From: Cafeteria roenbergensis
Lineage: Eukaryota > Sar > Bigyra > Bicosoecida > Cafeteriaceae
Reading direction: 5' to 3'
Assembly (NCBI GenBank): GCA_008330645.1
Contig: VLTN01000001.1
Coordinates: forward strand, 930,001 to 994,000
DNA: 64,000 nucleotides
A program made the translations under genes and the position numbers. Below, piece after piece: positions 1-64,000 of this stretch. Position 1 is the stretch's first letter, and the number at the start of each line of letters is the position of its first letter. The notes under the pieces were generated by a model, which saw only the letters and a program-made list of their open reading frames with translations, was not told the origin of the DNA and ran no database searches.

Positions 1-3000
1 TCCAAGCTTCGGCGGGCGGTCGCCGCCGCGTTGCCTCGAGTGCTCGCCGTCGATGGCGTGCTTGTTTCCGCGCACGATAGAAGGCTTGCGCTGTCGTGGG
101 TATCCACATGCTCGTGCCAGCTCGCTGTGCAGGTTCGCCAGGCTCAACGAGCCGAAGCCGCCGCGGACGCCGACGTGTCGCGAGCGCCTGCGTCTCGGGA
201 GAAGACTGGGGACGGAGACCCACTCGACGGCGCCTGCGATGTTGAGCTGATGGGATCACTGCACCGGCACTCCGTCGCCGCGACGATTGGCCGGCCCGTG
301 AGGATTCCTGCGACGGAGAGCAGCCGGGCGACGGCCAGCTCCGCCCTGCTGGAGCCCACCCTAGGACAAGAAAAGCAAGCGCATTCTGTACTGCGTGACG
401 GAGCCCGAGCACGGGCGGATGGGAGGTGGCACGGAGGCCTTCGTACGTCGCTGCCGCGGGCCGACTCGGGAACCCTGTCCTCGTGGGCCGGCACAGCGCA
501 CGACGAAGCGGGGCCAAGCAAGCAGTGGATCTCTCTCGCCGACTACGGCCTTGCTCTTCGCGCTGCATACTCTGCCGTTCGGCCACAGGGGCGAGAGGTC
601 GATTCAAGTGCCTCTGCAGGCGGCTCCGGGGACAGCGCCAGCTCAGGCCCCGCCATCGTTGCCACGCCAGAGGAGGAGTCAAGCTCGACGTCAGAGGCGG
701 GAGTACGGCTCATTGAGAGTGCCTGGGCCAGCCTGGATCCTCCCGGGCGCGTTGCCCGGGCAGTGGCAGAACTTCCCAAGACCTGGCCTGCCTCCGACCG
801 AGCTGCCTCACTGCTCCTTCTGGCTGAGACCCATGCGGACACTGTCTCGCTTGAGACCGAGGGGTTCAAGTTTGATGCCTCTTTGTCAGCGGAGGTGATG
901 GCGCTTCGGCACCCTCGCAGGCTTGGGCAGCGCCGGCGCCAGCGGCACGAGTCGCCCGCAGCTGCTCGGTCGCGCCGCGAGGAAAGCTCAGCGACGCGAG
1001 TCCCCTCGGTCAGCATCGAGTGGTTGCTGTCGTTGGGTGCCCGAAAGCTGGTGTGTGTCGCGTGCGCTCTAGTCTCGGCGGTCGCGAGTCGCGTGGAGGG
1101 AGATGCCGATTCGACGTTTAGGTTGCTATGCGGGCTGCGCTCCCACGCCGAGGTGAGACCCCAGGCCGGGCCAAGGGCTTCGCTGCATGCTCAAGCGGCA
1201 GAAACGCCCGACCCCTCACGGAGCAGCGTGGCAGATGCGGCCTTGGCTGCCATGCTATTGAAAGCAAGAGCGCTCCTTCGAATGGGCCCAGCTCGCATCG
1301 GGGCACTGATTTTGTGTTTGGGCCGCTGGATCTCTGCGTCCGAAGGGCTGCCAGCTGCTTCAGCAAGTCACCACGAGGTCCCCGAGGCACAGTCGACGCA
1401 CCCCGGGGGGGGGGCCAAGCGCGCGCTTCCCCGGCACATCCGCGCGATGGAGCTCATTCTGGAGATTCCGCAAGTCCTCCAAGCTGCAGAACTTGCCCTG
1501 CAGGAGCGCTTACCGTCGTCCGTTGGCGCACGCGAGGCAATCTCTGGTCATGCCTGGGCGATGCTGGGCTGCCTGGACGACGCAGACCGCAGCGTTGCTC
1601 TTTGGCTAGCGGCAACCTTCCCGGCGCACACGGAGTCAGGGCGGAGCTTAGCAGTCGCAGCCAGCACGGTGCTGACGAGAGGCGAACGCCAAGGCGCCCA
1701 AGGGGTCATTCCTGGGTTCTTCCGAGCACTGGCTGCTGACCACGCCCTGAGGGCTGCCGCTTCGCGGCTTGCCCGGCCGAAGGCACTGTGGGGTGCCGCT
1801 GCCCCGAAGGAGGAGACGGATTCGCTCCGCAGTGCTCTGGCGGGTTTAAGGAGCTACTGGTCGTCTTCAGTGTCTGGCGTCCGAGTCGACACGCGCCTCG
1901 CGCTTGAGCAGGTGTTTGGCAGGCATGCGACCCCCCCCGACGAGCTTCCCAAGGCTTTGGAATGGCACCACTGCCAGCCAATCGACTCCGGGCTGCCCCT
2001 CGTGAACAGCGTGACCGAGGCGTCGTCTGCGCCCTCAGCACCGGTAGGGGGCACCGGTGCTGAAAGCGTTGCGCGGCGTGCTCGAGATTTGCACATGGCA
2101 GCGCTGGGGCAAACCAATTTAGCGGGGGCTGGCAAGCCACCCGCCGCGCCGCTCCAGGCAAGGGCCACGGCGCGGCAGCCGAGGTCTGCCACTGCCCGTG
2201 CCTCCCCTGTGTCGCCTGAGCGCCAGCCTGCTCATCAAGCGTCTACGCACCGGGCTGCTGGCTTGCGCAGCGCGCTGCGCGAGGCTCTGGCTGACGACCA
2301 CCACCCGTCGCTCCGGTACGCACGTTTGGCCTTGGGCATTTCGGCAGATGTGACAGCGAGCTCCCCTCCGCGAAGCATAGCAGCGCCAGAAGGTCCGGTG
2401 CCTTGTCGAGGCGACCTTGTGGAGGTCGCGGTTGCATCCGTCGGTGTCGAGCTCGCTCCCGCTTGCGATTCGCAGCCGACGCTGCATGTCCGAGCCGTTC
2501 GATGCGTCATTCGCATCGAAGGTATCGACTCTGGTGGCGACGGCCTTGCTTGGGCGAGGCTGGCAAGAGAACCCGACCGGCTGTGCAAGCGGGGGGAGAC
2601 CCCACTCCAGCGCCAGCGCTCGTGGTGGCAGGCCCCGCCGTTTTCAGTTGGACAGCACGGCACTGCCTGGGTTCGGTGCGGCTCCTGCTCCTTTGCTGGC
2701 GTTCTCCCGACTGGTGCGTCGCGGTGGGTGCATGCGAGCGCAGAGAGCACGGCAATGCGCTCGATGGTGCCCTTGGTGCGGGCTTTGACAAAGTCTTCCG
2801 AGGTCCTGGGCTGCTTGCAGGTCAGCATGGAACCCGCATCGTCGTCACCGAGCGGTCCTGAACCCTTCGAGAGCGGAGCAGCCACAACTGGCCACCAACC
2901 CTGGCTCTCTCGCTTGGCGGCGAAAGTTGCGGTGGAGCCCAGCCAAACGCTGCCCCCCCACGACTCCGGTGCCCTCGACGGCTGGGGCAGCACCACCGTG

Positions 3001-4395
3001 CCCGGGAGCCCAGCGCCACACGCATTGCATCCTGACCCAAGTGTGATCAAGCAGGCTCGCATCGCTGCTGTGGCCTCGGGCGGCGGCGCGCCAGGGCTGC
3101 CCGAGCGCGTGCTGGTGCTTGATACAGCCGGAGAGCAACCCGCGTTGCCTGGTGGCACCAAGGCCGACCCGCCGACCAGCGCGTCCCGCGAGACCACAAG
3201 CAACGGCCGCCACCGCCAGCATCGGGCTGCGGCAAGGGGCGTGCCGTTGCCGCGCTCCCCGATGCAGCTGCGCGCCGCGCAAGTCTGCCTGGGAGGGGCA
3301 AGCGCGGAGAGCGCTGCGACTGCTCGTGCAGGCTTTAGCGGGGCCAGGCCGAGGCAGGCATCGCCGGGCAGACTTCTGCAAGGCCCCCGACGCGGCGACT
3401 CCCCGCTCTCCGATCCAGCGAAGGACAGTCCGGTGCGATCTGCTGGAGGAGCTGAAGCAGCCGACCCGGAGTCCAGCTTGGCGCTCGCATCGCTCCGAGC
3501 CTTTGTGCGAGCGTCTCAGGCTCCCAGGCCCGCGGGGACCAGGCATTCGCGAGCGGGAGGAATTAGAACAGCAGACGTTGCAGAGGCATCGGCAGCCCGG
3601 CGTAGACTGCTGGCTTCGCTACCGGTGCCCCCTGCTGGCTCGGACGAAGAATCAGAGGGGACGGCGTCGGCCAGCGAGCATGGTGGCTCACCGCTGAGCG
3701 TGCCCTCTGGAGTCAGCTCCGACGGGGGCGCGGGGGCCGACTTTGGCAACGGCGGCTGGGACGCATGGCGAGGCCGAATCCCCGAACTCGGCCAGTCGGC
3801 TTTGCCCGACCAAGCCGGAGTAAGCGAGGGAAAAGACTGCCGTCGCGCGGCACCGCAGTCCTCGCGCCGCCCAGCGCGGCCTTGGAGCGCAGCTTCAGGC
3901 CAAGCCGCTTGCCATCAGCAGCAGACAAGGTCCCCTTCAGCCCGGAGCCAGCCCAGGATGTCGCCGCCACGAGTGGGGCACGCGCCCGATCAGCTCACGG
4001 GAGAAACTGCGCCCGTGACGCCAGAAGAGGGAGATGCCGGGGAATACCCTGCAGTGCACGCCCTGCTCGTTGTGCCGTCGAGCGTCGCTGCCGTGACTTG
4101 CTCCAACCCCGTGTCCAGGGCTGTTCGTGCTTCCCGCCGGGAGGCCTCGCTCCCCGGCGCGAGCCACGCACAGACGGTCCGGCCTTCGCAACCCAGAGTC
4201 TTGCTCCGTCGGCAGCTTGGCAGGGATCGTCCTCGGGGCTCGGAGGAAGTTCAGGCTCGTGTCGTTGTGAGCGGAACGGTGGCGCTCGCTTCGCACGCGC
4301 GCCAGCAGCGGACCCGCGTTGCAGGCGGCACTGCCGTGGTTGTCGGTGGGCCATTTGCAGGCGGTGCTGTTGGCCTCCCAGCCCTCCGGCAGTGA
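1..4395 (+). CDS. large hypothetical protein, 3' part (5' end outside the window or in another exon)
   Basis: One reading frame stays open from the left edge to a TGA at 4393-4395, over 1460 codons, far longer than any competing frame here. The frame is open through base 1, so the true start is not in view; the first in-frame ATG is near base 250, and the earliest start-like codon (TTG at 31) is not a credible eukaryotic start. The first third has some ordered, Leu/Ala-rich helical stretches (about 760-1750). The rest is rich in Ala, Ser, Pro, Arg and Gly and looks disordered. I recognise no domain, signal peptide or membrane segment. Its 3' end converges on the MAPK15-like gene. It could be several exons of one gene or include unrecognised introns; function is unknown. 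Confidence 0.55.
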   Translation, partial: SKLRRAVAAALPRVLAVDGVLVSAHDRRLALSWVSTCSCQLAVQVRQAQRAEAAADADVSRAPASREKTGDGDPLDGACDVELMGSLHRHSVAATIGRPVRIPATESSRATASSALLEPTLGQEKQAHSVLRDGARARADGRWHGGLRTSLPRADSGTLSSWAGTAHDEAGPSKQWISLADYGLALRAAYSAVRPQGREVDSSASAGGSGDSASSGPAIVATPEEESSSTSEAGVRLIESAWASLDPPGRVARAVAELPKTWPASDRAASLLLLAETHADTVSLETEGFKFDASLSAEVMALRHPRRLGQRRRQRHESPAAARSRREESSATRVPSVSIEWLLSLGARKLVCVACALVSAVASRVEGDADSTFRLLCGLRSHAEVRPQAGPRASLHAQAAETPDPSRSSVADAALAAMLLKARALLRMGPARIGALILCLGRWISASEGLPAASASHHEVPEAQSTHPGGGAKRALPRHIRAMELILEIPQVLQAAELALQERLPSSVGAREAISGHAWAMLGCLDDADRSVALWLAATFPAHTESGRSLAVAASTVLTRGERQGAQGVIPGFFRALAADHALRAAASRLARPKALWGAAAPKEETDSLRSALAGLRSYWSSSVSGVRVDTRLALEQVFGRHATPPDELPKALEWHHCQPIDSGLPLVNSVTEASSAPSAPVGGTGAESVARRARDLHMAALGQTNLAGAGKPPAAPLQARATARQPRSATARASPVSPERQPAHQASTHRAAGLRSALREALADDHHPSLRYARLALGISADVTASSPPRSIAAPEGPVPCRGDLVEVAVASVGVELAPACDSQPTLHVRAVRCVIRIEGIDSGGDGLAWARLAREPDRLCKRGETPLQRQRSWWQAPPFSVGQHGTAWVRCGSCSFAGVLPTGASRWVHASAESTAMRSMVPLVRALTKSSEVLGCLQVSMEPASSSPSGPEPFESGAATTGHQPWLSRLAAKVAVEPSQTLPPHDSGALDGWGSTTVPGSPAPHALHPDPSVIKQARIAAVASGGGAPGLPERVLVLDTAGEQPALPGGTKADPPTSASRETTSNGRHRQHRAAARGVPLPRSPMQLRAAQVCLGGASAESAATARAGFSGARPRQASPGRLLQGPRRGDSPLSDPAKDSPVRSAGGAEAADPESSLALASLRAFVRASQAPRPAGTRHSRAGGIRTADVAEASAARRRLLASLPVPPAGSDEESEGTASASEHGGSPLSVPSGVSSDGGAGADFGNGGWDAWRGRIPELGQSALPDQAGVSEGKDCRRAAPQSSRRPARPWSAASGQAACHQQQTRSPSARSQPRMSPPRVGHAPDQLTGETAPVTPEEGDAGEYPAVHALLVVPSSVAAVTCSNPVSRAVRASRREASLPGASHAQTVRPSQPRVLLRRQLGRDRPRGSEEVQARVVVSGTVALASHARQQRTRVAGGTAVVVGGPFAGGAVGLPALRQ

Positions 4396-4697
4396 GCGGG
4401 TATGCCTGCGAAGTGGCTTGTGCCAGCTGAACTGAGTGTGTGCTTGTTTTGCTCTCCCTTCCAGCACCAGCTCCTGCTTTCCATGCGGGCAAGCGCTCTT
4501 CGCCCGCGTTTTGGGCTGCAGTGAGCGCGGGCCGCGCATTGCGAGCAGTGCTGGACGCACGGCATGAGGCGGGCGGTTCAAGTCCATGGATTCAGTGCAA
4601 ACGCCGCAACAATCACCCCAGCACAAGTCACCCCCTCACCCCCACACACAGTGGTGCGTTGAGACGCAAAAGCTCACAGCGCTCACAGCTGCGGCGC
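4396..4697. other. convergent intergenic spacer
   Basis: This 302-base spacer lies between the stop of the hypothetical gene on the plus strand and the stop of the MAPK15-like gene on the minus strand. It should hold both 3' UTRs. It contains a short CA-rich run (about 4637-4652). I see no AATAAA-type polyadenylation signal, RNA gene or further coding evidence. Confidence 0.5.
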
Positions 4698-6625
4698 TCA
4701 CGACCTTCCAGACCCGGCAGCGGAGCCAGCTCCGCTGGCAGCCCCAGCGGCAGGAGCGGCGCGGCCGGAGCTTGCGCCGGCAGCGGCAGCACCGGAGCCG
4801 CGGGTGCGCGCTGCGGCGCGCTCCGCCCGACGCTTGCGCGCCTCCTTCTTCTTGGTTGCAATCTCGCGGTAAAGGCGGTCCCGGTAGTCGGCTGCCGTAT
4901 ACTTGATGTTGTCGTCAATCTGAATGGCAATGGTCCGCGGGCAGCGCGGCTCGTCCGCGGGCGAGTGGAACTGCTTCACATACGGGTGCTTGAGCGCCTG
5001 CTCGACGGTGAGCCGGCGCCCTGGGTTGAAGACCAGGCAACGGCTGATAAAGTCCAGCGCGTCCGGGTCGGCCTTGGAAAAGAAGTCGGCCATCCGACGC
5101 TGCCGGGAGGGCGGCAAGCCGTCCAGCATCGTCGTAGCGTACGGACTCCGCACAGCCTCTACATCTTCCTTCGACGGCCGGCCTGCGAGAATGCGCGCGT
5201 GGAATCGAAGTGACCGTGACGGCGCAGCGCTCAATCGCGTTGCAGCAAGAGACCCTTTTGGTGGGCCTGGGCTGAATCGTCCTCGGAGCGTTGCTCACCA
5301 GTCACCTCCAGAATGCGGTCGAGCTGGTTCATCGTGGAGGAGCCGGGGAAGACGGGTTTCCCGTTCACCATCTCGCCAAGGATGCAGCCCACGGCCCACA
5401 TGTCGACGCCTGCACCATACTTGGTGGACCCAAGGAGGATCTCCGGCGCACGGTACCTGCGAGAGGGGCAGGCCGACGCAGGCGCTCGCTGACCCAGTGG
5501 TGCGGTCGCTCGAGCTCGCTTGGAAACGTCTGCGCTTCGTCTCGGGCTCGTGGCGGGGCCGCAAACCACAGCCTCTCGACAGGCAGGGGCGCTGACGCGG
5601 GACTCACCAGCGAGTTGCAACGTAGTCTGTCAGCATGGCGCTGCTGGAGGACTCCACGCCAGCGATGGAGCGGCACAGGCCAAAGTCGCAGACGCGAACG
5701 TGGCAGTCCGAGTTGAGCAGCAAGTTGGACGGCTTGATGTCGCGGTGCAGGAGCCCCGCAGAGTGCATGAACAGCAGCGAGCGAAGCAGCTGGTAGATGA
5801 CGTACTGCTTGTGAATGTCCTCGAGGATGTTGGCGCGAATGACCGCGTGCAGGTCCGTCTCCATGTACTCGAACACGAGGTAGATGTCGCGGTCGTTCTC
5901 CGCACGAATGATGTTGACGAGGCGGATGATGTTGTCGTGCCCCGCGAGTTCCTGCAATGCCATCGAGCGCAAGGATTCGAGCGAGAGGTGGCCCTGCTCA
6001 AGGGTGGCATTCGAGCTGCAGTTCGAAGCAGCAACGCCTTTGCTCGCAGCCGCCCAACTGGGCTTGCAGGCGGCGAAAAGAATTGCTCACCTGCAGATAC
6101 ATCACCTCGCGGAAGGTGCGCTGGCTGTCGGTGGCGTTGCGAAACGCGTCGAAGCACTTCTTGAGCGCAACGACCTGACCCGAGCGGCGGTCCACGGCCT
6201 TCCACACGATCCCGTACGCCTGCGGAAGCGCACAGACCCCAGCACAGGACAGAAAGGCCGCCGTCAAGGTCTGTTTCCGCCGCCACCCGTGCGTTTCCGC
6301 ATTGGAAACGAGGGCAGGGCTCGCGCGCGCCGAGCGTGAACGCCAAGTCCAGCTGCACCTTCCCCTCGGAGGACCGGGCGCAGGCCAATGCTGGCGTTCC
6401 GAGCCTGCACCTCTAGAGGGCGAGCTACGCCACCCTGGCTGAGTCGCCAGGCGCGGCGGCGGGGGAGGACGCTTGCGCGCGCGCTCAGACTGGCCTGGCA
6501 GTGACCGGACGGGCAGCGGATCGGGACGGACTGCCGCGCGCGCCTCCGGGTGAGCTCACCCCTTTGCCCATCTTCTGGCTGATGTCGTACTTCCGCAGCA
6601 CGTGCTTGTCGACTTCGTCGCTCAT
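4698..6625 (-). CDS. MAPK15: MAPK15/ERK7-like mitogen-activated protein kinase
   Basis: Serine/threonine kinase of the atypical MAPK ERK7/MAPK15 group, which in animals and protists acts at cilia, basal bodies and in autophagy. Five exons join in frame: 6560-6625, 6091-6219, 5608-5951, 5299-5456 and 4698-5182, giving 393 residues; all donors are GTGAGC or GTGAGT. Visible motifs are the glycine loop GKGAYGIVWK (split by intron 1), the catalytic lysine in VALKK, the ERK7 signature [27 protein letters not shown], and activation loop [13 protein letters not shown]. The segment after the kinase fold (IDDNIKY then YRDRLYREI) also matches MAPK15. The loop is TDY rather than the TEY of animal MAPK15. 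A basic Ala-rich tail of about 50 residues follows. The ATG at 6625 gives a standard MAPK15 N-terminus. It is divergent from the Clu-type gene. Confidence 0.9.
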
Positions 6626-7081
6626 TTCTGCCGAAGGCGCGCTCGGCGGCGGGTGACGGCCCTCCCGGGCTGCCAAACCGGCCCCTGTTTTCGCGTCAGC
6701 AGAGCCGCCGCAACGCCCGCCGCCGGCCAAGCGCTGGCCGGGAGGCCGCGTTGCTCCCTGCATTTCGCGCGAGTTTTGCCCGCCTCTGCCCTGCTGCTGC
6801 GGGCACGACGCGGCCCGTCCCCGGCAGCGAGGCGCTCCTCCACACCCGCCCAGGGACGGCAGGCGCCGGCCGGAATGGTCGACCGTATGGGTGAGCACGC
6901 TCCGCGGCAGCGCCTGGGCCGGCCGGCTCTCGTGCGCCGTCCCAGCATGCGACCGAGCTCGCCGCCGAGAGCGTCGCGAGGCTCGCCGGCCCCGCAACCC
7001 TCTGGCGATGCCTGCTGGGCCCGTGCCGGCCCTTGGAGTCGAACCTCGCTGCTCGCAGGCTACAATCCGGACGACGTCGTC
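6626..7081. promoter_or_regulatory. divergent intergenic region, probable bidirectional promoter
   Basis: These 456 bases separate the start codons of the MAPK15-like gene (minus) and the PH/Clu gene (plus), so both promoters and 5' UTRs should lie here. It is very GC-rich. I see no TATA-like element or other motif I can name. The assignment rests on gene orientation only. Confidence 0.4.
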
Positions 7082-10000
7082 ATGGAGGGCTGCCTCTGGC
7101 AGGTGAGCGTGCACGCCGAGTTGCCGTTGACCCCCTGCGCAGCGGGGCTCCACGCTTGCGCCGGCGACCCCCGAGAGCTCAATGCGCCTCCGGGCCGGGC
7201 AGGCGAGAGCGCCTTCGAGGAGATTGTCTCATTGCCTCGGCCAAAGCCCTGCCGAGTGGCCTGGCGGGAGCCTGCACGTGCCGAAGGGCAAGGCCAAGGT
7301 CACAGGACCTGGCCTGGCCCACAGCCACGGGCTCAGGGCCGCCGAGCGCGTGCGCGCGGCGCGCACTGTTGCCGGAATTGGGGAAGAAGTGCGAATTCGC
7401 CCCATGAATGATTCCGCCCCGATGCCCTCTTGGTCCTCCTGCGGCCGCAGCTGGACGGGCAGTCAAGCGTGTGGAGGCAGCGTTGGAGCGTTCTCGGAAC
7501 GCTGACCATTGACGTGTACGCTGCCGCATCCCGACCCCCGCTGGGGTCGCTTGCGCAAAAGCGCTGGATTCTGTACGAAGGCGCCCTTGCTCTTCCCATG
7601 AGCGAGGCGGTGATGCAGGGAATGCCCCCCGTCCCCACCGGACCCACAGGCTTTTTGCTCAAGCTGGACGTGGACAGAGTTGTGAGACCGTGGGCCGTTG
7701 CCGCCAGCCGGCTGGTGCTGGTGCTGGTGCTGGTGCTGGTGCTGGTGCTGGTGCTGGTGCTGGTGCTGGTGCTGGTGCTGGTGCTGGTGCTGGTGCTGGT
7801 GCTGGTGCTGGTGCTGGTGCTGGTGCTGGTGCTGGTGCTGGTGCGCCAAGGGCAGGCCGACTTTTCGGTTGCTGGGAGACGAATGCGGGAGTGGTCCCGC
7901 CGGGAGGAGAGCCAATCCTGGGGGGCGGGTCGCGCCTTGGGGTTGAGAGAGAGCGTGGTCTTCGTCGGGCAGTGCGCGCTTGTGCTCGAGCACATCATGG
8001 TGGCGCAGGTGGGGGCGCTCGACCCTTGGGCTAGCACGCGTGGGCCCTGCGCCTCGTCGGCATGCCTGCGATATCACTGTTTGTGGCTTTGCCGTTTGCG
8101 GGCCCTCGCCACCCCTCTTGGGCCTGGCAAACCCAAACCGAGGAGCTCAGGTGCTTGTTGCGAGTTGGTCACGGCCTGCCCCCCCCACTGCCCCGTCCCT
8201 CCCCTCGACGTCTCCGTTGCTCTTGGTGCGCAGACGCAGCCGGTCGGCGTTCCGCCTGACGCGAAACCGGCTGCGTGGCTGGCTGCAGTCCAACGGCAGT
8301 GTAAACTGGCGTCGATTGCAGCGCAGGGAGAGCTAGAGCTGTCCCGCGATGGTAGGTTCTTCCGCAGGTCCCCCGGCGGCGAGGAGGTGGCTCCTGCTGC
8401 GGCGATCGAGGCGATTGCTGCCGCCGGAGCGGCAGCACCACCAATGGAGGGCCCGATGGACGCGACGGCCGCGGCCGAGGCCGAGGCTGCGGCAAGAGGC
8501 CGCATGGCCGGCCTTCCATCCGGGTCCGACGACCCTGATCTGGACGAGGAAGTGCATCCGTTCTCCGGCCAGGACGTGCCTGGCTCGGAGCAGCCGACCC
8601 CCAGTGGTGCTGGTGCGGGGGCCGAGGCCGCCGCCGCGGTCGCTCCGGAGGAGGAAGCAGACGACGACTCGGTCGCCCCCCCTCCGGAGCCCGCACCAGC
8701 GTCAAGCCGCCGTCCAGCCTCGAACCTGGCCAGAGACGACAGCTCGGAGCCCCCCCCCTCGCCGCCGGACCACGCTTCGGCCCGGCCTGTCAGTGCTGCC
8801 GGCCAACCACCAGCGGCCCCGGCTCGCCCCCCCTCTGCCCCCACGCGCGGCGTCAAGCCCGCAATCCCCGAAGCCGCTGACTCTTGGGTGTCCGTGCAGC
8901 CGCCGCCGGAGCCTGGAGCGGCCTCAGGAGCCGCAGCTGCGCGCATCGGCCCAGCCGACATGGACTCGAAGGACGACGAGGACAGCGTCGGGCCGCCTCC
9001 CCCGGTGCCGGAAGCCGGTGTGGCGCGCGTTGCGCGAGGATCCGCGCCGCCAGCGGCAGGATCCCGGCCCGGGGTTGCGGTTTTGGACCTGTCGTTGGCT
9101 CGCCCGGCAGAGCCGCCCCTCGGCCCCTCGGCCTCGCCCGGCCGCGCCCTGCCGCGGGGGTCGCGATCGAAGCAAGGGTCCACCCGGTCTGTCGGTCAGA
9201 ACAGGGAATCGCTGCCCTCGAGGCCAGCGCAGCGGGCCTCTCGAAATGTCGTGCCCACGACCCACCAGCCTCCGGCACGCGGTGTGCCGGACTCGCCGCG
9301 CGCCAGCTCTGCCACCGGCGGCTTCTCCGACTCGCGACTGGCAGCGCAGCGCTCGCCCGGGCGGTCTCCAGGAGACGTGTCCTCCTCGTCCCCCAGCCAG
9401 TCGGGCGTCGCGCCGGCTGTTTCGGTGTCGTCCAGTGGAATTCAGTCGTTCTTTGTCACCGAAGGCACTCAGTCCAGCAGCGACCGCACGCCGGCCAAGC
9501 GCCTCCGCTCGTCCATGGCTTCCGGCCAGTCCGACGAAAGCGGCGGCAGCGAGGGGTCCAAGCCCCTGTACGCCTCCCGCGGCGCACAGATGTCCTCCCT
9601 CTCGCGCACGCCCGCAGGGGACAGCGGCTCCAAGCCCAAGGCCAAGTTCAAGCAGTGGTCGGCCGTCGACGAAGGCATGCTCAAGGCGGACGCGGAGCGG
9701 ATGCTCGCTCTTCGCACCGACAATACCATGCTCGCAGGCGCGTCTCCCGCCCGGGCCTATCCCCATGGCAACGCAGCCGGGCAGCGGGGCAAGTACACGG
9801 GGCCTGACGCGCGGTCCGTCAGGCAGCGCGAGCTCGAGGCGGAAGAGGAGGCCCGGCGCCTGCTCGTCGCCGCGCAGGTCCGCGGCAGGGACCGCCGGCG
9901 CTCCAACTCGGGGAGCCGCAGCGCGGCGCAGGCCACTCTCCCAGTGGTGTCGGAAGAGGCCGAGCCCGAGTCACCGGGCCGCCGCGCCCAGGCGCTGGTG

Positions 10001-13000
10001 GCACCGGCCCGCCCTGGCTCGCCCCTCGCGTTCGATCGCGGCGAGTCTGCAGGAGCAGGCAGCGCGTCTCGCCCCCGCCCCCCCGGCTCCGTAAGCTCGG
10101 CAGTGGGCGTGTGGGGCGGAGGAGGAGACGGAGCAAGCACCGTCGCCGAGTCTGTGCCGGGAGTCCCCACGTCAATTACCCGCGTGGGGCCGTTTGGTGA
10201 CAGCGCGGCAGCTCCGTCACCCGCGCCCGTGGGCAGTCCGGCGTTTGGCCAGCCTCGTCGCGCAGCCAAGCGGCTCACCAGGGAGCAGGCGGAGAAGCTC
10301 CGCGAGCAGGTGACTGCCAACGCGGCAAAGGCCGTAAACCAGGCCGCGCTTGCCACGCAGCAGGCCGAGGAGGCTGTTCGCAAGCTGGAAGGCATGGGCT
10401 CGGGGTCGCCCCTTGACGGACCAGCCGGCCGCCTTCGCGGGGCGCGGAAAGCCGGGTCGCTGGATGACGCAGCCCGGGGCGACGATTCGACCAAGGCTTC
10501 GCCTGCGCCATCCCCGGGAGGGCACGACGAGAGCCAAGGGGGTGATGCGGACCTGGACCGGCAGCGGGGCCGCGCCGCTCGCCTGCCTGCCGCGCGCGAG
10601 GGCCCCAACCCCGAGCCCAAGGCTGCGTCCGCGACGGGAAGCGTGGCCGCAGCTGCCGCCGAGGCAGAGGAGGCCCTTCGGCGCGGCAGGGAGGCGGCGG
10701 ACTCGGCGATTCGCGCCGTCGCCGCTGCGATGGGGCACAGCGGTCGGCACTCTGGGGAGGAGCCGCCGGCCTCTGGCGAGCAGGGGTTCTCGGTGTCGGT
10801 TCCGCTCAAGCAGCAGAAGTCACAGGCGGCGGCCCAGGCCCAGGCGCATTCGCACGCGCGCCCGACGCCGGCCTACGGTGGCCGCCCTGCGGGCCAGCTG
10901 GCCAGCCCATCTGGCGGGCGCGGCACCGGCCACGCCTTGCTTTCGAAAGACGCCCTGGACTTCGAGGTGCCGCGCACCTCAGAGGTCCTTTCCGCGTTCC
11001 GACGCGCCGTGTTCGACTCTGCTGGGTTTCTGGACATTCGCCGCTTGCCAGAGCTGTGCCGGTCCCTCGGCCTGCCGGTCCCTTCCGGCTTCCTTGGTTC
11101 CCAGGCCAACGTGAGGGACGTCGACCCGACGGGGGAGGGCGCCATTGACGAGAGCGAGTTCATCAACTGGTGGGGGAGGCACTGCGACCGCATGCGCCGC
11201 CAGCACGAGGCGGCGGCTGTCGAGGCCGCCGCCCAGCGGCACCGCAATGCGGAACGGGCCCGCGCCCAGGCCTCGATGCAGGACGGCGAGGAGACCGTGC
11301 GCGGCCCGCTGCCAGAAGACGACGACGAGTCCCTCGCCTCGCGCTCGCTCGACTCCAAGGCGGACGGCCTTCAGGCCACGATCGCCGCCCTCGCGAGGCT
11401 GCAGGCGCAAACCGCGGCACTCAAGGCGCGAAGCCAGGACCTGTCTGTGGGCCGGGGCGCCTCGTCTCCGCCAGGCAACGCTGCGGGCACCGCAGGGGCG
11501 CGCGGCCGCTTTGGCGCCTGGACCACCAGCGGCGAATCGCCATCCAAAGAGGCCACTGCGGCGGCTTCAAGCCCGGAAGGGGCCTCCTTGGTGTCGGGAC
11601 GGCAGAGACCGCTGCGTCGGCGTGCGAAGCGCGGTGACGCAAGCGCGGGCGTCGAGATCACTGTGGCTTCCCGCCCCCACGACGCGGCCGCTGCCGACCC
11701 CGGTGTCCAGGATGCAGCCGCTGCTGCGGAGGCAGCGGCTGCCGAGGCTGCGACCCTCAGTGGCTTCTCGTGGGTCCGCAAGTACCTCCCCGGCCCACCG
11801 GCAGAAGGCAACAACAGCAAGCGTGCTGCAGATGCTGAGGCTGCCGGCGGTGGCGAGGCCGGCCAGGACGCTGCTGCTCCTGCTGCTGGCGCAGCGAGCG
11901 GCGCCTCGCGCAAGCCGGCGGATGTATCGACGCTCCTCGAAGGCGCACGCAGCCAGCAGGCCGATGCGTCCAGCAAGGCCGCGGCGAAGCCGCAGCCGCC
12001 CCAAGCAGCCTGGCCTCGCGTCGCTGGAGCTGGCGCCGATGGCAGCGGAGTAGACCAAGGCTTTACGCCGGGGCAGTCTGCAAGCGGAACGGCGCTCAGT
12101 GCCATGGGGGCGCTCGCTGTGGCCGCCAGCATTGCCAGCTCGGGGGGGGGCGGGGCTGCAGCCGTGGCAGGGCATGGCCACCGCCTGCCGTTCCCAGGGG
12201 CCGAGGTGTCTGCCAGAAGCAGCGTGCTCGCACCGCCCGGCTTTGGCACCCGCGCTGCGGACGGGATCAAGGCGCATGGCGGCACGTCGCAGCCCGGTTC
12301 GCCGGCTCGCAGGACCGACGAGGCGCCGCGTCGGAGCGCCGTGTCTGCCGCCGGCCTTGACTCTGCCGCCGCGTCCCTGAGCCCAAGGGCGTTCGGAGAC
12401 CTGGTTGGAGCCGCTTCGGCCCGCGAAGAGACCGGCACTGGGCGCTCTGGCGCTTCTGAGCCTCACCTGGAGGAGGACTCGCCTGTGCTCATCCCGCTTC
12501 CGCCGCCAGCAACCGTTGTGTCGTGCGGAGCAGAGGGCCCCACCCACGGCTCGCTGCTGGAGCAGGCCCGCATGGCTGTGTCCAAGCGGGAGCTGGGCGA
12601 CGGCGGAGTCGGACTGGAGCATGGGTTCGGCGTCGAGCTCCGCACGCCCGAAGCTGCAAGGTTCGGGATGGGCCCGGTGGACCAGGCGGCTGGCATGTCC
12701 TCGCCCGGAAGCGCACTCGGCGCAGCGACCAGCGTCGCGGCATCGCAGTCTCGGCTGGCCGAGGTGGATCTGGCAGCCACCTCGCAGTCAGTGGTGTCGG
12801 CTCCCCTCGCCGACGACCACTGGAATGAGGCGTGGCAGCAGACGCTCGAGATGCCGGAGTGGACCTTTTCGCAGGCTGCCCGCAAGGCCACGGCCAAGGC
12901 GGCGCTGCTGGGCCGCTTTGCCAGGGCAGCTGCCAAAGCTGCCGACACCGTGGTCTGCGAGCTCGGTCTGCCGGTGGAGCTCCGCAGCATCGCTCCCATG

Positions 13001-16000
13001 GCAGCCGCAGACGACGACGATGACGACGACGACGACGACAACGACGACGACGACGGATCTGTGGGTGCAAGGGACGCGCAAGGAGCTGACCGATCGCCAG
13101 TCGGCAGCGCGTTTTACCACGACGGGCTGATCCTCAAAGTCGCCGAAACGCCTGCCGGCGAGGGCAGCGACGATGACCGCTCCCCCGCCGCCTTTGCGCG
13201 GGCGGGCTGCAATGCCTCGTCGGTCGAGCGCAGGGTGATGGGCAACGAGCTGCGCGGCCAGAGGATCGTTCACCTGGCAGCGACCGAGGTGTTCCGTGAC
13301 TGGCTGCAGGCCAAGGGCCCGCCCGGTCCTGGCACGGAGGGAAGGAAGCGCCCCCCTCCCCTCTGCACGGCCCTTTGCGCCACAGTGGACGTGCTTGGCT
13401 TCCGGGTGTACGTCCTCGCCGTGCCCCCCCTCGACGACGAGGAGACGCTGGTGTTTGGCAGAGTCGACGACTCCCAGCCCATGCTGGACCGCTCGCCCAT
13501 CCTGCGGCGCATGATGCGCCGCCTTGCCAAGCACCTCAACCTGCGCCCGCACGCGGCAGAGGCTCTCGCCTACGCGCCCGGAGCAGGGGAGGATCCTGCC
13601 ACGCTGGCCCCCCGCCAGGTTCAGGTTCCGCTCAGCGTCACCTGCGTTGCTCATCAGTGCTACGACCGTCGCTTCTACATCGACAACCTGGCAACGCTGA
13701 TGCCCGCTGAGGCGCCTGCAGCGGACGTCGCCACGGACGGCCTCCAAGTCAGCCCGAATAGGCTTCGCCCGGAGCTCGTGGCTGCCAACAGCGAGCCCCT
13801 GTCAGCAGACTCGTTCCACCCCCGCGGCGACGAGAGCAGCCCAGTTGCGCCCGATGTTCTCACGCTCGGAGCAGCAGCCGCTGACAGCGACGAGTGCGAC
13901 GCCGCTGCGACCCGCGCCGTGCGGCGCCTGCTCTCGGACCGCGTTTCAGCAGTGGCCCGTGCGCTGGACAGCATGCAGAGCTGCCCGCTCGACTCGGCCG
14001 AGGCCACGCTCCTCTTGCACCAGGCAGGCGTCAACGCGAGGTACCTCGGCAAGGTGGCCGCAGCCTGCGTGGCCCCTCACGCCCGCGAGGCCCTTGCGTG
14101 CGAGATGGTGGCTCGGACTGTGAAGCATGTGCTGAACCGCTCCCTGAGGCGCAAGGTGCGCGCGGTCGGGCGCTCCGCCGGCATGGCCTGCAAGGCCGCC
14201 TCCGCGCGCGCGACAGCGTCTGGCGTGGCCGTGGGCGAGGCCGAGGAGCAAGGCGCGCGCGCAGCGGCCGGCGTGATGGGAACGCTGCGCGGCGAGGCGC
14301 GGCAGGTCATCGTGGACGTCTTCAACCTGGTGCTGGGCGCGGGCGATGACTGCGAGAGCTTCTGGCGGGACATTGTTCTGCCGGGGGTGTACGCCAAGTT
14401 TGGCTTCCGCGTCGCAGCCGACGAGCTGGAGGCGTCCCCGCAGGCGGGGAGCACGGCCCTCGCGCTGTCCTCTTCGTCAGCAGCCGTCGCGCAGTCCGTG
14501 GCCTCTATCGACGCAGCCCGAGGCTGCCCGCTGCACAGGCCCGCGCTGTTCGCGGCCTTGCAGCACCACTGCGGCGTGCTCTTCCGTGACGGTCCTGCGG
14601 CTGCCGCCGCAACCGCCGCCGCAACCGCCGCCGCAACCGCCGCCGCTGCTGCGTCTGGCGCAGGTGTGCCTGGAGCGGCGGGCTCCTCGGGCGGATCCGC
14701 CGCCCTCTCCGGCTCCCGCGCAAGCTACGCCTCGTCGCGGAGCGAGAGGGCAGCTGCCCTGGCCGCACAGTCCTCGGCGCAAATGATTCTTTGCAACCAG
14801 CTCAGCAGGCCCGCGGCGACCACCGCCCCGGGGGCCTCCGGTCAGTCGCTGCCGCAGGTAGCTGTCGACGCTGGGGAGGCGGCGGCTGCTCGAGCCAGGC
14901 AAGCCTTCGCCTGGGGGCTGGCTGCAGAGCCGCTGACGCCTGCCGACATCGTGTTTGCCCCTGCTTGCGTGTCGACGCTGCGCCGGCCCGGCGCGGCCTT
15001 GGAGCTGGACGCGTCTGCGGCGTCCGCCGAAGAGCTGCTGGCTGCCGGGGATGCTGCGGGTGCTGTTGCGGCTGCCAACCTTCGCGTCGCGCTGCTGCAA
15101 GCCATGGGGTCTCGTGCCGCCGAGTCAGGGCCGTCCCCGGCATGGGGCTCCTGCGGCGGCGGCGACGCGTTGGAGCTTGGCAGGGCGCTCACCCTGCTTG
15201 CCAAGGCGCAGCTCGCCAGCGGCCACCCAGCTGAGGCGCTGCACAGTGCGTCAAAGGCTGCTGCCGCGCTGCCCCGCCGACACGCCGCGCACGGGCGCGC
15301 GCTGGGCGTGAAGTGCGCCGCTCTGCTTGCGCAAGGCGGCAGCGGCGCAGCGGCCGCGCTCGCGTTCGCCGCAGCCGTCAGCGCCTGCGAAGAGCACCTC
15401 GGCTCGCCCCACCCAGCGGCCGCAGCGCTGCACGCAAGTGCGGGTGCGGCGCTCATCGCCGCGGGGCGCCCCCAAGACGCAGCCCCGGTTCTGGCGGGAG
15501 CGCTGCAGAGGCTGCAGCGCGGCCTGGGGTCGCGGCACCCGGCTGCCGGCCGCGTGAGCGAGCTTCAGGCCCAGGCCTACCTTGCGGGCGGCGACTATGC
15601 GTCGGCTGCCGCGTCCGCCGAGCGCGCGGTGGCAGTGGCGGAGGAGACGATGGAAGCGGTCGCCGGCCCGGTCTCCTCGTTCAGCGCGGCGCCACGCTCA
15701 GTGCCATCAGCCGCTGGGGGCTCCAGCGCCCCAGCATCGCCGTTTTTCTCCCCGCCCCGCTCGACGGCGCAGGGCGACGCGCCCCACTCGGCGCGCAGCT
15801 CCCTTGCGGTCGTGCTGGGCGGCCCGGCGGCCGCCCGGGGCCGCGCTGGCACCTCCGCCAGCCTCGCTGCCGACGCTGGCTTCGCCGCGGTGCCCAAGTC
15901 TGCCGAGCCCTGGGCCAGCGACGAGGACGACGCCTACGCGGCTGCAGCAGCGGCCTGCCCGCAGCCCGTTCGCGCTCAGCTGTGCAGCGCTCTGTTCATG

Positions 16001-16993
16001 CTCGCGCACTGCCAGGCCCGCCGCGGCAAGCTAGCCCCGGCTGCGGCGGCCGCTGCTCGCTGCCTCGCCATCCGGCAGGCCGTGCTTCCCAGCGACTCCC
16101 CCGCCCTGTTGCGCAGCAGGCTGCAGCTTGCAGCGGTGATGGACCGCCTGCAGCGTCACGCCGAAGCGGCCGAGCTCGTCGCGCATGCCCTCGAGTCGCT
16201 CAAGCTGGTGAAGACAGAGCTGGCTTTGGGCGCCGTGCAGCGGGGCACGCGGCACCTTCTTCGCCTTGTGTTCGCGTCAGCGTCCGCCCAGGTTCGCGCC
16301 GCGCTGCAGGGCGCCATTCGTGCCCGGCAGCGGTCTGGGGCGGACTCTGTGGGTTCCTCGCTTCGGTTCGTGCTTGGCATGCTGTGGGCCGGCCCCGCTC
16401 CGGCCTATATCCGCGAGGTGATCGAGGCTGTCGCCACCGGCGGTCGCGGCTCCCCTGCATCGACGCCGTCGTCCCCCGCCCGGCCGTCCGGGCGCAGCGG
16501 GCCCGCGTCCGCCTTTGCGCCTGGCGCCCCACCCGCGGCCGACCAGCTCGTCTGCCTCGTGGCGCTCCTCGACGACGAGGCCGCTTCGCCTCACCCCGCC
16601 ACCGTTTCGTTGTTGCCAGCCTCCGCGTCTGCGTCGCTCGTGGCGGGTGAGGCTGCTCTCGAGCTGGCAGCGGCCAAGGCCGCAGCCGTCGGCACGGAGG
16701 GCTCAGTCGCCTTCGCTCGGCTGCAAGGAGGCGGTGCCTGGTCTACGAGCGTTGCAGCGCTTGCCGTAGCCAACGCTCCCACCGCTGGCGCCGCCGCGGC
16801 TGGAGCAGCTCAGACTGTGAGCCCCACTGCGATGCTAGAGGCGGCTGCTCGCCCGGCTAGCCAAGCGCCCCAAGGCTCGGACCTGGCGAGGCATGCTGGA
16901 GCCGTCTCCCGCCTCGCCCACGCGCTGTCCCTTGACTTCGCGCATTTGCCATCGGGCGTGCTCGGCTCCGCCGACTCGCTTGTGGTCATGTGA
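7082..16993 (+). CDS. giant PH / EF-hand / Clu-domain / TPR protein
   Basis: Predicted about 3014 residues from exons 7082-7102, 7451-7714 and 8234-16993. The N-terminus reads as a PH domain: MEGCLWQ, then VWRQRWSVL, a strand ending RPWAVAAS, and a final helix with AAWLAAVQ. A degenerate EF-hand pair follows, with canonical loop DPTGEGAIDESE at 11123-11158. At about 12800-14450 is a Clu (clustered-mitochondria) region: YDRRFYIDNL, LRPELV, LHQAGVNARYLG and EMVARTVKHVL are its hallmarks. The C-terminal part (about 15000-16200) has Ala-rich TPRs of kinesin-light-chain type. Long disordered linkers separate the domains. Known Clu proteins bind mRNAs for mitochondrial proteins and affect mitochondrial distribution; that role here is inference. 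Exon 2 could instead begin at 7463. The second intron is inferred from the interrupted PH domain and a strong pyrimidine tract before 8234; it keeps frame, so coding read-through is not excluded. Confidence 0.8.
7711..7842 (+). repeat. (GCTGGT)22 hexanucleotide microsatellite
   Basis: Twenty-two perfect copies of GCTGGT in a row, 132 bases, with no interruption. If translated in the host frame it would give an alternating Leu-Val run of over 40 residues in the middle of the PH domain. It more likely lies at the start of intron 2, whose best donor (GTGCTG, 7715) falls in the repeat itself. The perfect repetition suggests a recently expanded, length-variable locus. Confidence 0.95.
13010..13055 (+). 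repeat. GAC-rich run encoding poly-Asp
   Basis: An almost pure GAC/GAT trinucleotide run inside the Clu-type gene. It encodes about 15 acidic residues, broken by one Asn. It sits in a linker inside the Clu region, about residue 1690. Confidence 0.85.
14603..14648 (+). repeat. 12-base tandem repeat, poly-Ala/Thr coding
   Basis: About three and a half copies of a 12-base unit (GCCGCCGCAACC) inside the Clu-type gene. It encodes an Ala/Thr linker just after the Clu region. Confidence 0.75.
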
Positions 16994-17602
16994 GCGGCTG
17001 CTTTTTCTCGTCTTCGTCCGCTGCTCATTTCTGGCCGACGGCTCCGAGCCCGTCATGCCCCCAAAGCCCTTTCGTGAATCGCATTGTTCGTTTGGCCTCG
17101 GCTCTGTGCTCGCGCTCCGCCTTCGGACGCCCCTCTGAGCTGCGCCGTCGCCGACTGACGGACCCAGCTTGACGTGCGTGATGCAAACGATGCGGCGCCG
17201 TGCCGGGTGTAGATTGTAATGTGCCTGTCGGTGATGACGCCCCATGCTGTGCCGCCAAGGCCCCGTGCACCCCGCGATGCAGACACTGGCGCGAGCATCG
17301 CGCAGCTGCCGCGAAGCCGCTCCCGGGGTGCCATCGCTGTTGCCGCAAGCCATGCGTGCAAACTCGGCGCAAGGTCGCGGTGGCAGAGCGCGCCCAACGG
17401 CGCAAAGCAGCCGAAATGGGTTGTGCTCCCGCAACTGTCTCGGCCAGCACCCTGCCAAGGACTGCTCGCATGGTTAGCCAACGGTGCTCGACTCGAGTAG
17501 GTTGCCCCACGAACAGTGTGCCTCTTGCTGCCGGCGTTGGCGCCAGCAGGCTTGCACTGAACCGCCCGCGCTGCTGCCGTGGCATCGCGTTGCCGTGCGC
17601 AG
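16994..17602 (+). other. spacer that must contain the unresolved first exon of the dynein light chain gene
   Basis: About 609 bases between the Clu-type stop and the first recognisable roadblock exon. The roadblock frame runs into a TGA about 40 bases upstream of 17603 and has no ATG, and a CAG acceptor precedes 17603. A short upstream exon ending in phase 0 is therefore required. Candidate ATGs include 17219 (followed in frame by a GT at 17231) and the ATG near 17470 that directly abuts a GT. None is clearly better, so I do not choose. The Clu-type 3' UTR is also here. Confidence 0.45.
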
Positions 17603-18206
17603 GCCGCAAGCGAGGTCGAGGAGACGCTGAAGCGCCTCCAGAGCCACAAGGGGGTGGAGGCGATCCTCATTGTGAACCACGACGGCGTGCCCCTGCGCTC
17701 GACCATGACGGTGGAGCAGACCAAGAAGTACGCGGAGCACATGTCGTCCGTGAGCCGTTCTCGTTGCGGCGCCAGCCTCCTCGAGTCAGGCACGCCTCGC
17801 AGGCCCACGCAGGCTTGGTGGGCCGGACGCCCACTTCCCCTCTGTTTGGTCCTGCGTCTCTGGGTGTCTCGCAGCTTTGCAGCATTGCCCGGTCGGCGGT
17901 GAAGCAGGTCGATGGTACGGTGAGCAGTAGTTGCTTGAACTCGATTCCCGGCGGCTTGCCGGGCTCCGCCAGCGAGGCGGAAGCGGGCCTCCCTTCGCTA
18001 CCGAGACTGTCTCGCTGTCTGTGTGGCCGTCGCAGAACGACTTGACCTTCCTTCGGGTGCGAACAACGAAAAACGAGGTGATGATCGCCCCGGACAAGGA
18101 GTTCATGCTCATCGTGGTGCAGAACCCGCACGCCGAGGACACAGCAACGGTTGCACCGCTGGCGACGGCAGCGGCAGGCGCGAGCGCGTTCGACGACGAC
18201 GAGTGA
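17603..18206 (+). CDS. DYNLRB: dynein light chain, roadblock/LC7 type (first exon not resolved)
   Basis: Light chain that homodimerises on the intermediate chains of cytoplasmic, ciliary and intraflagellar dynein. Three exons are clear: 17603-17749, 17875-17919 (only 15 residues) and 18036-18206, all phase 0 with GTGAGC donors, giving 120 visible residues. Diagnostic segments are [54 protein letters not shown]. Family members are about 96 residues; the excess is an Ala-rich, acidic C-terminal tail ending FDDDE. The N-terminal Met and perhaps a few residues lie in an unresolved upstream exon. Confidence 0.92.
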
Positions 18207-18327
18207 CGGTGAGGCAAGCTGCGTGGGATGGACGATGCATCGCGAGTGTGCGTTGTTTGTGCTGCTGGAGCAGTCGAACGCGTTTTTGCGCGCTGGCGCC
18301 CCGGGGCGCCCACTCGCGTGCTCACCA

Positions 18328-18333
18328 AATAAA
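18328..18333 (+). promoter_or_regulatory. candidate polyadenylation signal AATAAA
   Basis: AATAAA in an A-rich patch (CAAATAAAAACAC) 122 bases after the dynein light chain stop. It stands out in the GC-rich background and is the only clear AATAAA placed near a 3' end here. Assignment is by position and motif only. Confidence 0.45.
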
Positions 18334-18402
18334 AACACATCACGCGCAGCGCGCCGATGTTGAAAGCCGTCGGGCCACGGGGCCCTGGGGGGCAAGCTCC
18401 TT

Positions 18403-21400
18403 TCATCCTAGCTCCGCGGCGAGGCCAGCGCGATGCCCTCCGGCCTTGGCCGCGGCCTCGCGAATGCGGGACGCCACCTTGAGGAGCTGATGGTGGCGCT
18501 CCGCAGCGTGACAAAGGGGCTCCACGCCTGCGCCGCCGCCAGACGTCCCCTGCCTGGCCCCGGCAGCGGCGTGGGTCACCCTCACGGCGTGATCCGCGGC
18601 AAGCACGGCACAGCGCACCACCCTGGCCGCAGCCCACGATGCCACCACAGCCGACGAAGCTTGCGGCCATCGGCCAAGCGCCACGAGGGCCGGCACCGTG
18701 AGCGGTGTCGCCTGCCGGCCCACAGAGGCGGCGCGGGGCGTGTCCGCCTCCGCCTTACCGGCCGCCGGCTTCCTGGGCAGCGCGCCCTGGGCAAGGGAGA
18801 GCTTCTCCAGGCACGCAGCATGTGCGCCGCAGCGAGCCTCCCTACAGAAAGCCTCGGCCATTGCGCCAGGGCCAGTGAGAGGCCCAAGCGGGCCGAAAGC
18901 CAGCACATCGCTTCGCCAGAGCACGGACACGCGCACCAGGAAGGGCCCCGCGGGCTGCACCAGGACCACAACGCGGGTCACTTGCGAGCTCACCGCCTCG
19001 AGCGCGAGCCCGCCCAGCGAGTCCTCGGCCCAGACTACGAGCACAGCGTCGTTCCCGATGTGGCGCTTCCGGTTGAACGCGACCGCTGCCGACACGCAGG
19101 CATGGCCGTGCTCGTCAGTTGGGGCAGACGTCGGCGAGGTGCTGGACGACGCTGCGCTTCCGAGAGCCCGCGCGGCCAAGTCCTCATATGCAGGCCCGGA
19201 GGCTGCGAGGGGCGGGTCCACGGCGCTGGGAGCCTGCGCGCGGGCAGCCTCAGGCCCGCGCGGCGGCCGACTGGCCGGCGATGTTGCAGATGATGCGGGG
19301 GACCCCGCGACGGACCGCTGCGCCGAGCGAGGGGAGGCGACTGCCGAATGAGCCGCTGGCGAGAGCCCAGAGACGGCCGCTGCCGCGCTCGGCAACGAAG
19401 CAGGGGGCTGCGGCCCTGTTGCTCTGTCTGGGCCAGCAGCAGCAGCAGCAGTAGCTGTAGCAGCAGCAGCAGTAGCAGTAGCAGCAGTAGCAGCAGTAGC
19501 AGTAGCAGCAACAGCAGCAGCAGGTGCCGGCGTTGCCGCTGAGGGTGCCGCTGCCGGGGCGCTGGCCTGCCCGGCATCCGGAATGGGCCCCTTGCCGTCG
19601 CCAGTGGGTGTCGCTGGGCTGGCGGATGTTGGCGGGGCGGGCGGCTGGATCATCGTGGCCACGTGGAACACGACCCGAGTGCCGCCACCCAGCCCCTCCC
19701 ACACTATCGCATGGGTCCCGTCTGCGTCATCGCGCCGGTCCAGGCCCGCCAAAAAGCCTGGGCATCGCTTGGTGCGGACCATGCTGCCCAGGCTCCGCAC
19801 GAGCCGCTCGTAGCTGCTGGGGCCGGGGCCGCGGTTTGCGAGCGCCTCGTTGAGGGTCGTCTGTCCGGCTCGCAAGAGCACCACCCCCACCTTGACTGTC
19901 GAAAACGACGGAAGGCTGTCGACCATGGCCACCGAGCGGTGCAGCCTGTCCGTCGCGCCCCTGAGCCGCACGAGAGGCGTCCTCACCGAACCTTGCGGCG
20001 CGTGACGCTGGGCGGCCTGAGGGGGGGTTCCCGTGGGCGGCCGCCCCAGGGGGCCGCCAGCCCCAGACGCCGCATCCGAAACGCGCCTCGGATCGCGGTG
20101 GACTGGGCTCCCAAGCGCAATGGGACTGGGCAGCGACAGGACGGCCACGCTGGAGCCCGCGCTGCGCAGGTCCGCGGTCCCTAACGTTTGGGAACACACG
20201 CCTCGCGCTTGGGCTGGCCGGCCCGGAAGAAGCGACGATGCTGCCTGGAGCCGAGCCTGCTGCGCAAGCCTCGCTGCAAGCTCGCGAAGGCACTCCTCGG
20301 CCACAGAGGCCGTGCGCGTGGAGCGGCCGGCGGCCGGCCACAGCCTGGCCTTGTCGAGGAAGCCCCGGCGCGCCACGCCTCCCAGCACGCCGGGGGCACG
20401 AAAGACGATGCCATGAGAGGCCGGCTGGCCCTCTTGCGCGATGCCCCGGGCGCATTGCTGGGCGGCCTCGGCGTTGCCAGCTTGTCCATAGGCCTTCCCG
20501 TCGGCATGTGGCCATCGTCGCGCGTCGCCAGCGGGCAGCAGCTCGGCATCCACGCTCCGGTCCATCAGCAGCGCGGGCTTCTGTCCTGGGGAGGCGGCAA
20601 TCGTCGCACCCCTCGCGTGAGATGGCCGGCGTTGGGCTCCGCCGGCGAAGTTCCGGGCGCTTGCAAACCGCACCAGGCTCAGCAATGGGTCGGCGCCCCT
20701 GCCCCCGAACTGTGCATGCGGCGTGCTTGCCGCGCTCTCCGCTTCCGTGGCCGAGGGGGAAAGGGCGACGCCTCGAGTCGCGGGGCCGTGCTCCCCTGGC
20801 GCGAACGTGGCGCTGTGATCCTGGATGCCGCGCGGAGAGCTCTGCGGCGACGGAGAGTCTCCGTCGGAGCGCAAGGCCGCCGGGGACCCTTCGCCGGGAG
20901 CGACAGCGTCGCTGGCGGGCACGGGCATTGGCTCTGGCACTGGCGAGGGCCGCTTTGCCGACGATTGCGAGGGCTGCCGCTGCGGCGACAGCGCCATTGG
21001 GGGCGGCGAGGGCACGAAATGCGAGGCCGTGTGGCTGCGCGCGAGCGGGGAGGAGCGTGGCGGAGGCGCACCCGAGCCTGCCCCTCCGCGGCTCGACGGC
21101 GAGCCGGGACTCTTGCCGCTGGGGGCGGCGGTGTTGAGCCGCGAGGCTGCCGCAGCGAAGGTAGCCTGCGGCGCGGTGACCGAGCGAGGCATGGTGGCGG
21201 TCGCCTTGCCAGCGCCACGGGTTGGCTGGCGATGGTCCTGGAGTGTGGACAAAGCCGGGGTGGCCGTGCCGCCTGTGTCGACCCGTGGGGCCCTCGCGAA
21301 GCTGCTCACGGGCTGCGCGCCGGCGCCCACACTGGTCGCGTCGCCGGCGCAGGACATCCCCTTGAGGGACCTCGATTGATCAGGCGGCGACCACCCGCTA

Positions 21401-24400
21401 CCGCTCGACGACAAGAAGGCCAGCACGCTGCCTGCCTGACCCGGACCTGCCACCCGCACCGCGGCTGATGCTTCGCGGCTTCCGCTCGAACCGGCAGCAC
21501 TTGCTGTGGCTTGCCCAGTTGCAGACCTGGCCGACCCACTCAGCGCCCCCACGCTGCCGGTCGGGCGGAGCGAAGGGGAGGGCGGCCGGTTGAGCGGCTG
21601 GCCATGGCCACGGCCAGCGCTGCCGCTGCCGATGCTGCTGCTCGCTCCTGGGGCCGCTCCCGCTGCGATGGAGCGAGGCGGCGAGTCTGCTGTTCTCGTG
21701 CCGCTGACCGACGAGCGCAGCCCCGGTCCAAAGCTGCCCTGGCGGCCGCGCCCGATGAATGCTGGTCGGCCTTGGTCGCCCCGGCGCGCGCGTGGGCTGG
21801 ATGGGCCCAGGACAAAGGACGCCGCAGCTGGCATGCTGCCCCCACGCCCGCCAGAGCCCCCGCTACCGCTGCTGAGCGGCCCGCGCGAGCCGCGCCCCCG
21901 GGACCGAGCCGCCAGTGCCGACCCGTGCGGCGCCGGGCTCGAGGGGGAGCCAATCGCAGCTGCCGGCAGCAGGCCGTCGTCGTCGAGCCCTCCGCCTCCC
22001 GACCCCGAGGACCCTTCGACAAGCAGAGACGAGAGGTGGGACGCTCCCCGAGGAGACCCAAGGCGATCCTTCGGCCCCCTTGCTCCCGTCGTCTCTGTGA
22101 CCGGCGCAGCGGCCCCCCTGTCACTAGGCGGCTCGCCCTCGGGGGCAGGCGCGTCCAGTCGTGCAGTCACGACTTCAAACGGTGCAGGCAGGGCCATTGG
22201 CGACATCATGGGGTTGGCAGGTGCGCCGGCTGCCGCGCTCACGCGCATCCAGGGGTGGAGCACGCCCGGCTGGCCAACGAGCGGCCGGGACGATGAGTCG
22301 CCTGCCGCGCCAAACCCCGGCGTGGGAGGTGCCGACGTAGCGCACGAGTCTGAGCGACGACCCCCCCCAGCTCGCGAAACCCCAGCGACCGCAGCCAGGG
22401 CAGCGGACGTTCCGGCAGGGCGGCTGAACCTGAACGACGGCGTCGCCGCAACTGACTCGAGCGCGGGCGAAAGCGCCAGCGACGCGCGCAGACGATCTGC
22501 CCCTGCCCCGCCGCCCCCCGGCGTCGCTGCCAGCGAGCCACCAAACCAGCGCCCGTCCCCCGCTTTGTTGTCCAGCCGGGCCCCCACCCAAGAGGCCTGT
22601 CGGGCGGCCTCGAACGGGTCCATGCGAGCGCCCGTCTGCGGGAGCAGCGAGGCCATGCCCAGAACCCCCGCCCGGTGCGCCTCCCCTCCCGAATCAGCCC
22701 ACGCGCCACCCTGACGATGGGAATGGGATCCTTGGGCCGCACCAGGACCCCGGGGCGGATCCGAGGGCCCGAGCACAGGTTGAGAGTTGGACCGGTGCCC
22801 GCGAGTGTGCCAAACGCTCAGCTCCGGAGGTTGGAGGGACGCGCCGAGCTGGGCGAAGCCTGTGTTGTCGGCCGCGGCGGCGGCGGGGGCGTGAAATGCC
22901 ATGCTTCCAGTCTGAGAAGCCTCGCTTTCGACGACAGACGGAATCGTCCCTCCGTTCCACCGGGTCGCGCTGTCCCCGCCCCTTCCGGTCCCAACGCCTC
23001 GGCCCCTGCCTCGGGCCAGAACACGACCCTGCCCGCCCGCCGCCATGGCCTCGATCCCAACGACGACCGCGGCGCTCGACAGGCCGGGGTCGACGAAGCC
23101 GGTCCAGCCTCCCCCAAACAAGTCTGCCTCTAGGTTCGCAGCCTCGTCCGCACGCCGCTGGCGGCCCGATGTTGCTGGCAAGAAGAACCCTGGGGCGTGC
23201 CGCCCGCCTGCTGCGCCGACCACGTCCCAGCTTTGCGACCGAGTGCGCCGGCTGCGCTTGGCCCTTGCGCGGGCGCTGCCGCGGCTCTCCGACTGCTGGC
23301 GCACGTGCCTTGGAGGCGCAACAGGAGCGCGAAAGCCAGGACCCACAGGCGCCATCTGCCTTGATGCTCGGAGGCCGGGAGGCGAAGGCGAGGAGGCCTG
23401 GCCGCGAGCAAGCGGGGCCCAGTTCACTCCCGACCCCGACTCCGGCATTTGAGCCAGCGGGGGCAGCGGCGGAAGCCACTCAACTCCCGTGGCTTGGGCG
23501 TCATCCGGCGCGGCCAGCTCCGCGTCTGAATCGGCCTCGCTGCTTGATCGGGAGCCTTGGCTCCTCGGGGCGTCTTGGCTGACGCCCGCGCCCAGCCCGA
23601 GCTCGCGGCGCCGCTGCTGGTGCTGGTGTTGCTCGTTGTGGGCGAGCGGGTCCCGACGGCCAGGGCGGCCCTGCCCCAACCCAGGCGGGGCAGCGAGGGC
23701 GCGCGGCCCGCGAGGCGAGAGCCCCAGCCTCGCGGCCACAAAGCGCTGCGATACCACTCGCAGCAGCGGTGACGGCGGTGACCGGTACATCGCCGCGAGG
23801 AACGCAGCTTCCCGCTTGGGCGAGGTTCGGCCAATTTCAGCGGGGACGAGACTGACATCGGCAGAGGCGTTCCCAGGAGCCGCGCTGTCCAGATCGACGC
23901 CGCCCGCCGTTTCCTGAGAGGCGGGCTGCTCGGGCGTGCCTTCAGGCTCGCCTGGCACTGGGTGCAGCGGCTCGGCTGGCTTTGGCGGGGTGCCGCTGTC
24001 CTTGGAGCCAGTGCCCTCGCTCTGCGAATCAGAGTTGGGTGACACGCTTCCGTTGGTCCCAGGACCGTCACCGCGTCCTGCGCCTCCTCCGGCCAGTACA
24101 TGGCCTCCGTGGCGCAGGTCAGACGAGTACGAGCTGTTGTCAGAGGGGCCCTCGACCAGCGGCTCCAGCGGCCCCATCGGTGCCTCGGGCAGTGGACCGG
24201 GCCCCATCTCCACGAGCATGGCGTCGTCGTCGCTGTCCGGGGAGAGGGAGGACAGGCGGCTCACGTCGGCCGTCACATCTTCGATGCCGCTGTCCTCGCT
24301 GGACGCTGAGCGCCGTGCGGCGGCGCCGCGAACGACCTCTGCCGCAGTTCCATCTCTTGCAGTGCTGGCTGCGGGCCTCAGCACGGCGGCATCGCCGGGC

Positions 24401-27400
24401 CGAGAGCCGGCAAGGCTGAGCACCGGGTCATCGTTGCTGACCACGTCGCCATCGTCGCCGTCATCTTCGTCGTCCGAGAAGATTGAGGAGGGACCCGCGA
24501 GGATCCCAAACAGCTTGCGGCGAGAACGCCTGTCGGTGAGGTCAAGGGGGCCGCCAGGCGCGTGGCCCGGAGATCCTTCATCGCACGAGGAGGCCTCCCA
24601 CGACGAGGTGAGCTGCTGCGCCCCGGTGTCCGTGCTGTTCACCGACGAGGACGCGTCGTCAGCCTCGGTCCACCCCTCCGAGCCCAGCAGTGAGGTGCCA
24701 GGTCGAGCCTTGAGCGCTGCGCCCAGGCCCGCGGGCGCTCCGAATGTTGCCTGGGGCTGCTGCCGGTCGGCATCGACCCACACGTGTCCCTTCGCGGCGC
24801 GGGCTCGCCGCTGGGCCACAGCCGCGTAGGCTGGCCCTGACGTCCGGCTCGAAACTCGGGCTCGGTGCAGCAGCATCGCCCGCGCAGGCGAGACCGTCAC
24901 GCGGGCCACCGTCATTTGGGCGATCGCTGAAGCGCCCGGAGCGTCCAAGCCCGCAGTGCTGGTCGCAGTGGGGGAGCGGTCGGGGTCCTCAGCGCGCGAT
25001 TGGCGAGGCCCGGGGGCAGCAGGCTGCAGCGTGTCCCCGTGGCGAGCCCGAGCCTGCCCCCCGTGCTGAAGGGGGCGGCGCCGCGAGCCCCCAGTCCTTG
25101 CCTCCGCGCTTTGGCGCCTCGGCCCATCGCCCAGCTCGGACAGCGATGGCGGAAGCGACGCAACCGAGTCGGACCCGACGCTGTTCGCCCCAGATCGATC
25201 CCCGAACACCGCCTCCCAGTGATGCCGGCCTCTCTGTCGCCCTGATCCTTGGTCGCCACTCACAGATCCCGGGCGGGAGAAGGAGTGCACGCTGCCATTC
25301 CGACTGCCGCCTCGGCCCACAGACCCCGACAACCCAGCACCTGGGTCAATGATGGGGCGCCTCCTAGCGCTGTCCTTCGGGCTCACAACGATGAGCGGCT
25401 CACTGGCAAGGGCGCCAACGCGAAGGTCGTCACGCTCTGTCATGTCTGCCGCAGAGGCAAACGACCCCGACACAGAGGTCAGCGAGCTGCGGTGAGTCCT
25501 TGCCCCCGGCGAGGCTGGCACCGCATTGGCCCCGTACTGCAACGCGGATCGCTGGTCGCCGCCCCCGCCCGAGGCCGCTGTGAATTGCTCGGCGTGGGTG
25601 TCGGCGCCCTCAAGCACCAGCGCCGGGTCGGCCGCGTGAAGAGCGCGCAAGTCAGGTCGCTGCGCCGGGGCCCCGAGGGAGGCGCGCGACTGGCGTCCGG
25701 TGCCAGGCTCAACCAGGGCCAGGCGGATTGACTCAAGGCCCGTCGCTGCGCGCTGCCGAGCAGGGGGCGTGCGGCGCGCGTGTGCGCCAGGGACCTGCGA
25801 CATGGAGGCCGTGCGAACGACCGAAGAGGGGTCAGCCACCGGCGACGACGAGGCTCCGCTATGGTTCGCAGAGTTGCTCGGCCCTCGATCGCTCGCATCG
25901 CCGCCCAGCGGCCACGCCGGTCTGCGCACTGGGCCGGAGAGCACGAGCGAGGGGTCCAAAATGCCGATTCGTTCGGCCGCTTGCGCGACAATCGTTGCGA
26001 GCGCGTGCACGAGCCAAGGCTCGGAAGTGACAGACGACGGCACCAGGGCGTGTGATGCCCTGGCCAGCATGACCGGGGGGCAGTCCTCGGGCTCGAAGCA
26101 ACGCGACGTGATGGCGCAGGCGCTGAGAGCCTCGGCGCTGATGAGCAACACGTCCAACGCCCAGGTCGTGGCCTTGAGCGGGTTGCGAAGCGTCACGGCG
26201 ACCTGCTGCTCGGCGTCGAACACGCCGAACTCAGCAATGGTGGAGCCGAAGCCGCACATCCAAACTTGGGAGGGCACAGGCCGATCTCCTTGCGCGCCCA
26301 AGAGCTGCCCGCCGGGCAGGCTGGCCTCCCTCGGGTTCATGAAGCTCGTCGTCGCGGGCGACAGTGCGACCGATTGAACGTCTGCGGCCCCGGGCTGCCG
26401 CACTATGCCTGGCGCTGCAGGACCTGCTCTCAGCCGCTCCACCGCATGGAGGCAGACGTTGGCCAGCGAGGACACAAGCGAGAGCTGGTGCGCAGCGAAG
26501 CGCGAATCCATAGACTTGCCCAGCGCTGACGCCAGGCTCACACGGTAGTGTGAGACATTTCCGGCAAACTGCCTGGCGGCTTGGCTCGCCGGGGATGCCG
26601 GCGCAGCAGATCCTTGCGACGTGTTGGAGGCTCGCCGCCTCGCAGCGACACTCGCAGCAGCGTCGTCCTTCCTGCCTCCGCCGCCGCTCACTCCCGTCCC
26701 GCCGCCTCCGCCTCCGCCACCCAGGCCGCCCCCGATTGCGCTGCCTGCTGCTGCTGATGGGAAGATCGTCACAAGCATGGCAGCGGCACTCGAAAGGACT
26801 GGGAGGGCCATTCCCTCGAGGAAGGCGAGCAAAGCCCCTGCAGTTTGGCTTGGGCTCGCCGCGACAGGGTCGCTCTCCCGAGCCGAGCTGCTGGCGCTGC
26901 TAGCGCTGCTAGCGCTGCTGGCGCTGCTGGCGCTGCTGCTGTCTGCATCGCCGTCTGCGCAGGAGCCAAATCCGTCAGTGTTCACTGCAGTGTCGCAGCC
27001 GAAAGGCTCTCCGTCAACGCCGACTGTACCCTCGCCAACAGCTCGCCGCTTCTCCCGCGAGGCGGCAGGCGACGAGGGCGCAGGGTTTGCCGCTTGCCGC
27101 TCAACTCGAGCGACGGCGGCCAAGATCAAAGCGGACAAGCTCCGCTGGGCGGTTGAGCAGACGTGCAGCGCGACCTCCATGTGGTGAAAGCTGATGGCTT
27201 CGACTGACAGGCCTGCATCAGTGTGCATGCTCGCCGCCTCCACCGGGGCTGTCGTAGGCGGCAGAATACTCGGACACGACCCATCGAATGGCTGGCAGCT
27301 CGGCGGACCGTTCGAGGTGCCGCTGGATCCCGCCCCGTCGAGCCCGTCCGTCGACGATTGGGGCGGAGCGGCGACGGCAACAGACGGCCGCTCCACACTG

Positions 27401-30400
27401 GCCGACCGGCGGACCGCACGCGCATCGGGGAGGGCCACCGCCGGGGCGACCTCGCTGACCAGGGCGAGCAAGAGCTCCGCAGTTGCCACGAGCCGGCTCG
27501 GCTGAGAAAGCAGGCCAGCAGGGCCATGCCCTGCAGCAACCTCGCCCAGCTGGCCAACGGCGCGCTCGAGGAGCCGCTCGCGGTCGTCGGAGCTCGGGAC
27601 CGCACCGGCCGTTTGCTCCGGTACCTCGTCCTGCTCGAGCGAGACCAAGTCGCTCAGCAGGGATGCAATGGGCAGGGACGCCTCCGCAAGCAGAAGGCGG
27701 GCAGCGGGTGGGGCGTGCCGAACAGACCGAGGAGCTTGAATTGGCGGCGGGATTGGTGCCAGTGGACTGGGCATTGGCGCTGCTGCGCCTGGGCGAGCTT
27801 TGGGAGACGCCGATGGCGACATGGAAGGCGCCGTGAATGACCGCCTCGCTGCCCCAGGCGCGAACGACGGGCCAGGCCTTGCCGGAGGCTGCCCTCGGGC
27901 GCCGCGGGCGCCTGTGTGACCCTGCTCCGTGTCCGCCACCTCGCCGGCAACCCGTTGCTTCGGCATTCGCAGGTCCAGCCACCGCCGCACCGGCCAAAGA
28001 TTCTGCGCGTCGGGTGCGAGGCGAGCAAAGAGCGCTCCAAGGGTGGACTTGCAGGCAGCCAGGATGCCGTCCACCGCGGGAGCCGTGTGGCCCGGGAAGG
28101 CCAACAAAACCAGCGCCGCGGAAGCTGTCCCGTTGGCAAGCACTGTGGTCAGCGCCCGCGCGTCCTTCCGCTTCATGGCGGCGGCCTGAGAAATCTCCAG
28201 CAGGACGTGCTCCCGATGGGGCGTGCTGGGGGCGCGGGGCGCAAGCGAGGGGGCGGATGTGCGGTCGTCTTGCGACGGGTGCTTGCCCGAGAGCGAGCCT
28301 GCGCTTGGGGGGCAGGGCTGGTCGGCCTGCTGCGGCCGCTGCTCCGTCGCTGTCTTTCTTGTCTTTGCCTGTTGGCGCTGCTGCTGGTGGTGCTGGAGTG
28401 TGTCTCGTCCTGCGCTCGCCCCGTCACGCTCGGCCGCGATGGCTCCAGTCTCGTCGAGCGCACCATCGTCCTGATCCCCCGGGCCGACGCTTTCGGCGGC
28501 CGAGGCCCCTCCCGTGGCCAGGCTACGCAGGGATGGCGTCGGACTCGCAGTTTGGAGGTTGCGCCACCCGCTGGAGCCCAGCTGCGCAGGCTGGAGCTGC
28601 GCCTTGCCCGGAGGGGCAGTCCCCCGGCCCACAACGGATGCAGCTCCTCCAGGCCTCCGGAGCTCCTTGGCAGACCTTGCTGGTCCCAGCGAAGCGGGGG
28701 ACGGAAGGCTCCAAACGACCATCCCGACGTACCGAATGGCGGCGATGGCGGCCGTGGCGCCGGCGTGTCGCATTCGCACGGCGCGCACAGCTTGCGTCGA
28801 GGTCAGCCGCAGGATGTGCGTCCCCATGCAGAGAACGTCGAGCGGAGTGACCAGGTCGGGCCGCGCGCGGGTGGGCGCCCGCCCCAGCGCTGCACGGGCC
28901 GCGCCTCCGCCAGCCTGGTGTGTCTTTGCAGGTGAGGCATCCCCGGCTCGGCTGCCCGCCGCCGCTGACGAGGCCGAGGCTTGGCCTTCGAGCGCGGTGC
29001 CCTCTGCCGCCGGTTCTGGTCGGGTCGCGCCCAGGGCAGCAGAGGAGCTGCCCCCACTTCGGCCGTCCGAACCACCGCCCTTGCTGCTTGCGGCGGCCTG
29101 GGCGCGCAAGGCAGCCACTCGTTGCCTGGCTCGGGACGCTGCAGCCACAGTCGCGTCAGCTGCGGAGGCGGTCCGCCGACCGGCCCTGGTAGAGGCCGGG
29201 TGGCGGCGCCGCTGAAGCTGATCTCCGTCCTCCAGCGCGCCCCTGCCAGCAGCGGCTTGGCCGGCTTGTGCAAGCACCGCTCCTGCCGTCGAGATATCCG
29301 TCAGCAGGGCAGGCCCGGTGCGACTTCCTGGCATCCCGGACAGCTCCGCGACAGGCGCGAGGCCGCTTGCAGCTCGCAGGCGCGCGTCGGCGAGACTGCC
29401 GCGGGGTTCGCCAGCCAGGTCGGGCTCAAACGGGTGCTGTGACGATCTTGGCCAGCCTGCCCTCACTCCTGCAAGCAGACGAGTGTTTCGCAAGCCGCCG
29501 AAGGACGTTGGCAGCAGCTCTGTGGGAGCCTGTTCGCCAGCGTCGCGGTGAGGGGGTGATGTCTGGTGGGGCGACGGAGGCGCTGCCGGGGCGCCGACAA
29601 ACGGCCGCGCCTCGGCGCCCTTGAGCTTGGCACCGTCAGGCCTGCCTTGAACGCCTGCGAGCGCTTCCACCCCGCCGGGCTCGTTGGCACCGGGCCGCCT
29701 CCCTCGCGACTTGGGCACTATCTGGGAGCCGAAACATGCAGTGGCGATGGAGTGGAACAGCAGACTGCCCAGAGGTGTGATGGGGACGCTGAGGAAGACG
29801 ACGCCGTTGCCAAGCATGCTGGAAATGCAATCCGCAGTGGCAAAGAACGACCAAGGGTTGGACTCCTGCTGCAGCCTCCCGATTAGGGCCTCGGCCAGCT
29901 CCCAGACCGGCGCAATGTGCTGGTCCTTGCGCTGTCGCTCGAGCTCAGCGCATTGCATGCACGCGCCCGCCTCTGCTTGGGCGCCGCACAACTGCGCCGC
30001 CGCAGCCGCTAGGCTCCACCGCGTGGCCGCCACCCCGGCAGAAAGACACGTTTCTGACGTCCAGAGCGAGGACCCCTCCCAGTCTACCATGGCGAGGTTC
30101 CCATCCCCCGTCGCTGCAATCCTTGCCGCGGCTCGCAGCCCGATGGAGCGAACGTCGCCGTCACGCGGCGAGGACACGCAGTTGGCGAGGGCAGAAACCA
30201 GGCGCGCAGCGCCGCTGCCGTCGTTGTCGGGCAATGACCGCGCAAGCAGCCGGGCAATCAGCCCAGCGGCCAGCACTGCGGCATCGTTCGACTGGTCGGG
30301 GCAGGCTGCGTGACGCAGCAGCTCGTCCGCCGCGTTGACCGCCTCCTCGCGGGCGTGGCTGCCTGCCCGGCCTGCCAAGTCGAGCTGCTGCACTCTTGTC

Positions 30401-33096
30401 CCGGAGAGAAGCCACGGCGCAGCAGCCCGAAGGAGCCCAGGGACTCGGGTGTGGCCGGCGCTGCCTCGCTTCCACGGGTCGCGGGGCGCTGCCCTCTCAG
30501 CTGAGCTTGCCCCTGCTTGCTCCATTGCGTCGGCGGCCACCGCCGCCGCGAGCTCAGGAGTCCACTGGTGCCGCACGAGGAGCAGGTTGACTAGCGAGGC
30601 GAGCTGCGGGCCAATCGCGCCGTCACTCCTCGCCTGCTCCGCCAGGGCCCCGAGCACAAGGACGCCGCGCCTCCTCACGCGAGCATCCGCGTCGAGTGGA
30701 GCGTGAATCAGGCTGGGAAGCGCCACGCCGCGGGTGAGCAGCCCCAGGTCCATCGGCCGCAGCACCTGCGAGCGCACGTCGAGGCCTCGGCCAAGCGTGG
30801 CTTCCGTCGATGGCGTGTCGGTGGCCGCCGCAACATCGGAGGGCATGAACACGTCGCGCGGAATGGGCGACGAGGGGCGAGGCCCGTCATCGGCTGCCAG
30901 CTCCGCTTCTGAGCGGAACGCGGCCTGGGACCTTCCTGCCTCCCATGCAGCGTCGCACGCTTGCACGAGGACGTCCAGGGCCTCGTCGCGCACGTCCGCA
31001 GCTGTTTCGGCAAGGTAAAACTCTGCCATTATGGAGCCGACCGCGGACTCGCTGGCACCGGGGCGCGGCTTGGACAAGGACACTCGAATGCGGTGCTCCT
31101 GAACCTCTCTGCTGCCCGAAGGCTCCGTGCTAGAGGCCTCCACAACCTGAACGTCCTTCCCGAGCGCCTCCCTCGCCCTGGAGCGGAGCCACTCGAGCCG
31201 GCAGCCGACGTCCACGTCGGCGAAGAGCTGCATCAGCCGCACAACTCGGGCCTCTTCGCCGGTGAAGCAGCGCTCAGCTCTCAGCGCCAGGATCATGGCC
31301 ACGAGCCGGAGAGTGGCGCGCCGGACACGCCCTGCGCCCGGAGCGTTGCTGGGGTCGTCGGACACGGTTCCTGCCGAGCTGGCGGACGCGTGCCTTGACG
31401 CCGCTGCTCGCCGGCCTCCAGACACGGCAACCGACGGCGGAGAGCGCTCTCTGGAAGGGGGGCTGCGGCTCGCTGGCTGCCCCGCAGCGCCCTCGGCGGC
31501 GGACGAGGCTGGCGGAGCTGGCTGGCCCCGCCTTTCCGCCGCTCGCCCAGCCGAGTCAGCCGGCAGCCCGGAGCCGCACCACGGGCGCAAGCGCACGGCC
31601 CCTTCCACCACAAGCCGCCAGGCGTGGGAGAGCTTCTTGCCGTGGTGGGCCACCAGGCAGCCCAGAGCCACGGCGACGCTGTGAGCCACGCGCGCATCAG
31701 CCCCCGCCAGGCAGCGCACCATCGCGGGCAAGACTACTTCAGTCAGGCGGGCGCGGAGCAGCGGGTACGCCGCCTCACGGGCCGGACGGGCAGGCGGACG
31801 GGAGGCGCCGGAGTCTGCGCCCTGGCACCCGGGAAGCGAAGGGGCCACGCCCTTTGCAACCGGCGTGGCGGCAGACTGTGGCAAGCCGCTTTGCGACAGC
31901 GCCGCGGTGCGCGCCCTGGGCCCTCGCCGCGGGCGGCCGGATGGGGCGTCGCCAAGGGCGTGCAGCCTCACTGCGGCCGGGCTCCAGGCTGCCGAGCCAA
32001 GGACCCGCACCGTGCCTGCCACGACGAGGTGGTTCCAGTGCTGCGCCTTGTCCAGGATGCCCAGAAGGGCCCGCAGCACGAAAGCCCCGCGAGGCCCTGA
32101 GAGGCACCGGCGCATCACCTGCCAGGCCTCCCCGTGGTCTGCCGCCACGAGCAGCGCAAGGCAGGGGACCACAAAGCGGCCCAGCACGGCGGGAGGGAGC
32201 GTGTAAGGGTCGCGCGTCGACGCGTCGAACACGCCCAGCGCCGCCCGCGCGGTGCGTCCTCCCGACGGTCCGGCGGCGCCAGAGGAGGCCCCTCGGGAGC
32301 CTGTGGCGCTGGCCCCGCCCCTGGAAAGCGCCTGGCCCGAGGTCGAAGCGCCCCCGCTGCGACCAAAGGCTGGCTCGGCCAGCACCACTGCCCGCGTCGC
32401 CCTTCGGCAGACATCGCGGAGGGCGCGGCGAAGAGCGTGCTCTGGCAGCCCGTGCCGCGCCGTAAGGGCCAGCCTTGCCACGAGGCTCATCCAGCCGTCC
32501 TCGTCCGTAGTTTCTACGCGAAGGGATTCCAAGGTCTGCCCCACTTGCGCGGACAGCGGGTCCAGGCGCCGGCCGTCGCGGATGATGGACCGAAGAGCGG
32601 CTTGCCGCAGGCCAAAGTCACCTTTGGCAGCGTGCGGCGGGTCCCGGACCACTGCCATGAGCTCCCAGCGCAGCAAGCCCAGCCGCTCGTAGTTGCTGCT
32701 GGCGAGCACGCCGACCGCATTCCATGCCACAGCGCGAGCCTCGGGAGACGGCGACCGTAGCAAGTGCTCCACCGCGGTCCACGTTGCGAGCAGGCGCGCC
32801 CGCCCATACGTGTGCTTGGTGATCCCGCGCAGGTGCACGCGCCCGTCTGCCACGGTCGGGGCCGATGCAGGCCGCTGGCTGCGGCCCGAAGCGAGCGAGC
32901 GCCCGACGAGCGGGTGGCCTTCCCCAGCTCTCGCAGCGCTGGCGGTCTTTCCCCCTTCCGCCCGGCTGAACGGCACGCGGGACTCTGCAGACTCAGAGGC
33001 TGACCCGCCTTGCAGTGCCACCGGCGCAATGCTGCGCAAGTCGAGCAGCATCGCCCGCGTCGCCAGCAGGTGCGGCGTGGTGTTGGAGCCGGGCAT
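18403..33096 (-). CDS. giant tuberin-like protein with N-terminal HEAT-like repeats and C-terminal Rap-GAP domain
   Basis: A single uninterrupted frame of 4897 residues with an ATG at 33096. The C-terminus (about residues 4430-4735) is a Rap/Ran-GAP domain of the tuberin/RalGAP-alpha type: YERLVRSLGSMV, GLDRRDDADG, VVFHVATM, then RKRHIGND and a VVW strand. HIGND carries the asparagine thumb used for catalysis in this family, so activity is plausible. Residues about 100-1000 are Leu/Ala/Val-rich helical repeats resembling HEAT/ARM. Most of the middle is Ser/Ala/Gly/Pro-rich and probably disordered. Tuberin is a GAP for Rheb upstream of TOR; RalGAP acts on Ral. I cannot decide between them, and the length far exceeds tuberin (about 1800). 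About 165-190 low-complexity residues interrupt the GAP domain between FHVATM and RHIGND. A fusion of two genes in one frame cannot be excluded. Confidence 0.82.
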   Translation of the reverse strand: MPGSNTTPHLLATRAMLLDLRSIAPVALQGGSASESAESRVPFSRAEGGKTASAARAGEGHPLVGRSLASGRSQRPASAPTVADGRVHLRGITKHTYGRARLLATWTAVEHLLRSPSPEARAVAWNAVGVLASSNYERLGLLRWELMAVVRDPPHAAKGDFGLRQAALRSIIRDGRRLDPLSAQVGQTLESLRVETTDEDGWMSLVARLALTARHGLPEHALRRALRDVCRRATRAVVLAEPAFGRSGGASTSGQALSRGGASATGSRGASSGAAGPSGGRTARAALGVFDASTRDPYTLPPAVLGRFVVPCLALLVAADHGEAWQVMRRCLSGPRGAFVLRALLGILDKAQHWNHLVVAGTVRVLGSAAWSPAAVRLHALGDAPSGRPRRGPRARTAALSQSGLPQSAATPVAKGVAPSLPGCQGADSGASRPPARPAREAAYPLLRARLTEVVLPAMVRCLAGADARVAHSVAVALGCLVAHHGKKLSHAWRLVVEGAVRLRPWCGSGLPADSAGRAAERRGQPAPPASSAAEGAAGQPASRSPPSRERSPPSVAVSGGRRAAASRHASASSAGTVSDDPSNAPGAGRVRRATLRLVAMILALRAERCFTGEEARVVRLMQLFADVDVGCRLEWLRSRAREALGKDVQVVEASSTEPSGSREVQEHRIRVSLSKPRPGASESAVGSIMAEFYLAETAADVRDEALDVLVQACDAAWEAGRSQAAFRSEAELAADDGPRPSSPIPRDVFMPSDVAAATDTPSTEATLGRGLDVRSQVLRPMDLGLLTRGVALPSLIHAPLDADARVRRRGVLVLGALAEQARSDGAIGPQLASLVNLLLVRHQWTPELAAAVAADAMEQAGASSAERAAPRDPWKRGSAGHTRVPGLLRAAAPWLLSGTRVQQLDLAGRAGSHAREEAVNAADELLRHAACPDQSNDAAVLAAGLIARLLARSLPDNDGSGAARLVSALANCVSSPRDGDVRSIGLRAAARIAATGDGNLAMVDWEGSSLWTSETCLSAGVAATRWSLAAAAAQLCGAQAEAGACMQCAELERQRKDQHIAPVWELAEALIGRLQQESNPWSFFATADCISSMLGNGVVFLSVPITPLGSLLFHSIATACFGSQIVPKSRGRRPGANEPGGVEALAGVQGRPDGAKLKGAEARPFVGAPAAPPSPHQTSPPHRDAGEQAPTELLPTSFGGLRNTRLLAGVRAGWPRSSQHPFEPDLAGEPRGSLADARLRAASGLAPVAELSGMPGSRTGPALLTDISTAGAVLAQAGQAAAGRGALEDGDQLQRRRHPASTRAGRRTASAADATVAAASRARQRVAALRAQAAASSKGGGSDGRSGGSSSAALGATRPEPAAEGTALEGQASASSAAAGSRAGDASPAKTHQAGGGAARAALGRAPTRARPDLVTPLDVLCMGTHILRLTSTQAVRAVRMRHAGATAAIAAIRYVGMVVWSLPSPASLGPARSAKELRRPGGAASVVGRGTAPPGKAQLQPAQLGSSGWRNLQTASPTPSLRSLATGGASAAESVGPGDQDDGALDETGAIAAERDGASAGRDTLQHHQQQRQQAKTRKTATEQRPQQADQPCPPSAGSLSGKHPSQDDRTSAPSLAPRAPSTPHREHVLLEISQAAAMKRKDARALTTVLANGTASAALVLLAFPGHTAPAVDGILAACKSTLGALFARLAPDAQNLWPVRRWLDLRMPKQRVAGEVADTEQGHTGARGARGQPPARPGPSFAPGAARRSFTAPSMSPSASPKARPGAAAPMPSPLAPIPPPIQAPRSVRHAPPAARLLLAEASLPIASLLSDLVSLEQDEVPEQTAGAVPSSDDRERLLERAVGQLGEVAAGHGPAGLLSQPSRLVATAELLLALVSEVAPAVALPDARAVRRSASVERPSVAVAAPPQSSTDGLDGAGSSGTSNGPPSCQPFDGSCPSILPPTTAPVEAASMHTDAGLSVEAISFHHMEVALHVCSTAQRSLSALILAAVARVERQAANPAPSSPAASREKRRAVGEGTVGVDGEPFGCDTAVNTDGFGSCADGDADSSSASSASSASSASSASSSARESDPVAASPSQTAGALLAFLEGMALPVLSSAAAMLVTIFPSAAAGSAIGGGLGGGGGGGGTGVSGGGGRKDDAAASVAARRRASNTSQGSAAPASPASQAARQFAGNVSHYRVSLASALGKSMDSRFAAHQLSLVSSLANVCLHAVERLRAGPAAPGIVRQPGAADVQSVALSPATTSFMNPREASLPGGQLLGAQGDRPVPSQVWMCGFGSTIAEFGVFDAEQQVAVTLRNPLKATTWALDVLLISAEALSACAITSRCFEPEDCPPVMLARASHALVPSSVTSEPWLVHALATIVAQAAERIGILDPSLVLSGPVRRPAWPLGGDASDRGPSNSANHSGASSSPVADPSSVVRTASMSQVPGAHARRTPPARQRAATGLESIRLALVEPGTGRQSRASLGAPAQRPDLRALHAADPALVLEGADTHAEQFTAASGGGGDQRSALQYGANAVPASPGARTHRSSLTSVSGSFASAADMTERDDLRVGALASEPLIVVSPKDSARRRPIIDPGAGLSGSVGRGGSRNGSVHSFSRPGSVSGDQGSGRQRGRHHWEAVFGDRSGANSVGSDSVASLPPSLSELGDGPRRQSAEARTGGSRRRPLQHGGQARARHGDTLQPAAPGPRQSRAEDPDRSPTATSTAGLDAPGASAIAQMTVARVTVSPARAMLLHRARVSSRTSGPAYAAVAQRRARAAKGHVWVDADRQQPQATFGAPAGLGAALKARPGTSLLGSEGWTEADDASSSVNSTDTGAQQLTSSWEASSCDEGSPGHAPGGPLDLTDRRSRRKLFGILAGPSSIFSDDEDDGDDGDVVSNDDPVLSLAGSRPGDAAVLRPAASTARDGTAAEVVRGAAARRSASSEDSGIEDVTADVSRLSSLSPDSDDDAMLVEMGPGPLPEAPMGPLEPLVEGPSDNSSYSSDLRHGGHVLAGGGAGRGDGPGTNGSVSPNSDSQSEGTGSKDSGTPPKPAEPLHPVPGEPEGTPEQPASQETAGGVDLDSAAPGNASADVSLVPAEIGRTSPKREAAFLAAMYRSPPSPLLRVVSQRFVAARLGLSPRGPRALAAPPGLGQGRPGRRDPLAHNEQHQHQQRRRELGLGAGVSQDAPRSQGSRSSSEADSDAELAAPDDAQATGVEWLPPLPPLAQMPESGSGVNWAPLARGQASSPSPPGLRASRQMAPVGPGFRAPVAPPRHVRQQSESRGSARARAKRSRRTRSQSWDVVGAAGGRHAPGFFLPATSGRQRRADEAANLEADLFGGGWTGFVDPGLSSAAVVVGIEAMAAGGQGRVLARGRGRGVGTGRGGDSATRWNGGTIPSVVESEASQTGSMAFHAPAAAAADNTGFAQLGASLQPPELSVWHTRGHRSNSQPVLGPSDPPRGPGAAQGSHSHRQGGAWADSGGEAHRAGVLGMASLLPQTGARMDPFEAARQASWVGARLDNKAGDGRWFGGSLAATPGGGGAGADRLRASLALSPALESVAATPSFRFSRPAGTSAALAAVAGVSRAGGGRRSDSCATSAPPTPGFGAAGDSSSRPLVGQPGVLHPWMRVSAAAGAPANPMMSPMALPAPFEVVTARLDAPAPEGEPPSDRGAAAPVTETTGARGPKDRLGSPRGASHLSSLLVEGSSGSGGGGLDDDGLLPAAAIGSPSSPAPHGSALAARSRGRGSRGPLSSGSGGSGGRGGSMPAAASFVLGPSSPRARRGDQGRPAFIGRGRQGSFGPGLRSSVSGTRTADSPPRSIAAGAAPGASSSIGSGSAGRGHGQPLNRPPSPSLRPTGSVGALSGSARSATGQATASAAGSSGSREASAAVRVAGPGQAGSVLAFLSSSGSGWSPPDQSRSLKGMSCAGDATSVGAGAQPVSSFARAPRVDTGGTATPALSTLQDHRQPTRGAGKATATMPRSVTAPQATFAAAASRLNTAAPSGKSPGSPSSRGGAGSGAPPPRSSPLARSHTASHFVPSPPPMALSPQRQPSQSSAKRPSPVPEPMPVPASDAVAPGEGSPAALRSDGDSPSPQSSPRGIQDHSATFAPGEHGPATRGVALSPSATEAESAASTPHAQFGGRGADPLLSLVRFASARNFAGGAQRRPSHARGATIAASPGQKPALLMDRSVDAELLPAGDARRWPHADGKAYGQAGNAEAAQQCARGIAQEGQPASHGIVFRAPGVLGGVARRGFLDKARLWPAAGRSTRTASVAEECLRELAARLAQQARLQAASSLLPGRPAQARGVCSQTLGTADLRSAGSSVAVLSLPSPIALGSPVHRDPRRVSDAASGAGGPLGRPPTGTPPQAAQRHAPQGSVRTPLVRLRGATDRLHRSVAMVDSLPSFSTVKVGVVLLRAGQTTLNEALANRGPGPSSYERLVRSLGSMVRTKRCPGFLAGLDRRDDADGTHAIVWEGLGGGTRVVFHVATMIQPPAPPTSASPATPTGDGKGPIPDAGQASAPAAAPSAATPAPAAAVAATATAATAATATAAAATATAAAAAGPDRATGPQPPASLPSAAAAVSGLSPAAHSAVASPRSAQRSVAGSPASSATSPASRPPRGPEAARAQAPSAVDPPLAASGPAYEDLAARALGSAASSSTSPTSAPTDEHGHACVSAAVAFNRKRHIGNDAVLVVWAEDSLGGLALEAVSSQVTRVVVLVQPAGPFLVRVSVLWRSDVLAFGPLGPLTGPGAMAEAFCREARCGAHAACLEKLSLAQGALPRKPAAGKAEADTPRAASVGRQATPLTVPALVALGRWPQASSAVVASWAAARVVRCAVLAADHAVRVTHAAAGARQGTSGGGAGVEPLCHAAERHHQLLKVASRIREAAAKAGGHRAGLAAELG
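19434..19523 (-). repeat. imperfect CAG/TAG trinucleotide tract inside the Rap-GAP insertion
   Basis: A run of CAG with interspersed TAG triplets on the plus strand. The minus strand reads an Ala/Thr/Val tract in the tuberin-like protein. It lies within the low-complexity block that splits the conserved GAP domain, so its length can vary without changing the frame. Confidence 0.85.
26887..26940 (-). repeat. GCTGCT(A/G)GC repeat encoding Ser/Ala tract
   Basis: A short 9-base repeat of GCGCTGCTG/GCGCTGCTA type. It is read on the minus strand as repeated Ser-Ser-Ala in the disordered middle of the tuberin-like protein. Confidence 0.75.
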
Positions 33097-33571
33097 TCTC
33101 GGCGCGTGGCTGCTGCCCGGCTTGCTGCGCGGCCCTCACAGCCACAGCCACCTGCAGGCGGCAAGGTTGCTGCCTCGTGCAAGCTGCCCGGCACTTGAGA
33201 GTCGTGAGGGCGCAAAGGCCACGCACACGAAGCGCAGGCTCGAGTGCCGCAGTTGTGGCCCCATTTGAGCACCCACATCCGCAGGTATTTACGGCAACTG
33301 AGTTCTTGGGCGCTGAACCGCAACCCGTTGCAGGGGCGGGGAAAAATATACTGTTCGGGCAAACACACAGCGCGGGCATTCGGCAGCACCCAAGCAGCCG
33401 AGAGAACTCCGCGAACCAAGGCGCCCAAGCCGAGCCCCCCCCCCCCTCCCCGAACGTGGCAGGCAGCAGAGTGGGGGAGGTGCTTCGGCGCCAGCTTGGG
33501 CGTGCCGCCGCGCCGCGACGGACCGCAAAACCGCTCAATTCCAGCTGCGCGCGTACTCATTGGTTTCGCAA
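33097..33571. promoter_or_regulatory. divergent promoter region with one TATA-like patch
   Basis: 475 bases lie between the start codons of the tuberin-like gene (minus) and the ankyrin/TRAF-finger gene (plus). An A/T patch, GAAAAATATA at 33341-33350, directly follows a GC-box-like GGGGCGGGG and stands out in this base composition. It is 220 to 250 bases from either start, so which gene it serves is unclear. A C-rich run lies near 33438-33450. Confidence 0.4.
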
Positions 33572-36500
33572 ATGGCTGAGCCCCCTGCCCCAGACCGAGC
33601 GGTTCCTGTGCAAGGCCCCCACCATCGCGTGTTAATTCCGCCGGACCTGTGCTTGGAGGAAACCATCGACGCGCTGCAGGCGAGCTTGAGCGAAGCGCGA
33701 GTTGCCAACAGCCCGGAACAAGTGCCCCTTCGGCGCCTAGTTCCCAAAGCAGGAGGGCACTGGCGGCGATGCCTCGGCGCTGGTGAGCTGCTGCGAGCCG
33801 TGGCATCCAGGGACGAGGTCGTCCTTCGCTGCGTGCTTGGAGGGAGCGCGGACTCGCCGCGCTTGCCGGTGCCGCCCGCCCCCATCTTCGAGCTCCTGCG
33901 GACCGACGACAGGGGCAGGTGCGCTCTGGACTGGGCAAGGCTCATGGGTTGGTCAGAGGCCGTTGGCCTGTTGACGGAGGCGATGCAGAAAGCGCTGGCG
34001 GCCTGCCAAGAGCAAGCAGCCGAAGAGCAGGGCCTACTGCGTGCGGCCGAGCTCGTCCGGGCCAATTTACAGCTGTCGTCGGCCTTGCAGGCAGCGTGTG
34101 GCAATTCCCTGGACGACGAGTGGGCAGAAGCAACGCTGGCCACCTTGGAGCGCGCTGCGCGGTCAGGCGTCAGCGCGGCCGAGCTGGCTGAGGCGCAACA
34201 GCGACTGCGGCGTGCCGGCCCGGAGGCTGCAGCTTCGGCTTTGCGACGGTGTGCCACAGGCAGGCCGCTGACGCCCGACCCGTCTGCGGAGGAAACGGAC
34301 GGCGATATTGGAGTCAGCAGCCAGCACTTTGTCCATGCCTCAAACCGCTGGGTCGGTCAGTCCCCGCTCGACAGGGCTGCAGCTTGTGGGCGAGCTGATG
34401 TTGCGGAGGCGCTCCTCCTCGCGGGAGCCATCGCTTCAGAGCCAGGCCAAGACGGCCGGCTGCCCCTCGTCACGGCCTGCGCCAGTGGCCACCTTGTGGT
34501 GTGCAGGCTCCTCGTCAAGCACGGAGCCAACCCATTCCAAGCGGACCCAGCATCAGGGCAGACGCCGCTGATGCACGCCACCAAGGCAGGACGAGAAGAT
34601 GTGACCCAGTGGCTTCTTGGGCTTGCGAGGGACTCGGCACTGCAGCCATCGCGGGGCATTGCGCACAGAATCCCGCACCCGTTCGCAAGGCCCACGCACT
34701 GGGGCGAGGCCGTGCTTGAGGCCTTGGACACTGCCGACGACGGCGGGTTGACGTGCCTCGACTTTGCGACGCGAGAAGCGCATGGGTCGCGCTGCGCCGA
34801 GCTGGTCCGGCGACATCACTCCCAGGCTGCTCGCGCGGTTGAGGCCTGGCGGCGACGGCAGCATGGCTCGCGTTGGCACACGTGCCCACGTTGTGGCGAT
34901 CGCGTATTAAACCAAGATGCCAAGCGGCACGCCGAGCAGCTGTGTGTTCTTCGGCCCCATGCGACTCCCAGAAGGCGCCCAGCCGGCGTCGAGGGGATGC
35001 TACCCCCGTTGGCGTCGCTTGTGCAGCCCCATCAACTCCACGCCGTGGTAAGCAGGCTCCGGCCGGAAGCGTATCACCGGCCAGTTGCTGCGGTATCGGC
35101 AGGCGACGGTGCCGGAGCCACGGGGGCCGGTCGCGAAGCGTCCGTGGCGGACGCTGGAACCTCAGGGCCCCCAACGGTGAGGTTGCCTGGCAGCTACGGC
35201 GCACTCGCCAAGACCCTTGCCGCACGAGCAGCCACGCTGAACTCCGGAGTGGAATCGCAAAGCCAGCAGCCTCCCCAGGCAGTGCCAGCGAAGCCGCGGT
35301 CACTTCGGCTCTTTGCATCGCTGGAGCCTTCTGGCCCCGACTTCTTCGTTTCGCCTGACTCGTCCGCAATGGCTTCTCGGCGGCAAGGGGCTTTGCGTGG
35401 AGCTTCCGCACCCCTGTCTCACGTGCGCTCTGAGGCCATGCCTGAGGCCAGTTCCTGTCCAAGGTCAATCCAACAAGAGAATGCCATCCGAGCAGATGAC
35501 GCAAGTCCTGCCAAGAGAGGTGGTACTTCGGCTTCGGAGTTCGCCATCGACTGTCCGCTCGGCTGCGGTCACGCGCTGCCCAATCCCGAGGCTGCCGACT
35601 TTCACGCATCACGACGTTGTGATTTGCGCCTCATTTCCTGCTCCCTTGGCTGTGGACAGTTTATTCAGGCTCGAGACGTCATCCTGCATGAGAGCCACGA
35701 GTGCCCTGAACGGTCCTTGCGGTGCTCGTGCGGCGCCATGGTCAGGCTCAAGCTTCGGCCGCTTCATCTGGCGGAAAAGTGCCCGCGGCGATCCGTCCTG
35801 TGCCCAGATCACTGCGGCGTCAGGATTGAGGCGCGTCACTTGGAGTCTCACCGTGCCGAGAGCTGCCAGCAAGCGCTGGTCGACTGCCCGCTCGGCTGCG
35901 GAAACAGAGTGCCAAGGCGGAGCATCGACAGCCACGTGGAGAGCACGTGCCCTCGTCGCAACGTGGCCTGTCCTTTCGGCTGCGGGCAAGCAGCGGAAGC
36001 CAGCCTCATCGGAGTCCACGCTCGGTTGTGTCCGAAGCGGCACGTGAGGTGCCGTTTTGGGTGTGGCGAGACCGACATTGCGGCTTGCGAAATGCAGGAG
36101 CACGAAGCCTTGTGCGAGTGCAGGCCGGTTCATTGCCCGAGGGGGTGCGGTTTTACCGCAGTTCCGGTGTTTCCGCGGTCTGCCACCGAGATCATGGAGA
36201 CGCATATCCAGGAGAGCTGCCCGAGGCGCCTGGTCCCCTGTAGCCGCGGGTGCGGGCAGTCCATCGCAGCAGCAAGCATGGAGGTCCATGAGCAGACTGA
36301 GTGCGCGATGCGAATCCAGCCCTGCCCTCGAGGCTGCGGAGCGAGTGTGCATGCATCCGCCCTCAGGTTTCACTCCGCCGTGTGTGACTTCAGGGCCTTG
36401 GACTGCGAGTTTCAGTGTGCCTCCTGCCAGCGCCGGCTTCGCTCGTGGCTGCTTGGCCCCTACGGCAACGCCCGCATGCAACTTTGTCCGCTCCATGGAA

Positions 36501-39415
36501 GCTCGCCCTTGCATTGCGCGGCGGCCAAGGGTGACTTGGACCTGCTCGCCCTCCTGGTCAGATTCGTGCGCGATGCGGAACTGGAGGTGGTGAACATGCA
36601 GGGGCTGACCCCCTTGGCGTTGGCTTGCCGGAAAGGACAGCCCGGTGCTGTCCGGATGCTTCTAGCCGCGGGAGCAGACGCGCTGACAGAGTCGCCGCGC
36701 GGCATCACACCTCTTGCATGCGCCGTCGAGGGGTCCGACGTGGACTGCGCAAGGCTCTTGCTGGAGGCTGGGGCCAGTCCGCTGACTCCCAATTCGCGGG
36801 GCTTGAGCGCAGCGGGGTTGGCGGAGCGGCTTGGGCGCGGCGGCCTGGTCCAAGCCTTCAACGTTCACTCACGGGTGCGTGTCAACCTTGCAGCGATGCA
36901 CCGCGCGGTGCTGCGGCGCGATGCGCTTGGCCTCGGGCTTCTGCTCGGGGACCTGCGCAGCCGACGGCGGGCCCGCGAGGTGCAAGAAGCGCCCCAGGCA
37001 ACTGCAGTGGAGGGCCCCGCGGAGAATGTGCCCTCCGTGCCGCCAGCAGCAGTGCTGAAACGGGAAGAAGGAGGCCAGTCTCGATTCGTTCCGGTTTGGC
37101 GCCTGGAGCGCGAAGCAGAGGCTGCCCGTGACGGCTTGGAGACTGCCACCCGAGATGCGTGCAGAAGTATCGCGGCGCTGGCGGTGTTTCACCAGACGTC
37201 TCGTGCCAGCGGCGTCACAGCCGAGCGCGCAGAGGCCTGCTCTCGCCCCGCTGCGGGCTCACGGGCAAGCAGCATGGCGCATCTCCACTTGGCTCAGCCG
37301 ATTGGCGGGGAGCGAGTCCACTCTCGGCTCCGAGACGAGCGGAACATGCGCGTGCTGGAGCAGGCCGTGGCGGAGCGGACTCGGCTCCGAATGAAGGCCT
37401 CGAGATGCCTGGAGACTGCGGAGCAACGCGAGTTTGGAGCAAGGATTCTTCGCGAAAGGACTCCGTTGCGACACACGTTGTTGAGCTTCGCGTCAGCTTG
37501 TGGGGCCATGGATTGCATGCGTTTGCTCTTGCAAATGGGGGCTTCGCCAGAGTTCGACGAGAGGGTGTGGCACGCTGCTGCATCCGTGATCCAGACTGCG
37601 TGGCGAGCAACCTCCGCGGCAAGGCTTGCGGCAGAGGCGTGGATGCCGCCACCGCGCGCGCGAGTCGTACGGTTTCGTGCGCTGTTTGCGGGGAAGCAAG
37701 CTCTTCGAATCGCCAGCTTGCAGCTCCGCAGAGAGCTTCGGGAGGCCAGGCTGCCGCTTCACGAGGCGGCATTTGCTGGACGCCCTGCAGCAGTGCAGCT
37801 TCTCCTCGAAGCAGGAGCTCAGCCGTGGCGCCGCTGCCAAGCGCTCCCCGAGCCCCCGCCCCCCATGGCGATGCCTCGCCAACTCGTGATGCCAGCGCCC
37901 GCCGCAGGCAGCGGCGGGCAGACACGACAGGCCGAGGACGTGCTGGTGCGAGTTCCGCGCCTGCGCTCGGACGGACGCATCAGACCAGAGGACGACGTCC
38001 ACGGCTGGAGGGACAAAGTGGTTGTGCCACAGCTTGACTTTGGCTCGCTGTCGCTCTCTTCGTTTGAGAGCTCGCCCTGGGCTAGCTGTCACGACGCAAG
38101 CGACTCTCGAAGCAGTGCGCTGCCGTCGCACCAGGCGCACGAGGAGGCAGCTGTCGCTGCGTCGGCGCCAAGCGGGACGGGGCTCGTGACAAAAGCCATG
38201 CAGGATGGGAAGGTCGGGTGCGTCACGCTGCCAAGAGCAATGTTCATTGCAGAAACAGCCGCGCTGGGGTACGCCAGGCTTGGGCATCGAACGTTCGTGT
38301 ACGGGGACGGCTGGGACAGGCTGGACGGACACATGGCAGCAATCGGGAAGGCCCTCGAGGCTTTACGGCACCACACTCTGTCGCGACGGCGAGCAGCCGA
38401 AGCCTGCCGGCTGGCGAGGAACCGACGCGAGCGGGTCGCAGAGCTTCGTCGGCTGCGCGCGGTCTTCTCGGTTGCAATCGATACCAGCGACGCCGACAGC
38501 GTCCTGGCTTGCTTGAAACAGGGGCTCCCGGCGGAAACGACGGACGCCGACTCCGGGCACAATGCTCTCACCATGGCTGCTGCGCAGGGCTGCTCCGTGG
38601 TCTCGCCAGCGTCAAACACACGCCGGCTGCTCGTTGACGTCATCTTGGAAGAGTTCGCGACAGATCCGCTTGGCCTCCTGAATCACCAGGCACCCAACGG
38701 CTTGACCCCGTTAATGGCAGCAGCAGCCAGAGGGCAAGACTCCGCGCTGGTTGCTCTGCTGAGGCGGCGGCCAGGCTTGAACGCTGTCGCGTCGTGCCGA
38801 CCCCCTCGGGAAGGTGTTGATCAGCTTGACCGGGCCGCTCCGGGGTGGGGCCTTCCCTGGCGCTTGGTGACGGGGGCGACGGCTCTTCACGCCGCCGCTC
38901 GCTTCGGTAGCTCTGGGTGCGTGCGCCTTCTCCAAATCGCTGGTGCAAACTCGGCTGCTCGCACCGACGCTGGGGACACGCCAGCAGATCTGGCGCGGCG
39001 ACACGGTCATTCTGCAACTGCAGAGGTGCTGCGGGCTGCAGAGACCGGAACCGCCGTGAATGAGACCTCAAGGCTGCTCGCCCATGGGCCGGCAGCCGTG
39101 TCTCCGTGCGAATGGGGATGCGGAGCTCGGTTCACCGCCGCTGAGGCCTCGCACCACGACAGGGAATGCCCCCGGCGCATAGTTCCGTGCCCTCTTGGTT
39201 GCGAGGAGGCTGGAATCTTCGCATGCGAAGTGGTGGAGCATTGCAAGACCGCCTGCCCCCGGAGGCGTGCTCGTTGTCCATTTGGCTGCCCCGAGGTTAT
39301 CCCAGGCAGTCAATTCGAGTCGCACTTGCTGCAGTGCCCCAGGCGCCGCGGCGCGAAGCACGTCCCCAGCACAGGCGGATCCTCTCGCCCACGTGCGCTT
39401 GAAGGGTTGGGGTAA
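33572..39415 (+). CDS. ankyrin-repeat / TRAF-type zinc-finger protein with IQ-like motif
   Basis: 1947 residues in one exon; the ATG at 33572 is the first in frame. Ankyrin repeats occur in several blocks: about residues 265-350 (LPLVTACASGHLVVCRLL), 970-1100 (GLTPLALACRKGQPGAVRML; ITPLACAVEGSDVDCARLL), one near 1320 and one near 1395, and 1640-1825 (GLTPLMAAAARGQDSALVAL; ATALHAAARFGSSGCVRLL). At about 660-960 lie ten Cys/His modules of the CPxGCG...H...C form, as in TRAF-type zinc fingers, and three more close the protein (about 1845-1925). A CxxC...H...C finger precedes the first block (near residue 435). VIQTAWRATSAARL near residue 1335 resembles an IQ motif. The protein is probably a cytosolic scaffold; the partner is unknown. 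I see no RING, MATH, kinase or membrane segment. Confidence 0.85.
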   Translation: MAEPPAPDRAVPVQGPHHRVLIPPDLCLEETIDALQASLSEARVANSPEQVPLRRLVPKAGGHWRRCLGAGELLRAVASRDEVVLRCVLGGSADSPRLPVPPAPIFELLRTDDRGRCALDWARLMGWSEAVGLLTEAMQKALAACQEQAAEEQGLLRAAELVRANLQLSSALQAACGNSLDDEWAEATLATLERAARSGVSAAELAEAQQRLRRAGPEAAASALRRCATGRPLTPDPSAEETDGDIGVSSQHFVHASNRWVGQSPLDRAAACGRADVAEALLLAGAIASEPGQDGRLPLVTACASGHLVVCRLLVKHGANPFQADPASGQTPLMHATKAGREDVTQWLLGLARDSALQPSRGIAHRIPHPFARPTHWGEAVLEALDTADDGGLTCLDFATREAHGSRCAELVRRHHSQAARAVEAWRRRQHGSRWHTCPRCGDRVLNQDAKRHAEQLCVLRPHATPRRRPAGVEGMLPPLASLVQPHQLHAVVSRLRPEAYHRPVAAVSAGDGAGATGAGREASVADAGTSGPPTVRLPGSYGALAKTLAARAATLNSGVESQSQQPPQAVPAKPRSLRLFASLEPSGPDFFVSPDSSAMASRRQGALRGASAPLSHVRSEAMPEASSCPRSIQQENAIRADDASPAKRGGTSASEFAIDCPLGCGHALPNPEAADFHASRRCDLRLISCSLGCGQFIQARDVILHESHECPERSLRCSCGAMVRLKLRPLHLAEKCPRRSVLCPDHCGVRIEARHLESHRAESCQQALVDCPLGCGNRVPRRSIDSHVESTCPRRNVACPFGCGQAAEASLIGVHARLCPKRHVRCRFGCGETDIAACEMQEHEALCECRPVHCPRGCGFTAVPVFPRSATEIMETHIQESCPRRLVPCSRGCGQSIAAASMEVHEQTECAMRIQPCPRGCGASVHASALRFHSAVCDFRALDCEFQCASCQRRLRSWLLGPYGNARMQLCPLHGSSPLHCAAAKGDLDLLALLVRFVRDAELEVVNMQGLTPLALACRKGQPGAVRMLLAAGADALTESPRGITPLACAVEGSDVDCARLLLEAGASPLTPNSRGLSAAGLAERLGRGGLVQAFNVHSRVRVNLAAMHRAVLRRDALGLGLLLGDLRSRRRAREVQEAPQATAVEGPAENVPSVPPAAVLKREEGGQSRFVPVWRLEREAEAARDGLETATRDACRSIAALAVFHQTSRASGVTAERAEACSRPAAGSRASSMAHLHLAQPIGGERVHSRLRDERNMRVLEQAVAERTRLRMKASRCLETAEQREFGARILRERTPLRHTLLSFASACGAMDCMRLLLQMGASPEFDERVWHAAASVIQTAWRATSAARLAAEAWMPPPRARVVRFRALFAGKQALRIASLQLRRELREARLPLHEAAFAGRPAAVQLLLEAGAQPWRRCQALPEPPPPMAMPRQLVMPAPAAGSGGQTRQAEDVLVRVPRLRSDGRIRPEDDVHGWRDKVVVPQLDFGSLSLSSFESSPWASCHDASDSRSSALPSHQAHEEAAVAASAPSGTGLVTKAMQDGKVGCVTLPRAMFIAETAALGYARLGHRTFVYGDGWDRLDGHMAAIGKALEALRHHTLSRRRAAEACRLARNRRERVAELRRLRAVFSVAIDTSDADSVLACLKQGLPAETTDADSGHNALTMAAAQGCSVVSPASNTRRLLVDVILEEFATDPLGLLNHQAPNGLTPLMAAAARGQDSALVALLRRRPGLNAVASCRPPREGVDQLDRAAPGWGLPWRLVTGATALHAAARFGSSGCVRLLQIAGANSAARTDAGDTPADLARRHGHSATAEVLRAAETGTAVNETSRLLAHGPAAVSPCEWGCGARFTAAEASHHDRECPRRIVPCPLGCEEAGIFACEVVEHCKTACPRRRARCPFGCPEVIPGSQFESHLLQCPRRRGAKHVPSTGGSSRPRALEGLG

Positions 39416-39602
39416 AGCTTCCAAGCCGCGCGTTGCAATGCGGCCGAGTGTGCCGGAGTGCAATGATTGGGACTGCCGCTAGGCCGGCCGCAGCGCTCTC
39501 GTGTTGTCGACCCAACGCGCAGGCAGCACACATGAACGCACCCGCATGCCGACGTGCCGAGAGCGTCCCCACAACCAGCGGAGTCTGTTGCTGCGGTCGA
39601 GC

Positions 39603-40934
39603 TCAGGGGGCGTCCCCAAAGTACGTCAGCAACCGCGCAGGAGAGGCATCGTCCCCACACAGAACCGCCAGAGCAAGGCGCTCAGGGTTCCAGGAGAGCG
39701 CAACGCACCGCGCGACAGTCTCGGAGAGCTCCCTCACGGTGACCCCGTCTGCAACCCGCACAATTCGAACGGCCTGGTCGCGCGCCGCCAGAGCCAAGAA
39801 CCGGCCGTCGTGGCTGAATTCTGCCGCCGTCACGGCCCCAGTGCCCGCATCCACGGTCCGGACGCATGCCTCCGTCTCGGCGTCCATCACAGCCACGCAC
39901 GAGTCCACGCCGCCGACTGCTAGTGCTCGATGGCTGAGGGAGTCGGCCAGCACCCGCGCTGCGCCCGCAAGCACTCGCGTCTCGCTCACAAGCTTCAGGC
40001 CGCAGCCAGCCGTGCCGAGCCGGACGGGCACGGCCTGCTTTCCCGAGAAGGCTGGGTCACTTGCGTCGTCGGCAAGGGCGAATCGGCAAAGGGACCCGCC
40101 CCCACCTCCAGTGGTGGCGCTGGCAATGACAAGTTCGCCCGATGGGGTCCAGAGCTGGGCGTTCATCTCGTTGGGCATCTGCGTACAGCTGACCACACGA
40201 CGGCTCACGGCGTCGTAGACGGACACCACGTTGTCAAGCGTCCCTGCGCTGAAGTACCTGCCGTCGACGCTCGTCGCAAGGTAGATGACCCGCGGGCGAG
40301 TCCCGAAGTTGCCCGCGCTGCGACCCGCAGTCAGGTCCCACACCTGGACCGTGGAATCCGTTCCGGCCGTGAAGCACGTGCACGACGCCTTGGTCTGCGC
40401 CCATGCCACAGCTCGGACGGGGGCAGAGTGTCCGGTCAGGCTCCGCCAGCGAACCAGCGCCTGCGGACGACGGGTTTCCTCGAGCGAGGTGGAGGCGGGG
40501 AAAGAGAGAAGGCGACCACTTCAAATGACCTGGGCGCGCACACTGCCAACTGCTAACCCTGGCGGGCGCGCTGGTCACTGACGACCCGCCTTGCAAGCGC
40601 TCCAACATTCCGGCCGGCGCGAAGCCTCGCCTCGGGCGGCTCTCACCCCATTCTGCTGAAGCTTGAACACTCGCACGTTGTTGTCCTCGCCAGCAACTGC
40701 CAGCATCGTTCCATCGGGCGACCACTTGGCCATGCGCGGGCCGCGGAACGTCGGGTCCTCGCCGCGCACGGGCGCGGCCGAGGCGAAGGCAGCGTCTTCT
40801 TTGCTCGTCGCACCCCCTTGTGCACCTGCAGGCCAGGCAGCAGGCTCCCACCTGTAGCCATACTCCGCTCCAGGCGTGATGGAGGTGACTGCGAGGGGCA
40901 GCGCCGATGCGGCAGCCGAGCTCGACGATGCCAT
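39603..40934 (-). CDS. THOC3: THO complex subunit 3 (THOC3/Tex1)-like WD40 protein
   Basis: Two exons, 40647-40934 and 39603-40460, join in phase 0 (donor GTGAGA, acceptor CCGCAG) to give 381 residues; THOC3 is about 350. A WD40 propeller is evident: AKWSPDGTMLAVAGEDNNVR, GHSAPVRAVAW, GTDSTVQVWDL, then FSHDGRFLALAARD. The blade order, the NE-x-LW segment (PNEMNAQLW) and the ending (LSWNPERLALAVLCGDD) match THOC3/Tex1 better than other WD40 families I considered (WRAP53, SEC12). THO links transcription to mRNA export in the nucleus. The in-frame TGA upstream of 40460 shows the intron is needed. The N-terminal 40 residues are not conserved. The gene is divergent from POP5, 251 bases away. Confidence 0.7.
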
Positions 40935-41185
40935 TGCGGGGCAACCGTGCCGTCTCAGTGGTGCCGAAGGGCGGCTGGAATGCCTGGGCAGGGGGCGAGG
41001 GCACAGACACCCGGACGATGGTGGGGCTGGCGGGTGGGCGGAAGCCTCCCCCGGATGTGCGGCCATGCCGGGGCAGGCGCGAGGCAGATCGCTGCAGCTT
41101 GGGCACCTCCTCTGCCGGCAGGCGCCCTCGCCAGCCCCGGCTGCCGCCCACGCGCGAGGCACCTCGAGGCCCGTGGCCGCAGGGC

Positions 41186-42348
41186 ATGGCGTACTCCCGC
41201 CAGAAGCACCGCTTTTTCGTGTGCCAGTATCACGTGTCTGAGGATGGCGAGGCACCGCCGCTGGACTTCTTCCAGCCAGCCGACTTTGTTGCCGCGCTCA
41301 AGGTGAGCACAAGCGGAAAGCGCCGAAACCAGAGCCACAGGAAGCGCCCAAGGCGCACTTTCAGGTGCGGGCCTGTGTGGCTGCCGGCGGCAAGGCAAGC
41401 GGGCACTGAGAGGGCGCGCGTGAGAGGTGGACCTTGGCCGCCCGCAGGACTCGCTGGATGCCGACTTTGGCCTCATCGCGTCGGGAATTGCCATGGCTGG
41501 GCTGCGCGGTGAGAGCTGCGCGGAGCAGCGCGATGCCATGGCTCTTCCCGCGCCGCGTGGCCTTGCAACTGCTGGCTTCGCCCAGGCCTGCCGCCCAGGG
41601 ACCTTCCCTCTGCCCGCTGTCGTTGTGCGCAGTGTTGCACCTGTGCCCGGTGACGCAGCTGCTCGTGCTTCGGGCCAGCAGGGACGCAGCACCGACTGTG
41701 TGGGGCGCCCTGTCGCTTGTGCGCACTGTGAAGCGCGTGCGTGTCGGCGTGCGAGTGCTGCAGCTCCTGGGCTCCACTCGGACGCTGCGCGCCGACGCCC
41801 TCTCGTGGTGGGCCAAGGCCACGCGGCTGCTCCCCCAGACAGCCGAGGCTGCCGCTGCCGCGAAGCTTGCCACGGCGGCCGCGGGCGCTGCGCTGTCCAC
41901 AGACGCGCTGCCAGCCCCGTCGCGGGCCAGGAGGGCGGAGCTACGCCGCAGAACTCCCGAGGGGGCAGACGGGCGAGTTGCTGTGGCCCCTATGCGTAGT
42001 AGCGGCCCTGCACCGCGGCCAGGGGCGTCCTCGTCGTCGACGGCAGCGGCGGCGGCAGCTGCGGTGGGCGGGGCGGACTCTGCACTTGGCGACGCCGGCT
42101 TGCGCGCCACAGAAACCAGCGCGCGGTCCAAGCACACGAGCGGGAGCAGCAGGAGGCGACGGCGGCGCGACGCGAGGCGGCGGCATGAGGCAGGGGCAGC
42201 CGCTCGCCGCGGCGTGGGGACCAGTCACAGCGCGATCGCTCGAGAAGTCGTTGCCGCGCTCAGCGCGCGGCCCGACCCGGCACTGGCTGCTGCCTGGTCG
42301 GCAGCACCTGCGCAGCTTGCAGACGAAGACGCGGGTGTCGACGAATAG
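41186..42348 (+). CDS. POP5: RNase P/MRP subunit POP5-like protein with long C-terminal extension
   Basis: Three exons (41186-41302, 41448-41508, 41633-42348) join in phases 0 and 1 to give 297 residues. The first 120 follow POP5 throughout: MAYSRQKHRFFVCQYHV at the start (POP5 begins with a KHRYLL-type strand), then DSLDADFGLIASGIAMAGLR across exon 2, then TQLLVLRASRDAAPTVWGAL and a strand with TRTLRADALSWW in place of the GTIRTCQKFL segment. POP5 is a protein subunit of nuclear RNase P (tRNA 5' processing) and RNase MRP (rRNA processing). Human POP5 is 163 residues; here about 160 extra Ala/Arg/Ser-rich residues with a strongly basic run near the end follow. The tail could be genuine or could hide a further intron. 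Confidence 0.78.
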
Positions 42349-42661
42349 CCGCATTCTTTGGCCAACGCGAGGACTCAGCCGTGTTGGGTGACGTGGACAA
42401 CGGCGCTCATTGCGCTGACGCGGCCGAGCCGCGCGGCGTCCAACTGCCCAAGGCGCCCATTATTGGCAAGCCCCGGCCCGGCGCGCGCTCACACAGCCCA
42501 GGCTCTCACCAGTTGCGCCTTCGCACGCGAATGCAGCGTTCCTGCTGCGCGCGAGAGGCAGCTCTGCTCGTCGAGACCGGAGTGCGTGCGCGCTGCCCCT
42601 CGACCGCCCGGCCGGCTGCTCGGGAGGCACTCCACCCTTGCCGCACACGAGTGCCGAAACA
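42349..42661. other. intergenic spacer between POP5-like and USP genes
   Basis: 313 bases between two plus-strand genes; it should hold the POP5-like 3' UTR and the USP promoter. I see no TATA-like or polyadenylation motif and no coding evidence. Confidence 0.45.
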
Positions 42662-44874
42662 ATGGCCGCCGCTGCATCTTCCGCCCCGACCAAGTCCTTG
42701 GACAGCGTTATTCCGGACGCAGCCAGCTGGATGTCCGACGAGGAGCGCGATCTTGCCAACGTGCTCCTCAGCGCAAACCAGGAGCACCTGTTCGCCAAGT
42801 GGGCAGCGGGGGAGGACACGGACAAGAAGCACGCCTTCTTTGAGCAGGTGAGCCGCCACGGGGACCGCGGCGGGCGGCTCGGCACGCGTTGCTGTCGCGC
42901 CGAGATGCGGCAGCCGTCGGCACACTGTTCCGCGCTGCTCGTGGTGCCAAGCTCCGGCATCGCGCGACCGATCTGGTTCCATCCCCGAATGCGCTGCGCA
43001 ATCCTGCTGCTCCCTCCCCGCCTTGCAGATCGCAATGCTCGAAAAGGGCTACCCGGGAGGCATCGCCGCGTACGTTGCGAAGGCCATCGAGCTTCTGGAA
43101 GCCAGCGCCAAGGGCGTCAACCCTTTCGACGGCTTCAAGCCCGAGGTGAGCCGGCAGCTGCCATCCCAGAGTGTGGCCGTGCACGCGCCTTTGTCGTCCT
43201 TTGCCCTTGCTTGCTTCTCCGCGGTCTGCGGCTGCCGCCAGTGCGCGTGCACCAGCCTCGCTCGCGCGACGCGACAACGTCCAGCCACGCTCGCGCCTTG
43301 CCACGCCTGCCGTGCAGGTTCCGACCGGTGTGAAGCTTGACGTCGGAGATGCGGAGTTCGACAAGTTCGAGGCCGCGGGCCTGGACAAGTTCCACAAGTC
43401 GGCGTTCGTGCTGGTGGCCGGGGGCCTCGGCGAGCGCCTCGGCTACGGCGGCATCAAGGTGTCTCTGCCCACAGAGACAACCACGGGGCGCTGCTACCTG
43501 CAGCTGTACGTCGAGCAGATTCTGGCGCGCCAGCGCGCGGCCAACGCCAAGCACGGCACCAGCGAGGTGGTGCCGCTCGCCATCATGACCAGCGGCGACA
43601 CCCACGACGCAACCGAGAAGCTCCTCGCCGACAACGCCAACTTTGGTGCTGCGGACGGCCAGATCACGCTGATGAGGCAGGAGAAGGTGGCCGCCATCTT
43701 TGACAACGACGGACACATCGCGCCCGAGGACGACGACGCCTTCAGCGTGCAGACCAAGCCGCACGGCCACGGCGACGTGCACGCGATGCTGCTGACCACC
43801 GGCCTGGCCCGCAAGTGGGCGGACGAGGGCCGCTCGCACATCGTCTTCTTCCAGGACACCAACTCCCTGTGCTTCACCGTGTCCGTGGCCGCAATGGGCG
43901 TGTCCATCCTCGAAGGGTACACCTTCAACAGCATCGCGGTTCCCCGCACGGCCAAGGAGGCCGTTGGGGCCATCACTCGCCTCGTTCGCGAGGACGGCTC
44001 CGCGCTGACCATCAACGTCGAGTACAACCAGCTTGAGCCGATGCTCAAGGCGTCCGGATTCCCCGACGGCGATGTCAACGACGACACCGGCTTCTCCCCC
44101 TTCCCCGGAAACATCAACCAGCTCGTCGTGGACGTGGCACGCTACGCAGAGGTCCTCGAGGCGAGCAACGGCCTGGTCCCCGAGTTCGTGAACCCCAAGT
44201 ACAAGGACGCCGCCAAGACCACGTTCAAGAAGCCCACCCGTCTCGAGTGCATGATGCAGGACTTCCCGCGGAACCTGGGCGCTGACGACGTCGTCGGCTT
44301 CACGCAGTTCCCGGACTGGACCTACTCTCCTGTGAAGAACGCCATGGCCGACGCCAAGCCCAAGATGGACGAGGGAATGCAGGGCCGCTCTGCGGCCGAG
44401 GGCGAAATGGAGATGTACGAGTCGGCCGCGCGCCAGATGCGCGCTCTGGGGTGCGCCGTTGCCAAGCCCGTGCCCGTTAGCCTCGCCACCGAGGTCGGAG
44501 AGCTCAAGCTCGCCGTTGGCCCGCAAATTGTGCTGGCGCCCAGCTTTGCGGTCAGCGCTGCCGACCTTCGCGCCCGGTTCCCGTCGCCGGCTTCGGTCAC
44601 TGTCTCGGCTCGCTCGACCCTGGTTGTCGAGGGCGACGTTGTCGTCAAGTCGCTCAACCTGGACGGCGCGCTGACGGTCAAGGCCGCTCCCGGCGCGCGT
44701 GTCGTCATCGACGGCCTCACCGTCTCCAACGCCGGCCAAACGTTCAAGCCCATCCCCGCCGAGGAGGTGGAGGCGGTCCCGGAGTCCATCCGCATCCGCG
44801 GCTTCGTCGTCGAGAGAGCCGAGATGCGCGAGGCCGTCTTTGTCGACGCCTGCGAGCACGTCCTCTCAGAGTAG
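42662..44874 (+). CDS. USP: UDP-sugar pyrophosphorylase
   Basis: Converts a broad set of sugar-1-phosphates (glucose, galactose, glucuronic acid, xylose, arabinose types) plus UTP to UDP-sugars and pyrophosphate, the last step of sugar salvage. Three exons, 42662-42847, 43029-43145 and 43318-44874, join in phase 0 with GTGAGC donors to give 619 residues, matching plant USP (about 614). The nucleotide-binding signature AGGLGERLGYGGIKVSLPTE is complete, followed by FFQDTNSLCF, TINVEYNQLEPML and the FTQFPDWTYSPVKNA segment. The C-terminal part forms the usual beta-helix-like domain. No targeting peptide is seen, so it is probably cytosolic. Neighbouring FKP acts in the same kind of salvage step. 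The bottom strand carries a long open frame here that is a composition shadow. Confidence 0.95.
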
Positions 44875-45114
44875 GGTCCGATCCGCCGCGTGGTGGCCGG
44901 GTGTCAGGGCCCTCCTCCCCCCCTCCCCCCCTTTCCCCGGGTCTCGCTGCCTCTGTTTTGTGTGAATGGTCGGGCTGCCTCGCTGTCTCGCTTGCCCGCA
45001 GCCCGAGCCCGCCCCTTGCCCGCGGTTTGTGCCCCTGTCCACGCACGACCGCTGTGGGCGGGCGCACACACATGTCGCCTGTTTGAGGAGGCCGCGCAGC
45101 GTGCTCCCGACTCC

Positions 45115-48100
45115 TCACACACGCACGTCCAGGCCAGTCGGCGCAATGCTTGCCGTGTGCACGGTCCACTGCAGGGTCTCCGTTCGCGGGTCTGCCTTGA
45201 GCACTTGGCGGAGGTGGGCCAGCGAAACGTCTGGGCGCTTCACGGCCACTAAGAAGCCGCCACCGCCGGCCCCGCAAAGGCTTGACCCGTGGACGAAGGG
45301 CCGCATGACCTCCCGCAGCTTGGCGACTCGCTCGGGCTCTGCGTCGGGGGCCATGAGCTTCTTCTGCTCCCAGTACGTTTCAAGGCAGCGGCCAACCTGA
45401 GCGGCGTCCTTGTCCGCGAGCGCACGCGCCATGGCCACGGCGTTGAGCCGAAGCGCGGCCACCGTGGAAGTCACCCCGTTCTCGCGAAGCGCCCATTGCC
45501 GGAGCACGCGCTGGAGCAGGTTCTTGGCGAGGCGGGAGATCCCTGTGTACATCACGAAGAGGTGGCCGTCCAAGAAGGATGCCAGCTCTGAGCGCGCGCC
45601 TCCGGTGGCGGCGCTCTCGGCGCCGTCGTCCAGCGAGAAGGCCTCCACGCGAACAGGCAGCCCTGGGGCGCACACGGACGCCTGGACGCCACCGTAGAGG
45701 CCGCCCACCTGGTCCTGGTAGCCGCCCCCTGTTGAAAGCAGCTGCTCCAGCGTGAGCACCAGGTGCGTGAGGGAGGCGTTGGAGAACCGGACGCCGGCGC
45801 ACCTCGAAACTGCAGCCAGCACCGCTGCGGCGAGGATGCTGCTCACGCCCAGGCCAGAGCCCTGCGGCAGCTGGCTCCACGTTTCCACCTCGAGGCCGCC
45901 GCCACCGAAGCAGGCCCGCAGCTGGGCCTCCAGCGCCCCCTCGCTGTCTTCAGTGGCGACCCTGCCGTCGCAGTCGAGAAGCTCGCCTTCGGCCCGCCCC
46001 GGAATCTCGAGCACGCCCAGGCACAGCAGCGCGCTCTTGACCAGCGCGCCCCTGGCAGTAGGCTTGAAGTAGTCAGCAACGTCGCACAGTCTGACGCACC
46101 TCACCTCGCTCAGCACGAAGCCGGGGATGCCGCTCGCCGAGGCGTCCGAGTCCTCGAGCAGCCCAGAGGCAGGCGCGCCGCGAAACGCTGCGGTTGCCTC
46201 GTCCGGCCTTGAAGCCGAGCGCGTGCGAATCACAATGTGAGGCTCAGCGCACCTGCGCGCGCGGGCACCGACGGATTTCTTTCCGTCGACGAGCACCCCG
46301 GCGTTGATAACCAGCCCGCCGCCACGGCTGGCGAAGGAGGCGACCTTGGCCGCAACCGAGGTTCCTGCCGCCGCAGCGCAAGACGCAGCGTCAAGGCCCG
46401 CGGTGGCCGTGCCAGCGCCGCGGTCGACCGGCCCTGCCTCGAAGTGGATCGGCGGGGTGTCGCTCCAGCCGCCTGCGAGGTCCACGCGCGCAGGGCACAC
46501 CGCCGTGGCCCACTTGCCCACCGGCAAGGGCGCCGCTCCGGGCACGGCCTCTGCCAGCGGGCCGCGCCGGGGGCGCGCGCCCGACTTGCAGTCGTCCGCG
46601 GCCGGGAGAGTGCCAGCGGCGGCGCCGTCCGCGCCCAGGGCCAGCGGCCTGCCGATGGGGGCCGTGTATACGCACTGCGCAGTGAGGAGCTGAGCTGCGC
46701 GCTCCAGGTGGCGGGCAGCGCGGCCAATCAAGTGGCTCCCGGTCAGCCATGAGTCTCGCACTGCAGCCAGCTGCCGAATGGCGCGGCGTCGTGCAGAGAC
46801 TGCAGAAAGCCCGGACGACTTGGTGGCGCGCCCAGCGATGCCGCCGCATGCCTGGTGCTGTGGGGAGCGACCGGTGCCCCCCGACTGACCGGGCTGCAGG
46901 CCCTCGAGCAGCGCAAGCGGCTCCGCAAAGTCGGGGTGGGCGGCTGGCCCAGAGCGCTGCGCGCTGCCCCCCCATCCCGCCACGGCCCACAGCAGAGCGG
47001 ACTGGATGGCGACCGCTCGCGCCGCAACGTCCAATGCGCGCCCCTTGGCAAGCCGGTCCAGGCCCCACAGCGCCCGGTGAACGAGCTCCAGCCCTGCCGC
47101 AGCGCCGGGGGCAGCTGCCCCTCCTCCCTCGCAGCTCCCCAGACGAGAGAGCAGGACGGAGAGCGCGGCGTCCGACCGCCGGCGCACCGCCTCCACCACC
47201 AGCCGCGCGTCCACCTCCCCGCGCAGCCGCCGCCGCCACGCAAACTCTGCGCGAGCGTCGGCCCTGGCCAGGAGGTCCTTCAAGCTCAAGCGCTCAGACG
47301 CGCGCCAGCGGGCGATCGCTGCGGGGCTCGCGGCCTCGCAGTCGCCCCACCGCCCTGCACCAGCGGCTGCGACGTCTTGCAGCCAGAGCGAGGCGGCGTC
47401 CACTTCGGGCATCTCCGCCCTCGCAGCCGGAGTCGCCAGCGCGGAGGGCAGCGGCGCGGTCGGCGACATGACGTCATCGCCGGAGCAACGGCCCACCCCG
47501 TGGCTGGGCCGGTCGACAGGGAAGAGCCGCGCAGTCCACAGCGTGCGGGCCGCCTCAGGGACGTGCGCCGGCCAGACGTCCGCCTCTTCGACGCCCGCTG
47601 CTCGCATGAACTCGTCCCAGCCGACGCCGCAGACCCTGGCGCCAGCGTCGCGCCACTGCTTTTTGATCGGGTCGTCCACATGCAGCACGCTGATCACGCG
47701 CAGCTCCGCCTCCACGAGCGGCGCATGTTGCGGTGACGCGAGGGCACGCTCCACGGAGCTCCGGCCCGTGACTCCATCCCCCGAGGCGGGCTGGCTGCCA
47801 GCACGTGCGCGCGGGGCAGAAATCCTTGGCGCAAGCGAGCGCCCCCCAGCGGCGGCGGCAGCTGCGGCGCCGAGCGCGGCAGCAACGGGAGACTCAAACG
47901 GCTCCCCGGACCCGCGGCTCGCTCCGTCGTCGTCCGCGTCCCCGTCAAGCGCCGCCTCCTCTTCCGCCTCCTCCTCTTCATCTTCACGGGCGTAGACATC
48001 GTCCAGCGGCGCCCAGTCGGCAGGCTCGGCCACGAATGACTCCTGCACGGCAAAGCCCGGCCGGAGCCGAAGGTGCTCCACGGTCCTGACACCGCTTGCG

Positions 48101-49569
48101 ATGGCCCCCGCCCCAAGGCTCCAGTCGCCTCTGAGCACGCAGTGCTCCGCAAAGGCACCGTCCCCTCGCTCGCCAGCAGACTCGAACACGCTGTTCAGGC
48201 TGCACATGCCGCCGAGCGGAGCGGCTTCCCCTGCCGAGGACTTGCTTCCCCCGCTGCTGACGCTGGTCATGCTGCGCGCGGAGGATCTGTCGAAGCAGGC
48301 TGCCCAGCGACGCAGCCCCAGCGCCGCGGTGGGAGGCGCGGGCTCGGTCAGGAGCGATCGATACTCCGGAGTGGTACCCACGTGGAGGAACGTGCCGCCC
48401 TGGGCCACAGCCGCAAAGAGCGGCATCGGGCTCAGGTCGCGCCACAGCAGCCCGCGTGCTGCCGCGATGCGGTCGGGATTGAGGTCGGCGGTGTCCATGT
48501 CGCGGAACTGGGCGAACGTCTGCCCGAGCCCCCCCGACATGGCCAGGAGCAGGTCCGAGTACAGCTCCACGCGCAGCGGGCGGGTGGCCGTGTCTACTCC
48601 CAGGTACGTGCAAGAGAGCACGGGTGCCGTCTGCGCGAGCTCAAGCAGGGTGCTCGTCGCTGGGGGCGAGAAATAGATGACCCCCGAGTCCAGCAGGACC
48701 TCGCCAGCAGGGCTGACGGCACCGGCGGCCGCAAGCTCGTCCACGGTCGCCTTCTGGAAGAAGCGCTCCACTGGCACGTGCATCGAGGCGGCGCCGTCTC
48801 CGGGCAGAGCGGCGACATGGTACACCCCGTGATTCGGGCCCAGGGCCTTGGGAGACGGAATGGCCAGGCCGGTCGCTCCCTCCTGGGGCCAGTCAACACG
48901 GAAGCTCTCTGGGATCAACAACAGCACGTCCGAGGACGCGACGACCACTCCGGCCTTCACGCCCCGGAACAGCGTGGTGAGCGTCTCAATCAGCAGGTCC
49001 ACTGGGGCCTGCAGCTCCAACCGGTCAGAGAACACGGGCAAGGCGCTCCACGCCTTGCCACAGACGCTCTGGAGCGGCAGCCGCTGGGAGTCCCCTCCCG
49101 AGTGGATCAGCAGCACCAGGCAGCTCTCGAAATCACAGTCCGCCCTGCAGCAAACAAAGCAAGCGCTCCCGACGCGCAGCTCAAGGCGCGAGATGGGATG
49201 CCATGCCGCTGGGGGAAGAAGAATCAAGCGCAAGCCCCACATGGCGCAAAAACCAGAGCCCGCGGGGCGCTTCGCCGCGGTTTGCCGGGGGCTGGCGCGA
49301 CGCGTCTCGCGGATTGCAACTCACTGCTTCCCGACGAGCTCCTGAGCCGTGATGAGGGCGTTGAATGTCGCCCCACCGGACCCCACCCTGGCGCTGGACG
49401 GGTCTGGGCACGCGAACAGCAGCGTAGGGGTGTCGTCGAAGCACCCAGCCGAAGCCCGCGCGCGCAACTCCCCCTCGACCGCTTGTGATTGCCGCTCCGT
49501 GCTGCATGTCACGATGACCACGCGACGGATCGCGCCTGCTACCCTGGACCGGACAGGAAGCCCGCTCAT
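45115..49569 (-). CDS. FKP: bifunctional L-fucokinase / GDP-L-fucose pyrophosphorylase
   Basis: Phosphorylates L-fucose and couples the product to GTP to make GDP-L-fucose for glycosylation. Two exons, 49325-49569 and 45115-49144, join K-Q-A-D in phase 2 (donor GTGAGT, acceptor TGCTGCAG), giving 1424 residues. Exon 1 carries the conserved PDPSSARVGSGGATFNALI; exon 2 opens with LLIHSGGDSQRLPLQSVCGK, the pyrophosphorylase nucleotide-binding motif. The C-terminal half is a GHMP kinase: PARVDLAGGWSDTPPIHFE, the ATP loop LPQGSGLGVSS, and GAGGGGFLVAVKRP near the end. Plant FKP is about 1055 residues; the excess is mostly a Glu/Asp- and Ala-rich linker (about 47800-48000) and Ala-rich spacers. Starting at the ATG at 49569 gives a compact N-terminus; the frame is open further upstream, so an earlier start is possible. 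Confidence 0.93.
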
Positions 49570-49811
49570 GGCGAACTCCGCGGCGGCCTCGCTGCGGTGG
49601 CGTACGAGTGCGGCTTGCGAACGAGCGGAATCTGTTTGCTCTGGCGACGCTTGCCGCAGCGGGTGTGGATCGAAAACGTGTCTTGTCGCCCTCAGCGCGC
49701 GCACAAACGGTCGGCGACGTGCACAGGCTCGGCCTTCAAACACCGCACACGGAGCACGAGCGCAGATGGCCCGGGCCAGTCCCACTCCGGGCCCTGGCGC
49801 GAGGCAATCGC

Positions 49812-52800
49812 TCATTGCCACGCCTGCTTCGTCTGCGAGTCCGAGAGGACGGCCTTGGCGACCACCACAGCCACCGTCCCCGCGACCAGCAGGCCGATGA
49901 CGACCAGGTAGGAGAAGTTGGACTCCAGGGCGTCGAAGCTTGCGGCCGGAGTGGCGCGCGTCACGACCACGTCCAGCCCGGAGGCGACGACGATGCTGGC
50001 GGACTCCATGTGCGTGGGCGCCGAGTCCAGCCTCGCGACACGAGGGAGCACGCGCGCGTGCGTGAGGAGCATGGTGTGTGCCATAGGCAGGAGGGGGTCG
50101 AAGGGCATGAGGCCCTCGGCCTTGTCGTTCGCGGACGGCTCGCCAACCGGGCGCCGGGGGTTGATGAGGTGGCTGCTGAGGGAGAGGACGCCGCCGCCGG
50201 AAGTGCCGACGAGGAGGGCGCGCGATGAGACGCCGTGGCGCGTGGTCGTCGTGCCAAGAGCCCGTGCTCCGGTCGGCAGCACGTAGGTAACCTGGTTGGC
50301 GGCGAAGGAGGCCAAGGCGGGGTCGGAGGAGGGAGCCGCCGCAGCGGACGACAGCGGGTTGAGGTCGAAGGGCTCGAGCGAGCCGGCGTAGAGGCCGAGG
50401 ACGCTCAGCTCCGAGCGGTGGAGCTTGCTGTTCCAGTACGAATAGGCGAGCGTGTCGCTGAGCCAGGCCAGGCGCACGGGGCCGGCGGCGTTGTGATGCA
50501 CCATCACGTACACGGAGCGGCCAGTGCCGGCGTCGAGCAAGCGAAGGGTCACAGTGCGGTCGGCAGTCGTGGCCGCGGCAGGACTCGCCCCCGGCGGCGC
50601 CGCAGATGCCGTGATGAGAGTCACCAGCTGCCCCCTGTGCTGCAGAAGCAGCGAGCCGTCGCTCAGCGGCTTGGCCACCTGCAGCTCGCTCGCCTGCGTG
50701 GCTTGCCAGCCCTCTGCAGCGGGCAGGGACCACGCCACAGCCTCCTCCCCACCGTCCGCGGAGCTCTGCCAGACGCGGGAAGCGAGGACCTTGGAACCGG
50801 CCGCGTCGGTTGCGAGGCGGAAGCCGGCGACGCCGATGGCCTTGCCGGCGCTGTTTCGAACCACCGTCGTCAGGACAGTGGTCTTGGCCTGCAGGGTGGC
50901 CACCGCGGCATCGCGGTCCTCGGCAAGGCGTGGCGCGGGCAGGAAGGAGCCCACGAGGACGTCGTCCGCTGCCGCCTGGTCCTTGCCCAGCGCGACGAAG
51001 ACTGCGCTGCCGCGCGAGTCGCGGTGGCCGGTGGGCACCACCATGGTGGGGGCAGGCCCGACGCCGTCGCTGGCGGCAGTCACCTCTCCAGTCCACGCGT
51101 CGATTTCGGCCGCGATCCACCGGCCGGAGCGCTGGCAGGTCTGCACGAGAAGGAGGCTCGGGTCGCCGACCGGGGTGCGTGCGTCGCGGAGGACGAGCAT
51201 GTGGAAGGATGCGAGCTCGGCCGGGCCGCTGCAGGCCGATGCCAGAACGGCGCTGGCGCTTTCCGAGTCGCTGGGCCGAGGGGAGAGGGGGAGGCTTCGG
51301 CGCCACAAGGAGGGCTGCGCAGTGGCGAGGTGGGCGCCAGCCTCTGCGGGGATGGCCGCAACGGCAGAGAGCACCGCCGCCTTGACACCGGCCGGCCGGC
51401 TGAGCATCACGAGCGTGCGGTCGAAGGCAGTGCCTCCTCCCTTGGCCATGAGGTTCGGGAAGGCCTTCGCAAGCAGAGCGCTCGCGGTGGCGGGATCGAA
51501 GAGCGCCTCGGGGTCCTGCGCGGCGTGGGTCACCGCCGAGACGATGCCGCCGGCGAAAGAGCGCGCGGCCTGAATCTGGCCGTGGATGCGAGACGCGAGG
51601 GCGAGCGAGGACTCGTCGAGCTGGTCGGCCGTCTCCAGCGGCGGCTCAACGCTTGCGAAACCGCGCACGGCGCTGAGGCCCTCGTCGCGAGTCCACGCGA
51701 GCGCCCCCTTGATGGAGGAGCCGGACACGAGTGCGTCGGAAGACACGGCAACGACGCGGAGGCGGGGCGCGCCCGTCGACCTCGACGCCGACACCACAGC
51801 GAAGGCGGCCGCCAGCTCCGTGCTGGAGTCCCCGCAGGCGTCAGCGAGGGATGCACGGAAGGACGCTGCCACGCCCGCATCCGAGCTGGCTGTCCGCACC
51901 TCGGCAGCGTTGCCGGCGCAACGACCGAACAGAGGCTCGCGCCGTACGGCGTCATCCTGCGACCACGCTGCCACCGCAACGGTCTGCCAGGCGGCGCCAG
52001 AGGCAGCAGCCGGCGGAGATACCAGGCCTGGTGAGCCGCCGTGCAGGAATCCAACCACGGCAGGCGAGCCGTCGACGTCCCGCACGAGGGCAAAGCCGGA
52101 GGCCAAGGGCCGACCGGCTTCGTCGGTGGCGCTGGAGAGCACAGCGACGGGGCGCGCACCAGAGCCCCCGGCGACGCTGGCAACCGCCGGGGTCGACCCA
52201 GGCGCAAATGCCGCGACGTACATGGCAGCTTCGGCTCCAGTGGTGGCGACAGCAAGGGCCGCCGGGGTCCAGGCAACGGAGGCGCCCGCAGCCGGCACGG
52301 AGGCGCCCTCCGGCAGCGGGACCTTGGTCAGGGTGACCCTGTCGCTGGACGCAGAGAGGCGCGAAGACCCCGCAACACCGGTGACGTCGGCAGAATCGCC
52401 CTCGCCGGCAACGGTGACACCCGTGTATGAAACGTCGCTGCCTTCACCGGCAAGGCCCACCATGACGGCGCGATCCGCATCCGAGCCGCCTTCAAGAGAC
52501 ACAGACAGCTGCGAAACTTGAGCCCCCGCCGAAGAGACGCGCACGGAAAACGGCACGCCAGCACAGAGGCCCCACATACGGTCCTGAGACGACGATGCGA
52601 GGCCGAATCCCGCCGCGAAGCCGGCTCCGCGGCTGCCCTCGAGCTGAGCCCACGCAACGTCAGCCTCCTGAGCCGCGAAGAACGCGTCCCACACAACCAC
52701 CCCGGCGTTGCTGTCAATTCTGCGCACTGTGCACCCCTCCGGCCCAGAGCTGATGGCATCCACCGCCACTGCCGGCTGCTTTCCCGCCGCAGGCGCCGCA

Positions 52801-53187
52801 GAAACCCCACGCAGCGTTTCCTCTGCAAACAAAGAAAGCAAATGCTCAAATCGGCGCAGCGCAGGCTCTCGTCGCGACGCCAAGAGCGGTGCTGCGCGGA
52901 AGCAGGCGATGCTCCCGCCATCGCCAAACAAAACAAAGGTCTCGCTCACCTTCAGGCAGCACAAAGCGCCAGTCAACTGCGCCCGTGCGGGTCGCGATCC
53001 CAGCCACAACGCTGGCGTCAGTAGCCCACACCTGCCTCTTCACGCTGACCTCCAGGACTGTTCGCGGCACGCCCACGTGCACACGCTGCCAGTCGATCAC
53101 TCCGACCGACTCGACTTCCATCGCAGCTGCCGGTGCCACGGCCAGAGCCGCCACGAGGGCGGCCAAGGACGCCACCAGGGACAGCAT
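49812..53187 (-). CDS. EMC1: ER membrane protein complex subunit 1 (EMC1)
   Basis: Largest subunit of the ER membrane insertase complex that inserts tail-anchored and multipass proteins. Two exons, 52950-53187 and 49812-52822, join in phase 1 (donor GTGAGC, acceptor TTTGCAG) to give 1082 residues; human EMC1 is 993. Residues 1-22 (MLSLVASLAALVAALAVAPAAA) are a signal peptide. A lumenal beta-propeller follows (IDWQRVHVG, RTGAVDWRFVLPE, AGVVVWDAFF). The C-terminal EMC1 domain contains TTTRHGVSSRALLVGTSGG and LINPRRP. One membrane segment (YLVVIGLLVAGTVAVVVAKAV) and a short cytosolic tail end the protein. The start codon gives the signal peptide directly, which supports it. FKP lies 242 bases downstream on the same strand. 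Confidence 0.9.
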
Positions 53188-53554
53188 AGGTCCCTTCGAG
53201 TTTGGCCGCGGACCCGCTCTTTCGCGGCCTCAACCGCCAGGTGCCTCGCGACGGGCTGGAGTTCCCTTCGGAGAATGGATGGGCTCTGCCAGCAGATTGC
53301 CCTGCCGCCCAAGACTCGCTGCTGCCCGGGGTGAGGCGGCCTCTCAGCGCGCGGTGTTCGCCCGTTCAGCGGGTGTGTGGCATTGTTTTCACCTGGATAG
53401 CTGCGCGTGGAGCCGCGTTGGTCGACGCATTCGATTTGGAACGCAAAATCCCACAACAAAACATAAACACACTGCCAGCAAACATGGGGGGCACCCGGGA
53501 TCGCTGAGGACGTGGCGGGAAGCAGATGGAGGACAACGCGAAGGTGTGAGGGCG
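53188..53554. other. intergenic spacer upstream of EMC1
   Basis: 367 bases between the EMC1 start and the stop of the Sfi1-like gene, both on the minus strand. It should hold the EMC1 promoter and the Sfi1-like 3' UTR. An A-rich patch (CACAACAAAACATAAACAC, about 53452-53470) is the only notable composition change. I see no gene. Confidence 0.45.
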
Positions 53555-53892
53555 CTACCTTTTGGACGAAAACAGAGACGGCCCTCCTCGGGCGTCCAAC
53601 GGCGGGGCGGAAAGCGGTGGCGACGCCGGCGGCTGGCGACGCCACCGCGGCGATCGCTCACCTCCGGCGCCTGTGTGGCTCCAAGGCTCAGGAATGTGGG
53701 CGCCGGACAGCCGAGGTGACGCGCTCTCGGCTGCAAGTCGCAGTGCGACAGCTGCACGAAAGCGAGCCTCGCTCGTCTGAGCCTCGGAACGGGCCAGCGC
53801 CCGGCGAGCCGCCTGGCGGGAGCGAGCAGCAATCTGGCGGGAGAGCTCCAGCGCTGCGTCGGCATCGCCCCGAGCAGTGTTGCTGCTGCTGG

Positions 53893-53926
<34 letters not shown>

Positions 53927-56900
53927 ACGAATGCTGCCCGAGGCCGCGACAGCTGCGCCCGACCTGAGGTCCTCAGCTTGCGAGAAACGATGCAGTCCTG
54001 CCCGCCCATCGTCCTGGTGCTCCCGACTTGGCATGTCAGCGGAGGGGCGGCCACCAAGCTGATGACGGACAGCTGAGTCCGCAACGGTGCGACCAGCTGA
54101 GTCGGTGACTGTAAAGTCCAGGCGCCGACGGACCTTGCCGGTGGACGGCGGCGCTCGCAGGGCGGCCCCCGGCTGCGGCGTAGCGGTCAGCGGCGCAAGT
54201 CGGGCAGGCAGAGACGCGGGGGCTTGGAGCCCCTTGAGGCGCAAAAATGCGCTCTTCATCCTGCGACGCGCGCTGGACTGAGCTGCTTGAAGCAGCGCGT
54301 CGGCGACAGCGAAGCGCTGAGCGGTCCGCAGGCACGGCGCTGGTGCAGCGCGCGCCTGAATGGAGCAAGCCGATCGGCGGACGCGCTCGAGCGCTTGCTC
54401 CGCCCGGAGCGCGACAGCCTCAGCACGGCCAAGGCGCTCCTGAAACACGGAGTCGGACGCCGCCTTCCATTTCCGGAACGCCTCTTCGACCGAAATGGGC
54501 GACTCCAGGCGAGCATTGAGCGCCGAGAATGCCCGGTCAGCGTTGGCAAGTCCAGCTCCAAGATGCGCAGGAACAGGGGCCGAGCGGCGGGGCGACGCTT
54601 GCCGATGCTTTTGAACCCAAGAGGAGTCTCGACGAAGGTTTCGCCGGCGTCCGAAACGACCGGCCGGCGAAGCCCGCGCCCAACGGCTGAAAGCCCCCCG
54701 AAGCTCCTGCAAACCTCGTGCACGAAGAATCGGTAAAAGGCACCGGAGCGCACGGCGCGCCCGCGCCCGCACCGACACGTGCGACCGCCACGCCGACCAC
54801 GCCGCCCGCGCCGACCGATCCGACCGAGACCGCGACAGACGACGCAGCGCCGCCTCGCGCGCCGCCTCCGCCCGCGCCTCCGCCCGCGACACCGCCGCAG
54901 CCGCGCGGGCGTCCGCCGCAGCCGCGCCCGCCCCGGCCTCCGCCTCCGCCCGCTCCCGGGCCCGATCCGCCGCGCTCCACGCCCGCCACCGGCCCAGCGC
55001 ATCGCGCAGCGACCCCTCACGGCCCCGCGACATCACCGACCGGAGCGCATGGCGCGCCCGCGCCCGCACCGACACGTGCGACCGCCACGCCGACCACGCC
55101 GCCCGCGCCGACCGATCCGACCGAGACCGCGACAGACGACGCAGCGCCGCCTCGCGCGCCGCCTCCGCCCGCGCCTCCGCCCGCGACACCGCCGCAGCCG
55201 CGCGGGCGTCCGCCGCAGCCGCGCCCGCCCCGGCCTCCGCCTCCGCCCGCTCCCGGGCCCGATCCGCCGCGCTCCACGCCCGCCACCGGCCCAGCGCATC
55301 GCGCAACGACCCCTCACGGCCCCGCGACATCACCGACCGGAGCGCACGGCGCGCCCGCGCCCGCACCGACACGTGCGACCGCCACGCCGACCACGCCGCC
55401 CGCGCCGACCGATCCGACCGAGACCGCGACAGACGACGCAGCGCCGCCTCGCGCGCCGCCTCCGCCCGCGACACCGCCGCAGCCGCGCGGGCGTCCGCCG
55501 CAGCCGCGCCCGCCCCGGCCTCCGCCTCCGCCCGCTCCCGGGCCCGATCCGCCGCGCTCCACGCCCGCCACCGGCCCAGCGCATCGCGCAGCGACCCCTC
55601 ACGGCCCCGCGACATCACCGACCGGAGCGCACGGCGCGCCCGCGCCCGCACCGACACGTGCGACCGCCACGCCGACCACGCCGCCCGCGCCGACCGATCC
55701 GACCGAGACCGCGACAGACGACGCAGCGCCGCCTCGCGCGCCGCCTCCGCCCGCGCCTTCGCGCGCAACACCGCCGCAGCCGCGAGGGCGTCCGCCGCAG
55801 CCGCGCCCGCCCCGGCCTCCGCCTCCGCCCGCTCCCGGGCCCGATCCGCCGCGCTCCACGCCCGCCACCGGCCCAGCGCATCGCGCAACGACCCCTCACG
55901 GCCCCGCGACATCGCCGACCGGAGCGCACGGCGCGCCCGCGCCCGCACCGACACGTGCGACCGCCACGCCGACCACGCCGCCCGCGCCGACCGATCCGAC
56001 CGAGACCGCGACAGACGACGCAGCGCCGCCTCGCGCGCCGCCTCCGCCCGCGCCTCCGCCCGCGACACCGCCGCAGCCGCGCGGGCGTCCGCCGCAGCCG
56101 CGCCCGCCCCGGCCTCCGCCTCCGCCCGCTCCCGGGCCCGATCCGCCGCGCTCCACGCCCGCCACCGGCCCAGCGCATCGCGCAGCGACCCCTCACGGCC
56201 CCGCGACATCACCGACCGGAGCGCACGGCGCGCCCGCCCCCGCACCGACACGTGCGACCGCCACGCCGACCACGCCGCCCGCGCCGACCGATCCGACCGA
56301 GACCGCGACAGACGACGCAGCGCCGCCTCGCGCGCCGCCTCCGCCCGCGCCTCTGCCCGCGACACCGCCGCAGCCGCGCGGGCGTCCGCCGCAGCCGCGC
56401 CCGCCCCGGCCTCCGCCTCCGCCCGCTCCCGGGCCCGATCCGCCGCGCTCCACGCCCGCCACCGGCCAGCGCATCGCGCAACGACCCCTCACGGCCCCGC
56501 GACATCACCGACCGGAGCGCACGGCGCGCCCGCGCCCGCACCGACACGTGCGACCGCCACGCCGACCACGCCGCCCGCGCCGACCGATCCGACCGAGACC
56601 GCGACAGACGACGCAGCGCCGCCTCGCGCGCCGCCTCCGCCCGCGCCTCCGCCCGCGACACCGCCGCAGCCGCGCGGGCGTCCGCCGCAGCCGCGCCCGC
56701 CCCGGCCTCCGCCTCCGCCCGCTCCCGGGCCCGATCCGCCGCGCTCCACGCCCGCCACCGGCCCAGCGCATCGCGCAACGACCCCTCACGGCCCCGCGAC
56801 ATCACCGACCGGAGCGCACGGCGCGCCCGCGCCCGCACCGACACGTGCGACCGCCACGCCGACCACGCCGCCCGCGCCGACCGATCCGACCGAGACCGCG

Positions 56901-59900
56901 ACAGACGACGCAGCGCCGCCTCGCGCGCCGCCTCCGCCCGCGCCTCCGCCCGCGACACCGCCGCAGCCGCGCGGGCGTCCGCCGCAGCCGCGCCCGCCCC
57001 GGCCTCCGCCTCCGCCCGCTCCCGGGCCCGATCCGCCGCGCTCCACGCCCGCCACCGGCCCAGCGCATCGCGCAACGACCCCTCACGGCCCCGCGACATC
57101 ACCGACCGGAGCGCACGGCGCGCCCGCGCCCGCACCGACACGTGCGACCGCCACGCCGACCACGCCGCCCGCGCCGACCGATCCGACCGAGACCGCGACA
57201 GACGACGCAGCGCCGCTCGCGCGCCGCTCCGCCCCGCCTCCGCCCGCGACACCGCCGCAGCCGCGCGGGCGTCCGCCGCAGCCGCGCCCGCCCCGGCCTC
57301 CGCCTCCGCCCGCTCCCGGGCCCGATCCGCCGCGCTCCACGCCCGCCACCGGCCCAGCGCATCGCGCAGCGACCCCTCACGGCCCCGCGACATCACCGAC
57401 CGGAGCGCACGGCGCGCCCGCGCCCGCACCGACACGTGCGACCGCCACGCCGACCACGCCGCCCGCGCCGACCGATCCGACCGAGACCGCGACAGACGAC
57501 GCAGCGCCGCCTCGCGCGCCGCCTCCGCCCGCGCCTCCGCGCGCGACACCGCCGCAGCCGCGCGGGCGTCCGCCGCAGCCGCGCCCGCCCCGGCCTCCGC
57601 CTCCGCCCGCTCCCGGGCCCGATCCGCCGCGCTCCACGCCCGCCACCGGCCCAGCGCATCGCGCAACGACCCCTCACGGCCCCGCGACATCACCGACCGG
57701 AGCGCACGGCGCGCCCGCGCCCGCACCGACACGTGCGACCGCCACGCCGACCACGCCGCCCGCGCCGACCGATCCGACCGAGACCGCGACAGACGACGCA
57801 GCGCCGCCTCGCGCGCCGCCTCCGCCCGCGCCTTCGCGCGCAACACCGCCGCAGCCGCGAGGGCGTCCGCCGCAGCCGCGCCCGCCCCGGCCTCCGCCTC
57901 CGCCCGCTCCCGGGCCCGATCCGCCGCGCTCCACGCCCGCCACCGGCCCAGCGCATCGCGCAACGACCCCTCACGGCCCCGCGACATCACCGACCGGAGC
58001 GCACGGCGCGCCCGCGCCCGCACCGACACGTGCGACCGCCACGCCGACCACGCCGCCCGCGCCGACCGATCCGACCGAGACCGCGACAGACGACGCAGCG
58101 CCGCCTCGCGCGCCGCCTCCGCCCGCGCCTCCGCCCGCGACACCGCCGCAGCCGCGCGGGCGTCCGCCGCAGCCGCGCCCGCCCCGGCCTCCGCCTCCGC
58201 CCGCTCCCGGGCCCGATCCGCCGCGCTCCACGCCCGCCACCGGCCCAGCGCATCGCGCAGCGACCCCTCACGGCCCCCGCGACATCACCGACCGGAGCGC
58301 ACGGCGCGCCCGCGCCCGCACCGACACGTGCGACCGCCACGCCGACCACGCCGCCCGCGCCGACCGATCCGACCGAGACCGCGACAGACGACGCAGCGCC
58401 GCCTCGCGCGCCGCCTCCGCCCGCGCCTCCGCCCGCGACACCGCCGCAGCCGCGCGGGCGTCCGCCGCAGCCGCGCCCGCCCCGGCCTCCGCCTCCGCCC
58501 GCTCCCGGGCCCGATCCGCCGCGCTCCACGCCCGCCACCGGCCCAGCGCATCGCGCAACGACCCCTCACGGCCCCGCGACATCACCGACCGGAGCGCACG
58601 GCGCGCCCGCGCCCGCACCGACACGTGCGACCGCCACGCCGACCACGCCGCCCGCGCCGACCGATCCGACCGAGACCGCGACAGACGACGCAGCGCCGCC
58701 TCGCGCGCCGCCTCCGCCCGCGCCTCCGCCCGCGACACCGCCGCAGCCGCGCGGGCGTCCGCCGCAGCCGCGCCCGCCCCGGCCTCCGCCTCCGCCCGCT
58801 CCCGGGCCCGATCCGCCGCGCTCCACGCCCGCCACCGGCCCAGCGCATCGCGCAACGACCCCTCACGGCCCCGCGACATCACCGACCGGAGCGCACGGCG
58901 CGCCCGCGCCCGCACCGACACGTGCGACCGCCACGCCGACCACGCCGCCCGCGCCGACCGATCCGACCGAGACCGCGACAGACGACGCAGCGCCGCCTCG
59001 CGCGCCGCCTCCGCCCGCGACACCGCCGCAGCCGCGCGGGCGTCCGCCGCAGCCGCGCCCGCCCCGGCCTCCGCCTCCGCCCGCTCCCGGGCCCGATCCG
59101 CCGCGCTCCACGCCCGCCACCGGCCCAGCGCATCGCGCAGCGACCCCTCACGGCCCCGCGACATCACCGACCGGAGCGCACGGCGCGCCCGCGCCCGCAC
59201 CGACACGTGCGACCGCCACGCCGACCACGCCGCCCGCGCCGACCGATCCGACCGAGACCGCGACAGACGACGCAGCGCCGCCTCGCGCGCCGCCTCCGCC
59301 CGCGCCTCCGCCCGCGACACCGCCGCAGCCGCGCGGGCGTCCGCCGCAGCCGCGCCCGCCCCGGCCTCCGCCTCCGCCCGCTCCCGGGCCCGATCCGCCG
59401 CGCTCCACGCCCGCCACCGGCCCAGCGCATCGCGCAACGACCCCTCACGGCCCCGCGACATCACCGACCGGAGCGCACGGCGCGCCCGCCCCCGCACCGA
59501 CACGTGCGACCGCCACGCCGACCACGCCGCCCGCGCCGACCGATCCGACCGAGACCGCGACAGACGACGCAGCGCCGCCTCGCGCGCCGCCTCCGCCCGC
59601 GCCTCCGCGCGCGACACCGCCGCAGCCGCGCGGGCGTCCGCCGCAGCCGCGCCCGCCCCGGCCTCCGCCTCCGCCCGCCCCCGGCCCGATCCGCCGCGCT
59701 CCACGCCTGCCACCGGCCCAGCGCATCGCGCAACGACCCCTCACGGCCCCGCGACATCACCGACCGGAGCGCACGGCGCGCCCGCGCCCGCACCGACACG
59801 TGCGACCGCCACGCCGACCACGCCGCCCGCGCCGACCGATCCGACCGAGACCGCGACAGACGACGCAGCGCCGCCTCGCGCGCCGCCTCCGCCCGCGCCT

Positions 59901-62900
59901 CCGCCCGCGACACCGCCGCAGCCGCGCGGGCGTCCGCCGCAGCCGCGCCCGCCCCGGCCTCCGCCTCCGCCCGCTCCCGGGCCCGATCCGCCGCGCTCCA
60001 CGCCCGCCACCGGCCCAGCGCATCGCGCAACGACCCCTCACGGCCCCGCGACATCACCGACCGGAGCGCACGGCGCGCCCGCGCCCGCACCGACACGTGC
60101 GACCGCCACGCCGACCACGCCGCCCGCGCCCGACCGATCCGACCGAGACCGCGACAGACGACGCAGCGCCGCCTCGCGCGCCGCCTCCGCCCGCGCCTCC
60201 GCCCGCGACACCGCCGCAGCCGCGCGGGCGTCCGCCGCAGCCGCGCCCGCCCCGGCCTCCGCCTCCGCCCGCTCCCGGCCCGATCCGCCGCGCTCCACGC
60301 CCGCCACCGGCCCAGCGCATCGCGCAACGACCCCTCGCGGCCCCGCGACATCACCGACCGGAGCGCACGGCGCGCCCGCCCCCGCACCGACACGTGCGAC
60401 CGCCACGCCGACCACGCCGCCCGCGCCGACCGATCCGACCGAGACCGCGACAGACGACGCAGCGCCGCCTCGCGCGCCGCCTCCGCCCGCGCCTCCGCGC
60501 GCGACACCGCCGCAGCCGCGCGCGGGCGTCCGCCGCAGCCGCGCCCGCCCCGGCCTCCGCCTCCGCCCGCTCCCGGGCCCGATCCGCCGCGCTCCACGCC
60601 CGCCACCGGCCCAGCGCATCGCGCAACGACCCCTCACGGCCCCGCGACATCACCGACCGGAGCGCACGGCGCGCCCGCGCCCGCACCGACACGTGCGACC
60701 GCCACGCCGACCACGCCGCCCGCGCCGACCGATCCGACCGAGACCGCGACAGACGACGCAGCGCCGCCTCGCGCGCCGCCTCCGCCCGCGCCTCCGCCCG
60801 CGACACCGCCGCAGCCGCGCGGGCGTCCGCCGCAGCCGCGCCCGCCCCGGCCTCCGCCTCCGCCCGCTCCCGGGCCCGATCCGCCGCGCTCCACGCCCGC
60901 CACCGGCCCAGCGCATCGCGCAGCGACCCCTCACGGCCCCGCGACATCACCGACCGGAGCGCACGGCGCGCCCGCGCCCGCACCGACACGTGCGACCGCC
61001 ACGCCGACCACGCCGCCCGCGCCGACCGATCCGACCGAGACCGCGACAGACGACGCAGCGCCGCCTCGCGCGCCGCCTCCGCCCGCGCCTCCGCCCGCGA
61101 CACCGCCGCAGCCGCGCGGGCGTCCGCCGCAGCCGCGCCCGCCCCGGCCTCCGCCTCCGCCCGCTCCCGGCCCGATCCGCCGCGCTCCACGCCCGCCACC
61201 GGCCCAGCGCATCGCGCAGCGACCCCTCACGGCCCCGCCACATCACCGACCGGAGCGCACGGCGCGCCCGCGCCCGCACCGACACGTGCGACCGCCACGC
61301 CCACCACGCCGCCCGCGCCGCCCGATCCGACCGAGACCGCGACAGACGACGCAGCGCCGCCTCGCGCGCCGCCTCCGCCCGCGCCTCGCCGCAACACCGC
61401 CGCAGCCGCGAGGGCGTCCGCCGCAGCCGCGCCCGCCCCGGCCTCCGCCTCCGCACGCTCCCGGGCCCGATCCGCCGCGCGACACGCCCGCCACCGGCCG
61501 AGCGCATCGCGCAGCGACCCCTCACGGCCCCGCGACATCACCGACCGGAGCGCACGGCGCGCCCGCGCCCGCACCGACACGTGCGCCCGCGCCGACCGAT
61601 CCGACCGAGACCGCGACAGACGACGCAGCGCCGCCTCGCGCGCCGCCTCCGCCCGCGCCTCCGCGCGCGACACCGCCGCAGCCGCGCGGGCGTCCGCCGC
61701 AGCCGCGCCCGCCCCGGCCTCCGCCTCCGCCCGCTCCCGGGCCCGATCCGCCGCGCTCCACGCCCGCCACCGGCCCAGCGCATCGCGCAGCGACCCCTCA
61801 CGGCCCCGCGACATCACCGACCGGAGCGCACGGCGCGCCCGCGCCCGCACCGACACGTGCGACCGCCACGCCGACCACGCCGCCCGCGCCGACCGATCCG
61901 ACCGAGACCGCGACAGACGACGCAGCGCCGCCTCGCGCGCCGCCTCCGCCCGCGCCTCCGCCCGCGACACCGCCGCAGCCGCGCGGGCGTCCGCCGCAGC
62001 CGCGCCCGCCCCGGCCTCCGCCTCCGCCCGCTCCCGGGCCCGATCCGCCGCGCTCCACGCCCGCCACCGGCCCAGCGCGTCGCGCAACGACCCCTCACGG
62101 CCCCGCGACATCACCGACCGGAGCGCACGGCGCGCCCGCCCCCGCACCGACACGTGCGACCGCCACGCCGACCACGCCGCCCGCGCCGACCGATCCGACC
62201 GAGACCGCGACAGACGACGCAGCGCCGCCTCGCGCGCCGCCTCCGCCCGCGCCTCCGCCCGCGACACCGCCGCAGCCGCGCGGGCGTCCGCCGCAGCCGC
62301 GCCCGCCCCGGCCTCCGCCTCCGCCCGCTCCCGGGCCCGATCCGCCGCGCTCCACGCCCGCCACCGGCCCAGCGCATCGCGCAACGACCCCTCACGGCCC
62401 CGCGACATCACCGACCGGAGCGCACGGCGCGCCCGCCCCCGCACCGACACGTGCGACCGCCACGCCGACCACGCCGCCCGCGCCGACCGATCCGACCGAG
62501 ACCGCGACAGACGACGCAGCGCCGCCTCGCGCGCCGCCTCCGCCCGCGACACCGCCGCAGCCGCGCGGGCGTCCGCCGCAGCCGCGCCCGCCCCGGCCTC
62601 CGCCTCCGCCCGCTCCCGGGCCCGATCCGCCGCGCTCCACGCCCGCCACCGGCCCAGCGCATCGCGCAACGACCCCTCACGGCCCCGCGACATCACCGAC
62701 CGGAGCGCACGGCGCGCCCGCGCCCGCACCGACACGTGCGACCGCCACGCCGACCACGCCGCCCGCGCCGACCGATCCGACCGAGACCGCGACAGACGAC
62801 GCAGCGCCGCCTCGCGCGCCGCCTCCGCCCGCGCCTCCGCCCGCGACACCGCCGCAGCCGCGCGGGCGTCCGCCGCAGCCGCGCCCGCCCCGGCCTCCGC

Positions 62901-64000
62901 CTCCGCCCGCTCCCGGGCCCGATCCGCCGCGCTCCACGCCCGCCACCGGCCCAGCGCATCGCGCAACGACCCCTCACGGCCCCGCGACATCACCGACCGG
63001 AGCGCACGGCGCGCCCGCGCCCGCACCGACACGTGCGACCGCCACGCCGACCACGCCGCCCGCGCCGACCGATCCGACCGAGACCGCGACAGACGACGCA
63101 GCGCCGCCTCGCGCGCCGCCTCCGCCCGCGCCTCCGCCCGCGACACCGCCGCAGCCGCGCGGGCGTCCGCCGCAGCCGCGCCCGCCCCGGCCTCCGCCTC
63201 CGCCCGCTCCCGGGCCCGATCCGCCGCGCTCCACGCCCGCCACCGGCCCAGCGCATCGCGCAACGACCCCTCACGGCCCCGCGACATCACCGACCGGAGC
63301 GCACGGCGCGCCCGCGCCCGCACCGACACGTGCGACCGCCACGCCGACCACGCCGCCCGCGCCGACCGATCCGACCGAGACCGCGACAGACGACGCAGCG
63401 CCGCCTCGCGCGCCGCCTCCGCCCGCGCCTCCGCCCGCGACACCGCCGCAGCCGCGCGGGCGTCCGCCGCAGCCGCGCCCGCCCCGGCCTCCGCCTCCGC
63501 CCGCTCCCGGGCCCGATCCGCCGCGCTCCACGCCCGCCACCGGCCCAGCGCATCGCGCAACGACCGCCTCACGGCCCCGCGACATCACCGACCGGAGCGC
63601 ACGGCGCGCACGCGCCCGCACCGACACGTGCGACCGCCACGCCGACCACGCCGCCCGCGCCGACCGATCCGACCGAGACCGCGACAGACGACGCAGCGCC
63701 GCCTCGCGCGCCGCCTCCGCCCGCGCCTCCGCCCGCGACACCGCCGCAGCCGCGCGGGCGTCCGCCGCAGCCGCGCCCGCCCCGGCCTCCGCCTCCGCCC
63801 GCTCCCGGGCCCGATCCGCCGCGCTCCACGCCCGCCACCGGCCCAGCGCATCGCGCAACGACCCCTCACGGCCCCGCGACATCACCGACCGGAGCGCACG
63901 GCGCGCCCGCCCCCGCACCGACACGTGCGACCGCCACGCCGACCACGCCGCCCGCGCCGACCGATCCGACCGAGACCGCGACAGACGACGCAGCGCCGCC
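53555..64000 (-). CDS. Sfi1-like centrin-binding repeat protein, C-terminal part (5' end beyond the window)
   Basis: Stop at 53555; the start lies beyond the right edge. The C-terminal 395 residues are unique, with two Trp motifs (AFSRWARAS, AFRKWKAASDS) and a poly-Ser run. Upstream the protein is a 99-residue unit repeated about 31 times. Each unit has two helical Trp motifs, LRDALGRWRAW and ARAAWSAWRSHV, separated by Ala/Arg/Glu helix. The form A/L-x2-A/F-x2-W-R/K and the near-33-residue register (99 is three times 33; motif gaps 63 and 36) resemble Sfi1 repeats, which bind centrin on long filaments at the spindle pole body or basal body. That function is inferred. As given, the frame is broken by nine indels within the array (about 56466, 58275, 59684, 60127, 60276, 60520, 61170, 61390, 63563), so the gene is either pseudogenised in part or mis-assembled. 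The frame is consistent between indels. Confidence 0.65.
53881..53927 (-). repeat. CTG trinucleotide run encoding poly-Ser
   Basis: A nearly pure CTG run on the plus strand. The minus strand reads AGC, giving about a dozen Ser residues in the unique C-terminal part of the Sfi1-like protein. Confidence 0.85.
54740..64000 (-). repeat. tandem array of ~31 units of 297 bases, continuing past the right edge
   Basis: Units begin (plus-strand view) at a shared CCCCGCGACATC and recur near 55021, 55318, 55615, 55901, 56198 and so on to 63873. Most are exactly 297 bases and nearly identical. Length variants are three 285-base units (about 55314-55599, 58863-59148, 62392-62677) lacking 12 bases, one of 294 (57083-57377), one of about 276 (61522-61798) and several with 1-2 base indels. 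The array encodes the body of the Sfi1-like protein. The consensus unit has no stop codon in any plus-strand frame and none in the coding minus frame. There are no spacers, terminal inverted repeats or mobile-element genes. Confidence 0.97.

Follow-up and report, generated by a model that had tools for sequence, protein, structure and literature searches.

A homogenised array of 99-residue units with paired Sfi1-type tryptophan motifs in Cafeteria roenbergensis, a candidate giant centrin scaffold

The window analysed here is a stretch of 64,000 nucleotides from the genome of Cafeteria roenbergensis (contig VLTN01000001.1, positions 930,001 to 994,000), with a GC content of 71.6 per cent. Several long open reading frames (ORFs) lie in it. 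One of 3,187 aa carries a CLU domain and TPRs. Another is uninterrupted over 4,897 aa on the minus strand (18403-33096); a Pfam scan with a limit of E 1 gives it a single match, a Rap/Ran-GAP domain near the C-terminal end. A 1,951-aa ORF (33560-39415) contains many ankyrin repeats together with TRAF-type zinc fingers, and the ORF at 45115-49242, with fucose pyrophosphorylase and GHMP kinase domains, looks like a bifunctional fucokinase/GDP-fucose pyrophosphorylase. The right end of the window is occupied by a tandem array of a 297-bp unit, the subject of this report (Table 1).

Table 1. Features of the array and its C-terminal flank (window positions; u, unit of the array)
Feature	Position	Strand	Basis
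297-bp (99-residue) unit array	54742..64000, on to 65414 window-equivalent	-	TRF, k-mer extent, unit cutting
u08 and u09, clean consecutive units, query for genome search and structure model	62739..63332	-	
u10, 12-bp in-frame spacer deletion	62454..62738	-	
u13 to u20, 7 of 13 small indels, and u13 21-bp in-frame deletion removing the second motif	59507..61859	-	
u22, same 12-bp deletion as u10	58925..59209	-	
u34, same 12-bp deletion as u10	55376..55660	-	
Non-repeat C-terminal region, diverged Trp motifs AFSRW and AFRKWK, stop codon at low end 53555	53555..54741	-	Translation, motif listing

Within the window, Tandem Repeats Finder (TRF) reports a single array of period 297 with 31.4 copies and 97 per cent matches. 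The initial annotation had counted about 31 near-identical units running off the right edge, and both points are borne out: in the next 20 kb of the contig, the k-mer extent and TRF place the right end some 1.4 kb past the window edge. Cut at a conserved anchor, the whole array yields 37 anchors and 36 full 297-bp units, a number that is the assembly's count only.

The units are highly homogeneous. Ten of the 36 equal the consensus exactly, pairwise identity averages 0.979 with a minimum of 0.886, and 50 of the 630 pairs are identical. Several variants are common to non-adjacent units (T70C in 13 units, C17G and G195C in six each), and u10, u22 and u34, whose first bases are 62738, 59209 and 55660, have all lost the same 12 bp of the spacer, in frame. 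The 12-unit lag has p 0.004 when taken alone and p 0.127 over all 24 lags tried, and is only a hint of a 12-unit higher-order repeat made of duplicated blocks of about 3.5 kb. Since the variants are found in non-adjacent units, the pattern fits exchange of units over distance. The initial annotation had attributed the homogeneity to recent expansion or continuing gene conversion, and these variants uphold that view in part.

The genome (36,303,456 bases in 167 contigs) was searched for related sequences. At the DNA level, 25 matches to the unit lie elsewhere, with 68-90 per cent identity over 40-171 bp, and mainly cover the Ala-rich middle of the unit. A protein search with two units gave 33 matches, all of them inside the array, and the sole match of the N-terminal Trp region was to itself. 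The array is thus the single such locus found in the genome.

The coding strand of the array, left unstated in the initial annotation, is the minus strand, as the open unit frame and the flanks both indicate. On this strand the unit consensus has one open frame, each of the two others holding a stop, and the open frame continues on both sides of the array into non-repeat sequence, N-terminal and C-terminal, where diverged copies of the unit's Trp motif occur. It is open from 68022, with the first ATG at 67923, and 837 residues precede the first anchored unit. This N-terminal stretch is long and rich in Ala, Glu, Arg and Gln before the diverged Trp motifs begin; judged by eye, a part of about 550 residues looks like a coiled coil. 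Plus-strand ORFs of 3,094 and 3,074 aa also reach the window edge unbroken, which could be taken to mean that a Pro/Ala-rich protein is coded on that strand or that the array is non-coding satellite DNA. We consider either highly improbable: open frames are cheap at 72 per cent GC, and only the minus frame joins flanks with the same Trp motif. Codon-position GC lends weak support to the minus frame. Among the three minus frames position 2 is the GC-poorest in the coding frame alone, as it is in the two flanks and in the CLU and Rap-GAP genes nearby, although the ranking of the other two positions differs (3>1 in the array, 1>3 in the flanks). The plus frame exactly antisense to the coding frame would presumably also show position 2 lowest, and is compatible with this result.

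As a minimal motif for centrin binding, [FLW]XXW[KR] has been published (PMC10180636). The consensus unit contains it twice, at W31 (LGRWR) and W97 (WSAWR), as anticipated by the initial annotation, which had recognised two Trp motifs of Sfi1 type per unit. When each unit is read from its own start, both motifs are present in 28 of 36 and the first in 32. Those without the full pair are the frame-shifted u07, u14, u15, u17, u20, u25 and u31, together with u13, from which a 21-bp deletion has removed the second motif. Shuffled units are expected to hold 0.08 motifs, and at least two occurred in 0.2 per cent of 5,000 shuffles; in about 14,500 residues from seven further ORFs of the window the motif occurs once. 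Four more copies are found in the flanks of the array. A statistic on the flank Trp residues, independent of the array, points the same way: six of 15 combine [FLW] at -3 with a large hydrophobic residue at -7, against 0.65 in shuffles, a value reached in one of 5,000.

Within the array the spacing of the motifs is regular. In five frame-intact stretches, which cover 26 of the 36 units, the distance between motif Trp residues alternates between 33 and 66; in-frame spacer deletions change the longer distance to 62 or 65, and the 33 step is constant throughout. The relation 99 = 3 x 33, which had been noted earlier, therefore stands in these stretches, with the middle position vacant: it is Ala-rich, with Ser in place of Trp. 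As this middle step of 33 residues has no Trp motif, the array is gapped. When the unit is rotated against itself, an offset of 33 residues has the top similarity score of 49 offsets, a weak result in that 78 of 1,000 shuffles match this self-similarity when offsets of 8-49 are allowed. In the flanks the spacing is irregular, with 30 and 82 residues before the array and 107 after it.

A longer Sfi1 consensus, Ax7LLx3F/Lx2WK/R, has been published (PMC5112337, in the form quoted there), and the unit agrees with it in part. The first motif has V instead of A at -16 and S instead of L at -8, with L at both -7 and -3 ahead of W and R; the second has L at -16, S at -8, A at -7, W at -3, W and R. One of the two consecutive L positions is thus matched in the first motif and neither in the second.

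The initial annotation had proposed an HMM search against the Sfi1 profile and had named the lack of a match beforehand as refuting its reading; none was found for the unit, the flanks or the genome. With Pfam at E up to 10, neither two clean units nor the two flanks match Sfi1, and the Sfi1 model PF08457 has no match over the whole genome. The lack of a Sfi1 match is a weak negative, because PF08457 is silent in all 14 control genomes as well, and because a published Sfi1-like protein was named from its motif counts, without sequence homology (PMC10180636). In the PDB, phmmer with an array piece and with the N-terminal part found one and two hits respectively (best E 0.68), none of them Sfi1. 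A profile built from 12 motif segments gave 13 hits there (best E 0.004); most are designed armadillo proteins, and none is named Sfi1. One array piece matches DUF7295 (27.3 bits against a curated cut-off of 27, E 4.9e-06), with no stretch passing singly; we put this match down to composition since the family is unlisted for two clean units at E up to 10. With neither a Sfi1 profile nor a solved Sfi1 chain matching, what likens the protein to Sfi1 is its motif, its register and its predicted helix. We consequently do not file the protein as a proven member of the Sfi1 family; most likely, it works like one.

The predicted helix comes from AlphaFold2 run on single sequences. Two units are modelled as mostly helical (pLDDT 75.2), with helices at 21-83 and 88-98 and their repeats; for the flank with one unit the confidence is low (pLDDT 51.7). 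Ala makes up 32 per cent of the unit and Arg 24 per cent. This composition, the lack of a Sfi1 profile match and the one-third of the register without a motif would also suit a helical cytoskeletal rod rich in Ala and Arg that binds no centrin, its Trp pairs packing helices together or binding another partner such as calmodulin. We regard such a rod as decidedly unlikely, given that two copies of the published minimal motif stand in a unit, in a 33-residue register, with diverged forms in the flanks, and that an IQ pattern, [FILV]Q...[RK]G...[RK], is absent from the unit searched.

The reading frame, as assembled, is broken. We counted 13 small indels of one or two bases, spread over nine of the 36 units, and in seven of these the unit length is not divisible by 3. 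Translation from the first ATG consequently stops at about 63274, after some 1,550 codons, so that the protein of more than 3000 residues foreseen in the initial annotation does not exist in the sequence as assembled. By our reading, ten of the 13 indels change the length of a G or C run, which is the type of error made in raw PacBio reads. In the other three, u07 has gained a C, u17 has gained CG and u28 has lost a C. Of the 13, seven cluster in u13 to u20, a cluster picked after inspection. By contrast, no break occurs in about 41 kb comprising the flanks on either side and five long ORFs nearby, though these were chosen for openness and the contrast with the array is accordingly overstated. 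The published assembly of C. roenbergensis BVI is described as made from raw PacBio RS II reads with Canu and polished with Racon, the last polishing being done with Illumina reads of 2 x 300 bases (PMC6972860). If ours is that assembly, reads of this length could not be placed in identical 297-bp units, and for this reason we judge most of the breaks to be probably sequencing errors. An intact protein would then have about 4,800 residues.

Real decay of the gene, however, also finds some indications in the data. A C is lost at unit position 119 in the nearby units u15, u18 and u20, as if inherited, and the shared substitutions are without an excess of synonymous changes (three of eight, against 31 per cent expected). 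If the 13 indels are real, the array would be a decaying or broken expansion and the protein at most a shorter one, ending within the first seven units. Weighing this against the nature of most indels and the probable history of the assembly, we think it rather unlikely that the gene is decaying. In an assembly of this kind, caution is due with gene models over 297-bp units so alike, as such models will be broken into fragments.

Taken together, the motifs, their register and the predicted helix suggest that the gene codes for a gapped, giant Sfi1-like centrin scaffold, a reading whose probability we would put at roughly 0.6. The product would be a very long and mostly helical protein with a Sfi1-like role, in which the coiled-coil-like N-terminal part of about 550 residues and the regions of diverged motifs flank the homogenised array. 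Candidate centrin sites would be paired 33 residues apart across the boundary of two units, from W97 to the next W31, each pair being followed by a 66-residue Ala/Arg-rich spacer whose middle register position is without Trp. With the frame intact, about 36 units would supply some 70 sites along a straight helix of about 0.5 micrometre, computed at 0.15 nm per residue. Centrins might decorate this helix, and Ca2+ binding might stiffen, bundle or shorten it; for Sfi1 fibres decorated with centrin, coiling and shortening at high calcium have been proposed (PMC6070942). The units themselves may have spread via unequal exchange or conversion.

Candidate partners are at hand. Of the 65 EF-hand matches in the genome, at least three are centrin-like genes, with better scores against solved centrins than against calmodulins. 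The flagellar transport gene IFT46 was also found, so the organism is a flagellate. No chlorophyll a/b-binding family was found in the genome and no RuBisCO large subunit in the assembly, outside which a plastid sequence may lie. We suppose that the fibre would be tied to basal bodies or flagellar roots. In a related bicosoecid a striated fibre is described between the basal bodies, as are four flagellar roots (PMC6723347); by inference only, these structures are a possible home for the protein.

Giant centrin scaffolds are already known in ciliates, where the best known examples belong to fast-contracting species. Protist myonemes are reported to contain giant scaffolds with hundreds of centrin or spasmin sites (PMC12661445), and the Paramecium lattice to involve PtCenBP1 and centrin (PMC6189993, PMC5483020). 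The initial annotation had set the homogeneous array against the diverged repeats of known Sfi1 proteins. This contrast overlooks the ciliate scaffolds with their hundreds of sites (PMC12661445). The Cafeteria protein would resemble PtCenBP1 of Paramecium and the giant spasmin-binding proteins of Spirostomum, as these are described, in its great length and many tandem sites (PMC12661445, PMC6189993, PMC5483020), and differ from them in its stramenopile origin and in lacking every third site of the register. With yeast and vertebrate Sfi1 it shares a Trp motif and a 33-residue step, here predicted to be helical (PMC5112337, as presented there), and it departs from them in its near-identical units, many more sites, gapped register and lack of a profile match. 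A precedent for its recognition is PfSlp of Plasmodium, a Sfi1-like protein reported to have been identified from the number of its [FLW]XXW[KR] motifs although its sequence is not homologous to Sfi1 (PMC10180636); the motif is likewise present here, and no Sfi1 profile match was found. For PfSlp there are interaction and localisation data, whereas the Cafeteria gene is known from its sequence and has regular motifs in near-identical units. In the literature searched, outside which most subscription journals lie, no similar protein is reported from a bicosoecid. A homogenised and gapped form in a small heterotrophic flagellate would be a variant of the ciliate scaffolds and would suggest that such fibres arise elsewhere too.

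It is tempting to go further and imagine a Ca2+-responsive stramenopile fibre in which a 99-residue unit undergoes continual homogenisation and its copy number, variable among strains or alleles, fixes both the length of the fibre and how many centrin pairs it bears, with the pairs held apart on bare helical spacers. We regard this as speculative and, on balance, unlikely. If true, it would represent a genetically extensible centrin ruler outside ciliates. Four sequenced Cafeteria strains are reported to lie within 99 per cent nucleotide identity (PMC6972860), which makes unit numbers directly comparable between them and the ruler idea of the initial annotation testable.

Elsewhere in the window, a perfect tract of the hexanucleotide GCTGGT (7711-7844; 22.3 copies, 100 per cent matches) lies near the start of the ORF with the CLU domain.
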